DNA from: Sphaerolaimus hirsutus
Lineage: Eukaryota > Nematoda > Chromadorea > Monhysterida > Sphaerolaimidae
Direction of reading: 5' to 3'
NCBI GenBank assembly: GCA_964036195.1
Contig: OZ038458.1
Span: forward strand, 15,451,832 to 15,515,831
DNA length: 64,000 nucleotides
Shown: positions 1-64,000 of the stretch, piece after piece
Numbering within the stretch: position 1 is the stretch's first letter
Layout of the letters: every line of letters starts with the position of its first letter
The notes under the pieces: generated by a model
The model's database searches: none
Seen by the model: the letters and a program-made list of their open reading frames with translations, nothing else
Told to the model about the DNA's origin: nothing
Position numbers and translations under genes: made by a program

Positions 1-496
1 AAATAGCAACCATGTGTGACCTTTCATTAACTCATACGTATAACTCTATTTACCCTCCTCACAGTAAAAGATGGGCTCGTGAAGCGTGTGGATTGTCGAA
101 GCGGTGCAGTGTTCCACACGCTTCACCTAGCTTCACCATGCGCTTCCAAAATTGTGGAAGACTTTCACGACACTGGCGCTTCTACACGCTTCATTCCGTA
201 TTTAGCATAATCATTTCGCGCTTATATTGATCTACGTGACTCCGCCTTTTTACCTTTCAAACATTTTTCATTTTGAGAACGTGCGTAAAACGTAAGTATT
301 ACTACCGTAAAAGCGCATTACCGTATTTTTTTACGTAAGTATCCTGCTCGCACATTATGTGGTAAATATTTTTGTGTGTTTTCACGCCTACACCAAATAG
401 ATAAAAGGATTTTGCCGATCAAATGATTACGTGTCTTTATATCGAGTATCACATAAGCAACTTTGGACGCATGTTTACTTTGCAGTCTGAAGTATT
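1..496. other. No gene seen
   Basis: AT-rich sequence with a short stem around 80-165 made of gaagcgtgtgg/ccacacgcttc. No exon with convincing splice borders was found. Confidence 0.5.
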
Positions 497-899
497 TACC
501 GTATTTCCTCGAAATACCCCTGGGGTTTATTTTTTCAGAGTGAGAATTTTGAGGGGGGCATTTCGAGGGGGGTAATTCGAGGGGGTTTATTTTTTCACCA
601 GAAATTTTTGGAAAACCCAGTACTAATTTGTTGTTTGTAACGTACGCAGACGTTGAAAAATGTGACAAAAACCACCATATATGAGTCTACAGACTTAAAC
701 AAGATGTCGATGGTATAAACAACGTTTTAACATAACACATTCATTGTTTTTAACGTGTGTTATGCATTGTCAGTTCACAAAACGCACCTTTTCTCATGTA
801 CGTTCTATTTACACTCAATTGGGGGGGGGGGTATTTCGAGGGGGGGTTTATTAATTCATAGTGCCCATTTTGAGGGGGGTATTTCGAGGAAATACGGTA
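497..899. mobile_element. TACCGTATTTCC-type TIR element
   Basis: The left end TACCGTATTTCCTCGAAA is repeated inverted at the right end (TTTCGAGGAAATACGGTA). The interior has G-runs followed by TATTTCGAGG or TTTATTTTTTCA. The central part around 600-690 resembles the centre of the copy at 42264-42717 in inverse orientation. It ends in TA, as Tc1/mariner-like elements do, but the superfamily is not proven. No transposase frame is present. Confidence 0.8.
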
Positions 900-1241
900 T
901 ATCGATTCTTCACATGTATTTTTCTAAGAATGCGAGCATAGATAAAATACTATGTACTTTCTTACAAAGAATAGAGCCGCGGCCAGTTGCTAAAACGCGA
1001 TAAAATACCCAGAAGAATGCTTTCACACGCAATTTATGCAAGTACCCAAAAAATATTCGATTTTACACGACTTTCGAATTTTTTCCAAAAATAGTTATAA
1101 TACCATACACGGTAGCACCGCCCTCTCACATCCTAACATAATTAAATTTCCTTGTTAGTGATATTTAACTAATTCGATGTGCGTGAACCAAAAAACGCCT
1201 ACCATACATTTTATGACCGTTTTCAGATCCCGGTGTGATGG

Positions 1242-1250
1242 CATAAATAG
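1242..1250 (+). promoter_or_regulatory. TATA-like box of the secreted Cys/Gly-rich gene
   Basis: CATAAATAG lies 86 bases upstream of the start codon at 1336, leaving room for a short 5' UTR. There is no experimental support. Confidence 0.45.
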
Positions 1251-1335
1251 TTTGAAATAAACAGACAAGGAAGCCAGACACTATTTTCTACGCAAATCCA
1301 CAAGTCAACTGCCTCAGGCCCACCACCAACCAACA

Positions 1336-4300
1336 ATGACCACAATGTCAACTCAACTACTACCCGCGAAGCAGTTGACGCTGCACTTGATCAGCCTGTT
1401 CGCGGCGCTGCACTGGGCCCTAGCGAAGCTGCCGCCGGAGGAACAGAGCTGCCCCAGCGGCCAGTGGCCCAGCTTGACGCTCAACGTGGACGGCGCGCTG
1501 GAGTTGGTCTGTCAGACGCCAGTGTTGGAGTGCCGCGAGGCACCCGCAGCCGTTTGCATTGGCCGGTGGACACATAGATGTCCACCGAATCACTATATAC
1601 AGTCGCTCAAGCGGACTATTAAGGGAAAGAACCCTAGAAAGTTCAGGTGCGTTATGATGAGCTTGATTTTACTGTGAAAAATACCGTATTTATTCTAATA
1701 GAAGAGCGCCGTTCTATCTTTTCGTCAATCTTTACCTGGCGTTCTACTGAAGGCTGCCGTTATATTTTTGACAAATGTTTTATTTGAACGTTGTTATTGA
1801 GTAAAGAAACCTGAGCAATATTATAACATCACATCAATTTGAAATTTGATATCTATTTGAATTCTTCTCGCCATTCATTTTTTGTGGTTTGGCACACTCA
1901 GAACATATCTTCTACCTGCCGTTCAATTAGATATATGCCGTTATTTTAGAAGAAATACTGTATCAACGCAGCATCATTATGGCGCCTTACATTGCGCCTC
2001 ACTCCTTCACTAGCACATATCACCGCGCAGATACCAGATGAAGTGCTGCACGGAGCAGGTGCACAACTCTGAGCACTACAGCGGCGAGTACAAGCGCGGC
2101 CTGTGGGCAGCCGACGATTATTCGGCTATGGCGATCAATGAAAACTCAAGGCTGCAGTATTATGTGGCTAATGTGGAGCACACGATGTTAGTTGGCCAAC
2201 ACCTTTATATATACCGCATTTGTTTGAATAATTCCCCTGGGGAATTATTATTTCGTCAGACATTTTTGAGGGGAACTATTCAAAGGGGGGGGGGTATTCA
2301 AAGGGAAAATTGTTATGTCTTCAAAAATTTCAAGCATGTTTCTAACGGCTCATTTAATGGGATATACTTTATTAAAAAGATGACATGCCATTTTTGTTCA
2401 AATTGGGCACAACAAATTTGTTATCTGCCTTAAGATGGGAACTAATTTGAGGGAGGATTGTTATTTCCCCACTCATTAAACAGGGGGAAATTATTCAAAA
2501 GGCGGACTTATTCAAGCAAGTATGGTATCCAACTTGATCGCAGTCATCACGCTCAACTTAATATTTTTTGAACTATAATATTTTACATATAAGTTGGTTA
2601 TAACTTACAGAATACACGATCACCATAACGTGGTGATAGGCAGAATAATTTGCAAAGATGACAGCAGTGAAGAAGAAGAAGAAGAACCGGAGGTCCAGCA
2701 AGATTTGGTGAGTCAAGATGTTATGTTAATGTCAGCAAAGAGCAACAAAGGCTAAAAATTAGATCGCGCAACACTGAGTATATTTGGATAGGTGTAGAAA
2801 AGCTGCGAAAATATTTTAGATTTCGCCCAGGTGTACTGTCTTGCTGATGTAATGAGTGATAATTAGAGTGAAAAATTAATGATCTATTTAGATGTCAAGT
2901 ACGAGTGACAAGCGATAAGTCATAAGACAAGTAAATTTATGAGTGAATGTGTTTCATTTCGTAACTTCACCTTCATTTATTTATCTTACCACATTTCTTA
3001 TCACTTCCCGCTGGGGGAAATGCCGCACCCTGTAATGTAAAGCCAAGTGTAAGCCAAGCGTCAAATATCATGCAAAATGTAAATTCAAATAAAAATAATA
3101 GATTGTTTGAAATTGCCACATTCCACACTTCACACAGCAACAAGTGACAACAAAGCCAAAGACTGGTCTAGAACGACTGAGGGCATTTTTGGACAGTGTG
3201 AAAAACAGTCAAACACAGACAAGTGATACCAGCACAACAGACTCAGATGGAGATAATCAAGAAGAACGGCCAGAAAGGGAGCCAAATGAATCAATCGGTG
3301 CCTTCCTCAAACGCCTGCGCGAATGGCAAAAGCAGATGGCAGAACAGCAAACACAAGAAAGCACTGAAGAAACCCCGAGTGAAGAAGACACCCAGAGTGA
3401 AGAAGACACACAGAGTGAAGAAGACACCCAGAGTGAAGAAGACACACAGAGTGGAGAAGACACTGACCAAACCAGCGACACCGGTGGCAGTAGCGGTACA
3501 CCAGCTGGCAGTGGCATAGATCTAAGTGGCTTGTTCCCCTCACGACCACCCATTGACGGTGGTGAATCAGACGGCGGAGATGGAGACACTGGCACTGGTA
3601 CAGGGGGATCAAGTGGGGGCTCAACTGGTGGCAGTGGCGGTTCAGGTGAGCCATTTGAACACTGTTTAATTGACCGATTATTACGGGCCCTGTGCCTGTG
3701 TAGACATGAAAACCAGCTCAGCATGTAGGTTTAATATAGCTAAAAATAGGTATATAATGATGTGTATCTCCTAAAATGGTGAGTTTAAGGCGAAAGTTGA
3801 CAAAATTGAACAAGAAAAATCTACAATTAACAATTATTGAGTCTAAATTAGGGAAAATCGCTCAAAGTTTTGCTCCACATAGAAAGATAAATAGCTGAAC
3901 GATTTGGGGGGAGGTTCAGTGAAAAGTAGCCCAAAAATTTGCCTCCAGGATAGATAGATAGCTGGCTACATTGTGGGGGGCAGCCCCCTCATTGGAGACA
4001 ACTGCAACAGGTCTACATGCTGAGCGGGTTCATTCCTAAGGAGCCTACTTCATTGCTAAGCAATCACCTGCAAAATACAGGTGGTGCTGGAGGAGCTGGA
4101 GGTGCTGGCGGGTTCGGTGGAATCGGAGGCGGGTTCGGTGGAATCGGAGGCGGATCGGGAGGCTCAGGCAGCGGATCAGGGGGATCAGGAGGCTCGGGAG
4201 GTTCGTCTGGCGGCTCTGGAGGATCGGGTGGCGGATCAGGAGGCTCCGGTGGTGGATCCGGCGGCTCAGGAGGTTCTGGAGGTGGATCAGGAGGTTCTGG

Positions 4301-5225
4301 AGGTGGATCCGGAGGTTCTGGAGGTGGATCCGGAGGTTCTGGAGGTGGATCCGGAGGCTCAGGAGGAGGTTCAGGAGGTGTCGGCAACATCCCCGATCCG
4401 TGCGGTCTGACCAAAGATGGTGGCAACTGCGGCCAGGGGCGCGGCGGAAATGATGATAATAAGAAGAATGGAGGCGACCCGGCACAGGCGGCACAAATTG
4501 TGGGCACTGTACTCGGCACAGTGGGAACCGCGGTCGGCACCGCCGTGGGCGCAGCCAACGCCGCCAGTAAGTTTGAGTTATGGCACATGCACTCACTCGT
4601 GCCTTAGGGACCCCACTAGCTGGATGTCAACGGAATTCATGTCAACTAAATGTTGGTTAATTACTTCGGTTAACTTTCGTATGTGATAGAGCATAATCGT
4701 GATTAATTAATTAAGCATAATTAATTAAATATCGTGACAGTTAATTTTCATTGTCTCTGTTAAGTGTGAGGCTTTAATTCTTTTGTGTTATTTAGTTGAC
4801 ATTATTTAACATTCAGTTGACAAGACTTTGCCATGTCAACTAGCTAGTGGGGGCCCTTCCCTTATACAACACTTACCAATACTAGCTAGTAGATTATACA
4901 ACAGAGACATTGCCACCACGCAGAGGCCGCAGGCGGCGGACTGGGCGGCCTAGGCAACGTCGGCGGTCTCGGCGGTGGATTGGGAAACGCAGGCGGTCTC
5001 GGCGGTGGATTGGGAAACGCAGGCGGTCTCGGCGGTGGATTGGGAAACGCAGGCGGTCTCGGCGGCGGATTGGGAAACGCGGGAGGCATCGGGGGCCTAC
5101 CGAACCTGGGCAATTCCGCAAACGCGGGAAGCGCAGCCGCAATTGGCAAAGCGGCGGCGGCGAACGCCGGCGCGGCAGCCGTGAACAGAGGCGTCGGATT
5201 GGGACTCGGTAGAATTGGACGGTAA
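1336..5225 (+). CDS. Secreted cysteine-rich protein with acidic linker and Gly/Ser-rich tail
   Basis: Not recognised as a named family. Six exons join in phase: 1336-1646, 2031-2186, 2611-2707, 3138-3645, 4081-4566 and 4924-5225 (stop), about 619 residues. Residues 1-30 form a signal peptide (LTLHLISLFAALHWALA core), so it should be secreted. Exons 1-3 encode a roughly 150-residue cysteine-rich region (CPSG, LEC, RCPP, KCC, IICKDD) ending in a run of Glu. Exon 4 is acidic, with TQSEED repeats. Exon 5 is almost pure GGSGG/GGGSGG with a small CGLTKDGGNCG insert and an alanine/valine-rich segment. Exon 6 carries four GGLGGGLGNA repeats and ends GLGRIGR. The tail looks like a structural or adhesive protein such as cuticle, shell or silk-like material; this is inference. 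Introns 2-5 hold repeats. A TATA-like box lies upstream and AATAAA follows. Confidence 0.82.
2212..2527. mobile_element. TACCGCATTTGTTTGAATAA-type TIR element in intron 2
   Basis: The left end taccgcatttgtttgaataa pairs with the right end ttattcaagcaagtatggta. The interior has G-runs and ATTATTTCGTCAGACATTTTTG, a divergent subfamily of the TACCGTATTTCC group. It lies wholly inside intron 2 of the secreted Cys/Gly-rich gene. Confidence 0.7.
3760..4012. repeat. Degenerate AGCTATCTATC-type repeat in intron 4
   Basis: It contains gatagatagctggc, ggggggcagccccc and ttggagac, which match the hAT-like element at 33827-34218. The ends are eroded and no target duplication is visible. Confidence 0.5.
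4607..4856. mobile_element. GGGCCC...CTAGTTGACA MITE in intron 5
   Basis: The ends gggaccccactagctgg and ctagctagtgggggccc are inverted repeats. Subterminal motifs TGTCAACT and AGTTGACA are repeated inside. Same family as 6828-7032, 9464-10508, 11442-11603 and 27331-27492. Confidence 0.7.
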
Positions 5226-5355
5226 CGCAGAAATTGGCCTAAATATATACTTGCTGCTGCACACCAACCAGATGCAATATTTGCCGGTGAATGATTCGGG
5301 TATCAATGCTGTAGATATTTAACAAATACAAAGTGCTTAGTCCACTTCTATTTAT

Positions 5356-5361
5356 AATAAA
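5356..5361 (+). terminator. Polyadenylation signal AATAAA
   Basis: The hexamer lies 131 bases after the stop of the secreted Cys/Gly-rich gene, just before the TIR element at 5369. Confidence 0.5.
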
Positions 5362-5368
5362 TTTGATC

Positions 5369-5500
5369 TATCGTATTTCCTCGAAATACCCCCAGGGGTT
5401 TTTATTTTTCAGAGTGTAAATGTTGAGGGGGGTTAATCGAGGGGGCTTATTATTTTCATAAGCTCGCCCAGACCTGGGGGTATTTCGAGGAAATACGGTA
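5369..5500. mobile_element. Short TACCGTATTTCC-type TIR element
   Basis: TATCGTATTTCCTCGAAATA on the left and TATTTCGAGGAAATACGGTA on the right are inverted repeats with one mismatch. The G-run interior is only about 90 bp. Confidence 0.78.
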
Positions 5501-5712
5501 TGTCGTGAAGAACGCATTCTTTGTATCTCCGAGGAAGATTTTATGCACATAAACGTGATCACGACAATGTCAGATAATCCTGATTATGCTATAAGACAAA
5601 AAAATAAAATTATCATGTCTTTAATTATTGTGAATATGAACAGCTCTCAAAGAACATTAATCCATCCAATCAGAGAACTTAATCCATCCAATCAGAGAAC
5701 TAGTGCCAAGTG

Positions 5713-6001
5713 TAGTGATGTGAAAAGCGCCAGAACTTTGGCGCCGAGAGCCAAAAGCGCCATGGCGCTTTTCCGACCCCAAGCGCCAATGGCGCCAGAG
5801 CAGAATGGCGCCAAGCGCCGGAAGCGCCATGGCGCTTTTTTCGTTAACGCGAGCGCCAAGCTCCAGCGCCAGGCATTTTGTTCCTGGCGTCGGTAACAAA
5901 TAGCGCCACAGCGAAATAACGCCAGACACCAGAAGCGCCATGGCACTTTTTGCTTTGGCGCTAGCGCAAGGCGCCAGCGCCATGGCGCTTTCACATCACT
6001 A
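5713..6001. mobile_element. hAT-like non-autonomous element filled with GGCGCC palindromes
   Basis: The ends TAGTGATGTGAAAAGCGCC and GGCGCTTTCACATCACTA are inverted repeats. Flanks GCCAAGTG and ACCAAGCG agree at 6 of 8 bases, as an old hAT target duplication would. The interior is almost entirely GCGCCATGGCGC/AAGCGCC units. Confidence 0.72.
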
Positions 6002-6337
6002 ACCAAGCGCCACTTTTGCGTTATGCCCATGGCGCTTTTACGCCAAATCCGAAGACACACCCAATACAGACAGCTACAATATTCTAAATCGCGCAGTTCT
6101 AATCTCGCGGACTTCAGTTCCTTTAACCGGCACAATCAATCAACGACGTTACAGCCTATGCGCCTTTGATAAAAACGCGGTTGATTTTATTTTTAAACAA
6201 ATCCGTGAAAATGAAAGCGTCAGAACCAGACTTCAAAATGGTGACGGTATAAAAATCTACGCAATCGCACACATGCAACTCTCGGGTATTTTAGACAATG
6301 TGATCAAAGAACGGGGTTCTGGGACAGCGTGAGATTT

Positions 6338-6760
6338 GGGGATGGTCCGGCCGTAAAGTAAACCCGGCCGTAAAGTAGAGGGTGTTACTTTAAGCCGGGC
6401 ATCACTACGGCAGAGTTGTTTAAAGTACTGAACCTTTTTTAAAGTAAACGTAAACGTAAAGTATTTTATTTTTAGTCACACCTGAATACAGAAAACGTTA
6501 AGTAAAAATTTTTCTACTTTTACGCTGTGTAAAAGGTGAGTAAACGTAAATATCTGTAAATATTCGTTTTCTGTACTCGCGTACTTTCAAAAAGTACGCG
6601 AGTAACTGAGTACCGGTATTTTTTCGGGAGGCGCGTAAACGTATTTACGCAGCACTCGAGTATACGTATTTATCGAGTAAACGTAAATACGTTTGTACAA
6701 CTATGCATTACGGCCGGATTTACTTTACGGCCGGGTTTACTTTATGGCCGAGTTCTCGCC
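6338..6760. mobile_element. CGGCCGTAAAGTA TIR element with 9-bp target duplication
   Basis: GTGAGATTT occurs directly on both sides (6329-6337 and 6761-6769; ten bases if the preceding C is counted). The left end carries two CGGCCGTAAAGTA motifs and the right end carries their inverse complements. A 9-bp duplication fits Mutator-like elements. A second element (6411-6705) sits inside. Confidence 0.75.
6411..6705. mobile_element. Nested hAT-like element of GTAAACGTAAATA repeats
   Basis: The ends CAGAGTTGTTTAAAGTAC and GTTTGTACAACTATG are imperfect inverted repeats. Flanks CACTACGG and CATTACGG match 7 of 8. The interior is built from AAACGTAAATA and the inverted pair around 6572-6605 (GTACTCGCGTACTTTC / GAAAGTACGCGAGTAC-like). 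Confidence 0.7.
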
Positions 6761-6827
6761 GTGAGATTTCATGTAATGAAACAGAACCCACGGATGCGGG
6801 TCTAATGAGAAACTAGGTTGTCACATT

Positions 6828-7032
6828 GGGCCCACACACACTAGTTGACATCAAAATTAGTGTCAACTAAATTCGGCTCAATTTTGGTCAATTTCAACTT
6901 TCCTGTTTGAAAGAGAATAGTAAATTTTATCGTGCGTGAAACTTAATTTGCATTGTTTCTGTTAAGTGTGATGCTTTTAAAATTGTTTTTTTTTTAGTTG
7001 ACATCAACTTGCGATGTCAACTAGTGTGCCGG
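6828..7032. mobile_element. GGGCCCACACAC MITE
   Basis: GGGCCCACACACACTAGTTG on the left is mirrored by CAACTAGTGTGCCGGC on the right. Internal TGTCAACT/AGTTGACA pairs are typical of the family. Confidence 0.72.
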
Positions 7033-7296
7033 CACTAGTGAAAACAGGTGAAAGCACTATTGTGCACTATAACACGCAGAAAAAAATATTGATTATTCTC
7101 GAATAGGGCCTCAAACGAGACCGAGCTTTCTCCAAGCTTTGGAAGCTGACAAACCGTTGTCCTAAGACTAGAAAAGCTGGAACTTGTTCGAACACTAGTA
7201 TTCCCACCTTAGATCTCAAATGCATGTAATTTTGTAATCGCAAAAATTCATCTACATTGGTACGACTCGCGAAAGCTTACGGTCCATCTCTGTGGA

Positions 7297-8720
7297 CATG
7301 TAAACACCTTCCCGGACAAGTTCACCACCCATTTTTTATTTCACTTCAGATTCAATATCTCTGGCTATGGGAGTGGTATAAAGCTAATATTTGGTGGGTA
7401 TATAGTCCTAACATCCCGCTACTCCGTATCAATGGCGGAAGGTGCGGTGACTCCCTACAGGTGGGTCGCCCTATATTCAAACATTTTTGTGGCTTTTTCG
7501 GTGACCCAAACAAGTTCACCACCCACTTGATCAGCTACACTACGAGGGCCATATCTCCAGCTGTGAGAGCAATAGAAAGCTGAAAACAACCCCCTCTCAC
7601 AATACACCAGTGGGTGGGGCCTACCACCCACTACAGCATGCGTCGCCACATATAAAGTTGTTCATTTTTTTAAAACAACCCAAGTCTCCCAAACAAGTTC
7701 GCCACCCAACTGCATTATAAAGAATGTTGTGGGAACATACCTGATATAAAATTCAATCAGATTTGAACTCTAGTTCTGCTCATTAAAATGTTTTCAGTAG
7801 GGCACCAACGCTGTCCCATAAACAGCAGACTGAAACTTTCACTTTAAACCAATTTTTTGTTTCACACTTAAAAAGTTGGTTTGCAAAGTTCACTAGGGGA
7901 GGGTGTAAGGTTCAAAGTTATGTAAACAACATAACCTCTAAAATGCCTGCAAAAGGAAATTTATTTGGGGTGAATGAAAAAGTGGAAATTTTGTTCCTGT
8001 AATGATGTGATTATGACATCATAATATTCACCCCAAATAAATTTACTTATGGAGGCATTTTAGAGGTCATGTTGTTTACATAACTTTGAACCTTGCACCC
8101 TTCCCTAGTGAACTTTGTAAACCAACTTTTTAGTGTGAGACAAAAAATTGGTTTAAAGTGAAATTTTCAGTCTGCTGTTTATGGGACAGGGTGGGTGCCC
8201 TACTGAAAAAATTTAAATGAGTGGAACTACGGTTCAAATCTGACTCAACTTTAAATCAGGTATGTTCTCACAACATTTTTTGTAATGCAGTTGGGTGGAA
8301 AACTTGTTTAGGACACTTGGGTTGTTTAAAAAAAATGAACAACTGTACATGCAGCAACGCATACTGTAGCGGGTCACTGGCAGGCAGCCCCACTTGTGTA
8401 TTGTAAGGGGGTTGTTGGCAAGACATCCCCCAAATTTCAGCTTTCCACCACCCTCACAGCTGGAGATAAAACTTTGAAGTTAGCTAATCAAGTGGGTGGT
8501 GAACTTGTTTGGGACACCAAAAAAGCCAAAAAAAAGTGTTGTATATAGGGCAACCCACTCCATATTGAGCCGCCCCACCTCCCCCCATTGAAGCAGAGTA
8601 GGGAGGTGTTACAACTTCATATATTCAGCTTAAGTTAATATAAGTTTCAGCTTTATAACGCCCCCATAACTGAAATAAAAAAAATGGGTGGTGAACTTGT
8701 CCGGGAAGGTGTTTATATGT
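7297..8720. repeat. Large foldback (long inverted repeat) element, ~1.4 kb
   Basis: The arms run from about 7297 inward to 7980 and from 8720 inward to 8020. Paired anchors are CACCTTCCCGGACAAG (7311) with CTTGTCCGGGAAGGTG (8693), and ATTTATTTGGGGTGAAT (near 7960) with ATTCACCCCAAATAAAT (near 8025). Only about 50 bp separate the arms. The open frames inside show no known domain. It is a foldback or giant hairpin MITE; its transcript would be double-stranded. Confidence 0.8.
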
Positions 8721-9204
8721 AGTCACGTAGTACTAACAAAACAATGAACAACAACAACCTAGTACGGCATGAAGGCACATTGACCAAACATTGATTGTCA
8801 ACTAGTGACAGCATTACGCCACTGGCGTTTCAGTCACGTTTTTGCTTGCGCCAACTGGCGCCATCGTTTTTAGTGAAGCCACGGCACACGAACTGCATCG
8901 TTGCTGCTATTCTTTCTGGAGCTTGGCGAACTTTACGAAGACGCAATTTTTCTTAATGGCGACATGGCAACATCTTTATATCAGGTTGCCTGAGGTACTG
9001 CCAATATAAATTTTTTTGAAATGAACAAACAGTGAGAGACATCAAAATAAAATCTACGCAGAGAGTAGATGATCGGAAATCCAGAGCCGTATAGAGTTCA
9101 AAATTTTAGAATATCGGCATCGAAAAGTGATATCGTTCTAACCCAGTTTCTCGGTAAATATATCATCTTGCGATGACTAACAGGTCAAGAGAACGACCGT
9201 GAAC
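8721..9204. other. No gene seen
   Basis: Mixed-composition spacer between the foldback and the nested hAT cluster. No exon or TIR was recognised. Confidence 0.5.
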
Positions 9205-9463
9205 TAGGGTTCAAACGGGATCCCGAAACCCGAAAAGTTCACGCATTTTGCGGTCCCTATCCAGAAACGCCTATACTAATCCCGATCCTGAACTCCGAAA
9301 ATCCCAATCCCTATCCTTAAAATTTTCAAATCCCAATCCCTAAATACTTCCCCAATCGGGATCCCGATCCTTGAAAATTAAGAGCAAAAGATAAAAAGTG
9401 AAAGAAATGACTTTTTGCACTGATAAATGTGAACAGAAATATCCAGTGTGCCGTTAAATAACG

Positions 9464-10508
9464 CCACACACGCTGGATGTAGTGATGGATGGGCGCCATG
9501 GCGCTGGCGCCATTTGAGGGCGCCAAATGGCGCCGCGCCATGGCGCCATTGGCGCCCCTGGCGCCTGGCGCCCATGTTCTGAAAAGCGCCATGGCGCCCT
9601 TGGCGCGTGGCGCCCTTTTTTCTGTGGCGCCCTTGGCGCCTGGCGCCCTGCCCCCAAAATGGCGCCAGTATGATTTCAAAGTGACCGTCTGTAGATAATC
9701 AAAATTCACCATAAAAATGTACGAAATGGCGCTATTCGATATAAATTTTCGTCCAACGGGTTCATCAGACGCGTCTGACCGATCAGAAACTGCGAAAGAT
9801 GAACCGTCGAACTTGCAAACCCATGATTCAATAGATTCAAATTTTCAAATTTGTGTTTTTGTCCACTTCAAGAAAACATTTGCGAGCAGAAACCAATAAA
9901 ACATAATTTGCGCTATATGAACTGAATGAATTTTTTGTTAAATGGCAATTTTCATTCTGTTTGAATTGAATGTCATGCGGGGGTATGATTTTATGGTTGA
10001 CTTTTTTGTCTCATTAGTCTTATTTTTGATGATTAGATCCTGGAGAACGTGAGTAAAGATGTGAATGTGTGCGTTAGAGTGCTATAAAGATATTTTTAGC
10101 ACTCTCTAGGTACCGTACGCACATGTTTAGCCTGGCGCCCTTGGCGCCCTATTTTTCAAATAGCGCCATGGCGCCCTTGGCGCTTGGCGCCCTCTTTCTG
10201 TGGCGCCCTTGGCGCCTGGCGCCCTTTTTCTGTGGCGCTCTTGGCGCTTGGCGCCCAGTTACCGAATGGCGCCATGGCGCCATTGGCGCCTGGCGCCCTT
10301 TTTTCTGGCGCTTTTCCATCGCTAGCTGGATGTCAACTCAATTTTTGCGAATTATGTTATTTTAACTTTACTATCTGATAGAGCATGTGAATTTTACATC
10401 ATGAAACTCGATCCTCATGGTTTCTGTAAGTGTGACGCTTTAAAAAATGTGTTTTTTAGTTGACATAGAATTGACACAAATTTGCGACGCAAACTAGCGT
10501 GTGGGCCC
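9464..10508. mobile_element. GGGCCC-type MITE split by a later insertion
   Basis: CCACACACGCTGGATG (ending 9479) continues after the GGCGCC element as GCTGGATGTCAACTC (from 10325), and ends CTAGCGTGTGGGCCC at 10508. AACGCC occurs on both outer flanks. Confidence 0.65.
9480..10324. mobile_element. Nested hAT-like GGCGCC element
   Basis: The left end TAGTGATGGATGGGCGCC and right end GGCGCTTTTCCATCGCTA are inverted repeats. The perfect 8-bp duplication GCTGGATG flanks it (9472-9479, 10325-10332). Both ends are dense in GGCGCC; the middle (9700-10110) is non-repetitive AT-rich DNA without a recognisable gene. Confidence 0.88.
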
Positions 10509-10715
10509 AACGCCACTTCTCTCAAATTCAAGTGTTTTAAGACTTTTTTTGTGAAAAATTAGAGAAAAACCCTCCATACCAGAACTTTAAGGCCAAAATC
10601 CTGATCCCGTGAACAGGGTCCCGGAAACAAAAAACAATCCCAATCCCGTGACCTCAATCCCGATAATTCAAAACGCAAATCACGATCCATAAAAGTCAAT
10701 CCCGTTTGAACCCTA

Positions 10716-11441
10716 CCGTGAACCAGCTGTGTTCTCTTCGTTGTTTATCAATAAATTGGTAAACATGTGATGCAGCTAAACCTGGCCGCAAATTTTTTGA
10801 ACATTTTTCATCTTGGAAATCCGTTCGAACATATTTATCATAACGTTATCAATTGAAACTTCAAGATAAATAATCGACCATGTATTCATTTTCATGTAAG
10901 TGTCTATTTAGTTACAGAGGAAGCAATGAAAGTAAACTGTATGCCTTTTAGCAAAGCTGCATTGCTTAACGAGAAAGAAATTGATGGTAATGAATGGGAA
11001 CTTCTGCTTTTCCACTAGAGATGGAAACATCATGACTTTTCAAGGAATTTCATTATCGATTCTTCAAACATTTTAAAGGCGATGCCTGGAAAGTTTGGAT
11101 ATTTTGCTACTGATGCACCGATTGTTTGAGAGCTTTCGATATGCTACATTGTTCCAACCATACATGCACAAGTTCCTTCTAATTATTCTAATAAACCCAC
11201 GGATGTAAACATTTGGATTTCCAAAAAACACCTAACTAGAGCTTACAAGTTAAGCATCAATAATGAATCTGCACAATTTGCCAAGCAACAGAAGTTGCAA
11301 AGACAGTCATCTCCAAAGTCATCCCAAAAACATAATGCATTGTTACAGACTAAACAACTTAATGTAGCCGCGATGCACACTCATTCGCGTAAAGAATACA
11401 TTCTACGGTTATTTACCACTGCAATGATCACGATCTTACAA
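10716..11441. other. AT-rich spacer, no confident gene
   Basis: Broken reading frames around 10920-11400 give coding-like stretches (for example Ser/Lys/Gln-rich) but no intact frame, splice structure or known domain. It could be a decayed gene; I cannot name it. Confidence 0.35.
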
Positions 11442-11603
11442 TGGGCCCACACACGCTAGTTGACATCGACACCAAATGTCAACTGGTGCCGATCCCGATT
11501 CAAAGCTTGCTGGCGAGTGGACGAACGACGTCCAAACGCAATCTTCGAATTAGGAACGGAACCAGTTGACATTTGGTGTCGATGCCAACTAACGTGTGGG
11601 GCC
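11442..11603. mobile_element. GGGCCCACACACGC MITE
   Basis: GGGCCCACACACGCTAGTTG on the left mirrors GCCAACTAACGTGTGGGGCC on the right. It shares the internal block ATCGACACCAAATGTCAACT with 27331-27492, so these two copies form one subfamily. Confidence 0.78.
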
Positions 11604-11888
11604 ATTACCGTGTAAAAATCAGTCAATGATCAGTGCACTTTGCCATTGTGCAGGTTGTGTTACGCGAACAAGTACTCATCGTGATTTAACTCCTCAACTT
11701 GGTGATGTATACAAAAATTAACTTTAAATCTGCCAGCTAGCAAACGGCGGCAGGAGTACAGACGAAATCAGAGTTGTTAAAATGGATTTACATTTACTCG
11801 AAGAATATGTATACTCCGTTACTGGGTAAATACATTTGCATTTGTACTCACATGTAGGCGTAATTTTGAAAAGTACACAACTTACCAG

Positions 11889-12328
11889 TGTTGCGGCGGC
11901 GCACCGCTTAAACGGTGCGCGTCGCAGTTATCCCCCCTGCACCGCACCTAATTAAGTCATTTTCGTGTGTGTTCCGCAGGCGCGGTGCGTGCGCTGCGGC
12001 CGTAATCCGGGAGCGTTCCCGCGGGCGGCGCGTTTATAACGCGCCCGCATCTCTCTGTCTTTTATCAGTGCGAGCCGTTTTATCTACCTATTTTTCCCGT
12101 TTCACCCGCCTACTTGGGTGAGTTCCCGTTTTCGTGTTTACTCGCCGTGGCTGTATTCACCTACCTACTGGCATTCCGTGTGAACATGAACTTTTGTTGA
12201 GTTGACTCGGGGACTTGTTTTGGAACTTGTGAAGTTCGCTACCCAGCGCGCCCACTTGATGTGGGCCATTCTGTGAAACTTTTTGGTGCTCGGTTTTGAA
12301 ACTTTAACGTGGCAGCGGCCACGCAACA
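11889..12328 (+). repeat. 5' LTR
   Basis: 440 bp, TG...CA. It begins with a strong stem, GCGCACCG...CGGTGCGC, and contains TTTATAA near 12030 as a possible TATA element of the retrotransposon promoter. Confidence 0.93.
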
Positions 12329-12346
12329 TGGTGACTGTACCTACTC
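12329..12346 (+). other. Candidate primer binding site
   Basis: TGGTGACTGTACC follows the LTR directly. TGG would pair with the CCA end of a tRNA; which tRNA I cannot tell. Confidence 0.5.
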
Positions 12347-12472
12347 GCACCTGACTTCTGGGCGAAGTCAGGCGCCCGACCCCAGCCCCGCAGCACCCGA
12401 CCGGCACCGCGGCCGGCCCGACTACACGTGCGAGCCGCGCGGCATCTACACGGCCGGCGGCGACGTGCAGCG

Positions 12473-12658
12473 GCAGCGGGCCATCCGCCCGCGATTCGAT
12501 TGCGCGGGCCGGCAGCGACCTGCAGCGGCCGCTAGCGCGTGCGACGCGCAGCGGCACAGCGGCGTGCAGCGGGTCATCCGCCCGCGATTCGATCGCGCGG
12601 GCCGGCAGCGACCTGCGGCGGCCGCTAGCGCGTGCGACGCGCAGCGGCACAGCGGCGT
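12473..12658 (+). repeat. Tandem 93-bp duplication in the retrotransposon leader
   Basis: Two adjacent copies start at 12473 and 12566 with GCAGCGGGYCATCCGC; the start of a third follows at 12659. They differ at only a few bases. The period of 93 is a multiple of three. The unit lies between the primer site and the gag start. Confidence 0.75.
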
Positions 12659-12706
12659 GCAGCGGGCCGGGCTGATACGGCGCGGGTCCGCATTCGGGCG
12701 GACTCG

Positions 12707-15700
12707 ATGGCGCACTCGGTGCGCAGCAAAGGGCCGCCGCCTACCGACGCGGAAATGGCGGCGCAGTTGGCCGCCGAGGCGGCGGCCGAGAGAGCGGCGG
12801 CGGCGCAGGCCGCCCAGGTTGGTCGCTCTCCTGCCGAATTGCGAATTTTCGTGGACCAATGTTTGGATCCGACGGACCGAACCGTTACCCGATCGGACCT
12901 ATTGAATTTGGTGTGCAACCTATTGGCCCAGCGCCAAGGGGACTGGCCGACGTGCGCCAAGCCCACCCAGTTGAATGACGCGGCCCTCCGCCGCAAGGCG
13001 CTCGCCCTCATAAGCGCATATGAAAACTCAAGTGGGGGGGCGCCCTTTTTCGTGCCGGTCGATTCTGCGGACGAGGACGACTATGGGCCGCAGCGGCCTG
13101 CCTCGCCGGTTTTTCAGAGCCCGGCCGCCTCTCAGGTTGACGGCCTGGAGGGGGGTGGGGCTCACGCGCAAATCAACATGAGCCGCTCGCGGCACAGCAG
13201 CGGGGGCTCGATCGCCACAAATGCAACGAACTACGACCAGTTCACCGCAGCGATCAACGCGCGCGTCGCGCAGCAGGACGCGTTAATTAAGCAACTACAA
13301 CAGCAGCTCGTTCAGCAACAACTGGGGCCCTCGAAGGGCGCCCCATCGGCGGCGTCATCAGCAGCGGCAAGCGACCCGTGGTCGTGGACCAGGGAGGAGC
13401 GCATCGCCGCCGCGACCGAGGCGGGCCCCTCGCTGATACAGCAAATCGCGGCGTACGTCGATAAGTTTGTCACGTCGTCGTCCGATGGGTTGCAAAAGCT
13501 GGCACCGGCGTTGGCACTGATTTCCTCGCGCGATCGCATGGGCGTCGGCCAAGTCGCGGCCGCCGCCAGCAAACAATTAAACTTTGACGGCACCCCCACC
13601 TGCTCCGCGGGGCCTTTCAAGTTTTGGCTGCACACCACGTGCCTCCAGGCGCTGGGGGTCCCCAACACGCACCAGCAAATGTTCTGGAACTGCGTGTTTG
13701 CGCAATGTCTGAAGGGCGACGCCCACCGGCGCTACATCGCCACGCGCATCGATAAGCGGCACGACATTTTGTACATCCTCGACAAACTTGCCGACCTCTA
13801 CCGCCTCGATCAGCGCATCACATCCGTGACGGACTGGTATCACACCAAGGCCAAGCCCGGCGAGCCGATCGCTGAGCTGTACGCCCAGTTGTCCGCCAAC
13901 TTCCACCACATCAGCGACACGATGGCCGACGCCGAGCGCGAGAAAATGATCGGCGATAAGTTGTTTTCCGAAATCGTTTCGCTCGTCCCGTCGGCATGCT
14001 GGTACGTCTGGCATGAAAAGTGGAAACAGGGCGAGGTGTCGCTCGACATGGCGATTTTGAAAATGGACAACGCACGGCAAGAGTTGAAGGGCGGGAATCG
14101 TTTTGCGCGCTCGGACAATTTCCGCTCGGACAATTTTCGCTCGGACAATTCGGGGGGCCGTTTCCGCCAAAGTGGCCGCCAGAACCGCGGCAATTGGCAG
14201 GTCGAGTCCAAGGCACAGGGCACCTGTGAGGCGCCCCGGGGCGCCAACAGCACCACGCCCAGCGACATGCGCGCACCGAGGGGCGGTGCCAACTCGACCA
14301 CATGGTGCACATATTTTCTGCACCCCCGACCGCTTCAGCACGCAGCCTCGGATTGTTTCCTAAACCCGTCATCACCGGCGTACAAACCGGAGGTGGCGGA
14401 ACGCGTTCGAAACGCGCTCGCGCGCAAGGGTGTAAGCGAGGCCGATGCACGCCAAGCCATGATGCGCATGTGCCAGGAGCAGGGCATTCCCACGCAGCGC
14501 GCCGATTCTCGCCAGCAGGGCGGCCGCCCCAGTCGGGGCCGGCCAGCGCGCTCTACGCGAAAAAACCAGTCGGTCCAGAGCACGCAGCAGCACAGGGCGG
14601 AGCAACCTTTCAGCGGAGAGGACATGGACATGTGGTGTCCGCTCGCGTCCCGGGTCGATGGTGAGGCACCGAAATGCGCCAGCGCAACGGTGGCGCTCGA
14701 CCCAATTGCGTGGATTTTTTTCATGGGACAGCCCATGCGTGGACAAATTGACACGGGCTGTAACATCGGGTTGTTCATCGAAGACTCGTTGCTCGAGCAA
14801 GTGTGGGCCAAAGCAGGGGCCGACCCCCAAGCCGAAAGAGAAAAGTTTCGGCCGTACGACCAGGCGTGCGTGCGCACATCTGGACGCGAGATTGATGGCA
14901 ATCACCTGCGCATCTACGACATGGAAGTGTTCCACCAGGGGCCAGAGGGCCACTGGACATCTGCCGAAATCCCCGCCGTGGTGAAATTGATGGAATTTCT
15001 CCCGGCATCGGACCAACTCTTGATTGGGCGCGCCGCCATTTGGGGCCCATTGAAAGTTCTGCATGAAGCCAAACGGGAAATGGATCGGTTGGAAGAGCAC
15101 TTCCACCGTAACCCTCACGCGCTATCCACCATACGCGACTGTGGCTCGGCAGTGCGCCGAACCACAGACGTCCGCGTAGTGCATAAGGTCGTAGTGCCCG
15201 CGGGTGCGCGCGCCCAAATCCTAGTCGGGACCGACAAAGGCAGTGTCTTGCCATCAGAAAATGAAAATGGGCAAAGTCTGGCGTACGCACTGGATCCCAG
15301 CACCCGCGACGAGAATGGGGTACTGGTCGAATTTGAACCGGGCATCGCATGCAACGCCGCGTTTCATCCGCGCCGCGAGTGGCTCGATGACGCCAGTTTT
15401 TCGCTCTGTGTCGTGAATACTTCCGGCGAGGACAAGTTCCTCGCGGCCGACACTAAAGTGGCTGAGGTATTCACCGTCGAACGCGTGCTGGTCGAAGATA
15501 CGGTGGTTGAAAAGGCCGCGCACGGCACCATGCGGTTGCCCGCCCCGCCCGAGCCGATAAATCCCAGCAAAGTTGTGTTTCGCAGGCTTACCACCGAGCA
15601 GCAGCAGCAGGCGGAAGAAGTATGGGGGCGCCTCCCAGCCGACAGCCGCGACGCGCTTCCGACCGCGCTCCAGACCCGTTTCCGACAACTGCTCGATCAG

Positions 15701-18700
15701 AACATTGACATTTTCAGCCTAACTGAATACGACATAGGTGAGACTCAGATAACTGAGCACCGCATTTCGCTAGTTGAGGGGGCGGAGCCGGTAAAGTGTG
15801 CCGCTCGGTTTGAAACGCCCCCAAAACGCGCTTTTGTATGGCGCGCCGTCGACGAGATGCTCAAGAAAGGCTTGATCGTCCCCTCTTCATCGCCGTGGGC
15901 GTTCCCCTTGGTAATTGTCCCCAAGGGGAAGGACGACTATCGCCTGTGCCTCGACTTTCGGCGCTTGAACGAGCTGACGATCCGCGACGCATACCCACTG
16001 CCCCGGATAGCGGACATGTTTCAGCAGATGGACGGGCGGGCGGTGTTCTCGTGCATGGATGCCTCTTTCGGCTATTACAATGTCAAAATAGTCGATCCCG
16101 CCACTCGCGACATGGTCACGTTCGTCTGCAGCCGCGGCCAGTTCTCATACACGCGCATGCCCCTAGGTTTAAAAAACGCCGGGGCCAGTTTCCAGCGCCT
16201 CATGGACTGTGTGATCGACGGTTTGAACCGGGACGCCCAGCGGCCGTCATTTTTTGTTTACATTGACGATTGCCTGGTGGCAAGTGATGCGCCAGAGCAG
16301 CACCTGGACCATTTGACGCAATTTTTCGCCCGCTTGCGATGGGCCGGCATCCGACTAAAGCCAGAAAAGTGTTTTTTCTTTTGCGAAATGGTGAAATTTC
16401 TTGGCTTTGAATTGAGTTCCAAGGGCATCGCGCCTAAGCGCAGCAACGTGGCTGCGATCATCGACATGCCAGCGCCAACCACCAAGCAGGGCATTAAGAC
16501 ATTTTTGGGGAAAGCTGGCTACTTTAGCCAGCACATCCCAGCGTTCCATAAGTTGGCCGCTCCGCTGAACGAGATGGCCAAGGGCACTTACCGAGCGAAA
16601 GGGGCGGATCCTATTCCGTCCTACGACGCGTGGACCGGTGAGGCCCAAGACGCGTTCAACCAACTCAAGCACCGGTTGAGTTCGGCGCCAGTGTTGGCAC
16701 ACCCAGATCGAACAAAACCGTTTTACCTGTACACTGATGCGTGCGATTACGGCCTGGGGGCCGTTCTGATGCAGCAACCAACTGCAGATTCGGACCAGCT
16801 CCGCCCCGTTGCTTTCGTCTCGAAAAAACTGCCCACCACGCACAAGAACTGGTCGGTGGTAGAAAAGGAGGCTCTCGCCTGCACGTGGGCCCTCGACCGC
16901 TTAGGCGACTTCATCGATGGGCAGCAAGTGATCCTGCGCACCGACCACAAAGCGCTAGTGACAGCACTGTTAAAACCAGTGCGGGGAAAGATCGAAAGAT
17001 GGACCCAGCGGTGGGCCATGCGACTATCACTCAAAGATCTTTCAATCGAGTATTGCCCGGGAGAGCACAACGTGGTGGCTGATGCGCTCAGCCGATTTCC
17101 GATTGACGACATTGATCACGCATCTTTCCAACGCGCTAGCGAAATCATCAAGGTCCCGCTTGATAAACTCTGTCCACACATGGCCGCCAGCGCGCAGCAG
17201 GTGGACTGGGCACGTGAACAGCAAGCGGACCCGCAATTGCGCGAGCTGGCGGCGAAATTGCGCCAGGCTCAAGGCCGAGTCGGCCTGTTCTTCTTGCAGA
17301 AGGGAGTCGTTCGCGGCCAGGGCACTTGGGGCCCTGTGCCAGTTGCGCCCGCCCACATGCGGCTTTCGTTGCTTCAAAATGCGCATGCCGGCCTGACAGG
17401 CACTCATGGGGGGCTAGAACGCACGCTCCAGCGGCTCAACAAACTCTGCACATGGCCGCGCATTCGAGCGGACATCGACGAATTTATAAAAAAGTGTCAT
17501 ATTTGCAAAATTACCAAGGACGCGCAGCGCAACTGCGTTAGTCCGCTGTTCCCAGTCGCGCCTGGCACCAGGCCATGGTTGAAAATCGCGGTCGATACGA
17601 CACCCATGCCCGAATTTCGCGGGTATCGCCACTTGTTAGTGGCGGTCGACTACTTGACGCGCGCAATAGTACTGGCACCGCTGCGCCAACTAACTGGCCA
17701 GCAAGTGGTCAACGCACTCGAGCGCAACATCATTTTCCATTTTGGCCCGCCTGCCGAGCTGATTAGCGACAACGGGACAGAGTTCGCAAATAAGAATGTA
17801 GAAGCACTGGCGGAAAAATGGGGTTTTTCGCTTCGCAAAACGACGCCGTATCACTCGCAAGCAAATGGGCTTGCCGAGCGGGCCATCCGCAGCGCGGAAC
17901 AGGTTATCCGCCAGTGGTCCGCGCACAACGCGGGCTGCAAGGACTGGCCGTCAGCCCTGCCCGAATTGACACTGCGAATGAACGTCGCCTACAACCGCGA
18001 CGTAGCGCACGCGCCGTTCGAGCTTCTCTTTGGCTATCTTCCGTCGCTGCTGGGGGGGGTGGGCCCGGCCGAGCCGGAAAAAGCTGTGCCTGACCCGCTC
18101 AGCGACCCCCCTAGTAGCAACACTCGACTAAAAGCCACCATGAAATCGCTCATGACGCGGATTCCGCAGCTTGCACAGCGGCCCGGCGCCCTGGGCAAGC
18201 TGTGGAAAAAAGCCGCAATGCACTTGAAAAACGCACAAGCACGATACAAGTCCACCTACGACAAAAAACAGCGCCACCCTGTAAGCGTAGGCGATCAAGT
18301 ATACGTGAAAAAGCGCTGGGGAATGTCGGTAGAAAAGAAAATACAGCCACTTTACGCGGGACCGTATGATGTAGTAGGAGTAGATCAATCAACTGCCCTC
18401 CTTGACATCTCAGGCGATATCCGACGCATCCCCATTAACCAGCTGAATATGGCAAACCGCCAGAGCGGTCGCGACGCGGCGCGACAAGTTTACGTGCCGC
18501 CCCCCCAAGACGACGCCGCCAAGGCGTCGTACCTGGCTGACATGCTGCGCCAAGTCAACGTGGCGCTGGACCGCGCCGAGCGTCTGCGCTTGGGCGGCTT
18601 CGCCGATCCGCAAGTTGAAGACGATAGTTCTCGCCTCATACACCGTATCCAAAAAGCCATCGTCGATGCTAATGTTAGCACCAACGAGTCACTGGTCAAC

Positions 18701-20620
18701 CCTCTGGTGACCCACGTTTGCACAAACGCCACTCCCCCGCAGCCTCAGCACCCCGCCAGCCAGCCGACCCCTCCCGTCGAGGGGCAGCAGCAGCAGCACG
18801 CGGCCGACGTCGAGCGTCAGCCGCGCCGCGAGGGCCGACTTCCGGAGCGCGACCGAGGCAGCCGCGGGCGAGTGCGCAGTCGCAGCCGCAGCCCGGTGCG
18901 TCCGCCGAGCAGCGAGCAGCCGAGCGGCAAGGTGGAGGAGAGGCGCCGCAGCGCCCCTGACGGCACGGCGCCGGGCGGCACCACGGCCAGCAGCGACCCG
19001 GCCGGCGGCAAGCGGCGCCACAGCACCGACGCGGCGGACACGGCGGCGGCCAAGCGCGGCCGCACCAGCCAGCAGACGGCGCGCAAGTCGACCGGCGGCA
19101 CGGCCACCGGCGGCGGCACCAGCGGCCACGGCACCAACCCTAAAGGTGGGCTATTTAGCCATGTTTTTCGGACCACCGAGGTCCAGTGTCCACCGCGCCC
19201 CGCCAACGCAGACACGGCAGCGAAGGCAGCGGCGGCGGCGGAGAAGGCCGCGGCAGCGGCGGCCGAGAAGGCGGCCGCGGCGGAAAAGGCTGCCGCAGCG
19301 GCGAAAGCAGCGGCGGCGTCGAAGGCAGCAGCGGCGTCGAAGGCAGCGGCGGCAGCGAAGGCAGCGGCGGCAGCGAAGGCAGCGGCGGCAGAGAAGGCCG
19401 CGCGTGCGGCTGAGGGCCGCAAGGAAGGCCGCGGCGCGACCGCGGCAGCGACAGGGAAGGGCGGGAAAGGTACGCGCCCTTTGCACACTTTGCACACGCG
19501 TCACGCGATTCCCCGCACCAACTCTGGCACCACCGCAGGGTCGAATTCCACCGCGTTGAAGCCACCCGTGCCGCCGCCTACTGCACCCGCGAGTGTGCCG
19601 CCCGTCGCCCCCGAGGACCGCCACGCCATTCTCAAGCACGCCGTCGACAGCCCCCCGGAGGGTAAGCTAGCTTTGCGCGCGCTGGAAAAGCGTTTATCTA
19701 CTTCTGACGATCGAATTGACCGCATTAACGGGCGTCTACTCGCAGCGCGCTGGGACATGGCAGCGCTGCGCGAGCACAACCGCCGACTTTCTAGCGACAT
19801 CGAGAAGCTGAAAGTCAATCCCCCCGGCGCCCTCTCTGTCCTGCGCTACAGCATCAACCGGGAAGGCGAGCTGTCTGCCACGGTGGAGCGGCTGGAGCGC
19901 CAGCTGCGCCAGCAGGACGCGGAGTTGACACGCGTCAACGCCGCGTTGGACGAGAAGCGAGCCGAGCTGCGGAAGGCGCGCGCCCAGCTCAAGGACGCCA
20001 CTTCTACCAGCATGGTGCAGGCCGAACAGTGCTTGGACGCCATCCGACTGGCCGATGGCATCACTCTTGAATGGCTCGACGAGAAGCGACTCGTGGCCGA
20101 GCTGATGGACGAGCCCGCGCCGGCCGACGACGCCGCCCCGCGCTGCTTGGCCGCCCGCGCCGCGCTCGGTGCGGCCGGCGGCGCCGACAGCCAGCTGTAC
20201 GACCGCACGTTTGGCCTGATCAAGCCACGCCCACCTGCAGCCCGCCACACACCCGCGGCAGGTGCTTTTTCTGACAGCGCTTCTGTCTTGGACATTTCGT
20301 TGGGGAGCTCACGCAAGGGCTACGCAGGCGGGGCCGCTGATGGTGCGCTCAGCGACGGGCCGCCAGACGCTGGCGGCCGCGGCGGCGGCCTGCCCCTTGG
20401 ACGCGGCGCCGACGACTCGGTCGAGTACATTCGCACGCCGACTTTGTCACCCGCGGGCCCGAGCCCGCCAGCTAGCCCGGTTCCGACGACGTCTGCCAGC
20501 AGCTCGACCCCCGCGCCCCCGGCCGTAGCCCCCGGGCCGCCAGGTGCACCCCTGAAGTTTAAGAAGCTAGAGAAGGGAAAAAAGGGGGGCAATTCCAAGC
20601 GCCCACTCGTTCGGGAGTAG
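12707..20620 (+). CDS. Gag-Pol polyprotein of the gypsy element, single frame
   Basis: About 2637 residues. The ATG at 12707 is chosen because the frame upstream has no earlier ATG. Residues 1-~600 are Gag: a capsid-like part, then an RSDNFRSDNFRSDN repeat and a Cys/His knuckle-like motif. Aspartic protease DTG is at about residue 682. Reverse transcriptase has YIDD at about 1185-1188. RNase H follows, with an active-site Asp near 1344. Integrase has an HHCC finger (about 1559-1602) and catalytic D1630, D1688 and E1724 with DD35E spacing, then a GPY-type module. About 730 further residues follow: an Arg/Ser-rich stretch, Ala/Lys/Glu repeats (19215-19420) and a probable coiled coil (19680-20010). 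No frameshift or stop separates Gag and Pol, so protein ratios must be set some other way. Confidence 0.95.
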   Translation: MAHSVRSKGPPPTDAEMAAQLAAEAAAERAAAAQAAQVGRSPAELRIFVDQCLDPTDRTVTRSDLLNLVCNLLAQRQGDWPTCAKPTQLNDAALRRKALALISAYENSSGGAPFFVPVDSADEDDYGPQRPASPVFQSPAASQVDGLEGGGAHAQINMSRSRHSSGGSIATNATNYDQFTAAINARVAQQDALIKQLQQQLVQQQLGPSKGAPSAASSAAASDPWSWTREERIAAATEAGPSLIQQIAAYVDKFVTSSSDGLQKLAPALALISSRDRMGVGQVAAAASKQLNFDGTPTCSAGPFKFWLHTTCLQALGVPNTHQQMFWNCVFAQCLKGDAHRRYIATRIDKRHDILYILDKLADLYRLDQRITSVTDWYHTKAKPGEPIAELYAQLSANFHHISDTMADAEREKMIGDKLFSEIVSLVPSACWYVWHEKWKQGEVSLDMAILKMDNARQELKGGNRFARSDNFRSDNFRSDNSGGRFRQSGRQNRGNWQVESKAQGTCEAPRGANSTTPSDMRAPRGGANSTTWCTYFLHPRPLQHAASDCFLNPSSPAYKPEVAERVRNALARKGVSEADARQAMMRMCQEQGIPTQRADSRQQGGRPSRGRPARSTRKNQSVQSTQQHRAEQPFSGEDMDMWCPLASRVDGEAPKCASATVALDPIAWIFFMGQPMRGQIDTGCNIGLFIEDSLLEQVWAKAGADPQAEREKFRPYDQACVRTSGREIDGNHLRIYDMEVFHQGPEGHWTSAEIPAVVKLMEFLPASDQLLIGRAAIWGPLKVLHEAKREMDRLEEHFHRNPHALSTIRDCGSAVRRTTDVRVVHKVVVPAGARAQILVGTDKGSVLPSENENGQSLAYALDPSTRDENGVLVEFEPGIACNAAFHPRREWLDDASFSLCVVNTSGEDKFLAADTKVAEVFTVERVLVEDTVVEKAAHGTMRLPAPPEPINPSKVVFRRLTTEQQQQAEEVWGRLPADSRDALPTALQTRFRQLLDQNIDIFSLTEYDIGETQITEHRISLVEGAEPVKCAARFETPPKRAFVWRAVDEMLKKGLIVPSSSPWAFPLVIVPKGKDDYRLCLDFRRLNELTIRDAYPLPRIADMFQQMDGRAVFSCMDASFGYYNVKIVDPATRDMVTFVCSRGQFSYTRMPLGLKNAGASFQRLMDCVIDGLNRDAQRPSFFVYIDDCLVASDAPEQHLDHLTQFFARLRWAGIRLKPEKCFFFCEMVKFLGFELSSKGIAPKRSNVAAIIDMPAPTTKQGIKTFLGKAGYFSQHIPAFHKLAAPLNEMAKGTYRAKGADPIPSYDAWTGEAQDAFNQLKHRLSSAPVLAHPDRTKPFYLYTDACDYGLGAVLMQQPTADSDQLRPVAFVSKKLPTTHKNWSVVEKEALACTWALDRLGDFIDGQQVILRTDHKALVTALLKPVRGKIERWTQRWAMRLSLKDLSIEYCPGEHNVVADALSRFPIDDIDHASFQRASEIIKVPLDKLCPHMAASAQQVDWAREQQADPQLRELAAKLRQAQGRVGLFFLQKGVVRGQGTWGPVPVAPAHMRLSLLQNAHAGLTGTHGGLERTLQRLNKLCTWPRIRADIDEFIKKCHICKITKDAQRNCVSPLFPVAPGTRPWLKIAVDTTPMPEFRGYRHLLVAVDYLTRAIVLAPLRQLTGQQVVNALERNIIFHFGPPAELISDNGTEFANKNVEALAEKWGFSLRKTTPYHSQANGLAERAIRSAEQVIRQWSAHNAGCKDWPSALPELTLRMNVAYNRDVAHAPFELLFGYLPSLLGGVGPAEPEKAVPDPLSDPPSSNTRLKATMKSLMTRIPQLAQRPGALGKLWKKAAMHLKNAQARYKSTYDKKQRHPVSVGDQVYVKKRWGMSVEKKIQPLYAGPYDVVGVDQSTALLDISGDIRRIPINQLNMANRQSGRDAARQVYVPPPQDDAAKASYLADMLRQVNVALDRAERLRLGGFADPQVEDDSSRLIHRIQKAIVDANVSTNESLVNPLVTHVCTNATPPQPQHPASQPTPPVEGQQQQHAADVERQPRREGRLPERDRGSRGRVRSRSRSPVRPPSSEQPSGKVEERRRSAPDGTAPGGTTASSDPAGGKRRHSTDAADTAAAKRGRTSQQTARKSTGGTATGGGTSGHGTNPKGGLFSHVFRTTEVQCPPRPANADTAAKAAAAAEKAAAAAAEKAAAAEKAAAAAKAAAASKAAAASKAAAAAKAAAAAKAAAAEKAARAAEGRKEGRGATAAATGKGGKGTRPLHTLHTRHAIPRTNSGTTAGSNSTALKPPVPPPTAPASVPPVAPEDRHAILKHAVDSPPEGKLALRALEKRLSTSDDRIDRINGRLLAARWDMAALREHNRRLSSDIEKLKVNPPGALSVLRYSINREGELSATVERLERQLRQQDAELTRVNAALDEKRAELRKARAQLKDATSTSMVQAEQCLDAIRLADGITLEWLDEKRLVAELMDEPAPADDAAPRCLAARAALGAAGGADSQLYDRTFGLIKPRPPAARHTPAAGAFSDSASVLDISLGSSRKGYAGGAADGALSDGPPDAGGRGGGLPLGRGADDSVEYIRTPTLSPAGPSPPASPVPTTSASSSTPAPPAVAPGPPGAPLKFKKLEKGKKGGNSKRPLVRE

Positions 20621-20759
20621 GGTGATGTGTTTTATATGGTGGTGGGAAGTCTCGTTTTTTTTTTTTTTGGTGCATTTATCCCAAATTTTGGTGCATTTAC
20701 CCCACTTGTGAAATTTCCGAAAATTCTGGCGTTTTTAGAGTAGGCCCCGTAAGTGCCTT

Positions 20760-20768
20760 GGAGGGGGG
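20760..20768 (+). other. Polypurine tract
   Basis: GGAGGGGGG immediately precedes the 3' LTR, the expected plus-strand primer site. Confidence 0.85.
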
Positions 20769-21208
20769 TGTTGCGGCGGCGCACCGCTTAAACGGTGCGC
20801 GTCGCAGTTATCCCCCCTGCACCGCACCTAATTAAGTCATTTTCGTGTGTGTTCCGCAGGCGCGGTGCGTGCGCTGCGGCCGTAATCCGGGAGCGTTCCC
20901 GCGGGCGGCGCGTTTATAACGCGCCCGCATCTCTCTGTCTTTTATCAGTGCGAGCCGTTTTATCTACCTATTTTTCCCGTTTCACCCGCCTACTTGGGTG
21001 AGTTCCCGTTTTCGTGTTTACTCGCCGTGGCTGTATTCACCTACCTACTGGCATTCCGTGTGAACATGAACTTTTGTTGAGTTGACTCGGGGACTTGTTT
21101 TGGAACTTGTGAAGTTCGCTACCCAGCGCGCCCACTTGATGTGGGCCATTCTGTGAAACTTTTTGGTGCTCGGTTTTGAAACTTTAACGTGGCAGCGGCC
21201 ACGCAACA
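20769..21208 (+). repeat. 3' LTR
   Basis: Same 440 bp as the 5' LTR, offset by 8880; line-by-line reading shows no difference. Confidence 0.93.
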
Positions 21209-21212
21209 CCAG

Positions 21213-22052
21213 AAAAACGTATTTCAGGAATTTCAAATCGCAATTTCTGTCGCTAAAAAAGAAACCTTTAGACAGCGTTCACACTGTGAAACAGTGACGA
21301 CAAAAAATGCGATTTTTCAGCCATTGTTGTGTGATACATATGAAATATTTTTCATGTGTGAGGCCTCAATCGATCATGACTTGATCAGCCCCACTGCCTA
21401 AGACAAACATAAAATTATATATATTGCGTGTTCATGCACACTAGATCACACTTTTTTCCTGTTGTCGGAGGTAGTCGCTGATTTATTGTCGCCATCCCCT
21501 TTAACGAGGCCGCCGACAACGCCCCTTGAACAAATACAGCGACAGCCTCCGACAACATAAAAAAGTGTGATAAAGTTCCTAAAAAATACTGAGTAATCAC
21601 TAAAAAATGACATATGTTATGTCTTCCAGGGTAAAAATCGCTCTCATATGTAAAAAAGTAGCAGCGTTCTCCTTTTCCATGAAAAATACCCACTTTCACA
21701 TATTCAATGAAGAAAAGTATTCGTCTTTACATTTTACAAGGGAAAACGTACTCGAATTTTCCTGGAAAAAAGTATTTCACCCACATGTACTCATGCATGA
21801 GTATGGGTGAAAAAAGTGTTTGACATTTTCTGTACTCAGGGGCGATGATAAAATACTTTACATATACATATACTTTGAAAAAGTCCAGTAATTTTAACAA
21901 CTCTGCACTAAATAGGGGAAAGCACAACGAGCGGGAAATAATTACCAGATGTGACGAGTATGTGTGTAGTGGCGAGGGTGACAATCAAATCAAGTGTGGA
22001 GCATGCTTGTGGCCTCTGCGCCGGACGACCGCACGGCGAGCTGGCGGCCAGA
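21213..22052. other. AT-rich spacer with repeat fragments
   Basis: Around 21445-21560 an inverted pair (CACTTTTTTCCTGTTGTCGGAGG / CCTCCGACAACATAAAAAAGTG, partly) marks a short TIR element. Around 21840-21905 the tail of a CAGAGTTGTTAAAA-type element is recognisable. The interval is also the 3' flank of the zinc-finger gene on the minus strand. Confidence 0.45.
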
Positions 22053-23904
22053 CTAGATCTTGTCCACCTTGTCGGCGACCACAAGCGGGTTGTTCTTGGC
22101 CACCTCGGCCGCGCCCAACGCCCGGTAGTCGAACGGGCACGCGTGCGCGTCCGAGTAGCGGTGCTCGGAACAGTACAGGCCGCCGCACCGACACGTGATC
22201 CCTGCGGGACAGGGGTTTTGTAGATTTGGACCCCCTCCAGAGGTTCATATAGATAGCAAATCGCTCCTCCAGAGGGATATATAGGGGGGTTGAGGGGGTT
22301 TGGGGGGGGGGTTCGCGGGGGTTCAATATATAGGCTTTTCCGATGTATAGAAGGAAGAAAAAGAAAAAAATCGCTAAAAGTAGGAGAAGAACAGCTAAAA
22401 TAGGTATATAAGTACATATAGTACAAAAAATGGCCGAAAATAGGCAATACGGAACATGAAGTAGAATTTTGAAGGTGAACAACTATAAAAAGGTACGAAA
22501 ATTCGCGATTTTGAGCGAAGATTGGGGCAAAATTTCTTTAAAATCGCTCCAGATAGACAGATAGCTGGCCGATTTGGGGGAGGGGGGGGGGGGTTAGGGG
22601 ATAGTAGCCCAAAATTTTGCCTCCGGGGTAGATAGATAGTTGAGCGGGCCTCGGGGATAGATAGATAGCTGGCGGATTTGGGGGGGGGGGTTAACCCCAC
22701 CCCCCTACTAAACCCCTGCTGCGAGAGTAGTTCAACATGGCATCACTTATGTGATTGAAAATTCGTTTTCTTTTGTAAACGACACTCTTTTTGGACTTTG
22801 GTCTTACGCACTTTCGACGTGAAAGTCACGTTATTCACAGTGGACTTGTGCACTTTGTATCTGAGAATCGGTACCAATGTACCTCGGGAACAACATGGAC
22901 TATAACACTAATTTTTTATAAAAAATCGGCAAATAATTCGTGAACGTCAATTTCCCGCTTAACTAGATTTTTCAGGATCTGACGCTTAGGCACGGAACTC
23001 TACACATCTAAATATAATCAACAGCACCTACCGGTTAGGCCGACGCGACGATTGCAGGTGGCGCATCGCGGCCTCACCTTGCCCATTGGTTGGGTTGGCA
23101 GAGCGCCAGTTGACTCAGCACGCTGCTCAGCGAGTCCCCCCTCCGCTGCGGACGTTTCGCCCAGCGTCACCACCGATGGAGTTTTGGACGTGAGAGACTG
23201 GAATGATAGTTTTTAGGTTTTGTTTAAAAAAGGTTGGATATTGAAACCGTTTTTAGAGGTTTGGACTTTTTTTTGCTGATAACTAGGTGTTTTGCAACTT
23301 CTACGCGTATGCACGCAATTTCACATACAAATAAACATTGTGACCAGCGTCAAGATTTTGTCCCTCCCCGGGCAGAGACGTAACCGCGGATTGTATACGG
23401 AAGGGGGGGGGGGCGTTATGTATAGTTGCCAACCCTGGCAAAACAGACGCCAAGCGCGTCGCTTGGGACCCTTTTGACCTTTGGGGTGGGGGGGGGGGTC
23501 GTGCCCCCTTAACAAATTTCACTGTGTAAGGTACTGGCGCCAAACACCGCTATAATCTTTATCAATAAGTAGCATGTACAACCAGACACCCACCTGTGTG
23601 TCCGACGTGCTGGCCATGGATTTGAGCGAGGGACAGGATGCGACATTCGGTGGCGGCGGCGGCGGCGACACCGCAGTCGACATCGACGCCGTCGCTGCGG
23701 GCGAAAGAGACTATTCTCGAGCGCGTTGAAAAAACGATAAAATGTTTTTAAAAACAACAATAAAAGACCATCGGTCGGAGGGGCCGAGTCCTTGAAGCAC
23801 TTTGAGCAAAGGCCGTCCGTAGCGGCGGAGCCAAAAAAGCCGCACCCAGCGCGGCACAACTGCACGCCCGTCGGCGACGTCTGCCGCGTGTCGCCCTGTT
23901 CCAT
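22053..23904 (-). CDS. A20/AN1 zinc-finger protein, ZFAND5/6 type
   Basis: Four exons on the minus strand join in phase: 23904-23769, 23694-23594, 23197-23032 and 22201-22053, giving 183 residues. Residues ~13-38 are an A20 finger ([20 protein letters not shown]). A Pro/Ser-rich linker follows. Residues ~122-170 are an AN1 finger ([13 protein letters not shown], then [20 protein letters not shown]), followed by the typical family end with [18 protein letters not shown]5/6 proteins bind ubiquitin through A20 and link ubiquitin chains to the proteasome and stress or NF-kB signalling. The length is close to the ~200 usual for the family. Intron 3 holds a hAT-like element whose end lies right at the acceptor of exon 4. 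The start lies 600 bp from the divergent TXNL1 start. Confidence 0.93.
22210..22718. mobile_element. hAT-like AGCTATCTATC element abutting a splice acceptor
   Basis: CAGGGGTTTTGTAG and CTACTAAACCCCTG are terminal inverted repeats. Flanks CTGCGGGA and CTGCGAGA match 7 of 8. The interior has GATAGATAGCTGG units and G-runs. On the minus strand its end supplies the pyrimidine-rich sequence (aaaacccctg) eight bases from the exon 4 border of the zinc-finger gene. Confidence 0.78.
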
Positions 23905-24505
23905 TGCAGAAAGAGCGCTGGCGCCTTTGCTCGCACTATTGGCGGCAGCGAAGTGGGACGATTGATTGATTCGCTGACCGCGTGAGCTGGGAAATTTTTT
24001 TTCTTTTTTTGGTGGAAACTGATGACGTTGACTGTGGTAGTTATGTTAACTGAAAAATGGATGATGGTGTGCGCGTGTCACTGCATTCGTATACGATAAA
24101 CGTTTCAGTTTAGATTAAAGGAAGTGTACATTGTGTCTAAAATACTCTACCCGCCGACCCTCTTAACACCCAACCGATATCCACCCAAGCTTAGTCATTG
24201 TAAGCAGTTGTTCTGTTCTCCGGAGAAATACCTTTTACAACATACACTTCAGCGTGAATCACTCCCGTTTAGTTCCAAGCTTCACAAAATACTCCCGCAA
24301 TCACTCCGGAACCAAGTCTTTGCGCCAATCCGCGTCGACTATTTTCTATATCGTCGCAATATTCCGTAAGTTCCGACTGCGAGAAACCAAAAGTAAAAAA
24401 ATTAATTATACATTGTTCAATAACTCCCAACATGGAACAAAGGCTGTCATAACCCAATTTATTTTGAAACAGTTATCCCACCAGTGAATCTCCCTTGAGG
24501 CAGCG
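23905..24505. promoter_or_regulatory. Divergent promoter interval between ZFAND-like gene and TXNL1
   Basis: 600 bp separate two start codons that point away from each other. No clear TATA box was found on either side and few transposon traces are present, unlike most of the window, which is consistent with a shared regulatory region. This is inference from position. Confidence 0.4.
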
Positions 24506-27500
24506 ATGGTCGTGCGAGCGCTGGCGTCGGATGCCCAATGGCCCGCAGAGTTAGATGCAGCTAGTTCGCAGTTACTGGTCGTCGATTTTTTCGCCACATG
24601 GTCTGTCAGTGTTTTGGTTTTTAAAAATATGTTTTTAAGCAAATTTTTTTGTGCAGGTGTGGACCGTGCCGCACTATCGCGCCGTTCGTGGAGCAGCTGT
24701 CCAATCGGTATCCCGATGTTGTCTTCCTTAAAGTCGATGTGGACAAGTGCCCAAGTGTGTTTTCACGTGTACTAGCGTAGAGATTTTAGTTAGCTACAAC
24801 ACACGTTCCCCAGACAGTTCTAATTTTTTTCGAATCTGTACACGTAGATTCGGTGGGAAAATATCACTTATCACATAATGTGTATAAGTGTATATAAGCT
24901 GGCATTACCTAAATACTACTAGGAACGGAAAGCCGTTTAGTGACGTAGGGTTCAAATGGGGTCTCTGTAGACACCCAGAAAGTGATTTTTCTGGCTAACC
25001 AGGCGGCCTCATCAAATGCAAATAAAAGTGTTATTTTCAAATAAAAAATGCATAAAATTCTCCATCCGTGCTGTGTTTATTTCAACGGACCCTCTACGCT
25101 GCTCCAGACACTGCCCAATCGGCCGGCGTGTCAGCCATGCCAACGTTCGTGTTCTACGTGTCGCGTGCCAAAGTGGACACTTTGCGCGGCGCCGACCAGG
25201 TGCCAATCCCAGACCCCCTATGCTTTGTAAAATGTCAAATGTCATGCAAAGTGTCAAAAGTCATGGAAAATGCCCTGCAAAATGGCAACCTAGTTTCCAT
25301 TTTGCAGGGCATTTTCCATGACTTTTAACACTTTGCATGACAGTTGACATTTTACAGGGCATTTTACAGAGTCTGGGACTGCCCCAAGGCTGCCCTCGAG
25401 GCAAAAGTTGCTGACTGGGCCACTAAGTTGGGCGCCGGCGCGGGGCTGCAAGCTGCTGGACAAGCGTGTCCCGTATCTGGTCAGGTGCGGCGCTGCGCTG
25501 CTCGCGCAGTTTTGAATCATTTTTTTGATGGGTGAGAAAGATGGACCTTTTCCGTCTCGCAGATTGACCTCACCGGGTTTATTATGAAAGAGTCTGTGGA
25601 GTGTCTGAATGAGAGCGACTCGTTCACGTTGAAACACATGTTGGACGGAGTTTGCGCGCTGAAATCAGATTGCGACGAACAGGTGAGTTTTATTACGTGG
25701 TAGCCGGCTGTTTTTGGCTATTTATTTGTGTGATACACCTATTTTGAACTATATTTCCCCTTATTTTTACATATCGAATTTCTCCTCTTGCCGCCTTCTA
25801 TACTTCGAAAAAGCCTGAACTAAATCTGATTTATAAATAAAGCAATAAGAAAAGCGCGGATTTTTCCATCCCAGTCCCTAGTAAAACCCCCTCCCTATTT
25901 ACGAAACTGCGCAGCTGCTGATCAGTCTGCCGCTGCGGCAGCCGGTTCGTCTGCATTCGATAGCGATCCGCGGCGCTGGCGATGCCGACGCCGGAGCCGG
26001 TGCCGCCGGACCGCGCACTGTCAAGATATTCTGCAACACGCTGCAGATGCTCGACTTTGATGCTGCGGAAGGTGCCGAGCCGCAGCAGACAGTAGAGTGA
26101 GCTTCATTCTTGTGCATAAAGTGATAATTAGTGATGTAAAGGCACCGGGGCACCGGTGCCCCGGTGCTGGGCACCGAAGGGCACCAGCACCGGTGCTGGT
26201 GCGGTGCCATTGCAATCTTCAGGGGTGCCATGCCGGTGCCGGTGCCATTTTTTTCAGAATAGCACCGGTGCCGGTGCGGTGCGGTGCCATTTTTTTGCCG
26301 GTGCCAAAGGTGCTAGCACCAGGGCCAAAGTAAAAAACACCGGGAAAGGCACCGACCAAGGCTTCATGTGCTGTGCAATTTTGTCCACAGTATGTGCTTA
26401 TTCATATTTCAAAAAACAGCGATATATTTACCATACCGTTTTTGCCTATTTGTAAAACTCCCATCAAATAAATATACCTACTGTGAAATCCATTATACCC
26501 GATACATGATCTGATGAGCGAATCTAAAATTTTGTTGAATTTTAAATCATTTTTATATTTTATATTTATCTTACTTGTTTGTTCAAAATTTGATGTCAGT
26601 TAATGACAGAGATAGTTCCATTCTCTGTACAGCAACGACTCCGATCAGTAGACAATAGTGGCTATGGACATTGCAGTGAATTAAATATTTTATCATTCAT
26701 TTGTAATCATTGTAATTGCTTCATAAAACTGATTGCCACATCATTCTGATCATTTTAAGCGCTCAACCATCAAAATCGGTTGAAAATTCTACGAAATATG
26801 CACTTCCAAAGGTGATATTTACTTCAGAAATTCCAGCCCGGTGCGGTGGCTTTCGGTGCTAGCACCGGCAACCCGCCGGTGCCCTTCGGTGCCGGTGCCA
26901 TTTTTTCAAAAAGGCACCGGTGCCGGTGCGGTGCGGTGCCATTTTCTGGCCGGTGCCCCAGGGTGCCAGGTAGGGTTCAAACGGGATTGACTTTTCGGGA
27001 TCGGGATCGGGATCGGGATTCACTTTTTGAGATTTCGGGATCGGGATCGGGATCGGGATCCCGTTTGAACCCTAGTGCTAGGTGCCCTTTTCATGCGTTG
27101 GCAAAGGTGCCGGTGCGGTGCGGTGCGGTGCCATTTTTCCCGGTGCCTTTAACATCACTAGTGATAATGTGCCTCTGGTCATGTAAACCCTGCCGACATG
27201 TAGATCCAAAAAACACGCTGCCGCCCGGCGCTAATCCCCAGCCCGTTCGTTATGTACGCACCCCCATACATGACGAGCAGGCCTGCATCCTTAGGTGCCT
27301 TGCATTCCATACTGTCGTTGTTTGATTTTTGGGCCCACACACGCTAGTTGACATCGACACCAAATGTCAACTGGTGCCGATACCGATTCAAAGCTGGCTA
27401 ACGAGTGGGCGAACGACGTTCAAACGCAATTTTTGGATTAGGAACGGAACCAATTGACATTTGGTGTCGATGTCAACTAGCTTGTGTGGAGCCACTCGTC

Positions 27501-30500
27501 TTCGAGAGTAAGGGACTGAAAAAGTTTGGTGCCACAAAACTAGGTTTAAAACGCTAACGCTTAAAAAAACTCCGGCCATCCCTAAGCAAAAGCGCAAATT
27601 TTGACACACAAAATAGTCAAACTTATTATTTACGTGGCTTTTCCAGCATGTGTGGTTCTGTAGAATTCATTTTGTATGCTTATTTGTATGGTAAGCCATA
27701 AGCATATTGGAGAGTATACATAACTCTGAAAATGTGTTCTTTTATCAAACATCAATGCAAATAGATTCACCTTTGCTTCCAAACAGATTTGGGCTCCAAA
27801 CAGGTTTTTCTCAACAGATTTATCCCCAATAGAAACATTCGATTTCTACCATCAAAATCGCAAAGGTACACTTGATTGTAGGGTTCAAACGGGATTGACT
27901 TTTCGGGATCGGGATCGGGATCGGGATTCACTTTTTGAGATTTCGGGATCGGGATCGGGATCGGGATTGGGGTTTCGGGATCGGGATCGGGATCGGGATT
28001 GGTAATTTGAGATTTCGGGATCGGGATCGGGATTGGCCGGGATTGGGGTCACGGGATCGGGATCGGGATTGGGATAGGCATTTTTCCGGGATCGGGATTG
28101 GGTTCTAGGGATATAGATTTTGGCCATTTTTCTGGCATTCACAGTTGTTCATAAAGGTCTCAAAACACTGTTGGATGCCAGAAAAGTGGCATAAAATTGA
28201 CGCTGGGGGTTTGCATCCACTTGTTTGCATGCAAAAACGTCATTATTTCACTTTTTATAATTCCCACTAATTTTTCCGGGATCGGGATCCCGGACTTGGG
28301 AGTTTCTCGGGATCGGGATCGGGATTTGAAAACTTTCGGGATCGGGATCGGGATCGGGATTGGTATTTTTGAGATTTCGGGATCGGGATCGGGATCGGGA
28401 TTGGGGTTTCGGGATCGGGATCGGGATCGGGACTGGTAAATCCCGGAATTTCACGGGATCCGGGATCGGGATCGGGATCCCGTTTGAACCCTACTTGATT
28501 GTTCAGAATTGAAAACCATTTGTAGAAATGGGAGCGAAAAAGATATGTAAGACACTTGTATAACTGTCAAAATGAGGGTTCTTTTATAATATTCTTTTAT
28601 AGTTACCTAGACTACAATACCTAGGATGTATACAATTTTCTGGCGCGCAGATTAGAGACAAAACACGTGGATAATGGCGACGTTTTCAACCTGAGATACG
28701 TCAAGTTTCAAAACGTCCACAACGTCATCGTAAGTTCTTCTTTAAATTTTCTATATTTACTTATCCGCATGGGGGCTCGTTATCGTTTTGCAACGGGAGG
28801 CGGCGCGAGTGGCGCGTGTTGCTATGTGAAAAACTGTTGAGTCAGAAATGACAAACTCATTAAAGGTCTTCGAACGAGCGCAGCGGTATTGTGTGGTTAG
28901 GTTCCTGTAAAAATTTCGCAGTTATGCTAGAATGATAGACACTCAGACACCGATCTGCTTGTGGGGATTTTAGACAGTGTGTACGGTACTGTTCTGCAAG
29001 GTGTGGATGTTGGCTTGGGTTCATATGGATAGTAAGTCGCTTCTAAATATCTATGAATTAAACGTACATTTCATGCATTTTAATGCATTCATTTTCAGTG
29101 CATGCATTTTAACATTTTTTCCAAATGTATTCATCTAGCCTTGGGAAAAACTGTAAGTCGTTCAGCTTCAATTATGTTACTGTAGTGATATCTATTTATG
29201 CAAAAAAAACAACTATTAATACATTATTCTAGAATAAATATCGCAGCTAAAATTCTGAAAAGTGCGCTTAAATACTGGTTGCAGATAGGGTTGGAATTTT
29301 TTTTTAAAGCCATGTTTTTTTATAAATTTTAAACGTCTTTTAAAAAAACAACGTTTTTTTAAAAGCTGCCAGATATGGCTCTGGGTCAACATATATGGGT
29401 ATATCAGGCAAGTGACAATGTGATGTTATATATGACCATATAATGGCTGTGGAGCCATAGGATAGCATTATAAGTGGTGATTTGTGTCAAAAACGTCCAT
29501 TTTTGTCAACATGTTCGTATATTGTGTCAACATGTTCGTATATTGTGTCAACATGTTCGTGACTTCAAGTGAAGTTTCGCACAGAATAGTGATCAAACAA
29601 GGTTAAAGGAGGTTGTTACTTTGGGAGTGATGTTACACACTGAGGAGGTACATGGAAGCACATTACCTCAATATTATATACTACAGCAACATATGACTAG
29701 GGTGGCAGACGGTACGGCCTTGCGGTAAACCGCACGGTATGGTAAATTTTCTCTTTTGCGGTAAACGGTACGGTACGGTAAATATTCAATTTTGCGGTAA
29801 ACGGTACGGTACGGTAAATCTGAAAAGTGCGGTTCGCGGTACGGTACGGTAAAATTTCGCTTGTCAGAAATGTACCAATGCCGGACTACAGACAACTTTT
29901 ACGTCATGAATTGACAGAAAATTGAATTATGCAATTTGTTAATGGACTTTAGAACACAATAACTGTGTGATAACGAATTAAATTAACCACAATGCAGTGG
30001 CTCAATATATAGGCTTTTTTAAGGTTTAGAAGGAAGAAATGGAGAAAAATTGCTAAGTGGGTGAAAATGGTAAAAAGTATATAAGTGCATGCATATGTAC
30101 CTACAACAAATAAGCTCAAAACATTGAGGATGATGTAAAACAACTACAGTGCGATTTGACGCACATGGCTTGATTTTAAAAACACATTATACTAATGTAA
30201 ATGAAGAGTTACAGCAATATTGCATGTGAAAATGGAAGGGTTTCAATGCAGTCCAAACAATGTCGTCAAATTTGCGCGCTTGCGCGCAAAAAATTTGCAG
30301 AACACCACATCTTAAAGTCAATTTTAAGGTGAATTTTTAAGGTCAATCTGAGTCAAATTTACCACATTTTCTGCGGTAAATGAGTGCGGTATGCGGTACG
30401 GTACAGTAAATTTTAAAAAATGTGGTACGCGGTACGGTACGGTAAATTTCTAAAAGTGCGGTAAATGGTACGGTACGGTACGGTAAATTTTCCAAAAATG

Positions 30501-31112
30501 CAGTACAGTACAGTAAATTCTTCCACCCTACATATGATGGCTTATTTACCCATGGTAGAACATAGAAATGGTTGCTTTGATACTAAAAATGCCACAAAAC
30601 CAATGAAAACAACCACCAATGTCAATTTGTGTGTGAAATTGCGCACTTGCTAGCAAAATTTTTGAAAAAAATGGATCAAAACAATTAATGTTACCTAATT
30701 TCTATTTTTCAATTTCTAATTTTCTGGAATTATATGCCACATGTGTAAATTTTAGCGAAATACCTTTTGAATAAGTACTCAAAATTTCAGTGGCAGTGAG
30801 AAGAAAAACTTTTTGACCCTATGGTTGCGTTAAGGAATAACTCCTGAAAACCCGTCATGGAAAAGCCATTCCACCAGACATGCGCATCGAACATCCACTC
30901 ACAGCTTTTTGTGAGGGACAACCAGGACGGGTCTGAGGTGACCGAGATCGGCTCCATCAAGCTCTACGGCACGCCCGTCCAGGCGACCAACATGAGCGAC
31001 TTCAAACGGGTTCGTTCCGGGAACCTTTTTGCCCCGCCCCGCCTTTTTTGTCACCGCAGCGCATTGCAATCCGCCGCAGGTCGCCGGCAAAGTCGGCGAA
31101 GTTGGTCATTGA
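24506..31112 (+). CDS. TXNL1: Thioredoxin-like protein 1 (thioredoxin + PITH domain)
   Basis: Nine exons join in phase: 24506-24600, 24657-24754, 25108-25199, 25389-25484, 25563-25682, 25915-26096, 28651-28729, 30905-31009 and 31080-31112; 299 residues. Residues 1-~105 are a thioredoxin fold with the redox motif WCGPC at 32-36 (W split across intron 1) and the cis-proline in SAMPTF. Residues ~130-290 are a PITH domain (ECLNESD, SDCDEQ, LRYVKFQNV, YGTPVQATNMSDFKR). TXNL1 docks on the 26S proteasome and acts as a redox-active cofactor. Human TXNL1 is of similar length. Intron 3 (189 bp) is entirely one TIR element. Introns 6 and 7 are large (2.6 and 2.2 kb) and filled with hAT-like elements. 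Both cysteines are kept, so activity is expected. Confidence 0.95.
25200..25388 (+). mobile_element. Introner-like TIR element forming all of TXNL1 intron 3
   Basis: The donor GTGCCAATCCCAGAC is one end and GTCTGGGACTGCCCCAAG, ending in the acceptor AG, is the other. Between them is one long palindrome: GTAAAATGTCAAATGTCATG ... CATGACAGTTGACATTTTAC, with CATGGAAAATGCCCTGCA / TGCAGGGCATTTTCCATG at the centre. Exon borders are CAG|GT and AG|GCT, phase 0. Removing it leaves an uninterrupted PITH-protein frame. Compare 57943-58112. Confidence 0.85.
26129..27160. mobile_element. hAT-like element of GGCACCGGTGCC units in TXNL1 intron 6
   Basis: The ends TAGTGATGTAAAGGCACC and GGTGCCTTTAACATCACTA are inverted repeats. 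GTGATAAT is a perfect 8-bp duplication (26121-26128, 27161-27168). Both flanks of the element are GGCACCGGTGCC arrays; the middle (26340-26830) is AT-rich. A GGGATC element (26971-27074) has inserted in it. Confidence 0.88.
26971..27074. mobile_element. Nested 104-bp hAT-like GGGATC element
   Basis: TAGGGTTCAAACGGGAT ... ATCCCGTTTGAACCCTA, flanks GTGCCAGG/GTGCTAGG (7 of 8). The interior is tandem GGGATC. Confidence 0.82.
27331..27492. mobile_element. GGGCCCACACACGC MITE in TXNL1 intron 6
   Basis: The left end GGGCCCACACACGCTAGTTG mirrors the right end CAACTAGCTTGTGTGGAGCC. The internal sequence is nearly the same as 11442-11603, including ATCGACACCAAATGTCAACT. Confidence 0.78.
27879..28493. 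mobile_element. hAT-like GGGATC element in TXNL1 intron 6
   Basis: TAGGGTTCAAACGGGATTG and ATCCCGTTTGAACCCTA are the ends. CTTGATTG is a perfect 8-bp duplication (27871-27878, 28494-28501). Most of the element is GGGATCGGGATC, with a short non-repeat centre. Confidence 0.9.
29286..30665. repeat. Interrupted, truncated copy of the 32931-33631 element
   Basis: 29286-29697 and 30531-30665 together match the inverse complement of much of 32931-33631, including GGAGGTTGTTACTTTGGGAG, ATGTGCTTCC and the segment with ATTGGTTTT and CACACAAATTGACATTGG. It starts TAGGGTTGGA at 29286; the far end is missing. The gap is the element at 29698-30530. Confidence 0.65.
29698..30530. mobile_element. hAT-like ACGGTACGGTA element in TXNL1 intron 7
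   Basis: TAGGGTGGCAGACGGTACGG on the left and TTCTTCCACCCTA on the right. Flanks CATATGAC/CATATGAT match 7 of 8. ACGGTACGGTA arrays occupy both subterminal regions. The centre (29880-30350) contains an old fragment of the AGCTATCTATC family. Its target is another repeat (29286-30665). Confidence 0.78.
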
Positions 31113-31167
31113 TCTGCCGCTTGTGATGCGAATCTTCATGCTTTTGTGATCGTGTTTTGCGGGCTAG

Positions 31168-31324
31168 GTGCCCAGTTGGCAGCCCCGCACCCTGTAAAGT
31201 GTCAAGTCTAGTGTCAAATGTCATGCAAAATTGCAACAAAAAAGAAGATTTTATTACTGAACTTTGACAGCCTGCATGACATGGCTTGGCTTAACTACTT
31301 TACAGGGGTCGGGACTACCCCCAG
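31168..31324 (+). mobile_element. Introner-family copy in the TXNL1 3' flank
   Basis: It begins GTGCCCAGTTGGCAGCCCC and ends GGTCGGGACTACCCCCAG. The interior has CCTGTAAAGTGTCAAG, TGTCAAATGTCATGCAAAA and their inverse partners. It carries the same GT...AG borders and orientation as the intron copy, 55 bp after the TXNL1 stop, so it could be spliced as a 3' UTR intron. Confidence 0.65.
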
Positions 31325-32930
31325 CGCAACTGCCCGACAGTTTTTATGATGTGCTTTTGAATGCGGGGAGGCCTTTGTGTCTGCCGACTACCTATATCTA
31401 ATTTGGACGAGATCGCGTGCGTTCGCGTGTTAGATGATTGTATTTATTTATCTTGTTGACTATACTATGGAACAGTAACAGCACAATTATTAAATGTATC
31501 TTTCATAACAGGAAAATGAAGGGTCCTAAATACGTCTTTGTGGATAAAATGCTGGCTGGACTGCATGCTTTTCGCAGGCTGTTGCCATAATTCGATAATT
31601 AAAGTTCTGCGTTAAATTATTCTTTAGTGGAACCAATTATCTTTGTTCATTGTTCATGTTGGTTATGGTAGTGTTTGTGAAATATGTGCACTCCGTCGGT
31701 CATAGTGATTGCAAAATTGCATTTGAAAGGTTGCTTTGAAATATTTAAGGAAGGGGAAGTGCAGGTGCAAGTAGTTGTGAATAGTGATGGAATGGCTTCT
31801 TTTACTGTGGCGCCATCACGCCCTTTTTTCCAAGCGCCCTTTTTCCTGGCCATGATGTTTGGCCCTATTGGCGCCCGACATGCGTTTTCTGTGGCGCGCT
31901 CGCCCCTTCGTACAGGCGTGCTTTTCGTTTTTCCCCTTTCCTCTTTTTCCGCCCTCTCAAAATGAGGCCAAAATAAATTTACCTGGTGCCATTGTAAAGT
32001 AATTATAGTCTACTGAAAGTACACCTTACAATGAAATCTACCATATCCCAGCTGAATAAACGAACAGACAAAAAAATTTCTACTCATCAGATCACATTGC
32101 TCCGACTTTGGGTCAATTTGGAAGACAATTTTTCAAAGCTTATTCATCAAAATATGGTAGAATTTAGTGTATAGCGATCTGTCCGCCTAGTGTAACAGCG
32201 CCATTTGTGCCACTGACACCATTTTCTTCGCGCTTTGCTATCACTATGTAAAGGTGGCGCGTGCCACGACGTTTTCTCATGTAAAGCACACCAACAAGTA
32301 GTTAAGCATCACTATTTCTGACCACCGCTTTTCGATGTTGATATTTGACATATTCAACACATTAGTGTCGATCGGTGTTCAACAATAAGGAGCTTCGATA
32401 TTTAATCGTTTAATTTCAAGGTTTGACACGTGTCGTGGCCCAAGCGGTTGCCACAATTGCAAATATGGAGTGTCGGGGGTTTAGTGTGCCACTAATTTCG
32501 GAGCGGGCCAAGTACCATACGATATTCATTCATATCTTAGGGGGAGAGACCCCTTAGACCTTAATCTATTTGATTCAAAACACATGATCCTATTATTTTA
32601 TTCACCTGCTGTCACTCTTGCCGCTGTCATACTACAGAGTTGTACTTTTCATATTGTTTTTTTATTGTTTTACTTTAATGATTTTGAAGAAAATATATTT
32701 TATATTTATAATTACTTGAACCTGTTTTCTTCATATTTACTATATTTGCTTCATTTTCAAATTCTCTGTTTACTACACTATTTTAGTAAAATAGTCAATA
32801 TTACTTGTTTCCATTGTGAATAAATTTTACTACATTTAGGTGGTTTCTAAGAAATAAGTTAAGTTTTATGTTTGAGTTCATTCGATGCATTTTCCATTTT
32901 AGTTAGAAAAATTTTTAAGATTGTTCCAAC
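31325..32930. other. AT-rich intergenic DNA with an eroded GGCGCC element
   Basis: TAGTGATGGAATGG near 31782 and several CATCACTA words near 32250-32315 suggest a decayed hAT-like element with CGCCC and GGCGC words between. No gene was found. Confidence 0.4.
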
Positions 32931-33631
32931 TAGGGTTGGCCGATGTTTTTTTTTAAACGTTTTTTTTTTTTAAAAACGTTGTTTTTTTAAAAAAAACATG
33001 ACGTCCGAAATGTTTTTTTTTTTAAAAAAACATCGGCCGAAATTTTTAGTACTAAGCACTAGGTATTTTGCAAAAATTTTGCGCGCAAGCGCGCAATTTC
33101 ACACACAAATTGACATTGGTGGTTGTTTTCATTGGTTTTGTTGCATTTTTAGTATCAAAACATCCATTTCTATGTGCTACCATGGGTGAATAAGCCGACA
33201 TATGTTGCTGTAATATATAATATTGAGGTAATGTGCTTCCATGTACCTCCACAGTGTGTAACTTCACTCCCAAAGTAACAACCTCCTTTTATAACCTTGT
33301 TTGATCACCATTCCGTGCCAAACTTTACCTGAAGTCACGAACATTCGACTATAAGGCGATATACGAACGATATGTCGGCGAAAAATGGATATTTTTGACA
33401 CAAATCACCACTTATAATGCTATCCCATGGCTCCACAGCCATTATATGGTCATATTTAACATCACAGAGTATTGCCAGTGTCTGATATACCTATATATGT
33501 TGACACTAGGTCACATCTGGGAGCTTTTAAAAAAAACGTTGTTTTTTTTTAAACGTTTTTAAAAAAAAAAAAACGTTTTAAAAAAAAAAAAAAACATCGA
33601 GTTAAAAAAAAACGTTTTTTTTCCAACCCTA
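32931..33631. mobile_element. hAT-like element with AAACGTTTTTT arrays
   Basis: TAGGGTTGGCC and TTCCAACCCTA are the ends. GTTCCAAC is a perfect 8-bp duplication (32923-32930, 33632-33639). Subterminal A/T runs broken by AACGTT flank a unique centre (33040-33500) that recurs at 29390-29695 plus 30531-30665. Confidence 0.87.
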
Positions 33632-33826
33632 GTTCCAACCCTAGCCGCAATTCAATTAAGCGTTTTTTGCCTGTTCTAACCGCAAAACATACCACTTATT
33701 CAGCGACTGCAACCCGCCTTTTCACAAATGTCTATATTAATTGCGATCGGTTGCCCATCTATCAATACAAATAATCTCAAATAAGTGTTAATCAGCAATC
33801 GGCAATTGGCGGTGATAGACCTCAAC

Positions 33827-34218
33827 CAGGGGTCTCCTAGGGGGGCTGGGGTGCTGCCCCCCCAAATCCGCCAGCTATCTATCCCGGAAGCCGCTCAGCT
33901 ATCTATTTATCTATCCCGGAGGCAAATTTTTTAGCTATCTATCCCCCATATCGGCCAGCTATCTATTTACCTGTCTGGAGCGATTTTTGAGTAATTTTGC
34001 CCCAATTTTCGCTCAAAATCGCTACTTTTCATATACCTTTTTATACTTTTCCACCTTCGAAATCGCGGCTTTCACCTATACACATGTTTATATACCTATT
34101 TTTAGCCATTTTTGGCCTGTTTTAGCTACTTTTAAAATTTTTCAGCTATCTATCCCTCCGGAGGAGCGATTTGCTATCTATCCAGCGCCCGCGAGGGCCA
34201 AAATCTTGGAGACCCCTG
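33827..34218. mobile_element. hAT-like AGCTATCTATC element just upstream of the G-alpha start
   Basis: CAGGGGTCTCC and GGAGACCCCTG are perfect 11-bp TIRs of hAT form. ACCTCAAC is a perfect 8-bp duplication (33819-33826, 34219-34226). The interior has AGCTATCTATC words. It ends 23 bp before the ATG at 34242, so it lies in the 5' UTR or core promoter of that gene. Confidence 0.92.
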
Positions 34219-34241
34219 ACCTCAACCAACGCAAGTGCGTC

Positions 34242-37200
34242 ATGGGTACGTGTCCAAGTTCGGCGGCGTCGAGTAGGTTGCTGGCCACGTCGCCGGTGCC
34301 CATCCACGGCGCCGCCGTCAACAAGCAGATTAATCAACGGCTGCGGGAAGACTGCAAGAAGAATAGGCGCGATGTTAAAGTCTTGCTTTTGGGTGTGTTT
34401 CTAGGTCGTAGATACTGTATTCCCTCGAATAAAACCCTGGGGGAGTTATTTTTTCGTCAGTTTTGAGGGAAGTTGTTTTTTCTTCACCCGGCCAACAAGG
34501 GGCCTTGTTCAAAGGAGGGTCTTATTCGAGGATTTAGGGTAGTATGTTTGTGAAAATGACGTCTTGAACTGCTCGGTCGTTCATTTAGGTGCCGCCGACT
34601 GTGGGAAAAGCACCATTTTGAAACAAGTTCGGTGAGTGTTGTGATGTGTGGCCTTGATTCGGAATCTGGGGACAGTCCTGCACTCTATGAAACGTTTTGT
34701 CAGTGACCAGTTACAGAGACAGCATAAATATCATGATACTCGCTATAAGATCGCTATAACAAATAAAAATCGCTAAAAGTAGGTGAAAATGGCTATATAA
34801 GTACATATACTACAACACTAGCTGAAAATAGCCAGACGCATGAACTGGTGATTTTGGAGGTGAACATCTATAAAAAGGTATGAAAAATAGCGGATTTGAG
34901 CAAAATTTTGGGTCGTGTTTCTCAAAAATCGCTCCAGATAGGTAGATAGCTGGCCGATTTGGGGGGGGGGAGGGGGGGTTAGGGGATAGTAGCCCAACTA
35001 TAGGCTACTATCCCCTAACCCCCCCCCCCCCCAAATCGTCCAGCTATCTATCTATCTGGAGCGATTTTTGAATTTTTTTTGCCAATTTTTGCTCAAAATC
35101 GTTAATTTTCGTACCTTTTTATAGTTTTTCGCTGCCAAAATCGCTAGTTCATGTCCATTATCGCTTATTTTGGCTATATATGTGCTTATATACTTATTTT
35201 TAGCCATTTTTCACCTACTTTTATCGATTTTTTCCTCTGTTCTTCCTTCTATACCTCGGAAAACCCTATATATTGATCCCCCGCGAACCCACACTCAAAC
35301 CCCCCCCCCCAAATTTTTTTCAGCTATCTATCCCTCCGGAGGAGCGATTTGCTATCTATATGAACCCCCGCGGAGTCCAAATCTACAAAACCCCTGCCAA
35401 GCATTTTACAGAGTGCGTGACTGGCCGTGCTCCAAATTCAATTGGGTGCTTCTATTCAAAATTCAAGGTGCACTACGCACCTGAAAAACTTGTCTGCGTT
35501 GGAATGTAAAGCAAAAATTTGGCAGCTTTTTGGCGGCAAAAATTCGGTCCGAAGAACTGTAAAAATATTGTTGTAAGGCATCTGTCAATCAATTTACTAT
35601 CTAACAAACAAAAGAGCGTTCAGGCGGGCAGAGAATGTCGAAAATAGCTAGTTTGACTATTTTTTTCAATTGACATCATCATTGTGCCTGCGCACACTAG
35701 TTTTCACACGAAATTGCGAAAACTCGCAAATCAGCTTAGAACGCATTTGAGTTTTGTACAATGAGGTGGCCGTCAACTACAGTTGACGGGGATTAAAAAT
35801 GACTTATTGTGGAAAACTCAAACACGTTTAAACGTCAATTATGAGTTTTCGAAATTTCGTGTGAAAACTAGTGTGCGCAGGGCCATTAGATCGTAGAAAA
35901 ACGCTGTCTCTCAGTTCTGAGAGATTTGGGCAGGTTTGTCGGGCGTGTAGAGCACTTTGTCCTGCCAGTGTGGTCCTAGTGTATGTGTCGCCATTTCACT
36001 CCGTAACTTTTATCAGTTTACTACATGCCGATCCATTTGATTGGGTTGAATTGGAAATGACAAAACCGCTCGTATATGATACCATTTTTACCAACATTCG
36101 ATGCATGATATCAGCCATGGGTCAGATGTCAATTGGTGCCATTCAAGCTGAGGTGAGATACATAATGAAATTGATAGATATATAAATATCTAGGGTGTCA
36201 ACTTACCGTTTTCTGTTTTCCACCCACTGAATTTTTTCTGTTTCGGTTTTTCTGGCTCATTTTCCACTAGCTCGTTTTTCCGCTTTTTTTCGGTTTTCCG
36301 GCACAATTTTCTGTTTTTCCACATTTTTTCCATTTTCCGGTTCAATTTTCTGTTTTTCCGCATCATTTTCCCTTTTTCCAGCTCAACTTTCTGTTTTCCA
36401 TTTCAGCCAAACTGGTAAACATGCATGCAAGTTCTCAATTATGTGAATTTTTTCCTTTTTCCATCAAAGTTTAAGTAGTTCTTTCCATTCACGTACAAAT
36501 TCCATTTTTCCGTTTTCCATTTTCCAGCCTTTCATTTTCCATTTTCTGTTTTTTTTTGCGAAGTTAAATTTTTTTACCGTTTTCCGGCAAGTGCAAAAAT
36601 TTTCTGTTTCCGGTTACTGTAAAAATTTTTTTTGACCGGTTACGCTGTGTATCGGACACAATTAAGGTATTGAGTAATATAATTTCCATGAAAAGTTGTA
36701 AACTTGTATTTATCATCGTCCATCCTCATGTATTATACCTGATCATTTTTTCGGGTGAATTTTCCGTTATCTAATTTTCCGTTATGTAAGTAGATGTAAT
36801 ACCGCCTTAACCTAAGATTTATGTAGATTTACGCAAGTATTTACATAAACCAAAAATATTACCAAAAGGTGCATAAATTTTTATCATAGTAAATACGCAT
36901 CAATATTGTGGCCAGCCCCAAAACTATAGGTTGCAGCGAGCAGGTTATTAACGATGATCGACAACAGGGGTTTAGGTGACGATCTTGATGCACAGTCAGT
37001 TTTGGATCTCAAAGTTCTTTGGCGTGACTCTGATTTCATAGCAGCCTTTGAGGGGAGAAGCGAGCTCCAGGTGGACGATTCACTGCGATAGTATGTTGAG
37101 AAGTAGTTATTTGTTTGTTTTTTTTAATAACAGAAGTGGTGATTATTTTTGTTATTGCCAAATGAAAAATGATGACAATACAGCAATTATGGGTGGTGCT

Positions 37201-39186
37201 GCTCTTTGTTTTAAAATACCATATTTTGAATAGAAGAGCGCCGTTGTAATTTTTGTCAACTTTTTATCTGCTGTTTGATTGATGAAGGTGTCATTCTATT
37301 GGAGGCTGCCATTATTTTTTAACGAAGCTTGAGCAATATTTTGATTTCAGAGCATAAATTTGAAATTAAATGATTATCTGTTGAAATGCTTTGAACATTT
37401 TTGCCATCCATTTTTTATGTTTTGTGTTTTGGCACTCATCCAACATAATTTCTACCTGCCTTTCTATTGGAAACTACCGTTCAATTAGAGAGTGCCATTT
37501 GATTGTTTTCATGACTGCAAAAAAAGCGCCAAAACTTGCTGTTCTATTGCAGGTGCCCTTCTGCAGGGTATGCCATTCTATTAGAAAAATGCAATTTCTA
37601 ATGTAGACCATAGCCTATTGTGAAGGTATATAAAATGTCAATTTACACATTTCAGCTTCATGAATGATCTGGATAGGATAGCGCAGCCCGGCTATGTCCC
37701 ATCAACACAGGACGTGTTGTATGTCCGACGTCGCACCACAGGTGTATCTAAGGTCACTATCAAGATGAAGTCATCAACATGTTTGCAGTTTGGTCACCTC
37801 TTTGTATCATTGATTTGATCACAACTGTGTATTTAACATCTGGTGTGAATAATTACCCTTGTATTTTAGCATATTTGACGTTGGAGGTCAGCGTTCAGAA
37901 AGGCGTAAATGGTTGCACCTTTTTGATGACGTCACTGCTCTCATATTCATTATTGCTATAAATGAATACAATCAAATGTTGCTGGAAGATAAGTCTGTGG
38001 TTAGTGGATATGATAACAAAAATACCATCAATCCCACAGACAGTTTTGTCAATCATATATTCTTTGTGGATCCACTAAATTAATTGCAAAAATTCCACTT
38101 TTTTGAATTGAAACTTTTGAATAATTACTTTTTTGCCAATTAAATGCATCAATCTTCATTCTTTTGTGTGTCAGGCACCGCGATGTTGAATCTCATAAAC
38201 GAGTGTAATCATATAAATATAATAAATGTATTTTATCAATGTATTTGCAAATTTGAACACCCATTTGACAGAATCGCCTGGAAGAAGCCCTAAACCTTTA
38301 TCGGCAAATTGTTGGATGTGTGTGGTTCAACAAAACTTTTGTTGTCACTTTCCTGAACAAAATAGATTTGTTCAAAGAGAAGCTACAAAAGGTACCATTA
38401 AATGTTCTATTCAAAAGCTACACAGGTTTGTTTTTGTTGTTCAATATCATAAGACGTAGACATTACTGTTTTCGCATTTACCGCAAATCCTCGAATAAGA
38501 CCCCCCTCAAATAACTCCCCCTGTTTACGAGGTGAGGAAAAAATAACCCCCCCCCCCTCGATTAACTCCCCCCTCTTGAAAAACTCCCCCTCTGTGTGAA
38601 ACGGATACAATACAAAAATGCAAAACAGTATTAGCCTACCACTGAGACATGATGTGTATGCACTGTATACACATCTTCTCGTTGTTGGGCAATGAAATAC
38701 CTAAATGAAATGAGTTGACAGATGGCATCCATACATACATCCATACATTAAGTCGAAGTTTTCTGAGGAAAAAATAAGCCCCCCCCCCTCGAATAACCCC
38801 CCTTGAATAACTCCCCCCTCCAAAACGTCTGACGAAAAAATAACTCCCCTCCCCCCTGGGGTCTTATTTGAGGATTTAGGGTACTTATAAATATATCCAA
38901 ATGATAATAGCACATATATATTTAGTACTCAAATAAGTACATAGAATTTCAAATCTTATGTGAAAAATTTCTCACCGATTTTAAAGGTGGCACAAACTAT
39001 GATGTTGCAATCAATTTTCTGGATGACATAGTGAGCAAGATATTTCTGTCTACCAATGCTGAATTGACAAGGCGTATTTATATACACTACACCTGTGCAA
39101 CAGATACATATCAGGTTGAAAAAATAATAAAATCTGTTATTGACATTGTGATGACCATAAATACAGCAAATTCTGGCATGGTTTGA
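34242..39186 (+). CDS. Heterotrimeric G-protein alpha subunit, divergent, possible frame break
   Basis: Clear exons are 34242-34392, 34589-34631, 36017-36152, 37656-37787, 37870-37999, 38272-38425 and 38987-39186 (stop), plus an exon ending at 37090 whose start is uncertain. The amino end MGTC fits myristoyl/palmitoyl anchoring. The P-loop reads GAADCGKST instead of the usual GAGESGKST. Switch I keeps the arginine and threonine (RRRTTG). Switch II is [12 protein letters not shown] with the catalytic Gln. NKID and CATDT are the guanine-specificity loops. The carboxyl end TANSGMV has no cysteine, so it is not a pertussis-toxin type end. In the helical domain the frame 36979-37020 (SVLDLKVL) must lose one base to run into WRDSDF at 37020, and about 20 residues are unaccounted for. 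It may be a real divergent gene with a sequence error, an unseen exon, or an early pseudogene. Confidence 0.85.
34413..34541. mobile_element. TACCGTATTTCC-type TIR element in G-alpha intron 1
   Basis: TACTGTATTCCCTCGAATAA and TTATTCGAGGATTTAGGGTA are imperfect inverted ends; interior has TTATTTTTTCGTCAG. Confidence 0.65.
34740..35396. repeat. Foldback AGCTATCTATC repeat in G-alpha intron 2
   Basis: Sequence 34740-34990 is mirrored by 35000-35250 around TAGTAGCCCAACTATAGGCTACTA. The right end ACAAAACCCCTG resembles the hAT-like element 22210-22718. It appears to be two copies head to head, or a foldback derivative. Confidence 0.65.
35685..35886. mobile_element. GTGCCTGCGCACACTAG TIR element
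   Basis: GCGCACACTAGTTTTCACAC and GTGTGAAAACTAGTGTGCGC are perfect inverted repeats within the ends GTGCCT/AGGGCC. It is related by ends to the GGGCCC MITEs. In G-alpha intron 2. Confidence 0.75.
36191..36640. repeat. TTTTCCGTTTTCC array, truncated hAT-like element
   Basis: It starts TAGGGTGTCAACTTACCG like 48869-49131 and consists of TTTTCCG/TTTTCTG units, but no CACCCTA end is found. In G-alpha intron 3. Confidence 0.6.
38479..38883. mobile_element. TIR element TACCGCAAATCCTCG in G-alpha intron 7
   Basis: TACCGCAAATCCTCGAATAA pairs with TTATTTGAGGATTTAGGGTA. The interior has C-runs (AATAACCCCCC) and ACGTCTGACGAAAAAATAA. Confidence 0.75.
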
Positions 39187-39561
39187 GATGACAGCATAAA
39201 GTAAAAATCTGCCTGTTTTTATCTTTCATTTTCACCCATGTGTGTTGATGAATTGTCACGTTTGTTAACAAATTTAATTCAATCATTTTGTGATGTATTT
39301 AAATATGAGTAACCAATGTGCAAAGTGTGGGTTTCGTTCAATCATGTTGGATGTACAGTTTACGCATGTCATTTTCCAAAAGTCAATTTTTCACTGAAAT
39401 GAACAACGTATCTTCATTCACCGTTGCCATCCACTCATCGACAACTTTCCAACCCATCATATCATGTTTATCACGAATTATTCATTTTTTTCAGTTGTGT
39501 ATCATGTAAAATCTAGTAGAAGTCAGCCAGTTGTCTGTAAACGTAGCGCCCAGGGCGTCGG
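39187..39561. other. Convergent 3' interval between G-alpha and phosphatase
   Basis: 375 bp of AT-rich DNA hold both 3' ends. No repeat or further exon was recognised. Confidence 0.5.
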
Positions 39562-42500
39562 CTACATGCCGCCCGAACCCTTCATCAGTGCCGCGTGCGC
39601 TTTCCAGAAGTCTTGCAGCGGCTGCGCCTTTTGGTCCAGCTTCCAGTACAGAGTTATGTAGTCGATTACGCACCTGGATTGGATAATGTGTTAATTATTT
39701 ATTGAAGGTTGGGGGCTAATTGCGAAGCGCATTTTATCAGTATGTTGAGGCCAAATGCCTAATGCACTTCTCTACATTTTTATCTAAATCGCAGCTCTAA
39801 TGCCATGTGTTATTTGGTTCAAAGTATGAGACTGTCCACTACCACACCGTGTAAAGTGTCATGCAAAATTAAAGGCAAATTTGTCTAATTGCATTAAAAG
39901 ACCGTTCAAATTTTCGTTTGCATTTTGCCTGACTTACCTAACTACCTAATATGAAGGGTGTGCTTCTAAAAGTACCGATCTACAAATTTTTCAAATTTGA
40001 GTTAGGACCATTTTTGGGGTCCCCATAAAAATGCGCTTCAAAAATACCTATATATAATATGTGGTGGGTGCGAAATTCAATTTTGAGATATGGGGGGTCG
40101 AAAAAAGCAAAAAAATCGCAAAGTACAGTTTTTGAAATTTTAAAAGTACCGATCTACAAGCTTTTTCAGCTTTTGTGTCTTTAAAAGTACCGATCTACAC
40201 ACTTTTTTCAAAATTGTTCTTTTAAACGTACCGATCTGCACATTATTTTTTGTGCTTCTAAAAGTACCGATGTCAGATCGGTGTCCGGTTGCACAAAAAC
40301 TCATTTTGTGCTTTTTTATTATGGGTAAAAGTACCGATCTACAGCTTTCTGATTTTGTGCTTTAAAAAATACCGATCTACATGCTATTACCAATGTGTTC
40401 CTTTAAAATGTACTGTACTACAAAAATACAATTCCCTAAATTTTATATAGCTAGTGTTATGTGTATAATCAATGATTATACCCATGCATGTGGATACCCA
40501 ACAATATGGCCAAAATACCCTTACCCAAAATTCCCATACCCAATACCCATGTATGGGTATTGCATGCTCCTAACTTTCAATCGCGATTATCTCAAAATCG
40601 ATTTTTTGTAGATCGGTACTTATAGAAGCACACCCTTCATATTATCATAGTGCGACCTTGTAAAATGCCAGACAATATTTGTCATGTATGATAAAAAGGT
40701 TACTGACATTTTACATATAAATAACATGGCCTTTTATAAATCTGTCTGAAATTCTTCGTGGTTCCGGTGTAGCATCTGATCTCCTTTTAAACCAAAAACA
40801 AGGATTACTCGCACCCGGCCGCACCTGTAGATGAAGACGTACTGCTGTTCGTTCTGGACGGAGTGCATGCGCTGGTCGCGGATGCGGCGGACGCACTCGG
40901 CCACGTCCAGGTTGTACTGCGCGCTGGACTCCTTGGAGCTGACGCCCGCCTCCAGCTGCCCCAACAGCAGGTCGACCGCGACGAACGTGCCCGTGCGGCC
41001 GATGCCCGCAGAGCAGTGCACCACCACCTGCGACAGTGACACGATGATCGTTGCCGTGCGAAACATAGTGGAGTCGTACCCACTGCCTTGCCCTCATCGC
41101 TGCACACCCCCGGTTTACGGTTGCACCCAATTTAACACGCTGATCTCCCTAGACAATCCCACCAATCTCCAAGCGTATTTCTTTCTAATTTCGCAATTTA
41201 CGATCGCTTGTTCACCGTTAAAAAAGCTTTCGGTGTTTAGGCACTGTAGCGTGTCTTGTGCCTTTGCCTTTTCCCTATCCGTATCCACACGATACCCTTT
41301 TTCTCAAAATGGTGCCAGCATGGTGCAGCAAAAAAGTTTCCGGTGCTTTTTTCCACCACTAGTGCCTCATTTCGACCAACCGGGTACCCGTGCCTGAGCG
41401 CTTTCTGCCTCAGCAGAATCATGCACTTTGAGTCTGGCGGCACGCCCCTGTCCGGCCAGTCGGTCCAGTGGCTGTGGAACACGGGCCACGGCGCCTCCGT
41501 GGAGGCCTTCTGCGACACTTGCAGACAGGTCACTTTCGCTTGCGAACGGGTGCCGATCTTCTCCATTTTCACGCCCGTGTTTTTGACGGTCAGGTCGCCG
41601 AACGTCACTGTGGGATGGTGGCCGTTTTGAAAGGGATTCACTCGATTTATCAAAAATATTTGGGTTGTGAATTTACTAGATTGTCCACTTTCTGCTGGCC
41701 AGTACTGAAAGCATTTGTTCTTGTTCTTTTCCACAGTGTCGCACAGCATCAAAATTAGGGGCGCGTGCAGCTGCCAGATCATGTACCAAAAGTCGGCCGA
41801 TGACTTTTCTGTTGGGCCCTGCGCAGTGCAACGCATGTTCACAGTAATTTTGTTTGGTATATAGAACCAAACCCGTGAGCCGACCTGCGTGCAGACGAAC
41901 TGTTTCTCAGCCTTGGAGCCGTTGACCCAGTTCGCGTGAATGTAGTCGTCGGCGCTGAGCGCGGGGTCGCCGCCGGCGCGGTGCAGTCTGACGCGCGTGT
42001 CGTCCATGCACACGACGTCCTTGTAGCGGTTCTTGCCCTCGCCCGCGCCGCTGAACGCCGCCGTGGACATGTTCGGCGGCACGTAGCGCCTCATCTCGCG
42101 GAACTCCTCCACCATGCCGTGCACGCCCTTCGCCAACGACGCGTCGTACCTGCACACCCGGAGTTCACGTGGAACATTTGATGCATACGTGCTTATGCAT
42201 TTACCGTATCTCCTGCAATTATCCCCCTGACTAGTTTGTATAAATGTATACACGTACCTTACCTACCGTATTTCCTCGAAATACCCCCCCCCCCTTGAAA
42301 TACCCCCCCCCCCTCGTTTGACCCCCCCCTCTCGAGACCACTATGAAACAATCACCCCCCCCTCGAAATACCCCCCCCCCAAATTGAGTGTAAAGAGAAC
42401 GTACATGACAAATACGGCAGTTTATGTTCTGCGTAGTGCAGAACACACGTTAAAACAATGTCGGAATAACGTTAGAACAGTGTTTATACCATCTACGTAC

Positions 42501-43286
42501 TAAGATTAGTCTACAGAACCTTATAAATGGCAGTTTTTGTTGCATTTTTCGACGTCTGCGTACGTTTCAGACGACAATTTCGTACTTGGTTTTCAAAAAT
42601 TTTCTTGTGAAATAATAACCCCCCCCTCGAAATACCCCCCCCCTCGTTTAACCCCCCCCCTCTCGGGACCACTATGAAACAATCACCCCCCGGGGGGTAT
42701 TTCGAGGAAATACGGTATACATGTACAAATATTTATAACCGGTTTGGGTGTGTAAAAGCCTATTCTTCACCACGTACTGTCCTTCATGGCAATTTCTGAC
42801 GACATAATAAACCCACCTCGAATAAGCCCCCTTCGAATTAACCCCCCCCCCAAGTACGGCTATTATTTTTTAGTTAACCATGCCGTCTGACCATTTTTTG
42901 ACCATTTCCGGCATCGCCTTGGAAGTCTCGCCGCGCGACGCCGGCTTGTGCTTGCGCCGGTTGCGCCCGCTGCTGCTCTTGAGGCCGCCGCCCTTGCGCG
43001 TGTTTTGCGACTTCTGGGTGCAGTTGGCGCGTGGCCAAGTGGCGGGTAAAGCGGCAGCACACGACGAACCTCATCGGTGGGTTCGCTCCTCTCGGTGCCG
43101 CCGTCGCCGCCCCTCTGCTTTCGCTTGCGCGACCCCGCTGTCTCCATGGATGGGCGGCGGGGTCTGTTGCTGCGCGCAAGCTCCTGGCTGGCCTGCTTGC
43201 GCGGCCCCCCTGCGCTGCCGCTGGACGACCTCTGTCGCGCGCCACTGCCGCCCGCCTGGCCCTCGGCACTACTGGCGTTGGGTGGC
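39562..43286 (-). CDS. Protein tyrosine phosphatase, non-receptor nematode-like type
   Basis: Seven exons on the minus strand join in phase: 43286-43070, 43013-42892, 42149-41885, 41818-41677, 41607-41381, 41027-40825 and 39673-39562 (stop). The amino part is basic and low complexity (GSRKRK, NRRKHK). The catalytic domain has the pTyr loop KNRYKDVVC, DYIHANWV, the WPD loop in DWPDRGVP, the signature VHCSAGIGRTG with Cys and Arg, and a Q-loop in NEQQYVFIYR. All catalytic residues are present. No signal peptide or membrane segment is visible, so it should act in the cytoplasm on phosphotyrosine substrates. The true 5' end is unsettled: exon 1 here may be internal (acceptor ggcag at 43290-43287), or translation may start at the ATG at 43147. 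Intron 1 is only 56 bp; the donor after exon 2 (gtcaga) is weak. The last intron holds a 698-bp TIR element. Confidence 0.88.
39947..40644. mobile_element. TIR element with AAAGTACCGATCTAC repeats in phosphatase intron
   Basis: TAATATGAAGGGTGTGCTTC is mirrored by GAAGCACACCCTTCATATTA, and the inverted match continues with one mismatch into AGTACCGATC. About eight further AAAGTACCGATCTAC units lie inside. No coding frame. Confidence 0.8.
42264..42717. mobile_element. TACCGTATTTCC-type element in phosphatase intron 2
   Basis: The TIRs TACCGTATTTCCTCGAAATA and TATTTCGAGGAAATACGGTA are perfect. The interior has C-runs with AATACCCCCC and a centre shared with 497-899. TA lies at each border. Confidence 0.85.
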
Positions 43287-43412
43287 CTGCCAGTGCGAAC
43301 ATATTGCTACACTTATTTTGGAGCCTACTTATTTACATAAAGCTCATCAATCAATGCATCTCGATGAGATCGGGTACGCGGTCCGGATCGCCCGATTGCC
43401 TGCAGATATCAG

Positions 43413-43548
43413 GTACCACTCCCGGACCCTGTAAAATGCCGTCAAATGTCATGCAAAGTGTCAAAAGTTTGCCATTTTACATGACCTTTGACACTTTATA
43501 TGACTTTTGACACTTTAGATGACATTGTACAGACTGAGTGAGGCCTAG
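43413..43548 (+). mobile_element. Introner-family copy upstream of the phosphatase exons
   Basis: CAG|GTACCACTCCCGGACCC starts it and GAGTGAGGCCTAG ends it. The interior has CCTGTAAAATGCC, TGTCAAATGTCATGCAAAG and CATGACCTTTGACACTTT. GT...AG borders lie on the plus strand, antisense to the phosphatase gene. Confidence 0.6.
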
Positions 43549-43699
43549 TACCCATCTGAACCCATTACACATCTTGACCCGCCACCCATCTAGTTCTACC
43601 CATTACCCGTCTGGACCCATGACACAAAACACCTTAGATGAGTAATATAATGTAAATATTTTAAATTAAATTTAAATAAATTTATTATTAAATTATATT

Positions 43700-43975
43700 A
43701 TTTTTGTTATAACCCCCTGTCAGATGAATGATGGAAAACCCCCCTCGATTAATTCCCCTTTAAGCAAATGATAAATTTATTGGGTAATATTTGAAAAATA
43801 ACAAGGAACAAAAATAGCATGTTATGTTCTTAATAAAGCATATTTTATGAGTTGATAGAAACATACTTGAAAATTTTAATGAAATAATAATTCCCCCATT
43901 GAATAATTTCCACCTTGAATAGGCCCTCCCTCAAAAAAGTCCTTGGGAAATTATTCGAGTAAATATGGTATACAA
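43700..43975. repeat. Eroded TACCGTATTTCC-type element
   Basis: CCCCCTCGATTAATTCCCC and GAAATTATTCGAGTAAATATGGTA are recognisable remains of the family. Confidence 0.5.
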
Positions 43976-44102
43976 TTATGTTAAATATGGTATTACTTTA
44001 CATTTATTTTTATGTTGAATCTATTTGATATTTGTTTAATATTTAATCAATAAATAATCTTAACAATATGTTAAAATAAATAAATTAATGTCAAAATTAG
44101 AA

Positions 44103-44275
44103 TGTAATGTGTAATGGGTTTTTATGGGTAGAATTACATGGGTGCTGGGTGCAGATGTGTAATGGGTCTAAGTGGGTAGAATTAGATGGGTGCCAGGTCT
44201 AGATGTGTAATGGGTCTAAATGGGTAGATATAGATGGATGCCGGGTCTAGATGTGTAATGGGTTTAGATGTGTAC
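44103..44275 (+). repeat. Degenerate tandem repeat GATGTGTAATGGGTCTAAATGG
   Basis: About four units of roughly 45 bp combine ATGTGTAATGGGT with GGGTAGAATTAGATGGGTGC. Inverted relatives (ACCCATTACACATCT) occur at 43550-43625, so 43550-44275 may be one element. Confidence 0.55.
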
Positions 44276-44340
44276 CGGCAGAAGCTCATTTTAAAGGGCA
44301 TTTTACAGTGTCTGGGAGTGTGTATCCCCTGTTAGTATAC

Positions 44341-44465
44341 CTTTGTGGACGCCTGCGGCGGCCGGCGACGGTCTGCTCGTTTTGGCCGCGCTTCTTGCCC
44401 ACGGGGGCCACCGTGGATCGGGCGCGCTGGTCGATGGGTCAGTGTAAGCCAAGCGCAGCTAGCCC
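44341..44465 (-). other. Possible 5' exon of the phosphatase gene
   Basis: On the minus strand a basic frame (RSTVAPVGKKRGQNEQ, GRRRRPQ) ends AG|gtatac in phase 2, which matches the phase-2 acceptor of the exon at 43286. No in-frame ATG is present and its own acceptor is doubtful, so this is a candidate only. Confidence 0.3.
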
Positions 44466-44479
44466 GCGCGCCCTCTGCC

Positions 44480-45238
44480 AGTGCCGCTTCGAAGTTTGAG
44501 CGGTTGAGTGTGAACTGCCGTCGCCACCCGCTTCGCGTTGGCGCTTTTTTAAACGATTTTTTGAGACCTTTTATGATCGTATGTTGTGTTTTGCATCCAT
44601 GATGCAAACTTTTTTAATGGTCTTCTTTCCAATATCCCGATGTTTTGTGCTTCCTTTGTCACTTTGCTTAATAGCTAAATAATATGTTTATCGGCTAGTT
44701 TCGTTGAGATATTTCTGGGCGTTGAGCTTCGTTTTCTACACATACTATTCGTCATCCGATGATTTCGTTACAAAAAACTGGTGGTAAATATTGCTTTGAC
44801 ACAAAGCGTAAATCATAATGATTGCGTAGATAAGACAAATAAGATAGAACATAAATCCCGAGAATCGATTCCTCCCTGCAGGCATCTCAGCCGCGACTGG
44901 TCTATGAAGTGTTGAAACAGCTGGCCGTTTATGTTATTATTGTTTTTATGAGTGTGGGTCATTTGAATTCTTGTGCACCGGCGCAAAATAAATACCTATA
45001 CGTATACAAAGCTTCCGAATATTTCTTATGCGTTATGTCGTTTTCCAGCGCGTTCACTCAGTTCATGTAACTCACTTAGATAGCTGCAAATTTTCCCCCA
45101 ATGATTTTCTCGCTGAAATTCCGAGCATTTGAGCGAGTACCCAGCCATATTGCTTTCAGAGGTCACAGTGAATTACATTAATGTAATTTGCTGTTACCTA
45201 ATTAAAAGTTCCAGTGAAACTGTTGTGAAATCGCCGTG
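44480..45238. other. Intergenic DNA upstream of the kinase gene
   Basis: No exon, TATA box or clear repeat was recognised. Confidence 0.45.
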
Positions 45239-48200
45239 ATGGCTTCCTTGGCTGTGGTTTGCATGGACTATTCCCCTGTGCGAGATGACGAAATCAGGGT
45301 GATTAAAGGACAGAAGGTACTACTTAAAAAATTTTCATCACCTATTAACCACCATATTTCCTTGATTAAAAAGTCGCTGTGAAAAACTAACTGCCCAGTC
45401 ACTTTGAGATGAACGGAATGAGGAGCTCGTCAACTACTTTTGACGTAGATCGAAAATTATTCGTTTTGGTAAACTTTTGGTTCATAAAATTTCGCAAATT
45501 TTGCCCGCAAACCAAATGGTGTGTAGTTCCACAATTTTTATCTCTGCTTTTATCTTCTCTGTCCCATTCCTACTTGCCGAATAGCATTTTGGTGCTAATC
45601 ACAGGTGATAACAGGTGCGAATGACTCCAAACGCTCTCGCTGTTTTGTCCACACTGTGGATCAAAATACTGGCCTGCCCACCGCTGGCTATGTCCCGTGG
45701 TGTTTGCTGGACATGGAAATTTCCAAGAACATTTTTGAGATACAAACGTGTAGTAAGGATGGACAAATGGGGTTTTTTAAATGGCTCAATGATATTGATG
45801 ATCGGACCAGGTAATTTGGATTTGGTGGGTGTCCGTCACAATCAAATACCGTATATCCTTGAATAAAACCCCTGTTGAAAAAACCCGCTTGAATAGCTCC
45901 CCATGTTGGCTACGTGAAGCAAAAATCACCCCCTCCCTTGAATAACTCCCCGCTCTTGTTATTTGATATGTCTATCCACATCGAGTATTTGAATGATTTG
46001 GATGCTGATAAACACAAATTTTAGCATGAACACCTTGTTTTTTGTTGTTGGTCTGTTAAATACATTGTTGATGGAATGCATTCATACAAAAAATAAAGTG
46101 CAAGTACTGAGGAAATAATAACTACCCCCTTGAATGACACCCCCCTTGAATAACTCCCCCTGCAAAACCTCTGACGAAATAATAACATCCTTGGGGTCTT
46201 ATTCGAGGATATACAGCAGGTAAATCTCATTGTTTGTCCCAATCTGTCAGAGCATGGCGCAACTTCTATTCAAAGTCATTTGGGAGCTCTTGCATTGATG
46301 ACAATGGTTTGGCATTGCTGCAGCCCCCATCATTATTTGTGAAATCAAATGGCGACCAAAGCACGAGTTTATCCAGCAAGTGTTTGTTTGGAAAAGTCAC
46401 AGAGAATGCACGCTATGTGTTACACAACTTTAAAGTGCGTCATTAGTGGGAGGATTAAGAAATTATTTAGCAGAAAATATTTATTGCCAAATTCTTAATA
46501 CCGTATATCCTTGAATAAGTCCTCCCCCTTGAATAACACCCCCCTTGAATAACCACACTGTGCCTGATGAGGAAAAATAACTCCACCCCTCGAATAACTC
46601 CCCCCCCCTCCTGAATAACTCCCCCCTCTGGGTGGTTTGATATGTGTATCCTCAATATGTATTCAAATGATTTGGATGCCAATGAACATGAAATTTTGGC
46701 ATGGAAATCTTATTGTTGTTGTTGTTGAACTGTTAAATACCTCGATCATATGAGTTTACGGAATGTATTCTGAAAAAAGTGCAACTTCTGAGGAAAAAAT
46801 AACTCCTCCCCTTAAATAACATCCCCCCTCGAATAACTCCCCCTCCAAAACGTCTGACGAAATAATAACTCCCCTGGGGTCTTATTGAAGGATATACGGT
46901 ACCTATATATTTACGTTTTACCGTTGTGCAGCCTCAACGAAAAGAAGACATGGAAAACGACCTTCAAATGATTGAGCCCAGATTCAAAACTGAACCATCT
47001 GATGTGGTTGATGTTTCCCCGGGTTCATCGGTACGTCACGGCACTCAGGGGGAACTTCCAGACCCTGTAAAGTGCCCTGTAACATCTCAATTGTCATGAA
47101 AAGTTTCAAACGTTATGTAAAATACCCTAAAACTTCGTTTGTCATTTTACAGGGTATTTTACATGACTTTTGACATTTTACAGGGTATGGGAGTGGCACC
47201 TTGGCAATTCATTTCGTTGCGCCTAATTCTTAACAGTGTTTAAGGTCAAGTTCAAATGCGAACTCATGCCTGGATGCAGCGCCTCGATCATGTGGGGTGG
47301 ACCAATTTTTCATAAAGTGGAGAACAATGGGGCTGATGGCTCGGACACAAATGTAGACATTCACGTCAGTTTTCTCGATATGGTAGATGAAATAAGTAGG
47401 TAAATATGACCCATCGAATAAATATCATTCGTTTTTAGACATCGCCCGATGGAATGTCATCGACGATGACTATTCACCGCATACAGAGCTGCCACAGTGG
47501 CACCTACTCCGTGTCAGCCTTCAACTTAGCGGGCAACTGCAAAGCTCTCGCTTCACTTATCGTTGTGCACCACCCTCAAAGTGTCAGGTAACTGCAAAAG
47601 AAGCTTGTTTACTGGGGGAAAACCATCATTCTTTTTACAGGAGCCTCAAATGTCTAAGGGTGACCGGCAGTTCAGTTCAGCTTAGCTGGGACACCCCATT
47701 TGGGGTGCCCGCTCAATGCGATTTGCGCTATTCTGTGTTATTTCGCACTGCAACAATGGATGGATATGAAGTGGCCGCGGATGGAATCGATCAAAGCGAC
47801 ACGGTTATCGACGAATTGACGCCGGGTAATATCTACTGGTTCACTGTGGTCGCGTACAATCGAGCGGGGATCTCGGAACGGTGTTCTCCATGTGGTCCAA
47901 TTCACGTTCGATGTGAGCTTCGGGCTAGGCGCTGGTACAAAATTGTAAAAAATAAAGGTCTTTTTCAGTCGAAAGTCGCCCATGGCGTGTACTACTTTGG
48001 CGTATTCATGTAAATGAATATTTACGTAATTATTACCTACCGTATTTGTTTGAATTATAAACTCCTCGTATAATTCTCTCTCTTGAATAATTCCCCCCAG
48101 TGAGAGTGAGACAAAATAGGTCCCCCCACGAATACGTTTCCCTTTAGACATGTGATAAAATTGTTGGGTATAAATTGAAGGAAAATGTCATGTTAATGAA

Positions 48201-51052
48201 GCAAGTTTCATGAAATAAGTTGATAGAAACATGCCTGAAAAACTTCATATTGACACACAAAATAATTGCCCCCTAGAATAGCTCCTCCTCTTGATTACCT
48301 AGTTCCTCCCTCAAAAACTCTGGCGAAAAATAATTCTCCAGGAGAATTACTCGAGCAAATACGGTACTCATTTTAAAAATTAATTGAAAATTCATTTTGA
48401 TCAAAATCTTTACAGCTCTAGTAGATCATTCTATCAAGGAAGATTCTAATGGAGATGTGGTTTCAATTATCGGCCGCCCTAACGCTACTGGGCAGAAAAT
48501 TTTTGGAACTAATATTTTCAAACACTACAAAATAGGAAAAGTGTGGTCTCGCGGCAGGTGCAGCCTCGTCAAAACGGCAGTGACTGTGGGAAGTCCACCG
48601 AAACAATTTGCAATAAAGGCATTCATATTTCATTATTGTCTACAGGCTTTTTAACTGTCTATCGTTATCTATATCGAGCAATTTTTCACACAGCTCATTA
48701 GCAAGAATGACTGGAGCAGTGAGGCGTGCGTCATACAGGAATACAAAATTGTGAGGCAACTCAACCATGACAATTTGCTGCAAGCGTTCGCTGCCTTTGA
48801 AAATGATTATGACTGGATGCTCGTTTTCAACTAGTAAGAAAATTTACGGTTACCTACTCGGTTGCAACTAGGGTGTCAAATTTCCGTTTCCGCTTTCCGC
48901 AGGCAATTTTTTTCCGTTTTCCGTTCCGTTTTTCGGCAAGTGCAAAAAATTCTACGTTTCCGCTTTTCCACAGGCAAAATTTTTTCCGTGTTCCGTTTTC
49001 CACTTTCCGCAGGCAAAATTTTTTCCGTTTTGTTTTCCGGCAAGTGCAAACATTTTTCCGTTTCCGTTTTCCGGCAAGTGCAAAAAAATTTCCGTTTCCG
49101 TTTTCCGTAAAAAAATTTTGTTGACACCCTAGTTGCAACATAATGCATTATCTCAAAATTAATTGGTATTCAATATTTTTCAATCACTTGGGTATCATCG
49201 TCCAGTACGGTGGTTCAAGTATTTACGTTGTACATTGACCGGTTTTTCTCGCAGCATTCCGGGATCGGAAGCGCTCGAACACTTGTGTTCATCCGAGGAT
49301 GGAACTATCACATTGGCTCGAGTGGCAGACTTTTGGGTCCAAATGCTCAGCGCTTTAGTTTACATTCATGAGAGGCACATAGTTCACTGTGACGTTAAGG
49401 TGAGCTGAGCTAGGCACCATTATCTACGCGCCGCCAAAGCGGTTTATATACCGTATTTCCTCCAAATACCCCTCAAAATTTCCACCATAAAAAATAACCC
49501 CCCCCCCCCGAGGGGTAATTCGAGGAAATACGGTACTTGATTCTATGGCAATAGTTACTGTCAGTTTTCACCTCATATCAGCCGGAGAATATTCTCACCA
49601 AGCCAGTAAATTGCACAAGCACGCATTATGTGCTAGTTGACTTTGGTGATGCAAAACTAGTGGGGAAGAATCGTACAGCGACATCATCTGGCGTTGTTAT
49701 CACTGGCGATGTCATTCCAAGTGCACGAGGGAGTGCCGAATTCTGGTCGCCAGAAAGACTCAAGGGGGAATGGCCTGCAAGCTCTGTGAAAGCAACCCTC
49801 AGTGCGGATGTATGGTTTGTGCTGAGTGGTTATTTAACCAGCCCCATGGTGTTATTTCCAAAATTTCGCCAAGCACCAATGCGCACCACGGACAAATGCC
49901 GCTGTACACTAGCAACACCACAGTGCTTTTAAACCAGTAGCGATGAGTCTGCGCCAGTAGTCATCTAAACCCGCTAGTAATTAAGACTCGCTACTCATAT
50001 ACCTATTTCTACCCGGTACTCATCTTTAACTGCTGATCATCTATGTCCATTAATTGGGGGGTGTAGATGAGTAGCGGGTAGGTGATGAGCACAGCACAAG
50101 GAATTAGCAGCAGCGGGTTTAGATGAAGACAGCATGGGCCGCGAACACAAATGCCCCAAAACACTGTTTTATTTAGATATTTCGAAGATGAGTTCCGCTT
50201 AATTCCACATGAAAAAAACGGTCCCCCAATTATGGGGCATAGATGATTAGTGGGTATAGATCAGTAGCGACAGCGTGTTGTAAAGCCGGAATTAGAGCTC
50301 AGCGTCGATTCGACGTGAAATGACGACGTGAAATGACGTCGTCATTTCACGTCGAATCGACGCTGAGCTCTAATTCCGGCTTAAATAGCGGGTCTAGATA
50401 ACTAGCGGGTTCAGAGGACTGCTAGGCCTACGCTGTAGCGATGGTTCAAGTAAACCGTTTTTTTTGAATGCACAAGCTATTTAACTGTTCACAGTTACAT
50501 ACTCATTCACAGGGCGCTCGGAGTCCTAGTATACATCTGCATTTGTGGCAAGTCTCCGTTTATATTCATGTCAGACAATGGCGGTGCGGCACGCGCATAT
50601 TTGGATGTGCAGGATAAATGGCGAGCGACCGTGACAAACATTATCAGCGGTTTGAAGGTGCCCTGCTCTGACAGAATCCCAGTGACTGAAGGCTCCGTTG
50701 CCAGGCAGTTTGATGGCAGTGGATTGGATGTGTGGAGGCCAGTGTGCGCATTGGTTGAGCTGATGCTTAGTCGGACACCTGAGTGAGTGTTGGCACCAGC
50801 ATCACCATACTTGATTTGTGGCTACTCACGATGGTTACTCACAGAAATCGACCTGCAGCAGACGATATTCTCAGTCAGAACGTTCTCAATGATGCCCAGA
50901 CAGCCTCACACGTTGCTTGGAAGACCGACCAATTGCAAGTGTACTGCGTGCAGAGAGCGCGAGAGGTTATATTTACTTGTTTTCTACCATTTAAAATGCA
51001 TGCGATGTGGGGCGTCAATTTCTTAGAGTCATTAGATGCATTGGCTGGATAA
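45239..51052 (+). CDS. SH3-Ig-FN3-protein kinase, Kalirin/Trio carboxyl-end type
   Basis: Thirteen exons join in phase: 45239-45316, 45605-45810, 46251-46434, 46932-47030, 47245-47364, 47439-47587, 47641-47912, 48416-48618, 48694-48833, 49255-49399, 49582-49814, 50513-50782 and 50845-51052; 768 residues. Domain order: SH3 (1-75, VVCMDYSPVRDDEIRVIKGQ), Ig (~165-280, cysteines in KFKCE and SCHSGTYS), FN3 (~282-375, LSWDTPFG), kinase (~395-735). The glycine loop is SRGRCSLVK, matching GRGRFSxVK of the Kalirin/Trio kinases with the first Gly replaced. FAIK supplies the lysine, HCDVKPEN the catalytic loop (Arg of HRD replaced), DFG is intact. Kalirin ends with the same SH3-Ig-FN3-kinase order, but no spectrin or RhoGEF part is seen upstream. 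Intron 8 has a GC donor. Many introns hold TIR elements. An obscurin/titin relative is the alternative. Confidence 0.92.
45847..46217. mobile_element. TACCGTATATCCTTG TIR element in kinase intron 2
   Basis: TACCGTATATCCTTGAATAA pairs with TTATTCGAGGATATAC; interior shares ACCTCTGACGAAATAATAAC with 46499-46901. Confidence 0.72.
46499..46901. mobile_element. TACCGTATATCCTTG TIR element in kinase intron 3
   Basis: TACCGTATATCCTTGAATAA and TTATTGAAGGATATACGGTA are the ends. It is the closest relative of the neighbouring copy in intron 2. Confidence 0.76.
47044..47199 (-). mobile_element. Introner-family copy, reversed, in kinase intron 4
   Basis: Read on the minus strand it starts GTGCCACTCCCATACCCTG and ends GGTCTGGAAGTTCCCCCTGAG. 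The gene is on the plus strand, so the element cannot supply the splice sites; the intron uses separate borders (47031 and 47244). Confidence 0.65.
48038..48366. mobile_element. TACCGTATTTGTTTG TIR element in kinase intron 7
   Basis: TACCGTATTTGTTTGAATTA pairs with TTACTCGAGCAAATACGGTA. Same subfamily as 2212-2527. Confidence 0.75.
48869..49131. mobile_element. hAT-like TTTCCG element in kinase intron 9
   Basis: TAGGGTGTCAAATTTCCG and TTTTGTTGACACCCTA are TIRs. GTTGCAAC is a perfect 8-bp duplication (48861-48868, 49132-49139). The interior is TTTCCGTTTTCCG and GGCAAGTGCAAA units. Confidence 0.9.
49449..49535. mobile_element. 87-bp TACCGTATTTCC element in kinase intron 10
   Basis: The shortest copy: TACCGTATTTCCTCCAAATA and AATTCGAGGAAATACGGTA around AAAATTTCCACCATAAAAAA. 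Confidence 0.75.
50283..50383. repeat. Perfect ~46-bp-arm palindrome in kinase intron 11
   Basis: AAGCCGGAATTAGAGCTCAG runs inward and CTGAGCTCTAATTCCGGCTT runs outward, with an eight-base loop near 50330-50337. I see no mismatch. Flanks (49925-50280 and 50384-50430) are degenerate TAGCGGGTCTAGATGA-type repeats. Confidence 0.8.
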
Positions 51053-51128
51053 TTGGAGTCGGAATAAGTTTCAACGCACAACAAATTGTGTCGCGCAGTT
51101 TTTGCGCGATACAAGTTTGTCGCGCAGG

Positions 51129-51313
51129 TAGTGATGGAATGGCGCCATGGCGCTGGCGCCATTTAAGGGCGCCAAAGTGTGTTGTGCCATGGCACCACTT
51201 TTTGTCGCGCAGTTTTTACGCAACAAAAATTTGTTGTGCAGGAGACAACGCTAGTGATGAAATGCCGCAATAGCCTTAAATGGTGCCAGCGCCATGACGC
51301 CATTCCATCACTA
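51129..51313. mobile_element. Small GGCGCC hAT-like element
   Basis: TAGTGATGGAATGGCGCC and GACGCCATTCCATCACTA are inverted ends. No 8-bp duplication is visible; flanking TGTCGCGCAG repeats obscure the borders. Confidence 0.65.
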
Positions 51314-51421
51314 CCGGCGCAACAAACTTGTGTCGCGCAAAAACTGTGTTCGAAATCGCCGTGAGCCGGATAATTGCGATTGAAGCTTCAAGGTGAACGT
51401 TCTCTGCAGGTGATGCCTGTC

Positions 51422-51788
51422 TAGTGATGGAAAAGCGCCATGGCGCTGGCGCCTGGCGCTAGCGCGAACGGAAAAAGCGCCATGGCGCTTTTGGCGCTTG
51501 GCGATATTTTGCTGTGGCGCCATTGGCGCTTGGCGCTGGGGTTCGGAAAAGCCCCATGGCGCTTGTGGCGCTTTTGGCTCTTGGCGCTATTATTGCCTTG
51601 CTCCAGCAACGAAATGCCTGGAGCTGGCGCTTCGCGCTAGCGCCAAAGCAAAAGCGCCATGGAGCTTCTGGTGCTTGGCGCCATTTTGCTGTCGCGCCAT
51701 TAGCGCTTGGCGCTGTGGTCGGAAAAGCCCCATGGCGCTTTTGGCGCTTGGCGCCAAAGTCCTGTCGCTTTTTGCTTTACTATCACTA
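51422..51788. mobile_element. hAT-like GGCGCC element
   Basis: TAGTGATGGAAAAGCGCC and GCTTTACTATCACTA-like ends; flanks TGCCTGTC/TGCTTATC match 6 of 8. The interior is AAGCGCCATGGCGCTTTTGG units. Confidence 0.7.
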
Positions 51789-52750
51789 TGCTTATCAGAT
51801 AGATCGGCATGAGCCAGATTACATAACGCGAGTAACGCGAGGACCTACATTTTGACATATAAGAGAGACATTTTGACTTTAAAAATGGATGCCTTGTGTA
51901 AATACACGATCACTAGCTGATTTCGTCAATCTGCTGGTTTTATTCAGCTGGTCGAACAAGACCCCATTATATGGTCGTGAGTTCTCCTGTCGGGCAATTG
52001 CAAATGTGTGAAATAACAATGGGCGTCTTCTGATGTCATCGTGATAAGAAGTTTGGGTGGGCAAACTTTTCAGTTGTTGTTGTTTTTTGTATTGACTGGA
52101 TTGTGTGTATTGTGGGCGTTGTTTTCGGAAAGGAAAAACATTACTTTTATTAGCCAAACATTAAAATCTATCTTGAACTTGTCGCGAAAAGAAATTTGTT
52201 TGGTCTTGTTTTGTGTGTCGTTTTCGTCCGAGGTGACATACATTTCGGTAACTTATATGACAACCATCACACCCACACCGCCTACAACAATGTATTGAAT
52301 GTTACGCGGTGCTCTATTAGGCCACAAATATAGCTTTATTCCAGGAATGAATTTATAACAAGCTTATTATCGGCTCTCAATTATTTTTGTGTTTGCGCAG
52401 GAACATCATCACATTAAATGCAATTTCAAACAAGGAACAATAATTTTGGCATTTTTCACGTCATATATTTATATACCTATAAGTATTCTGTAAAATATGA
52501 ACCTAAATATGCCTACGCAAATAAATAATTATTAGCCTACATGGTCATTATGACACGGTCGCCTCATTTGTAAACGCATATCACAATGGCGTTTGTTTGT
52601 TTACCTGGTTCAACATAGGCGGTGCTAAATTTGCACAACGATTTGTCTAGCTGGCCCGTCAAATGTCCTGATAAGAGTACTAAAAGTGACCACGCAACAA
52701 CTACGTAATAGGTCGCTCTGCAAAAACACACATGAGTCAGTGATGTTCAG
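51789..52750. other. Intergenic DNA, no gene seen
   Basis: AT-rich interval between the kinase gene and the mucin-like gene without recognised repeats; its last part is the promoter of the mucin-like gene. Confidence 0.5.
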
Positions 52751-52755
52751 CGTGC

Positions 52756-52765
52756 TATAAAAGGG
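52756..52765 (+). promoter_or_regulatory. TATA box of the mucin-like gene
   Basis: TATAAAAGGG is a near-consensus TATA box 81 bp before the ATG at 52837. Confidence 0.75.
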
Positions 52766-52836
52766 AAGCGAAACACGAAAACATAACCACAAATTCACAC
52801 TCGTTGTCATTCGAGCACACAGCAGAAAGCTTCAAA

Positions 52837-55493
52837 ATGAATGCTTTGAAGTTCACCTACATTGCCGTGTTTGGACTCGTATTGGCCGCGTGCAATTCGC
52901 AGCTCGTTGAGAGTGACCTCTTCATCGGTATGTTGCTGGCTGATAAAGTTTCTTTGAATTAGCTGAGGTTTCCTTAGACATTCTTACACTTCAAGGCGAT
53001 TTTCTATCAGCTTTCATTTTACCGTTTTGCGATTTTGCACACATGTATTTTACATCCGTTATCCGGCCCAGTGAATTCCAATTTCAACTACAAATGCACT
53101 GAGTATCAGGAATCCAAAAATGTAGAAAAACCAAACATTTCTTTATTATAAACATCAAGGTGAGAATCTGAATCACCAGAGATAAATTCATACAATTTGC
53201 ACATAATCCAGGGGCAATTCCCTCTGTATGACAAATAGAATTTTTGCCAAATACAATTACCTAGTTCTTTCATGGTCTTACTATATTGAAATAGTTATGT
53301 TTCAGTCTGAACATTCATAAAATACCACAAAATAATCAGAATTAAATCCCATCAGAATTTCATGCCCCCACTGATTAAATTTATTGATTAGTATAATTAC
53401 ATACCTATTTACATGGGTAACCTAACTTTATAAAAAGTCATATTGTGAATTATCTGCTAATGTGTGTGTGCATCGATCAGCAAATGAGCCAATTTTCATG
53501 ATGATTATCTGGTGCTGAACTGAAAAAGAATTTCCCGTGTCAATAAAAGAAACCTTTAAAAAAACCTACGTCATAAGTTTGCACCAGATAGCTGCAACTG
53601 AATAAACTCATCGTTAGGTATGCTCATCGTCAATGTATAACTGTGCCACAATAAAAGTACGGTATTTGCAGTAGTTGAATTAGATGTTACATGAGACGGG
53701 GAGGGGAGTGTTCACATAGATTTATCATGTGCACTTGAAAACTATGGGTGAACACCAAAACCTCTTGCACATTGCACAAAGCATCCATAGCAGCTATATT
53801 AACAGCCAATCGAAAGCCATATGATAGGCATAGCAGCCATAACATATGGGCCCCCAGCTTCCCACCTTAACATTCACAATAAATAAAGACACTGTTGAAA
53901 ACATATTATTTTCACACTCCTGATGGTTATGCACTGCAATGTCTGTTTCCCATGCTAATACATTCCCAAACATTCTTTCAGATTCTTCACTAGCTGAAGA
54001 ACAGGCAAACAACTCCACTGAAGTAGCAGAAAATGTTACCATGACTTCACAGATGGAAGAGAACGCAAGTGGTGCCTCTGAGGGTACAGAGGTTCCAACT
54101 CAGACAGAGCTCACCACTGAGGAACTAATGACAACTGTCAAATCGGAGCCCACAACTGATGAGCCAATGACAACTGCCAAACCTGTGCCATCAACTGAGG
54201 AGCCAGCTACAACTGCCAAACCTGAGCCCACAACTGAGGAACCAATGACAACTGCCAAACCTGAGCCAACAACTGAGGAACCAATGACAACTGCCAAATC
54301 TGAGCCCACAACTGAAGAGCCAGTTACAACTGCCAAACCTGAGCCCACAACTGAGGAGCCAATGACAACTGTCAAACCTGAGCCCACAACTGAGGAGCCA
54401 GTGACAACTGCCAAACCAGAGCCCACAACTGAGGAACCAATGACAACTGCCAAACCAGAGCCCACAACTGAGGAGCCAATGACAACTGCCAAATCTGAGC
54501 CCACAACTGAGGAACCAGTGACAACTGCTAAACCTGAGCCCACAACTGAGGAGCCAATGACAACTGTCAAACCTGAGCCCACAACTGAGGAGCCAGTGAC
54601 AACTGCCAAACCAGAGCCCACAACTGAGGAACCAATGACAACTGCCAAACCAGAGCCCACAACCGAGGAGCCAATGACAACTGCCAAATCTGAGCCCACA
54701 ACTGAGGAACCAGTGACAACTGCTAAACCTGAGCCCACAACTGAGGAGCCAGTGACAACAGCCAAACCTGAGCCCACAACTGACGAGCCAATGTCCACTG
54801 CCACATCTGAGCCCACAACTGAAGAGCCAATGACAACTGCCAAATCTGAACCCACAACCGGTGAGCCAATGTCAACTGCTGAGGTGACAACTGGTTCACC
54901 CAGTGAAACAACATCAACAGCTGGACAAACCACTGAAGAACCAAAAACGTCACAAGCTAGTGAGGCTCCAACAACTGAGCAGACGAGAGTCACTACCACA
55001 CAGACAGAGCCCCCGACCACTACACCACAAACCTTTGTGAAATGTTTTGGAAGGGGATTGTGCTACAAGCCATTCGCTTGCTACGTCAAGTGCAGGTTCG
55101 ATCATAAACATTTTGCATCTAAATTTTCTGGCTCTGTTCAGATGTTTCTGAAGTAAGGTGTGCCCACACACACTACTTCACCATTATGAAATGCTTGACA
55201 ATTTTGGTACACTGTTTTAACAAAACAATTTTCTACCTGCAGTCATTCCACCTAACTCTTTTTGTCAAAACTGTTTACCAAAATGCCTGAGCATTTCGTA
55301 ATGGAAAAGTACTGTGTGTGGGCCCAATAAATATATTTATAGTCAGATCATACCCGCTGATAATTCTGTGTTGTATCTTTGCAGGACATGGAAACCCGGC
55401 CAAATGATGGGTCATCTCGTTGATGCGAGTTGTGTCACTGGCTGGTGCTGCTGCAAGTATGAGGTCAAACATAACCAGCAAGGCAGCAGTTGA
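52837..55493 (+). CDS. Secreted Thr/Pro/Glu-repeat mucin-like protein with cysteine-rich tail
   Basis: Three exons join in phase: 52837-52927, 53982-55095 and 55385-55493; 437 residues. Residues 1-~20 are a signal peptide (FTYIAVFGLVLAAC). Residues ~80-334 are about 18 near-identical 14-residue repeats of the type TTAKPEPTTEEPM, rich in Thr and Pro and so probably heavily O-glycosylated. The last ~57 residues hold eight cysteines (CFGRGLC, FACYVKC, ASC, GWCCC), a compact disulfide module. A strong TATA box precedes it. No membrane anchor is seen, so it should be secreted, for example into mucus, gut lining or cuticle surface (inference). I do not recognise the tail; a defensin-like or toxin-like fold is only a thought based on cysteine number. 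Intron 2 is mostly a GGGCCC-type element. Confidence 0.88.
54130..54890 (+). repeat. 42-bp coding minisatellite
   Basis: About 18 tandem copies of a 42-bp unit such as GAGCCAATGACAACTGCC plus AAACCTGAGCCCACAACT. Larger blocks of three units recur almost exactly, pointing to recent segmental expansion. Confidence 0.9.
55160..55326. mobile_element. GTGCCCACACACAC TIR element in mucin intron 2
   Basis: GTGCCCACACACACTACTTC mirrors GTACTGTGTGTGGGCCC, and CATTATGAAATGCTTGACA mirrors GAGCATTTCGTAATG. Related by ends to the GGGCCC MITEs. Confidence 0.75.
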
Positions 55494-55647
55494 AATTTGA
55501 GATAATTGTGATGCCTTAACGTCTTTCAGCATTTCTGCTTTTGATTTTTTTGTGAGCATATTCATTTCAATTGGTTTACAACATTACGTGCAGTGCCTTG
55601 CAAAGCTCAATTTTAACGCACCTTTTGATTACAGTGACGAGTACATT

Positions 55648-55653
55648 AATAAA
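55648..55653 (+). terminator. Polyadenylation signal AATAAA
   Basis: 155 bp after the stop of the mucin-like gene. Confidence 0.5.
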
Positions 55654-55761
55654 TATCAACCACTAAATGTAAATAATGCATACATACCCTGTGGCCTGTT
55701 ACATAAATATTCACAAAAATGCAATCAATAGTATGAGCATGCAAACTTTGGTTACATGACT

Positions 55762-56032
55762 TACAGTATTACCTCGAACAATACCCCCCTTGAATAACCC
55801 CCCTCAGAAAATGCCATTTCTCTGTAATGAACCACAGTCTGCGATTGGCTGTACATAATTAAATCTATGCACCATACTGTAAAAACAAAATATGGTTCTG
55901 CAAATTCTAGCAAATTTTTATAACTGTATTTATTGAGTCGCGGAATGCAATCCCGTACAGCATGTTAGCAACGTTCTTACAAGCAGACACTCCACAGCTA
56001 TTGACAGTGTATATTTATGAGGTAATACGGTA
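55762..56032. mobile_element. TACCTCGAACAATACC TIR element
   Basis: TACAGTATTACCTCGAACAA and TTTATGAGGTAATACGGTA are the ends; it has lost most homopolymer runs. Confidence 0.6.
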
Positions 56033-56463
56033 AGCATAACGCGTTGTAGAAAAAACATTTCCTAAAAAACGCAAACGTTCCTGCACAACAGATAATTAGA
56101 CAAAAACGAGAAAGCACTTCAAGAATTTTCAATTAGATCGCTAAATTTTGGCATCAGCTTCAATTGGAATGTAAAACTCCCAATGCACCGTAATTTATAT
56201 TTGTCAGAATAAACGACTTGCACAAACTCTATGGATTTTAATCCATGATATAAGTAGCAAGAACATTCACCCAATCGTGATGTTTTCCATAATTTCGAAG
56301 ACTTATTTTCTCTCATACTCAGAATCACCTTCGAAAATTAGTCGCAATCGCCCAGGATTTTTTGTAATTGGTGCGGTCAGTACGGTTCACGAAACAGACG
56401 AAAGTGCGGTGTCATTTGTCCCAACAATTTGACAATGATGATGCATGACTGGCGCGTTATGGT
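56033..56463. other. AT-rich spacer, no gene seen
   Basis: No exon or repeat was recognised. Confidence 0.45.
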
Positions 56464-56509
56464 GGCCCACACAGTAGTTGACACACATGTGTCAACTATT
56501 GTGCGGGCC
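56464..56509. mobile_element. 46-bp minimal GGCCCACACA palindrome
   Basis: GGCCCACACAGTAGTTGACA folds on TGTCAACTATTGTGCGGGCC with a short centre; it is the smallest member of the GGGCCC MITE group. Confidence 0.6.
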
Positions 56510-56689
56510 TATGTCCCAATTGAATCTGGACAGAAACATATTAGCACTTATGGAAAATACTCTCCTCAAAAAATTTCATTGAAATCTGCATTTACATAAT
56601 CACAACTAAATAATGAAATAATAAACATTAGCTGGTTTTGTATTTAGTACAAGTATTTATGATAATGTGATTACAACTTATAATGACAG

Positions 56690-56989
56690 GTACCAACCCC
56701 AGACGCTCCGAAAATTGTCAAATTTCAGGTGAAGTCCCAGATTGCCTGTAAACTGCTGTTTAAAAGTTTCAAATGCTCTGTTAAGTAACTAGTAACGTTT
56801 CTGGTGCACAGTAAACATTTTATCAGGCATTCCCAGCCAGACCCTGAAAAATGTCATGTAATGTGTAAAAAGACATTTAAAATGTCTTGAAAGATGTCAA
56901 ATGCCCAGTACTAAAATAAATAAAAGGTTTTGACATTTTACATTATTCTTACACTTCACATGAGATGGCATTTTCAGGCTCTGGAGCAG
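56690..56989 (+). mobile_element. Introner-family copy, longer form
   Basis: CAG|GTACCAACCCCAGACGC starts it and GGCTCTGGAGCAG ends it; near the ends it has AAAATTGTCAAATTTC and GAGATGGCATTTTCAG. GT...AG borders on the plus strand, in intergenic DNA. Confidence 0.55.
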
Positions 56990-57038
56990 TGATCGAACGG
57001 CGCCATGGCGCTGGCGCCTTTTTGGCACTTTTCCATCA
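56987..57038. repeat. Minimal GGCGCC hAT-like remnant
   Basis: CAGTGATCGAACGGCGCC and GGCACTTTTCCATCACC are imperfect inverted ends about 50 bp apart. Confidence 0.5.
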
Positions 57039-57270
57039 CCAGTATGTATTCTGGAGGTGTCGCCGGGAAACTGCAGATAACTTCACATGGTTTTGAATTA
57101 CCGATAAACTTGGTTAGGTATGTCCCGGAGAAACGTTTTACACAGTTGCGTGTCATCCAAATAAGGCACTTGAAAATTTACTTGTCACTAGACATTGTAT
57201 TTGAACTTAAAGGCTACAGTTGACCGGGGATTTGAAACTTCATCTGTAATCCATCGCTTGACAGGATCAG

Positions 57271-57526
57271 GTGCCAGTTCCGCAAATTGAGAAGTGAGAA
57301 ATAAAATGGCAAATGCGAAGTGAATTGGGAAGAAAATTGGCAAAAGTGAAGTGAAATGGCAAGTAAATTGGCAAAAGCGAGTTAAAATAAATAAAGTAAT
57401 TTCCCTTCGCTTTTGCCAATTTCCTTCTCAATTCACATCTTACTTCTCATTTCACATCGCATTTGCCATTTTACTTCTCGCAACTTCTCTTTACTTTTTT
57501 CTGCAATTTGCGGAACTGGCCCCAAG
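57271..57526 (+). mobile_element. Introner-like TIR element, second subfamily
   Basis: CAG|GTGCCAGTTCCGCAAATT starts it and AATTTGCGGAACTGGCCCC|AAG ends it: inverted ends with GT...AG borders. The interior repeats AAATGGCAAATGCGAAGTG and AATTGGCAAAAGCGA. Same end design as 25200-25388 but different filling. Confidence 0.6.
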
Positions 57527-57596
57527 TCCGGGACATAACCCTCATTTAGGCTAATTCATCACAGGTTCCGTTAGTAGCGCCACTTGTTTCACAAAA

Positions 57597-60500
57597 TCAT
57601 CTGTTCGAACGTGTCTTTTTGTCGCCGCTGTTTGTCCCATTCTGTGATACGTTGGCAACGTTGGGTTCCATCTCTGCTTGCGCGTAGCCGCTTCGCATGT
57701 GATATATGATGTAGCTGATAAGTTTTCCCCAGGCTAAAACGACTTTCTCCTTGCCGTCGTCTGAACCTGTGTGTGGCATAACTCATCATCTCAGTGTGAT
57801 ACAACATGTGCGATTCAAGTACGGCAAACCGACCATTATCCCATTCCAGTGCGCACTCGATAATAGCCTCCTCAAAAATGTCCCAGTACTCTGGCTTAAA
57901 GCCGTGATTCGCCGCGATGCGTCTGTGCCTCCTGCCCAACTCCTGGGGGCAGTCCCAGACCCTGTAAAATACCCTGCAAACTGTCAAATGACATGAAAAG
58001 TTTCCAAAGTTATGTAACCGAATTGCCATTTTGCATGGCATTTTACTGACTTTTTACACTTTGCATGACATTGACATTTAACAGGGCATTTTACAGTATC
58101 TGGGATTGGCACCTGGCACAGGTCCTTCAACTCGGGCAGATTGTTCGCCTTGTTCACCGCCAGCTCCAACATGTTCATGAATATGCGCAGGTGCTTGAAG
58201 AACGCCTTTGGGTAGAGCAGCATCTCGTCGCTGCCGCTGGCACCCGGCGGCGGCGCGGGAATGTTGAATATGGCGCGCACATTCGGCGCCTTGGTGAAGA
58301 TCTTGCGGAATATCCGCTGGCCCGAATTCTCAAAGTCCGTTTTCTCCGAGTTCGCCCTGTGAGACGTGTGAAGTGTTCACCAAGAATCCCAACGATTTTT
58401 CCAATGACGGATTATTCTTACAGGCGCCAGTCACTTTTTTGTTACGTTGGTCCTTGCACAAAGACTGGTGCTTTACATACCGTATTACCTCGAAATACCC
58501 CCATGGGGGTTTATTATTTCACCAGCAAAATTTGAGGGGGGGGGGGGGGTAATTAAAGGGGGGTTTATTCGAGGGGGGGGGGGGTTTATTATTGTTTATT
58601 GTTGTGTATTATTACTATTATTTATTGTGTATTATTACCCAAAATAGGTAATAAATGTGTCCAAACAGGATGTATTTGGACATAAAAACGTAGATAGCTA
58701 CACAAACTACTCTATGTGTAGCTGCAATGCAAATTAACAGTAATATACATCATGTACATTGCGTACATGACGTATTTATTATGTACATGACGTACATCAT
58801 TCCGAAGGGGGGGTATTTCGAGGGGGGGGGTTATTATTTACCCAGCCCATTTTGAGGGGGGTTAATTCGAGGGGGGGTTAATTCAAGGGGGGATAATTCG
58901 AGGTAATACGATAGTTGTTAAAAAGTATTTAATTTATTCGATACGTTTAGATTTCCTCCCGAACAAATACCGGTACTCACATACTCACGTACTTTTTGAA
59001 AGTACGCGAGTACAGAAAACGTATTTCAGATTTGCGCGACATATTTTGAGGGCAGTCCGAGACGTTGTATTGAAAGCTATACGCTGCCCAACTCAATTCC
59101 AGTTTGTATACCTTGACTGTCAAAAAGACACATCGTGTCCAACGTTTTCTGTGGACAGAAATAATTTACTAACGTTTACTCATGAGTAGTGATGTGAAAG
59201 CGCCATGGCGCTGGCGCCTGGCGCTAGCGCCAAAGCAAAAAGCGCCATGGCGCTTTTGGCGCTCGGCGCTAAAATGCTGTGGCGCCATTGGCGCTTGGCG
59301 CCGTGTTTCCGAAAAGCGCCATGGCGCTTTTGGCGCTTGGCGCTACTTTCCAGCGGCGCCATTGGCGCTTGGCGCTACCATTTTTTAAAGCGCCAAAAAA
59401 GCGCCAGAGAGTGATAATTGCGCCGCGGTGTTCATGTGCTTTATTGCATATTTTCAGCAATTTTTGGCCATGTATGTACTTATTTTACATAGGTATTTTA
59501 CTCAGATATGTAATTTAGCTATTTTTACCCTGTTAGCTTACAGTTTGCATGTTAAATCTTGAAATATCCAATAGATTGAAACTCTGCAAGCCCCAACCCC
59601 CTGACAATTTTTCAGCTTCTACCACAACAGGGAGGCAATTTGTTATCTATTTGAACCAGTCTTAGTTATACCCTTGTGTGTTGATGTTGTGGTGTTGATG
59701 AGGGGTATAACTATCTGAATCAACACTGTATGGAGACATGGATCAATAATAAGTTGTTGTTTTTTCTACCAAAAATCCATTTATTTATGTTGATTTGTTA
59801 CATATAAAACCTTTCATAGAACATTGTTCACTTTCAACATATCACAGGTTATCATTATATTCTAACATACAGAAATTAAAATTCTGATGCAAAAAAGTGC
59901 AACAATATCAACAAAATAAAATTTACCATGCAACTTGACATGACCTGGTAAACCCGGTGACCTGAGAAGTACAAATGAAAAAAACACAGGTATAATTCTC
60001 ACTGTTGAGCAAGAAAACTTCTTGATTTCCATTATTTGACCATTTTTGTGTTTTTGGAGGCAATACGAGTTGTTGAAAGTGAAGAAAATAGTACTTTGTC
60101 TCACCTGTGTCATTAAAGGCAATATCATTTTGGCGCTAGCGCCATTGGCGCTTGGCGGCATGGCCCCCTGGCGCCTCTGGCGCTTGGCGCTAAGGTCCAG
60201 AAAAGCGCCATGGCGCTTTTGGCGCTTGGCGCCATTTTGCTGTGGCGCCATTGGCGCTTGGCGCTAGTTCCGGAAAAGCGCCATGGCGCTTTATGGCGCT
60301 TTTGGCGCTTGGCGCCAAAAGTCTGGCGCTTTTTACATCACTACTCATGAGGAAAAGTAAAAAAAATGATTTTACTTGCGTTTACGTTTACTTTGAAAAA
60401 AGTTCAGTACTTTTAACAACTCTGGTGCTTTCATAGAACAGTTTGTCGTTTGGGGTCATTGGCGCCGTTTACGAGCGCTGCACTGGCGCCCAAGGTGTTT

Positions 60501-60668
60501 GCTGGCACCATAGCTAGAACAGAGTGGGTCTGAATGGGCCAACCAAGTGCGCTCTATGATCTCCTTGTCCTTGTCGCTCAAGTGGAAGTCGGACCGCGTA
60601 ACGGCGTCGCGCAGCTCGTTGCGCTTGTCGAGTCGCAGCGAAACGCTGTGCGAATGTTCGCCGCCCAT
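57597..60668 (-). CDS. Globin with N-myristoylation motif
   Basis: Four exons on the minus strand join in phase: 60668-60544, 58356-58113, 57942-57834 and 57766-57597; 215 residues. The frame begins MGGEHSHS, a good N-myristoylation signal (Gly2, Ser6), so it is likely membrane-attached; myristoylated globins are known in nematodes. The A helix has LSDKDKEIIERTW. The E helix region KAFFKHLRIF puts His at the distal position. ELGRRH near residue 129 supplies the proximal His F8. YWDIFEEAIIECALEW is the G helix and AWGKLISYIIYHM the H helix. Heme binding is therefore expected; the role could be oxygen or redox sensing (inference). Intron 2 is wholly an introner-like element just before the proximal His; intron 3 is 67 bp. 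Intron 1 (2.2 kb) holds two mobile elements. The ATG at 60668 is chosen because no other ATG precedes it in frame. Confidence 0.92.
57943..58112 (-). mobile_element. Introner-like TIR element forming all of globin intron 2
   Basis: On the minus strand the intron starts GTGCCAATCCCAGATACTG and ends GTCTGGGACTGCCCCCAG. The first 14 bases are the same as in TXNL1 intron 3, and the last 18 differ by one base. Inside are TGTCATGCAAAGTG and AAAATGCCATGCAAAATGGC, again shared. Exon borders are CAG|GT and CAG|GAG, phase 0. Confidence 0.87.
58478..58913. mobile_element. TACCGTATTACCTCG TIR element in globin intron 1
   Basis: TACCGTATTACCTCGAAATA pairs with AATTCGAGGTAATACGATA. G-runs with TTTATT, plus a unique centre with repeated TGTACATGACGTA words. 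Confidence 0.78.
59187..60343. mobile_element. hAT-like GGCGCC element in globin intron 1
   Basis: TAGTGATGTGAAAGCGCC and GGCGCTTTTTACATCACTA are the ends. CTCATGAG is a perfect 8-bp duplication (59179-59186, 60344-60351). GGCGCC arrays occupy 59200-59410 and 60120-60335; the centre (59420-60110) is unique AT-rich DNA without an intact gene. Confidence 0.9.
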
Positions 60669-60953
60669 GGCCACCGCGCTGGTGCACACGGAGTTCACGC
60701 AATCATCTGAGCACGACCAAGCAGATGCCTTTCGTTACGTCCACTTTTATACTCGGGGGACATGATACTCTGCCCTCGCACTCATTTATGTTTCACGGTG
60801 GAAGCATGCCAATGATGATGAAGCATGCGATTTTTGTATAAAACATGAAAATCATCATTGTTGTGAATAAGTTAACGTTTAGCATTAAACAACGATTACT
60901 TTTTATGTAAATCGCATGCGCAAAAAAATCGTTGGCACTCTTTCAGCGTGAAC

Positions 60954-61743
60954 CAGTGTTGTGAAAATACTGGTATTTTTGGAAAACGTAAATGTAAACG
61001 TAAATACCTTTTCCAAACTTAAAGTATAAATACTAAAACGTAATTTTTAAAATACCTGGGAATACGTAAAATAAAACGTAAACGTAATAATTATTATTAA
61101 GTGCTCCTAATATAAGTGCAATTGAAAAACCATGTTTTTACAATGCTATGCATGTCCCTATGATCTCCATCTACATTATCTGCATACATTTCAGAACAAA
61201 TGATTCACAATAGTTGATGTTAGGGAATCTATTTTAAAATTTGTTGGGAAATTTTGATGGGAGTCCATATTCAGGATAAATGTGTTTATATTTTATCTAT
61301 GCTAGTTTGAAAAAGGAGCTGACGATGGGCGTTTGATTTGGGAGTTAAAAAATTACCTATGTATATGTTCCAGCAAACCTATAAATAGACCACACAAATC
61401 TTCAACCACTATGAAAATTAATCAGTTTCCTCAGTTAAAGTTACGAAGTTGATGTTAAACAACATGTTGATGTCAATTGATGTTAAACATACAAATTTAC
61501 ATTTTATGTGCATTGTAAACAAATTCAAAGCTTTTATGTCGAGCTTCCATGTCACAAATTATATAGAATCTCGGGTTCGTGCAAATGAATTTTAAGCATT
61601 TTTACGTTTTCGCCGGTACCCGGGTATTTCGGCCAGGAATTCGTAACAAAACGTAACGGTATTTTGTGAAAACGTAAATGTAAGGATAAATACCGAAATA
61701 CCCGGGTATTTCGGGTAAACGTAAATACGTTTTTACAACACTG
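60954..61743. mobile_element. hAT-like AAACGTAAATAC element
   Basis: CAGTGTTGTGAAAATAC and GTTTTTACAACACTG are the ends. GCGTGAAC is a perfect 8-bp duplication (60946-60953, 61744-61751). Both sides have AAACGTAAATAC and TACCCGGGTA units; the centre is unique. It lies upstream of the globin start. Confidence 0.9.
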
Positions 61744-61804
61744 GCGTGAACCACGCGTGCAGGGTGTAAAGTAACTGGAGTAAGTAAATATGGGTGGATC
61801 CCAT

Positions 61805-62510
61805 TTAACATACATCCCATATCACAGTATGTCTCATTACACATGCCGAGTGCCCATTTCACAGTTTGTCTCTTTACACATGCCCGCGAGGGCAGATCAC
61901 ATGTCGCATGTGCAATACACATACACCGCGCGGTGTTGTGGAAATGCATGCGCTGTTACGCAACACATGAGCGCTGTAACATGCATACAGGTTATTAGAA
62001 TTGCTAAATACCCTGATTAACAAGGATTATAATTTTTTTTACTAAAACTAATCAATTTAACATTTCTATACAATTTTTTTTAGAGATTGTCTATTGATAA
62101 CTTATATTTGTTAATTTGTCACATACTATTTAATCTCTACAATAAAAATTTTTTGTTGTCAATATGGATATTTTTATCCACTTATTAACACATCTAACGC
62201 AACCAACAATTTTAATGATTTCATAATAAACAACTTAACACACTATTTGTGTAGTGTACTCACCAGTCACCATGCATGCATGCTTACCATGAATGTTGAT
62301 CATGCGGACACAGAAAATATACAATCACGTATAGATAAATACATGCAATTACGCGCGCACACGCATTTCCACAACACCGCGCGCGTGTATGTGTATTGCA
62401 CACGCGACATGTGATCTGCACTCGCGGGCATGTGTAAAGAGACAAACTGTGAAATGGGCACTGCGGCATGTGTAATGAGACATACTGTGATATGGGCTTG
62501 TATGTGTAAT
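61805..62510. repeat. Inverted repeat with ~165-bp arms
   Basis: Left arm 61808-61975 (CCCATATCACAGTATGTC, CACAGTTTGTCTCTTTACAC) is mirrored by 62335-62505 (GTGTAAAGAGACAAACTGTG, GACATACTGTGATATGGG). A spacer of about 360 AT-rich bases lies between. No gene. Confidence 0.8.
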
Positions 62511-63314
62511 GCAGCACACTCAGTAAATATATTTCCTTCAAACAAATGCATAGCATGCGATGCGATCAGCTGAGTATACACCTATTTATTTCCCCACCTA
62601 ACGTATCACATGGCATAGAAATAAATATTTATAATGTCTTCATAAATATATATATACGTCGTGTTGTACATTACTTCAAAACTTCTCAAGAGTGCTTCTA
62701 CGCCAATTAGTAGAGAATCATATTTCATCAAATAGTGTGCGCAGTAGAAATGCACCCCTGAATACTATATGCGCGAGCAAATGAGCACCGAAGGAGGAGA
62801 GCGAAAAGTAAAAAAGCCATAAAAATGTATATTATTTCCATGCTTTCAAACATATGATGAGAAACTAATGTTATGCTGACGCGTTTGTCGTTGATCATTG
62901 CACGCAAGAATCGGCGACTGATTCATCAACGTAAAAATTTATTTGTCATCGGACCATTTTCCACGATAAATTTTTCATTAAAATTTGATAACGAAGTTCA
63001 TATATTTAGTCAATTTTTGAGATAAATTGAGTTTTGAACAAGAATTTTGAATACGGTATATGCCATAATATATAGGTACATGCATTATGCACCATATGCA
63101 GTATTTATGTGCACAATCACATAAAAACTTTTTTTATTTGATTTTTGGCAAATAGCCAATAGTGCAGGGCCAGATAAGGGTATGTTTTATTCACTGGTAT
63201 GTACAACAGTGTACAGCAAGCAAGTGGTGGGCATGGTGAATTCACCGATTCATGCAATGCAGCAGTTTACAGTAAGCTAGGGGAACGAAGTGACCAAGAA
63301 TGGACTTTTACCAG
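62511..63314. other. AT-rich intergenic DNA, no gene seen
   Basis: No exon, RNA gene or repeat was recognised. Confidence 0.5.
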
Positions 63315-63690
63315 GTAGTAGAAAAAATACCCCCCTCGAAAAACCCCATCTTGAATGAGGTACATCGTTTAAACAATTTACATGAGGTATTTATCGGGGC
63401 CAAATCTCATCAAAACTATACATGTAGTTTGTACAGCTTTGTACATCTCATCGAAACTATACATGTAGTTTGTACATCTACGTTTGAATGTTCTAATACG
63501 TCCCGTTTAGTGACGTTTATTACCAGTTTTGGGTATGTAAAAAACTATTCTTTACTACGATACTTACAAAAATTTCTGGCGAAATAATAATATAACCCCC
63601 ACCTCGAATAAGCCATCGAAATCCCCCCCCTCCTCAAAATTTCCACTCTGAAAAAATAAACCCCCGGGGGGTATTTCGAAGAAATACGGT
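63315..63690. mobile_element. TACCGTATTTCC-type element with eroded left end
   Basis: The right end GGGGTATTTCGAAGAAATACGG is clear; the left retains only AAATACCCCCCTCG. The centre has repeated ATACATGTAGTTTGTACA words. Confidence 0.65.
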
Positions 63691-64000
63691 TGTTTGAATG
63701 AATGGTGGTGGCACACGAGTTCACTGTGAAAAAGTAAAGTGAAGTAAAAAGTAAAGTGACACTGAATAGCATGGAAACTGTGAGCATGTAACCTGTATGA
63801 AATGAAAAGTGGAAAACCCGTCCTGAAAGTTTTTCAGTTATGCTGCGATTACAGCTCAGGCGTAAAATTGACCAGGCGTAAAATTGATTTTTGGGCGTAA
63901 AATTATTACAGGTGAATGGATAACGATATGGCGTTGTAATTTCAGTCAAAGAAAGCGCACATGCAAATTTTGCTTGTGTCCATAGCTCATCAGTTTATTT
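63691..64000. other. No gene seen
   Basis: Short repeats (AAAGTAAAGTG, GGCGTAAAATT) only. Confidence 0.45.

Follow-up and report, generated by a model that had tools for sequence, protein, structure and literature searches.

Introners that are DNA transposons with terminal inverted repeats (TIRs) and target-site duplications (TSDs) have been established (Gozashti et al. 2022, PMC9860276). The legend of Fig. 2C of that article includes, among the types described, introners that carry the 5' splice site and co-opt the 3' splice site from the TSD. Among animals and land plants, introners were reported there in two groups, both of them animals; the main text names copepods and does not contain the word "nematode". 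The accessible text on the introner elements of Amoebophrya describes inverted-repeat hairpins with direct repeats of 3-5 nt at the exon borders and with very diverse, non-GT-AG ends (PMC7789003). TG is known as an end of human U2 introns, where, in the accessible text of PMC2374985, such ends are rare alternatives near an AG, with no constitutive example found. In the available accounts of euglenid nonconventional introns, a stable RNA structure joins intron ends without conserved borders. A 2019 paper on Fritillaria reportedly dealt with non-canonical introns. Tunicates, Fritillaria included, are described as animals with many non-GT-AG introns, for which introner transposons with weak sites are given as a possible source (PMC13326754, accessible part).

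The DNA analysed here (the window, 64,000 nt; C14:15451832-15515831) comes from a 348-Mb assembly of 762 contigs. Like the introners of Gozashti et al., the family found in it is a non-autonomous DNA element whose copies make up entire introns of genes unrelated to one another, with the 5' splice site carried and the 3' splice site taken from the TSD. As far as that article could be compared, the family differs in being a near-full palindrome whose polarity lies in four end bases, in its CWG target, and in having CTG insertions in exons about as frequently as CAG insertions. It shares the hairpin, the short direct repeats and the non-GT-AG ends with the Amoebophrya elements but has a single GT donor together with either CAG or CTG as its end. 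Compared with the human TG ends, TG would be the sole end and mass-produced, if the CTG copies are read so. Unlike the euglenid introns, the family seemingly needs a GT end, and unlike the tunicate situation, the five ordinary introns examined in the TXNL1 and globin genes of the window all had an AG end. A literature search that covered few subscription journals and no bioRxiv preprints, and the texts in part, found no introners recognised in a nematode and no introner family with CTG ends.

Globin intron 2 and TXNL1 intron 3

The globin gene lies on the minus strand, and its four exons (exon 1, 60544..60668; exon 2, 58113..58356; exon 3, 57834..57942; exon 4, 57597..57766) were spliced into a complete frame of 215 aa. 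A PF00042 match, to which exon 2 contributes, was obtained with the 109 aa of this protein that were scanned. Exon 3 is co-linear with P0001 and starts five codons ahead of the proximal His (F8). Intron 2 (57943..58112, minus strand, as correctly placed in an earlier note) is 170 b long and consists of one copy of the element plus the second TSD copy, with no other base. The element (57946..58112, 167 nt) reads GTGCCAAT...GACTGCCCC, and its GT end is the 5' splice site. The left target-site CAG (58113..58115) is the last codon (Gln) of exon 2; the right CAG (57943..57945) provides the AG of the 3' splice site. Intron 2 is an inverted repeat across almost its full length (MFE -70.8, z -8.5), which the earlier note had missed.

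TXNL1 intron 3 (25200..25388, plus strand) is a second whole-intron copy, with the element at 25200-25385 and flanks of CAG (25197-25199) and AAG (25386-25388). Both introns are GT...AG, the globin intron ending in CAG and the TXNL1 intron in AAG. The likeness of their ends described earlier was confirmed, the first 14 bases being identical and 17 of the last 18 matching. That description proved too modest: global alignment gave 74.6% identity, and the likeness filled the whole introns. The alignment scored 90.5, against a mean of -21.2 (sd 5.9) and at most 1.0 for 500 dinucleotide-shuffled versions of the TXNL1 intron. The best named match of the TXNL1 protein was from Plectus (53% identity), and its C-terminus was read by eye as KVGEVGH. 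A nematode is thus the probable host, but in a TXNL1 tree of 30 rows, where Plectus was the nearest row, the window TXNL1 fell outside a supported clade of seven named nematodes.

Globin intron 2 is very probably an introner, that is, a non-autonomous palindromic MITE inserted at a CAG codon, which it duplicated. The element would have transposed, by means of a putative transposase, into the globin coding sequence at this codon. The 5' splice site (GTGCCA) would then come from the element's own end and the 3' AG from the duplicated CAG, so that a CAG target entered GT end first would read CAG|GTGCCA...CCCC-CAG|. The spliceosome would take out the element and one CAG, leaving the reading frame intact.

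With the proximal His taken as F8, the position of globin intron 2 is F3.0. The earlier note had argued for a recent gain from a position outside the classic globin intron sites. This argument does not hold: the accessible part of PMC2576238 lists F3.0 introns in other nematode globins, namely the orthologues of C. elegans F19H6.2 in Brugia and Pristionchus, and describes nematode globin intron positions as tremendously variable. An intron of unrelated sequence conserved at this codon across nematode globins had been named in the earlier note as the finding that would contradict it; as regards position, these listings come near to it. The search for globin relatives gave one 101-aa match with a partial protein and none with the fuller protein. 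If F3.0 is common to other nematode globins, parallel gain at a proto-splice site would be implied, or the rebuilding of an older intron by the element. The latter is unlikely because every base of the old intron outside the element must have vanished.

It is improbable that the element entered a pre-existing F3.0 intron whose old sequence was later lost, with no intron gained in globin. The F3.0 listings speak for such an event, as does a family copy at 47050..47199 (plus strand; flanks CAG and CTT), which by eye seems nested in an older intron of an FN3-domain gene. Against it, both window introns lack any base beyond the element and its flanking triplet, and the same exactness was found in the alcohol dehydrogenase, GWT1, arginyl-tRNA synthetase (RARS), AMPK gamma and cyclin Y genes. 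The case for intron gain in globin thus comes from the exact coincidence of element and intron, not from the position. The gain need not have been recent; the copies of the family are a median of 85% identical to one another.

With ≤4 mismatches allowed, the inner repeat turned up at 13 sites in the window, whereas ten block-shuffled windows had 0-2 such sites each. Those in the window include two copies that are not introns themselves, the one at 47050..47199 and one at 31177..31321 (plus strand), which lies about 65 b beyond the TXNL1 stop codon and has CAG on both sides. This non-coding copy, the locus-specific target duplication and the TIRs all argue against the idea that the introns spread from an RNA copy, whether by reverse splicing or by gene conversion. 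Although whole-intron likeness in unrelated genes would fit that route too, we consider it extremely improbable compared with DNA transposition. At 43414..44324 (plus strand), the left and right ends of a family copy are separated by a minisatellite with a ACCCATCTGA-like unit, possibly as one interrupted element.

Several other repeats were seen in the window. Downstream of the globin stop codon, 57271-57522 holds a second foldback element with an unrelated interior, similar ends (GTGCCAGTTCCGCAAATTG, GGGCCAGTTCCGCAAATTG) and TTG/CTG flanks, perhaps of another family mobilised by the same transposase. Nested inverted repeats at 7296-8720 (up to 248 nt, 88% complementary, short centre) form a much larger foldback. 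At 12629-20620, an open frame of 2663 codons resembles, by eye, a retroelement polyprotein with reverse transcriptase- and integrase-like stretches; the same peptide occurs near 12165-12300 and 21045-21278, possibly as repeated ends. Long arrays of the words GCGCCA/TGGCGC at 59173-59420, 5692-5995, 9326-9698 and 51311-51812 appeared by eye to have open frames on both strands and would therefore inflate ORF-based gene prediction.

Copy number, anatomy and target sites

A search of the assembly with the globin intron gave 2,527 candidates, and all 40 places that were scored matched. The GT-end pattern occurred at 9,748 places (4,909 + 4,839) of the 348-Mb assembly at ≤2 mismatches, and its exact CTG-flanked form at 510 + 528 places; the reversed control gave 0 in both cases. 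The first 100 listed exact places reached 28.5 Mb of contig C1 for CAG-flanked and 29.8 Mb for CTG-flanked copies, which indicates that the two are about equally common on this contig. With its TIRs, a 3-bp CWG TSD, and a short length and high copy number, the family has the features of a MITE. It is also introner-like in that introns of unrelated genes resemble one another right up to the splice sites at both ends. The mobile source that the earlier note had proposed for intron sequence shared by unrelated genes is therefore borne out by thousands of copies, a locus-specific 3-bp TSD and exact insertions in other conserved genes. A viral contig had a 19-base match to the inverted repeat and lacked the partner end, and the match was taken as chance.

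The consensus, built from 105 copies of 150-200 b (median pairwise identity 0.85), was 187 nt long. It folds as an unbroken hairpin save for four bases at each end, 5' GTGC and 3' CCCC; a full palindrome would require GGGG at the 5' end, not GTGC. Individual copies fold less perfectly than the consensus (mean -0.56 kcal/mol per base, 128 copies).

With ends fixed by the repeat and unadjusted, 137 copies had CAG or CTG as the left triplet; their left/right pairs were CAG/CAG in 46, CTG/CTG in 36, CTG/CAG in 13 and CAG/CTG in 3, with another right triplet in 39. The left-right association was strong (Fisher p 3e-12 on the 98 CWG pairs), and the right triplet was unlike the left in 55 of the 137 copies at these fixed ends. 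In the globin-query set, which was not selected by flank, 21 of 36 copies had identical flanking triplets.

Interrupted genes and orientation of coding copies

Several copies interrupt conserved genes. For class III alcohol dehydrogenase (L003), the joined fragment was gapless to the human protein over 75 residues across the junction. Pfam matches spanned the joined junction in an M14 carboxypeptidase (L006) and in GWT1 (L020), and an LRR match crossed that of L030. AMPK gamma (L090, CTG/CTG) was gapless to 4rer, and RARS (L109, CTG/CTG) to human 4zaj, across the junction. So was cyclin Y, in which the left CTG is the codon kept, giving Leu as in the human protein. Further CTG/CTG copies were found in GWT1 (L067), in a CHGN-type chondroitin transferase (L087) and in an MFS protein (L008), whose Pfam match was under its cut-off. 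Pfam scans of other joined fragments gave no match in 5 of 10 (the alcohol dehydrogenase piece included) and in 5 of 10. In these conserved genes, removing exactly the element and one triplet restores the protein.

Two of the loci, L006 and L015 (C14, about 10 kb apart), have near-identical flanks and the same introner at the same carboxypeptidase site, which indicates a duplication after insertion. L086 and L087 (contig C1, 5420034 and 5421078) lie about 1 kb apart in what appears to be one chondroitin transferase gene; one element is CTG/CAG and one CTG/CTG, so both 3' ends are comparable in one transcript.

After deletion of the element and one triplet, 140 copies were scored with a codon model for which confirmed exons (903 codons) served as the training set; a copy was called coding if it scored >10, was positive on both sides and contained no stop. 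These copies do not sample the genome at random, 104 of them having been chosen by the exact GT-end pattern on contig C1; 38 of the 40 scored globin-matching places were fetched. Dropped before the counts were L011 and L021 (the same places as L012 and L009), L015 (the near-copy of L006), L058 (masked), and L028, L047, L076, L112, L123 and L133 (right end not found). L070, whose GT end the script had overlooked, was reoriented by hand. In an earlier run of 85 copies, L015, L024, L027, L029, L033, L041, L058, L081, L092 and L095 had been left out by hand; eight of these ten loci were restored for the run of 140.

On the GT-first strand, 18 of 74 CAG-left and 16 of 63 CTG-left copies were coding, compared with 2 and 0 on the opposite strand. 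Among the 137 CAG- or CTG-left copies, 34 were thus coding across the GT-first junction, as putative introns well above the at least four expected of an introner family, and 2 in the opposite orientation (binomial 1e-8). One more GT-first coding copy, L017, has TTG on the left. The 35 coding copies were 142-351 b in size. When random junctions were taken in the same loci of the 85-copy run, 16 of 850 were coding on one strand and 7 of 850 on the other.

Because six of the training exons lie next to tested copies, the analysis was repeated with 523 codons from window exons only, the globin copy omitted. This gave 14 of 73 CAG-left and 15 of 63 CTG-left copies coding GT-first, against 2 and 0 on the opposite strand (29 vs 2 of 136), and 11 GT-first against 0 opposite in the globin-query set (n = 35). 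CTG-left coding copies were GT-first in 16:0 with the main model and 15:0 with the window-only model. The opposite-strand calls were unstable, being L142 and L151 in the main model and L115 and L151 in the window-only model; for L151, a C2-like domain was moreover recognised by eye on the GT-first strand.

Since the consensus is otherwise palindromic, the end tetranucleotides are the likely cause of the orientation bias, and promoter, poly(A), size or structure could hardly account for it. A strand-linked insertion preference could formally also produce it. A bias explicable by the end bases points to the GT donor, and hence to RNA splicing rather than DNA excision. In ciliates, IESs are removed by precise DNA excision of the element and one repeat. 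Programmed excision of this kind would fit the precise loss of the element and one 3-bp repeat, but excision of a near-palindrome should ignore gene orientation, which the observed 34:2 does not; we regard it as very improbable.

Copies at CTG targets

In 13 of the 16 CTG-left coding copies the right triplet was also CTG, so the AG expected at the target duplication of a coding copy was absent there; the other 3 had right CAG and would be ordinary GT-AG introns. Right CAG was no more frequent in coding (3/16) than in other CTG-left copies (11/47), which gives no sign of pressure to gain an AG. CWG right triplets were found in 34 of 35 coding copies and 81 of 105 others, a comparison that is biased because the coding test needs a correctly placed end. 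The prevalence of phase 0 among the CTG copies (15/16) seemed unusual at first, but CTG is mostly a whole codon in any case (59/81 in confirmed exons).

The simplest reading, and on balance the one we lean towards, is that copies inserted at CTG are taken out at the corresponding point and so yield putative GT-TG introns. It is a serious though less favoured possibility that they are not cut at TG but use other AG sites, are removed by a structure-driven process as in euglenid nonconventional introns, or stay unremoved as broken alleles. Alternative sites were sought in 14 right-CTG copies, namely L017, L056 (score 9.6) and all but one of the 13 coding CTG/CTG copies. Frame-keeping GT-AG choices lay within 25 b in 7 of the 14, leaving 7 without a near alternative, and any one pair of sites served at most 2 of the 14. 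When the search was widened (donors -45 to +60, acceptors -60 to +63), alternatives appeared in 13 of 14, with a partly different list of copies; the smallest for L008 adds 45 bases.

In AMPK gamma, an AG in the right arm keeps the frame with 6 extra residues. RARS has a single near alternative with 3 extra residues, but its use would alter YDTSDLAA, which is identical to human. The whole assembly gave only two RARS matches (residues 1-43 and 38-89), which flank the element, and no second copy was found in it, which speaks against the rival reading. Removal without TG is also favoured by the RNA hairpin, which brings both ends of the element together, and by the lack of constitutive TG acceptors among the human genes covered in the accessible text of PMC2374985. 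Against it stands the GT-first bias of 16:0 (15:0 in the repeat); neither disuse nor excision driven by the hairpin alone would predict it.

With splicing at TG, the palindromic family would mass-produce introns with both CAG and CTG 3' ends, and from the genomic sequence a constitutive GT-TG class, tolerated even in the essential RARS gene, seems somewhat probable. The mode of intron gain is an old question, and very few introners have been recorded in animals. The family is a natural experiment in which survival in exons shows the end bases that splicing needs, namely GT at the start and seemingly only C-W-G at the end. If the GT-TG reading is true, the 3' splice site would be recognised as YWG instead of AG, perhaps with the aid of the hairpin, which juxtaposes both ends, and the corresponding change in the spliceosome (U2AF1, U2AF2, SF1, U5/U6) would be directly searchable. 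If RNA confirms the CTG class, the AG rule of U2 introns would be broken wholesale in one animal.
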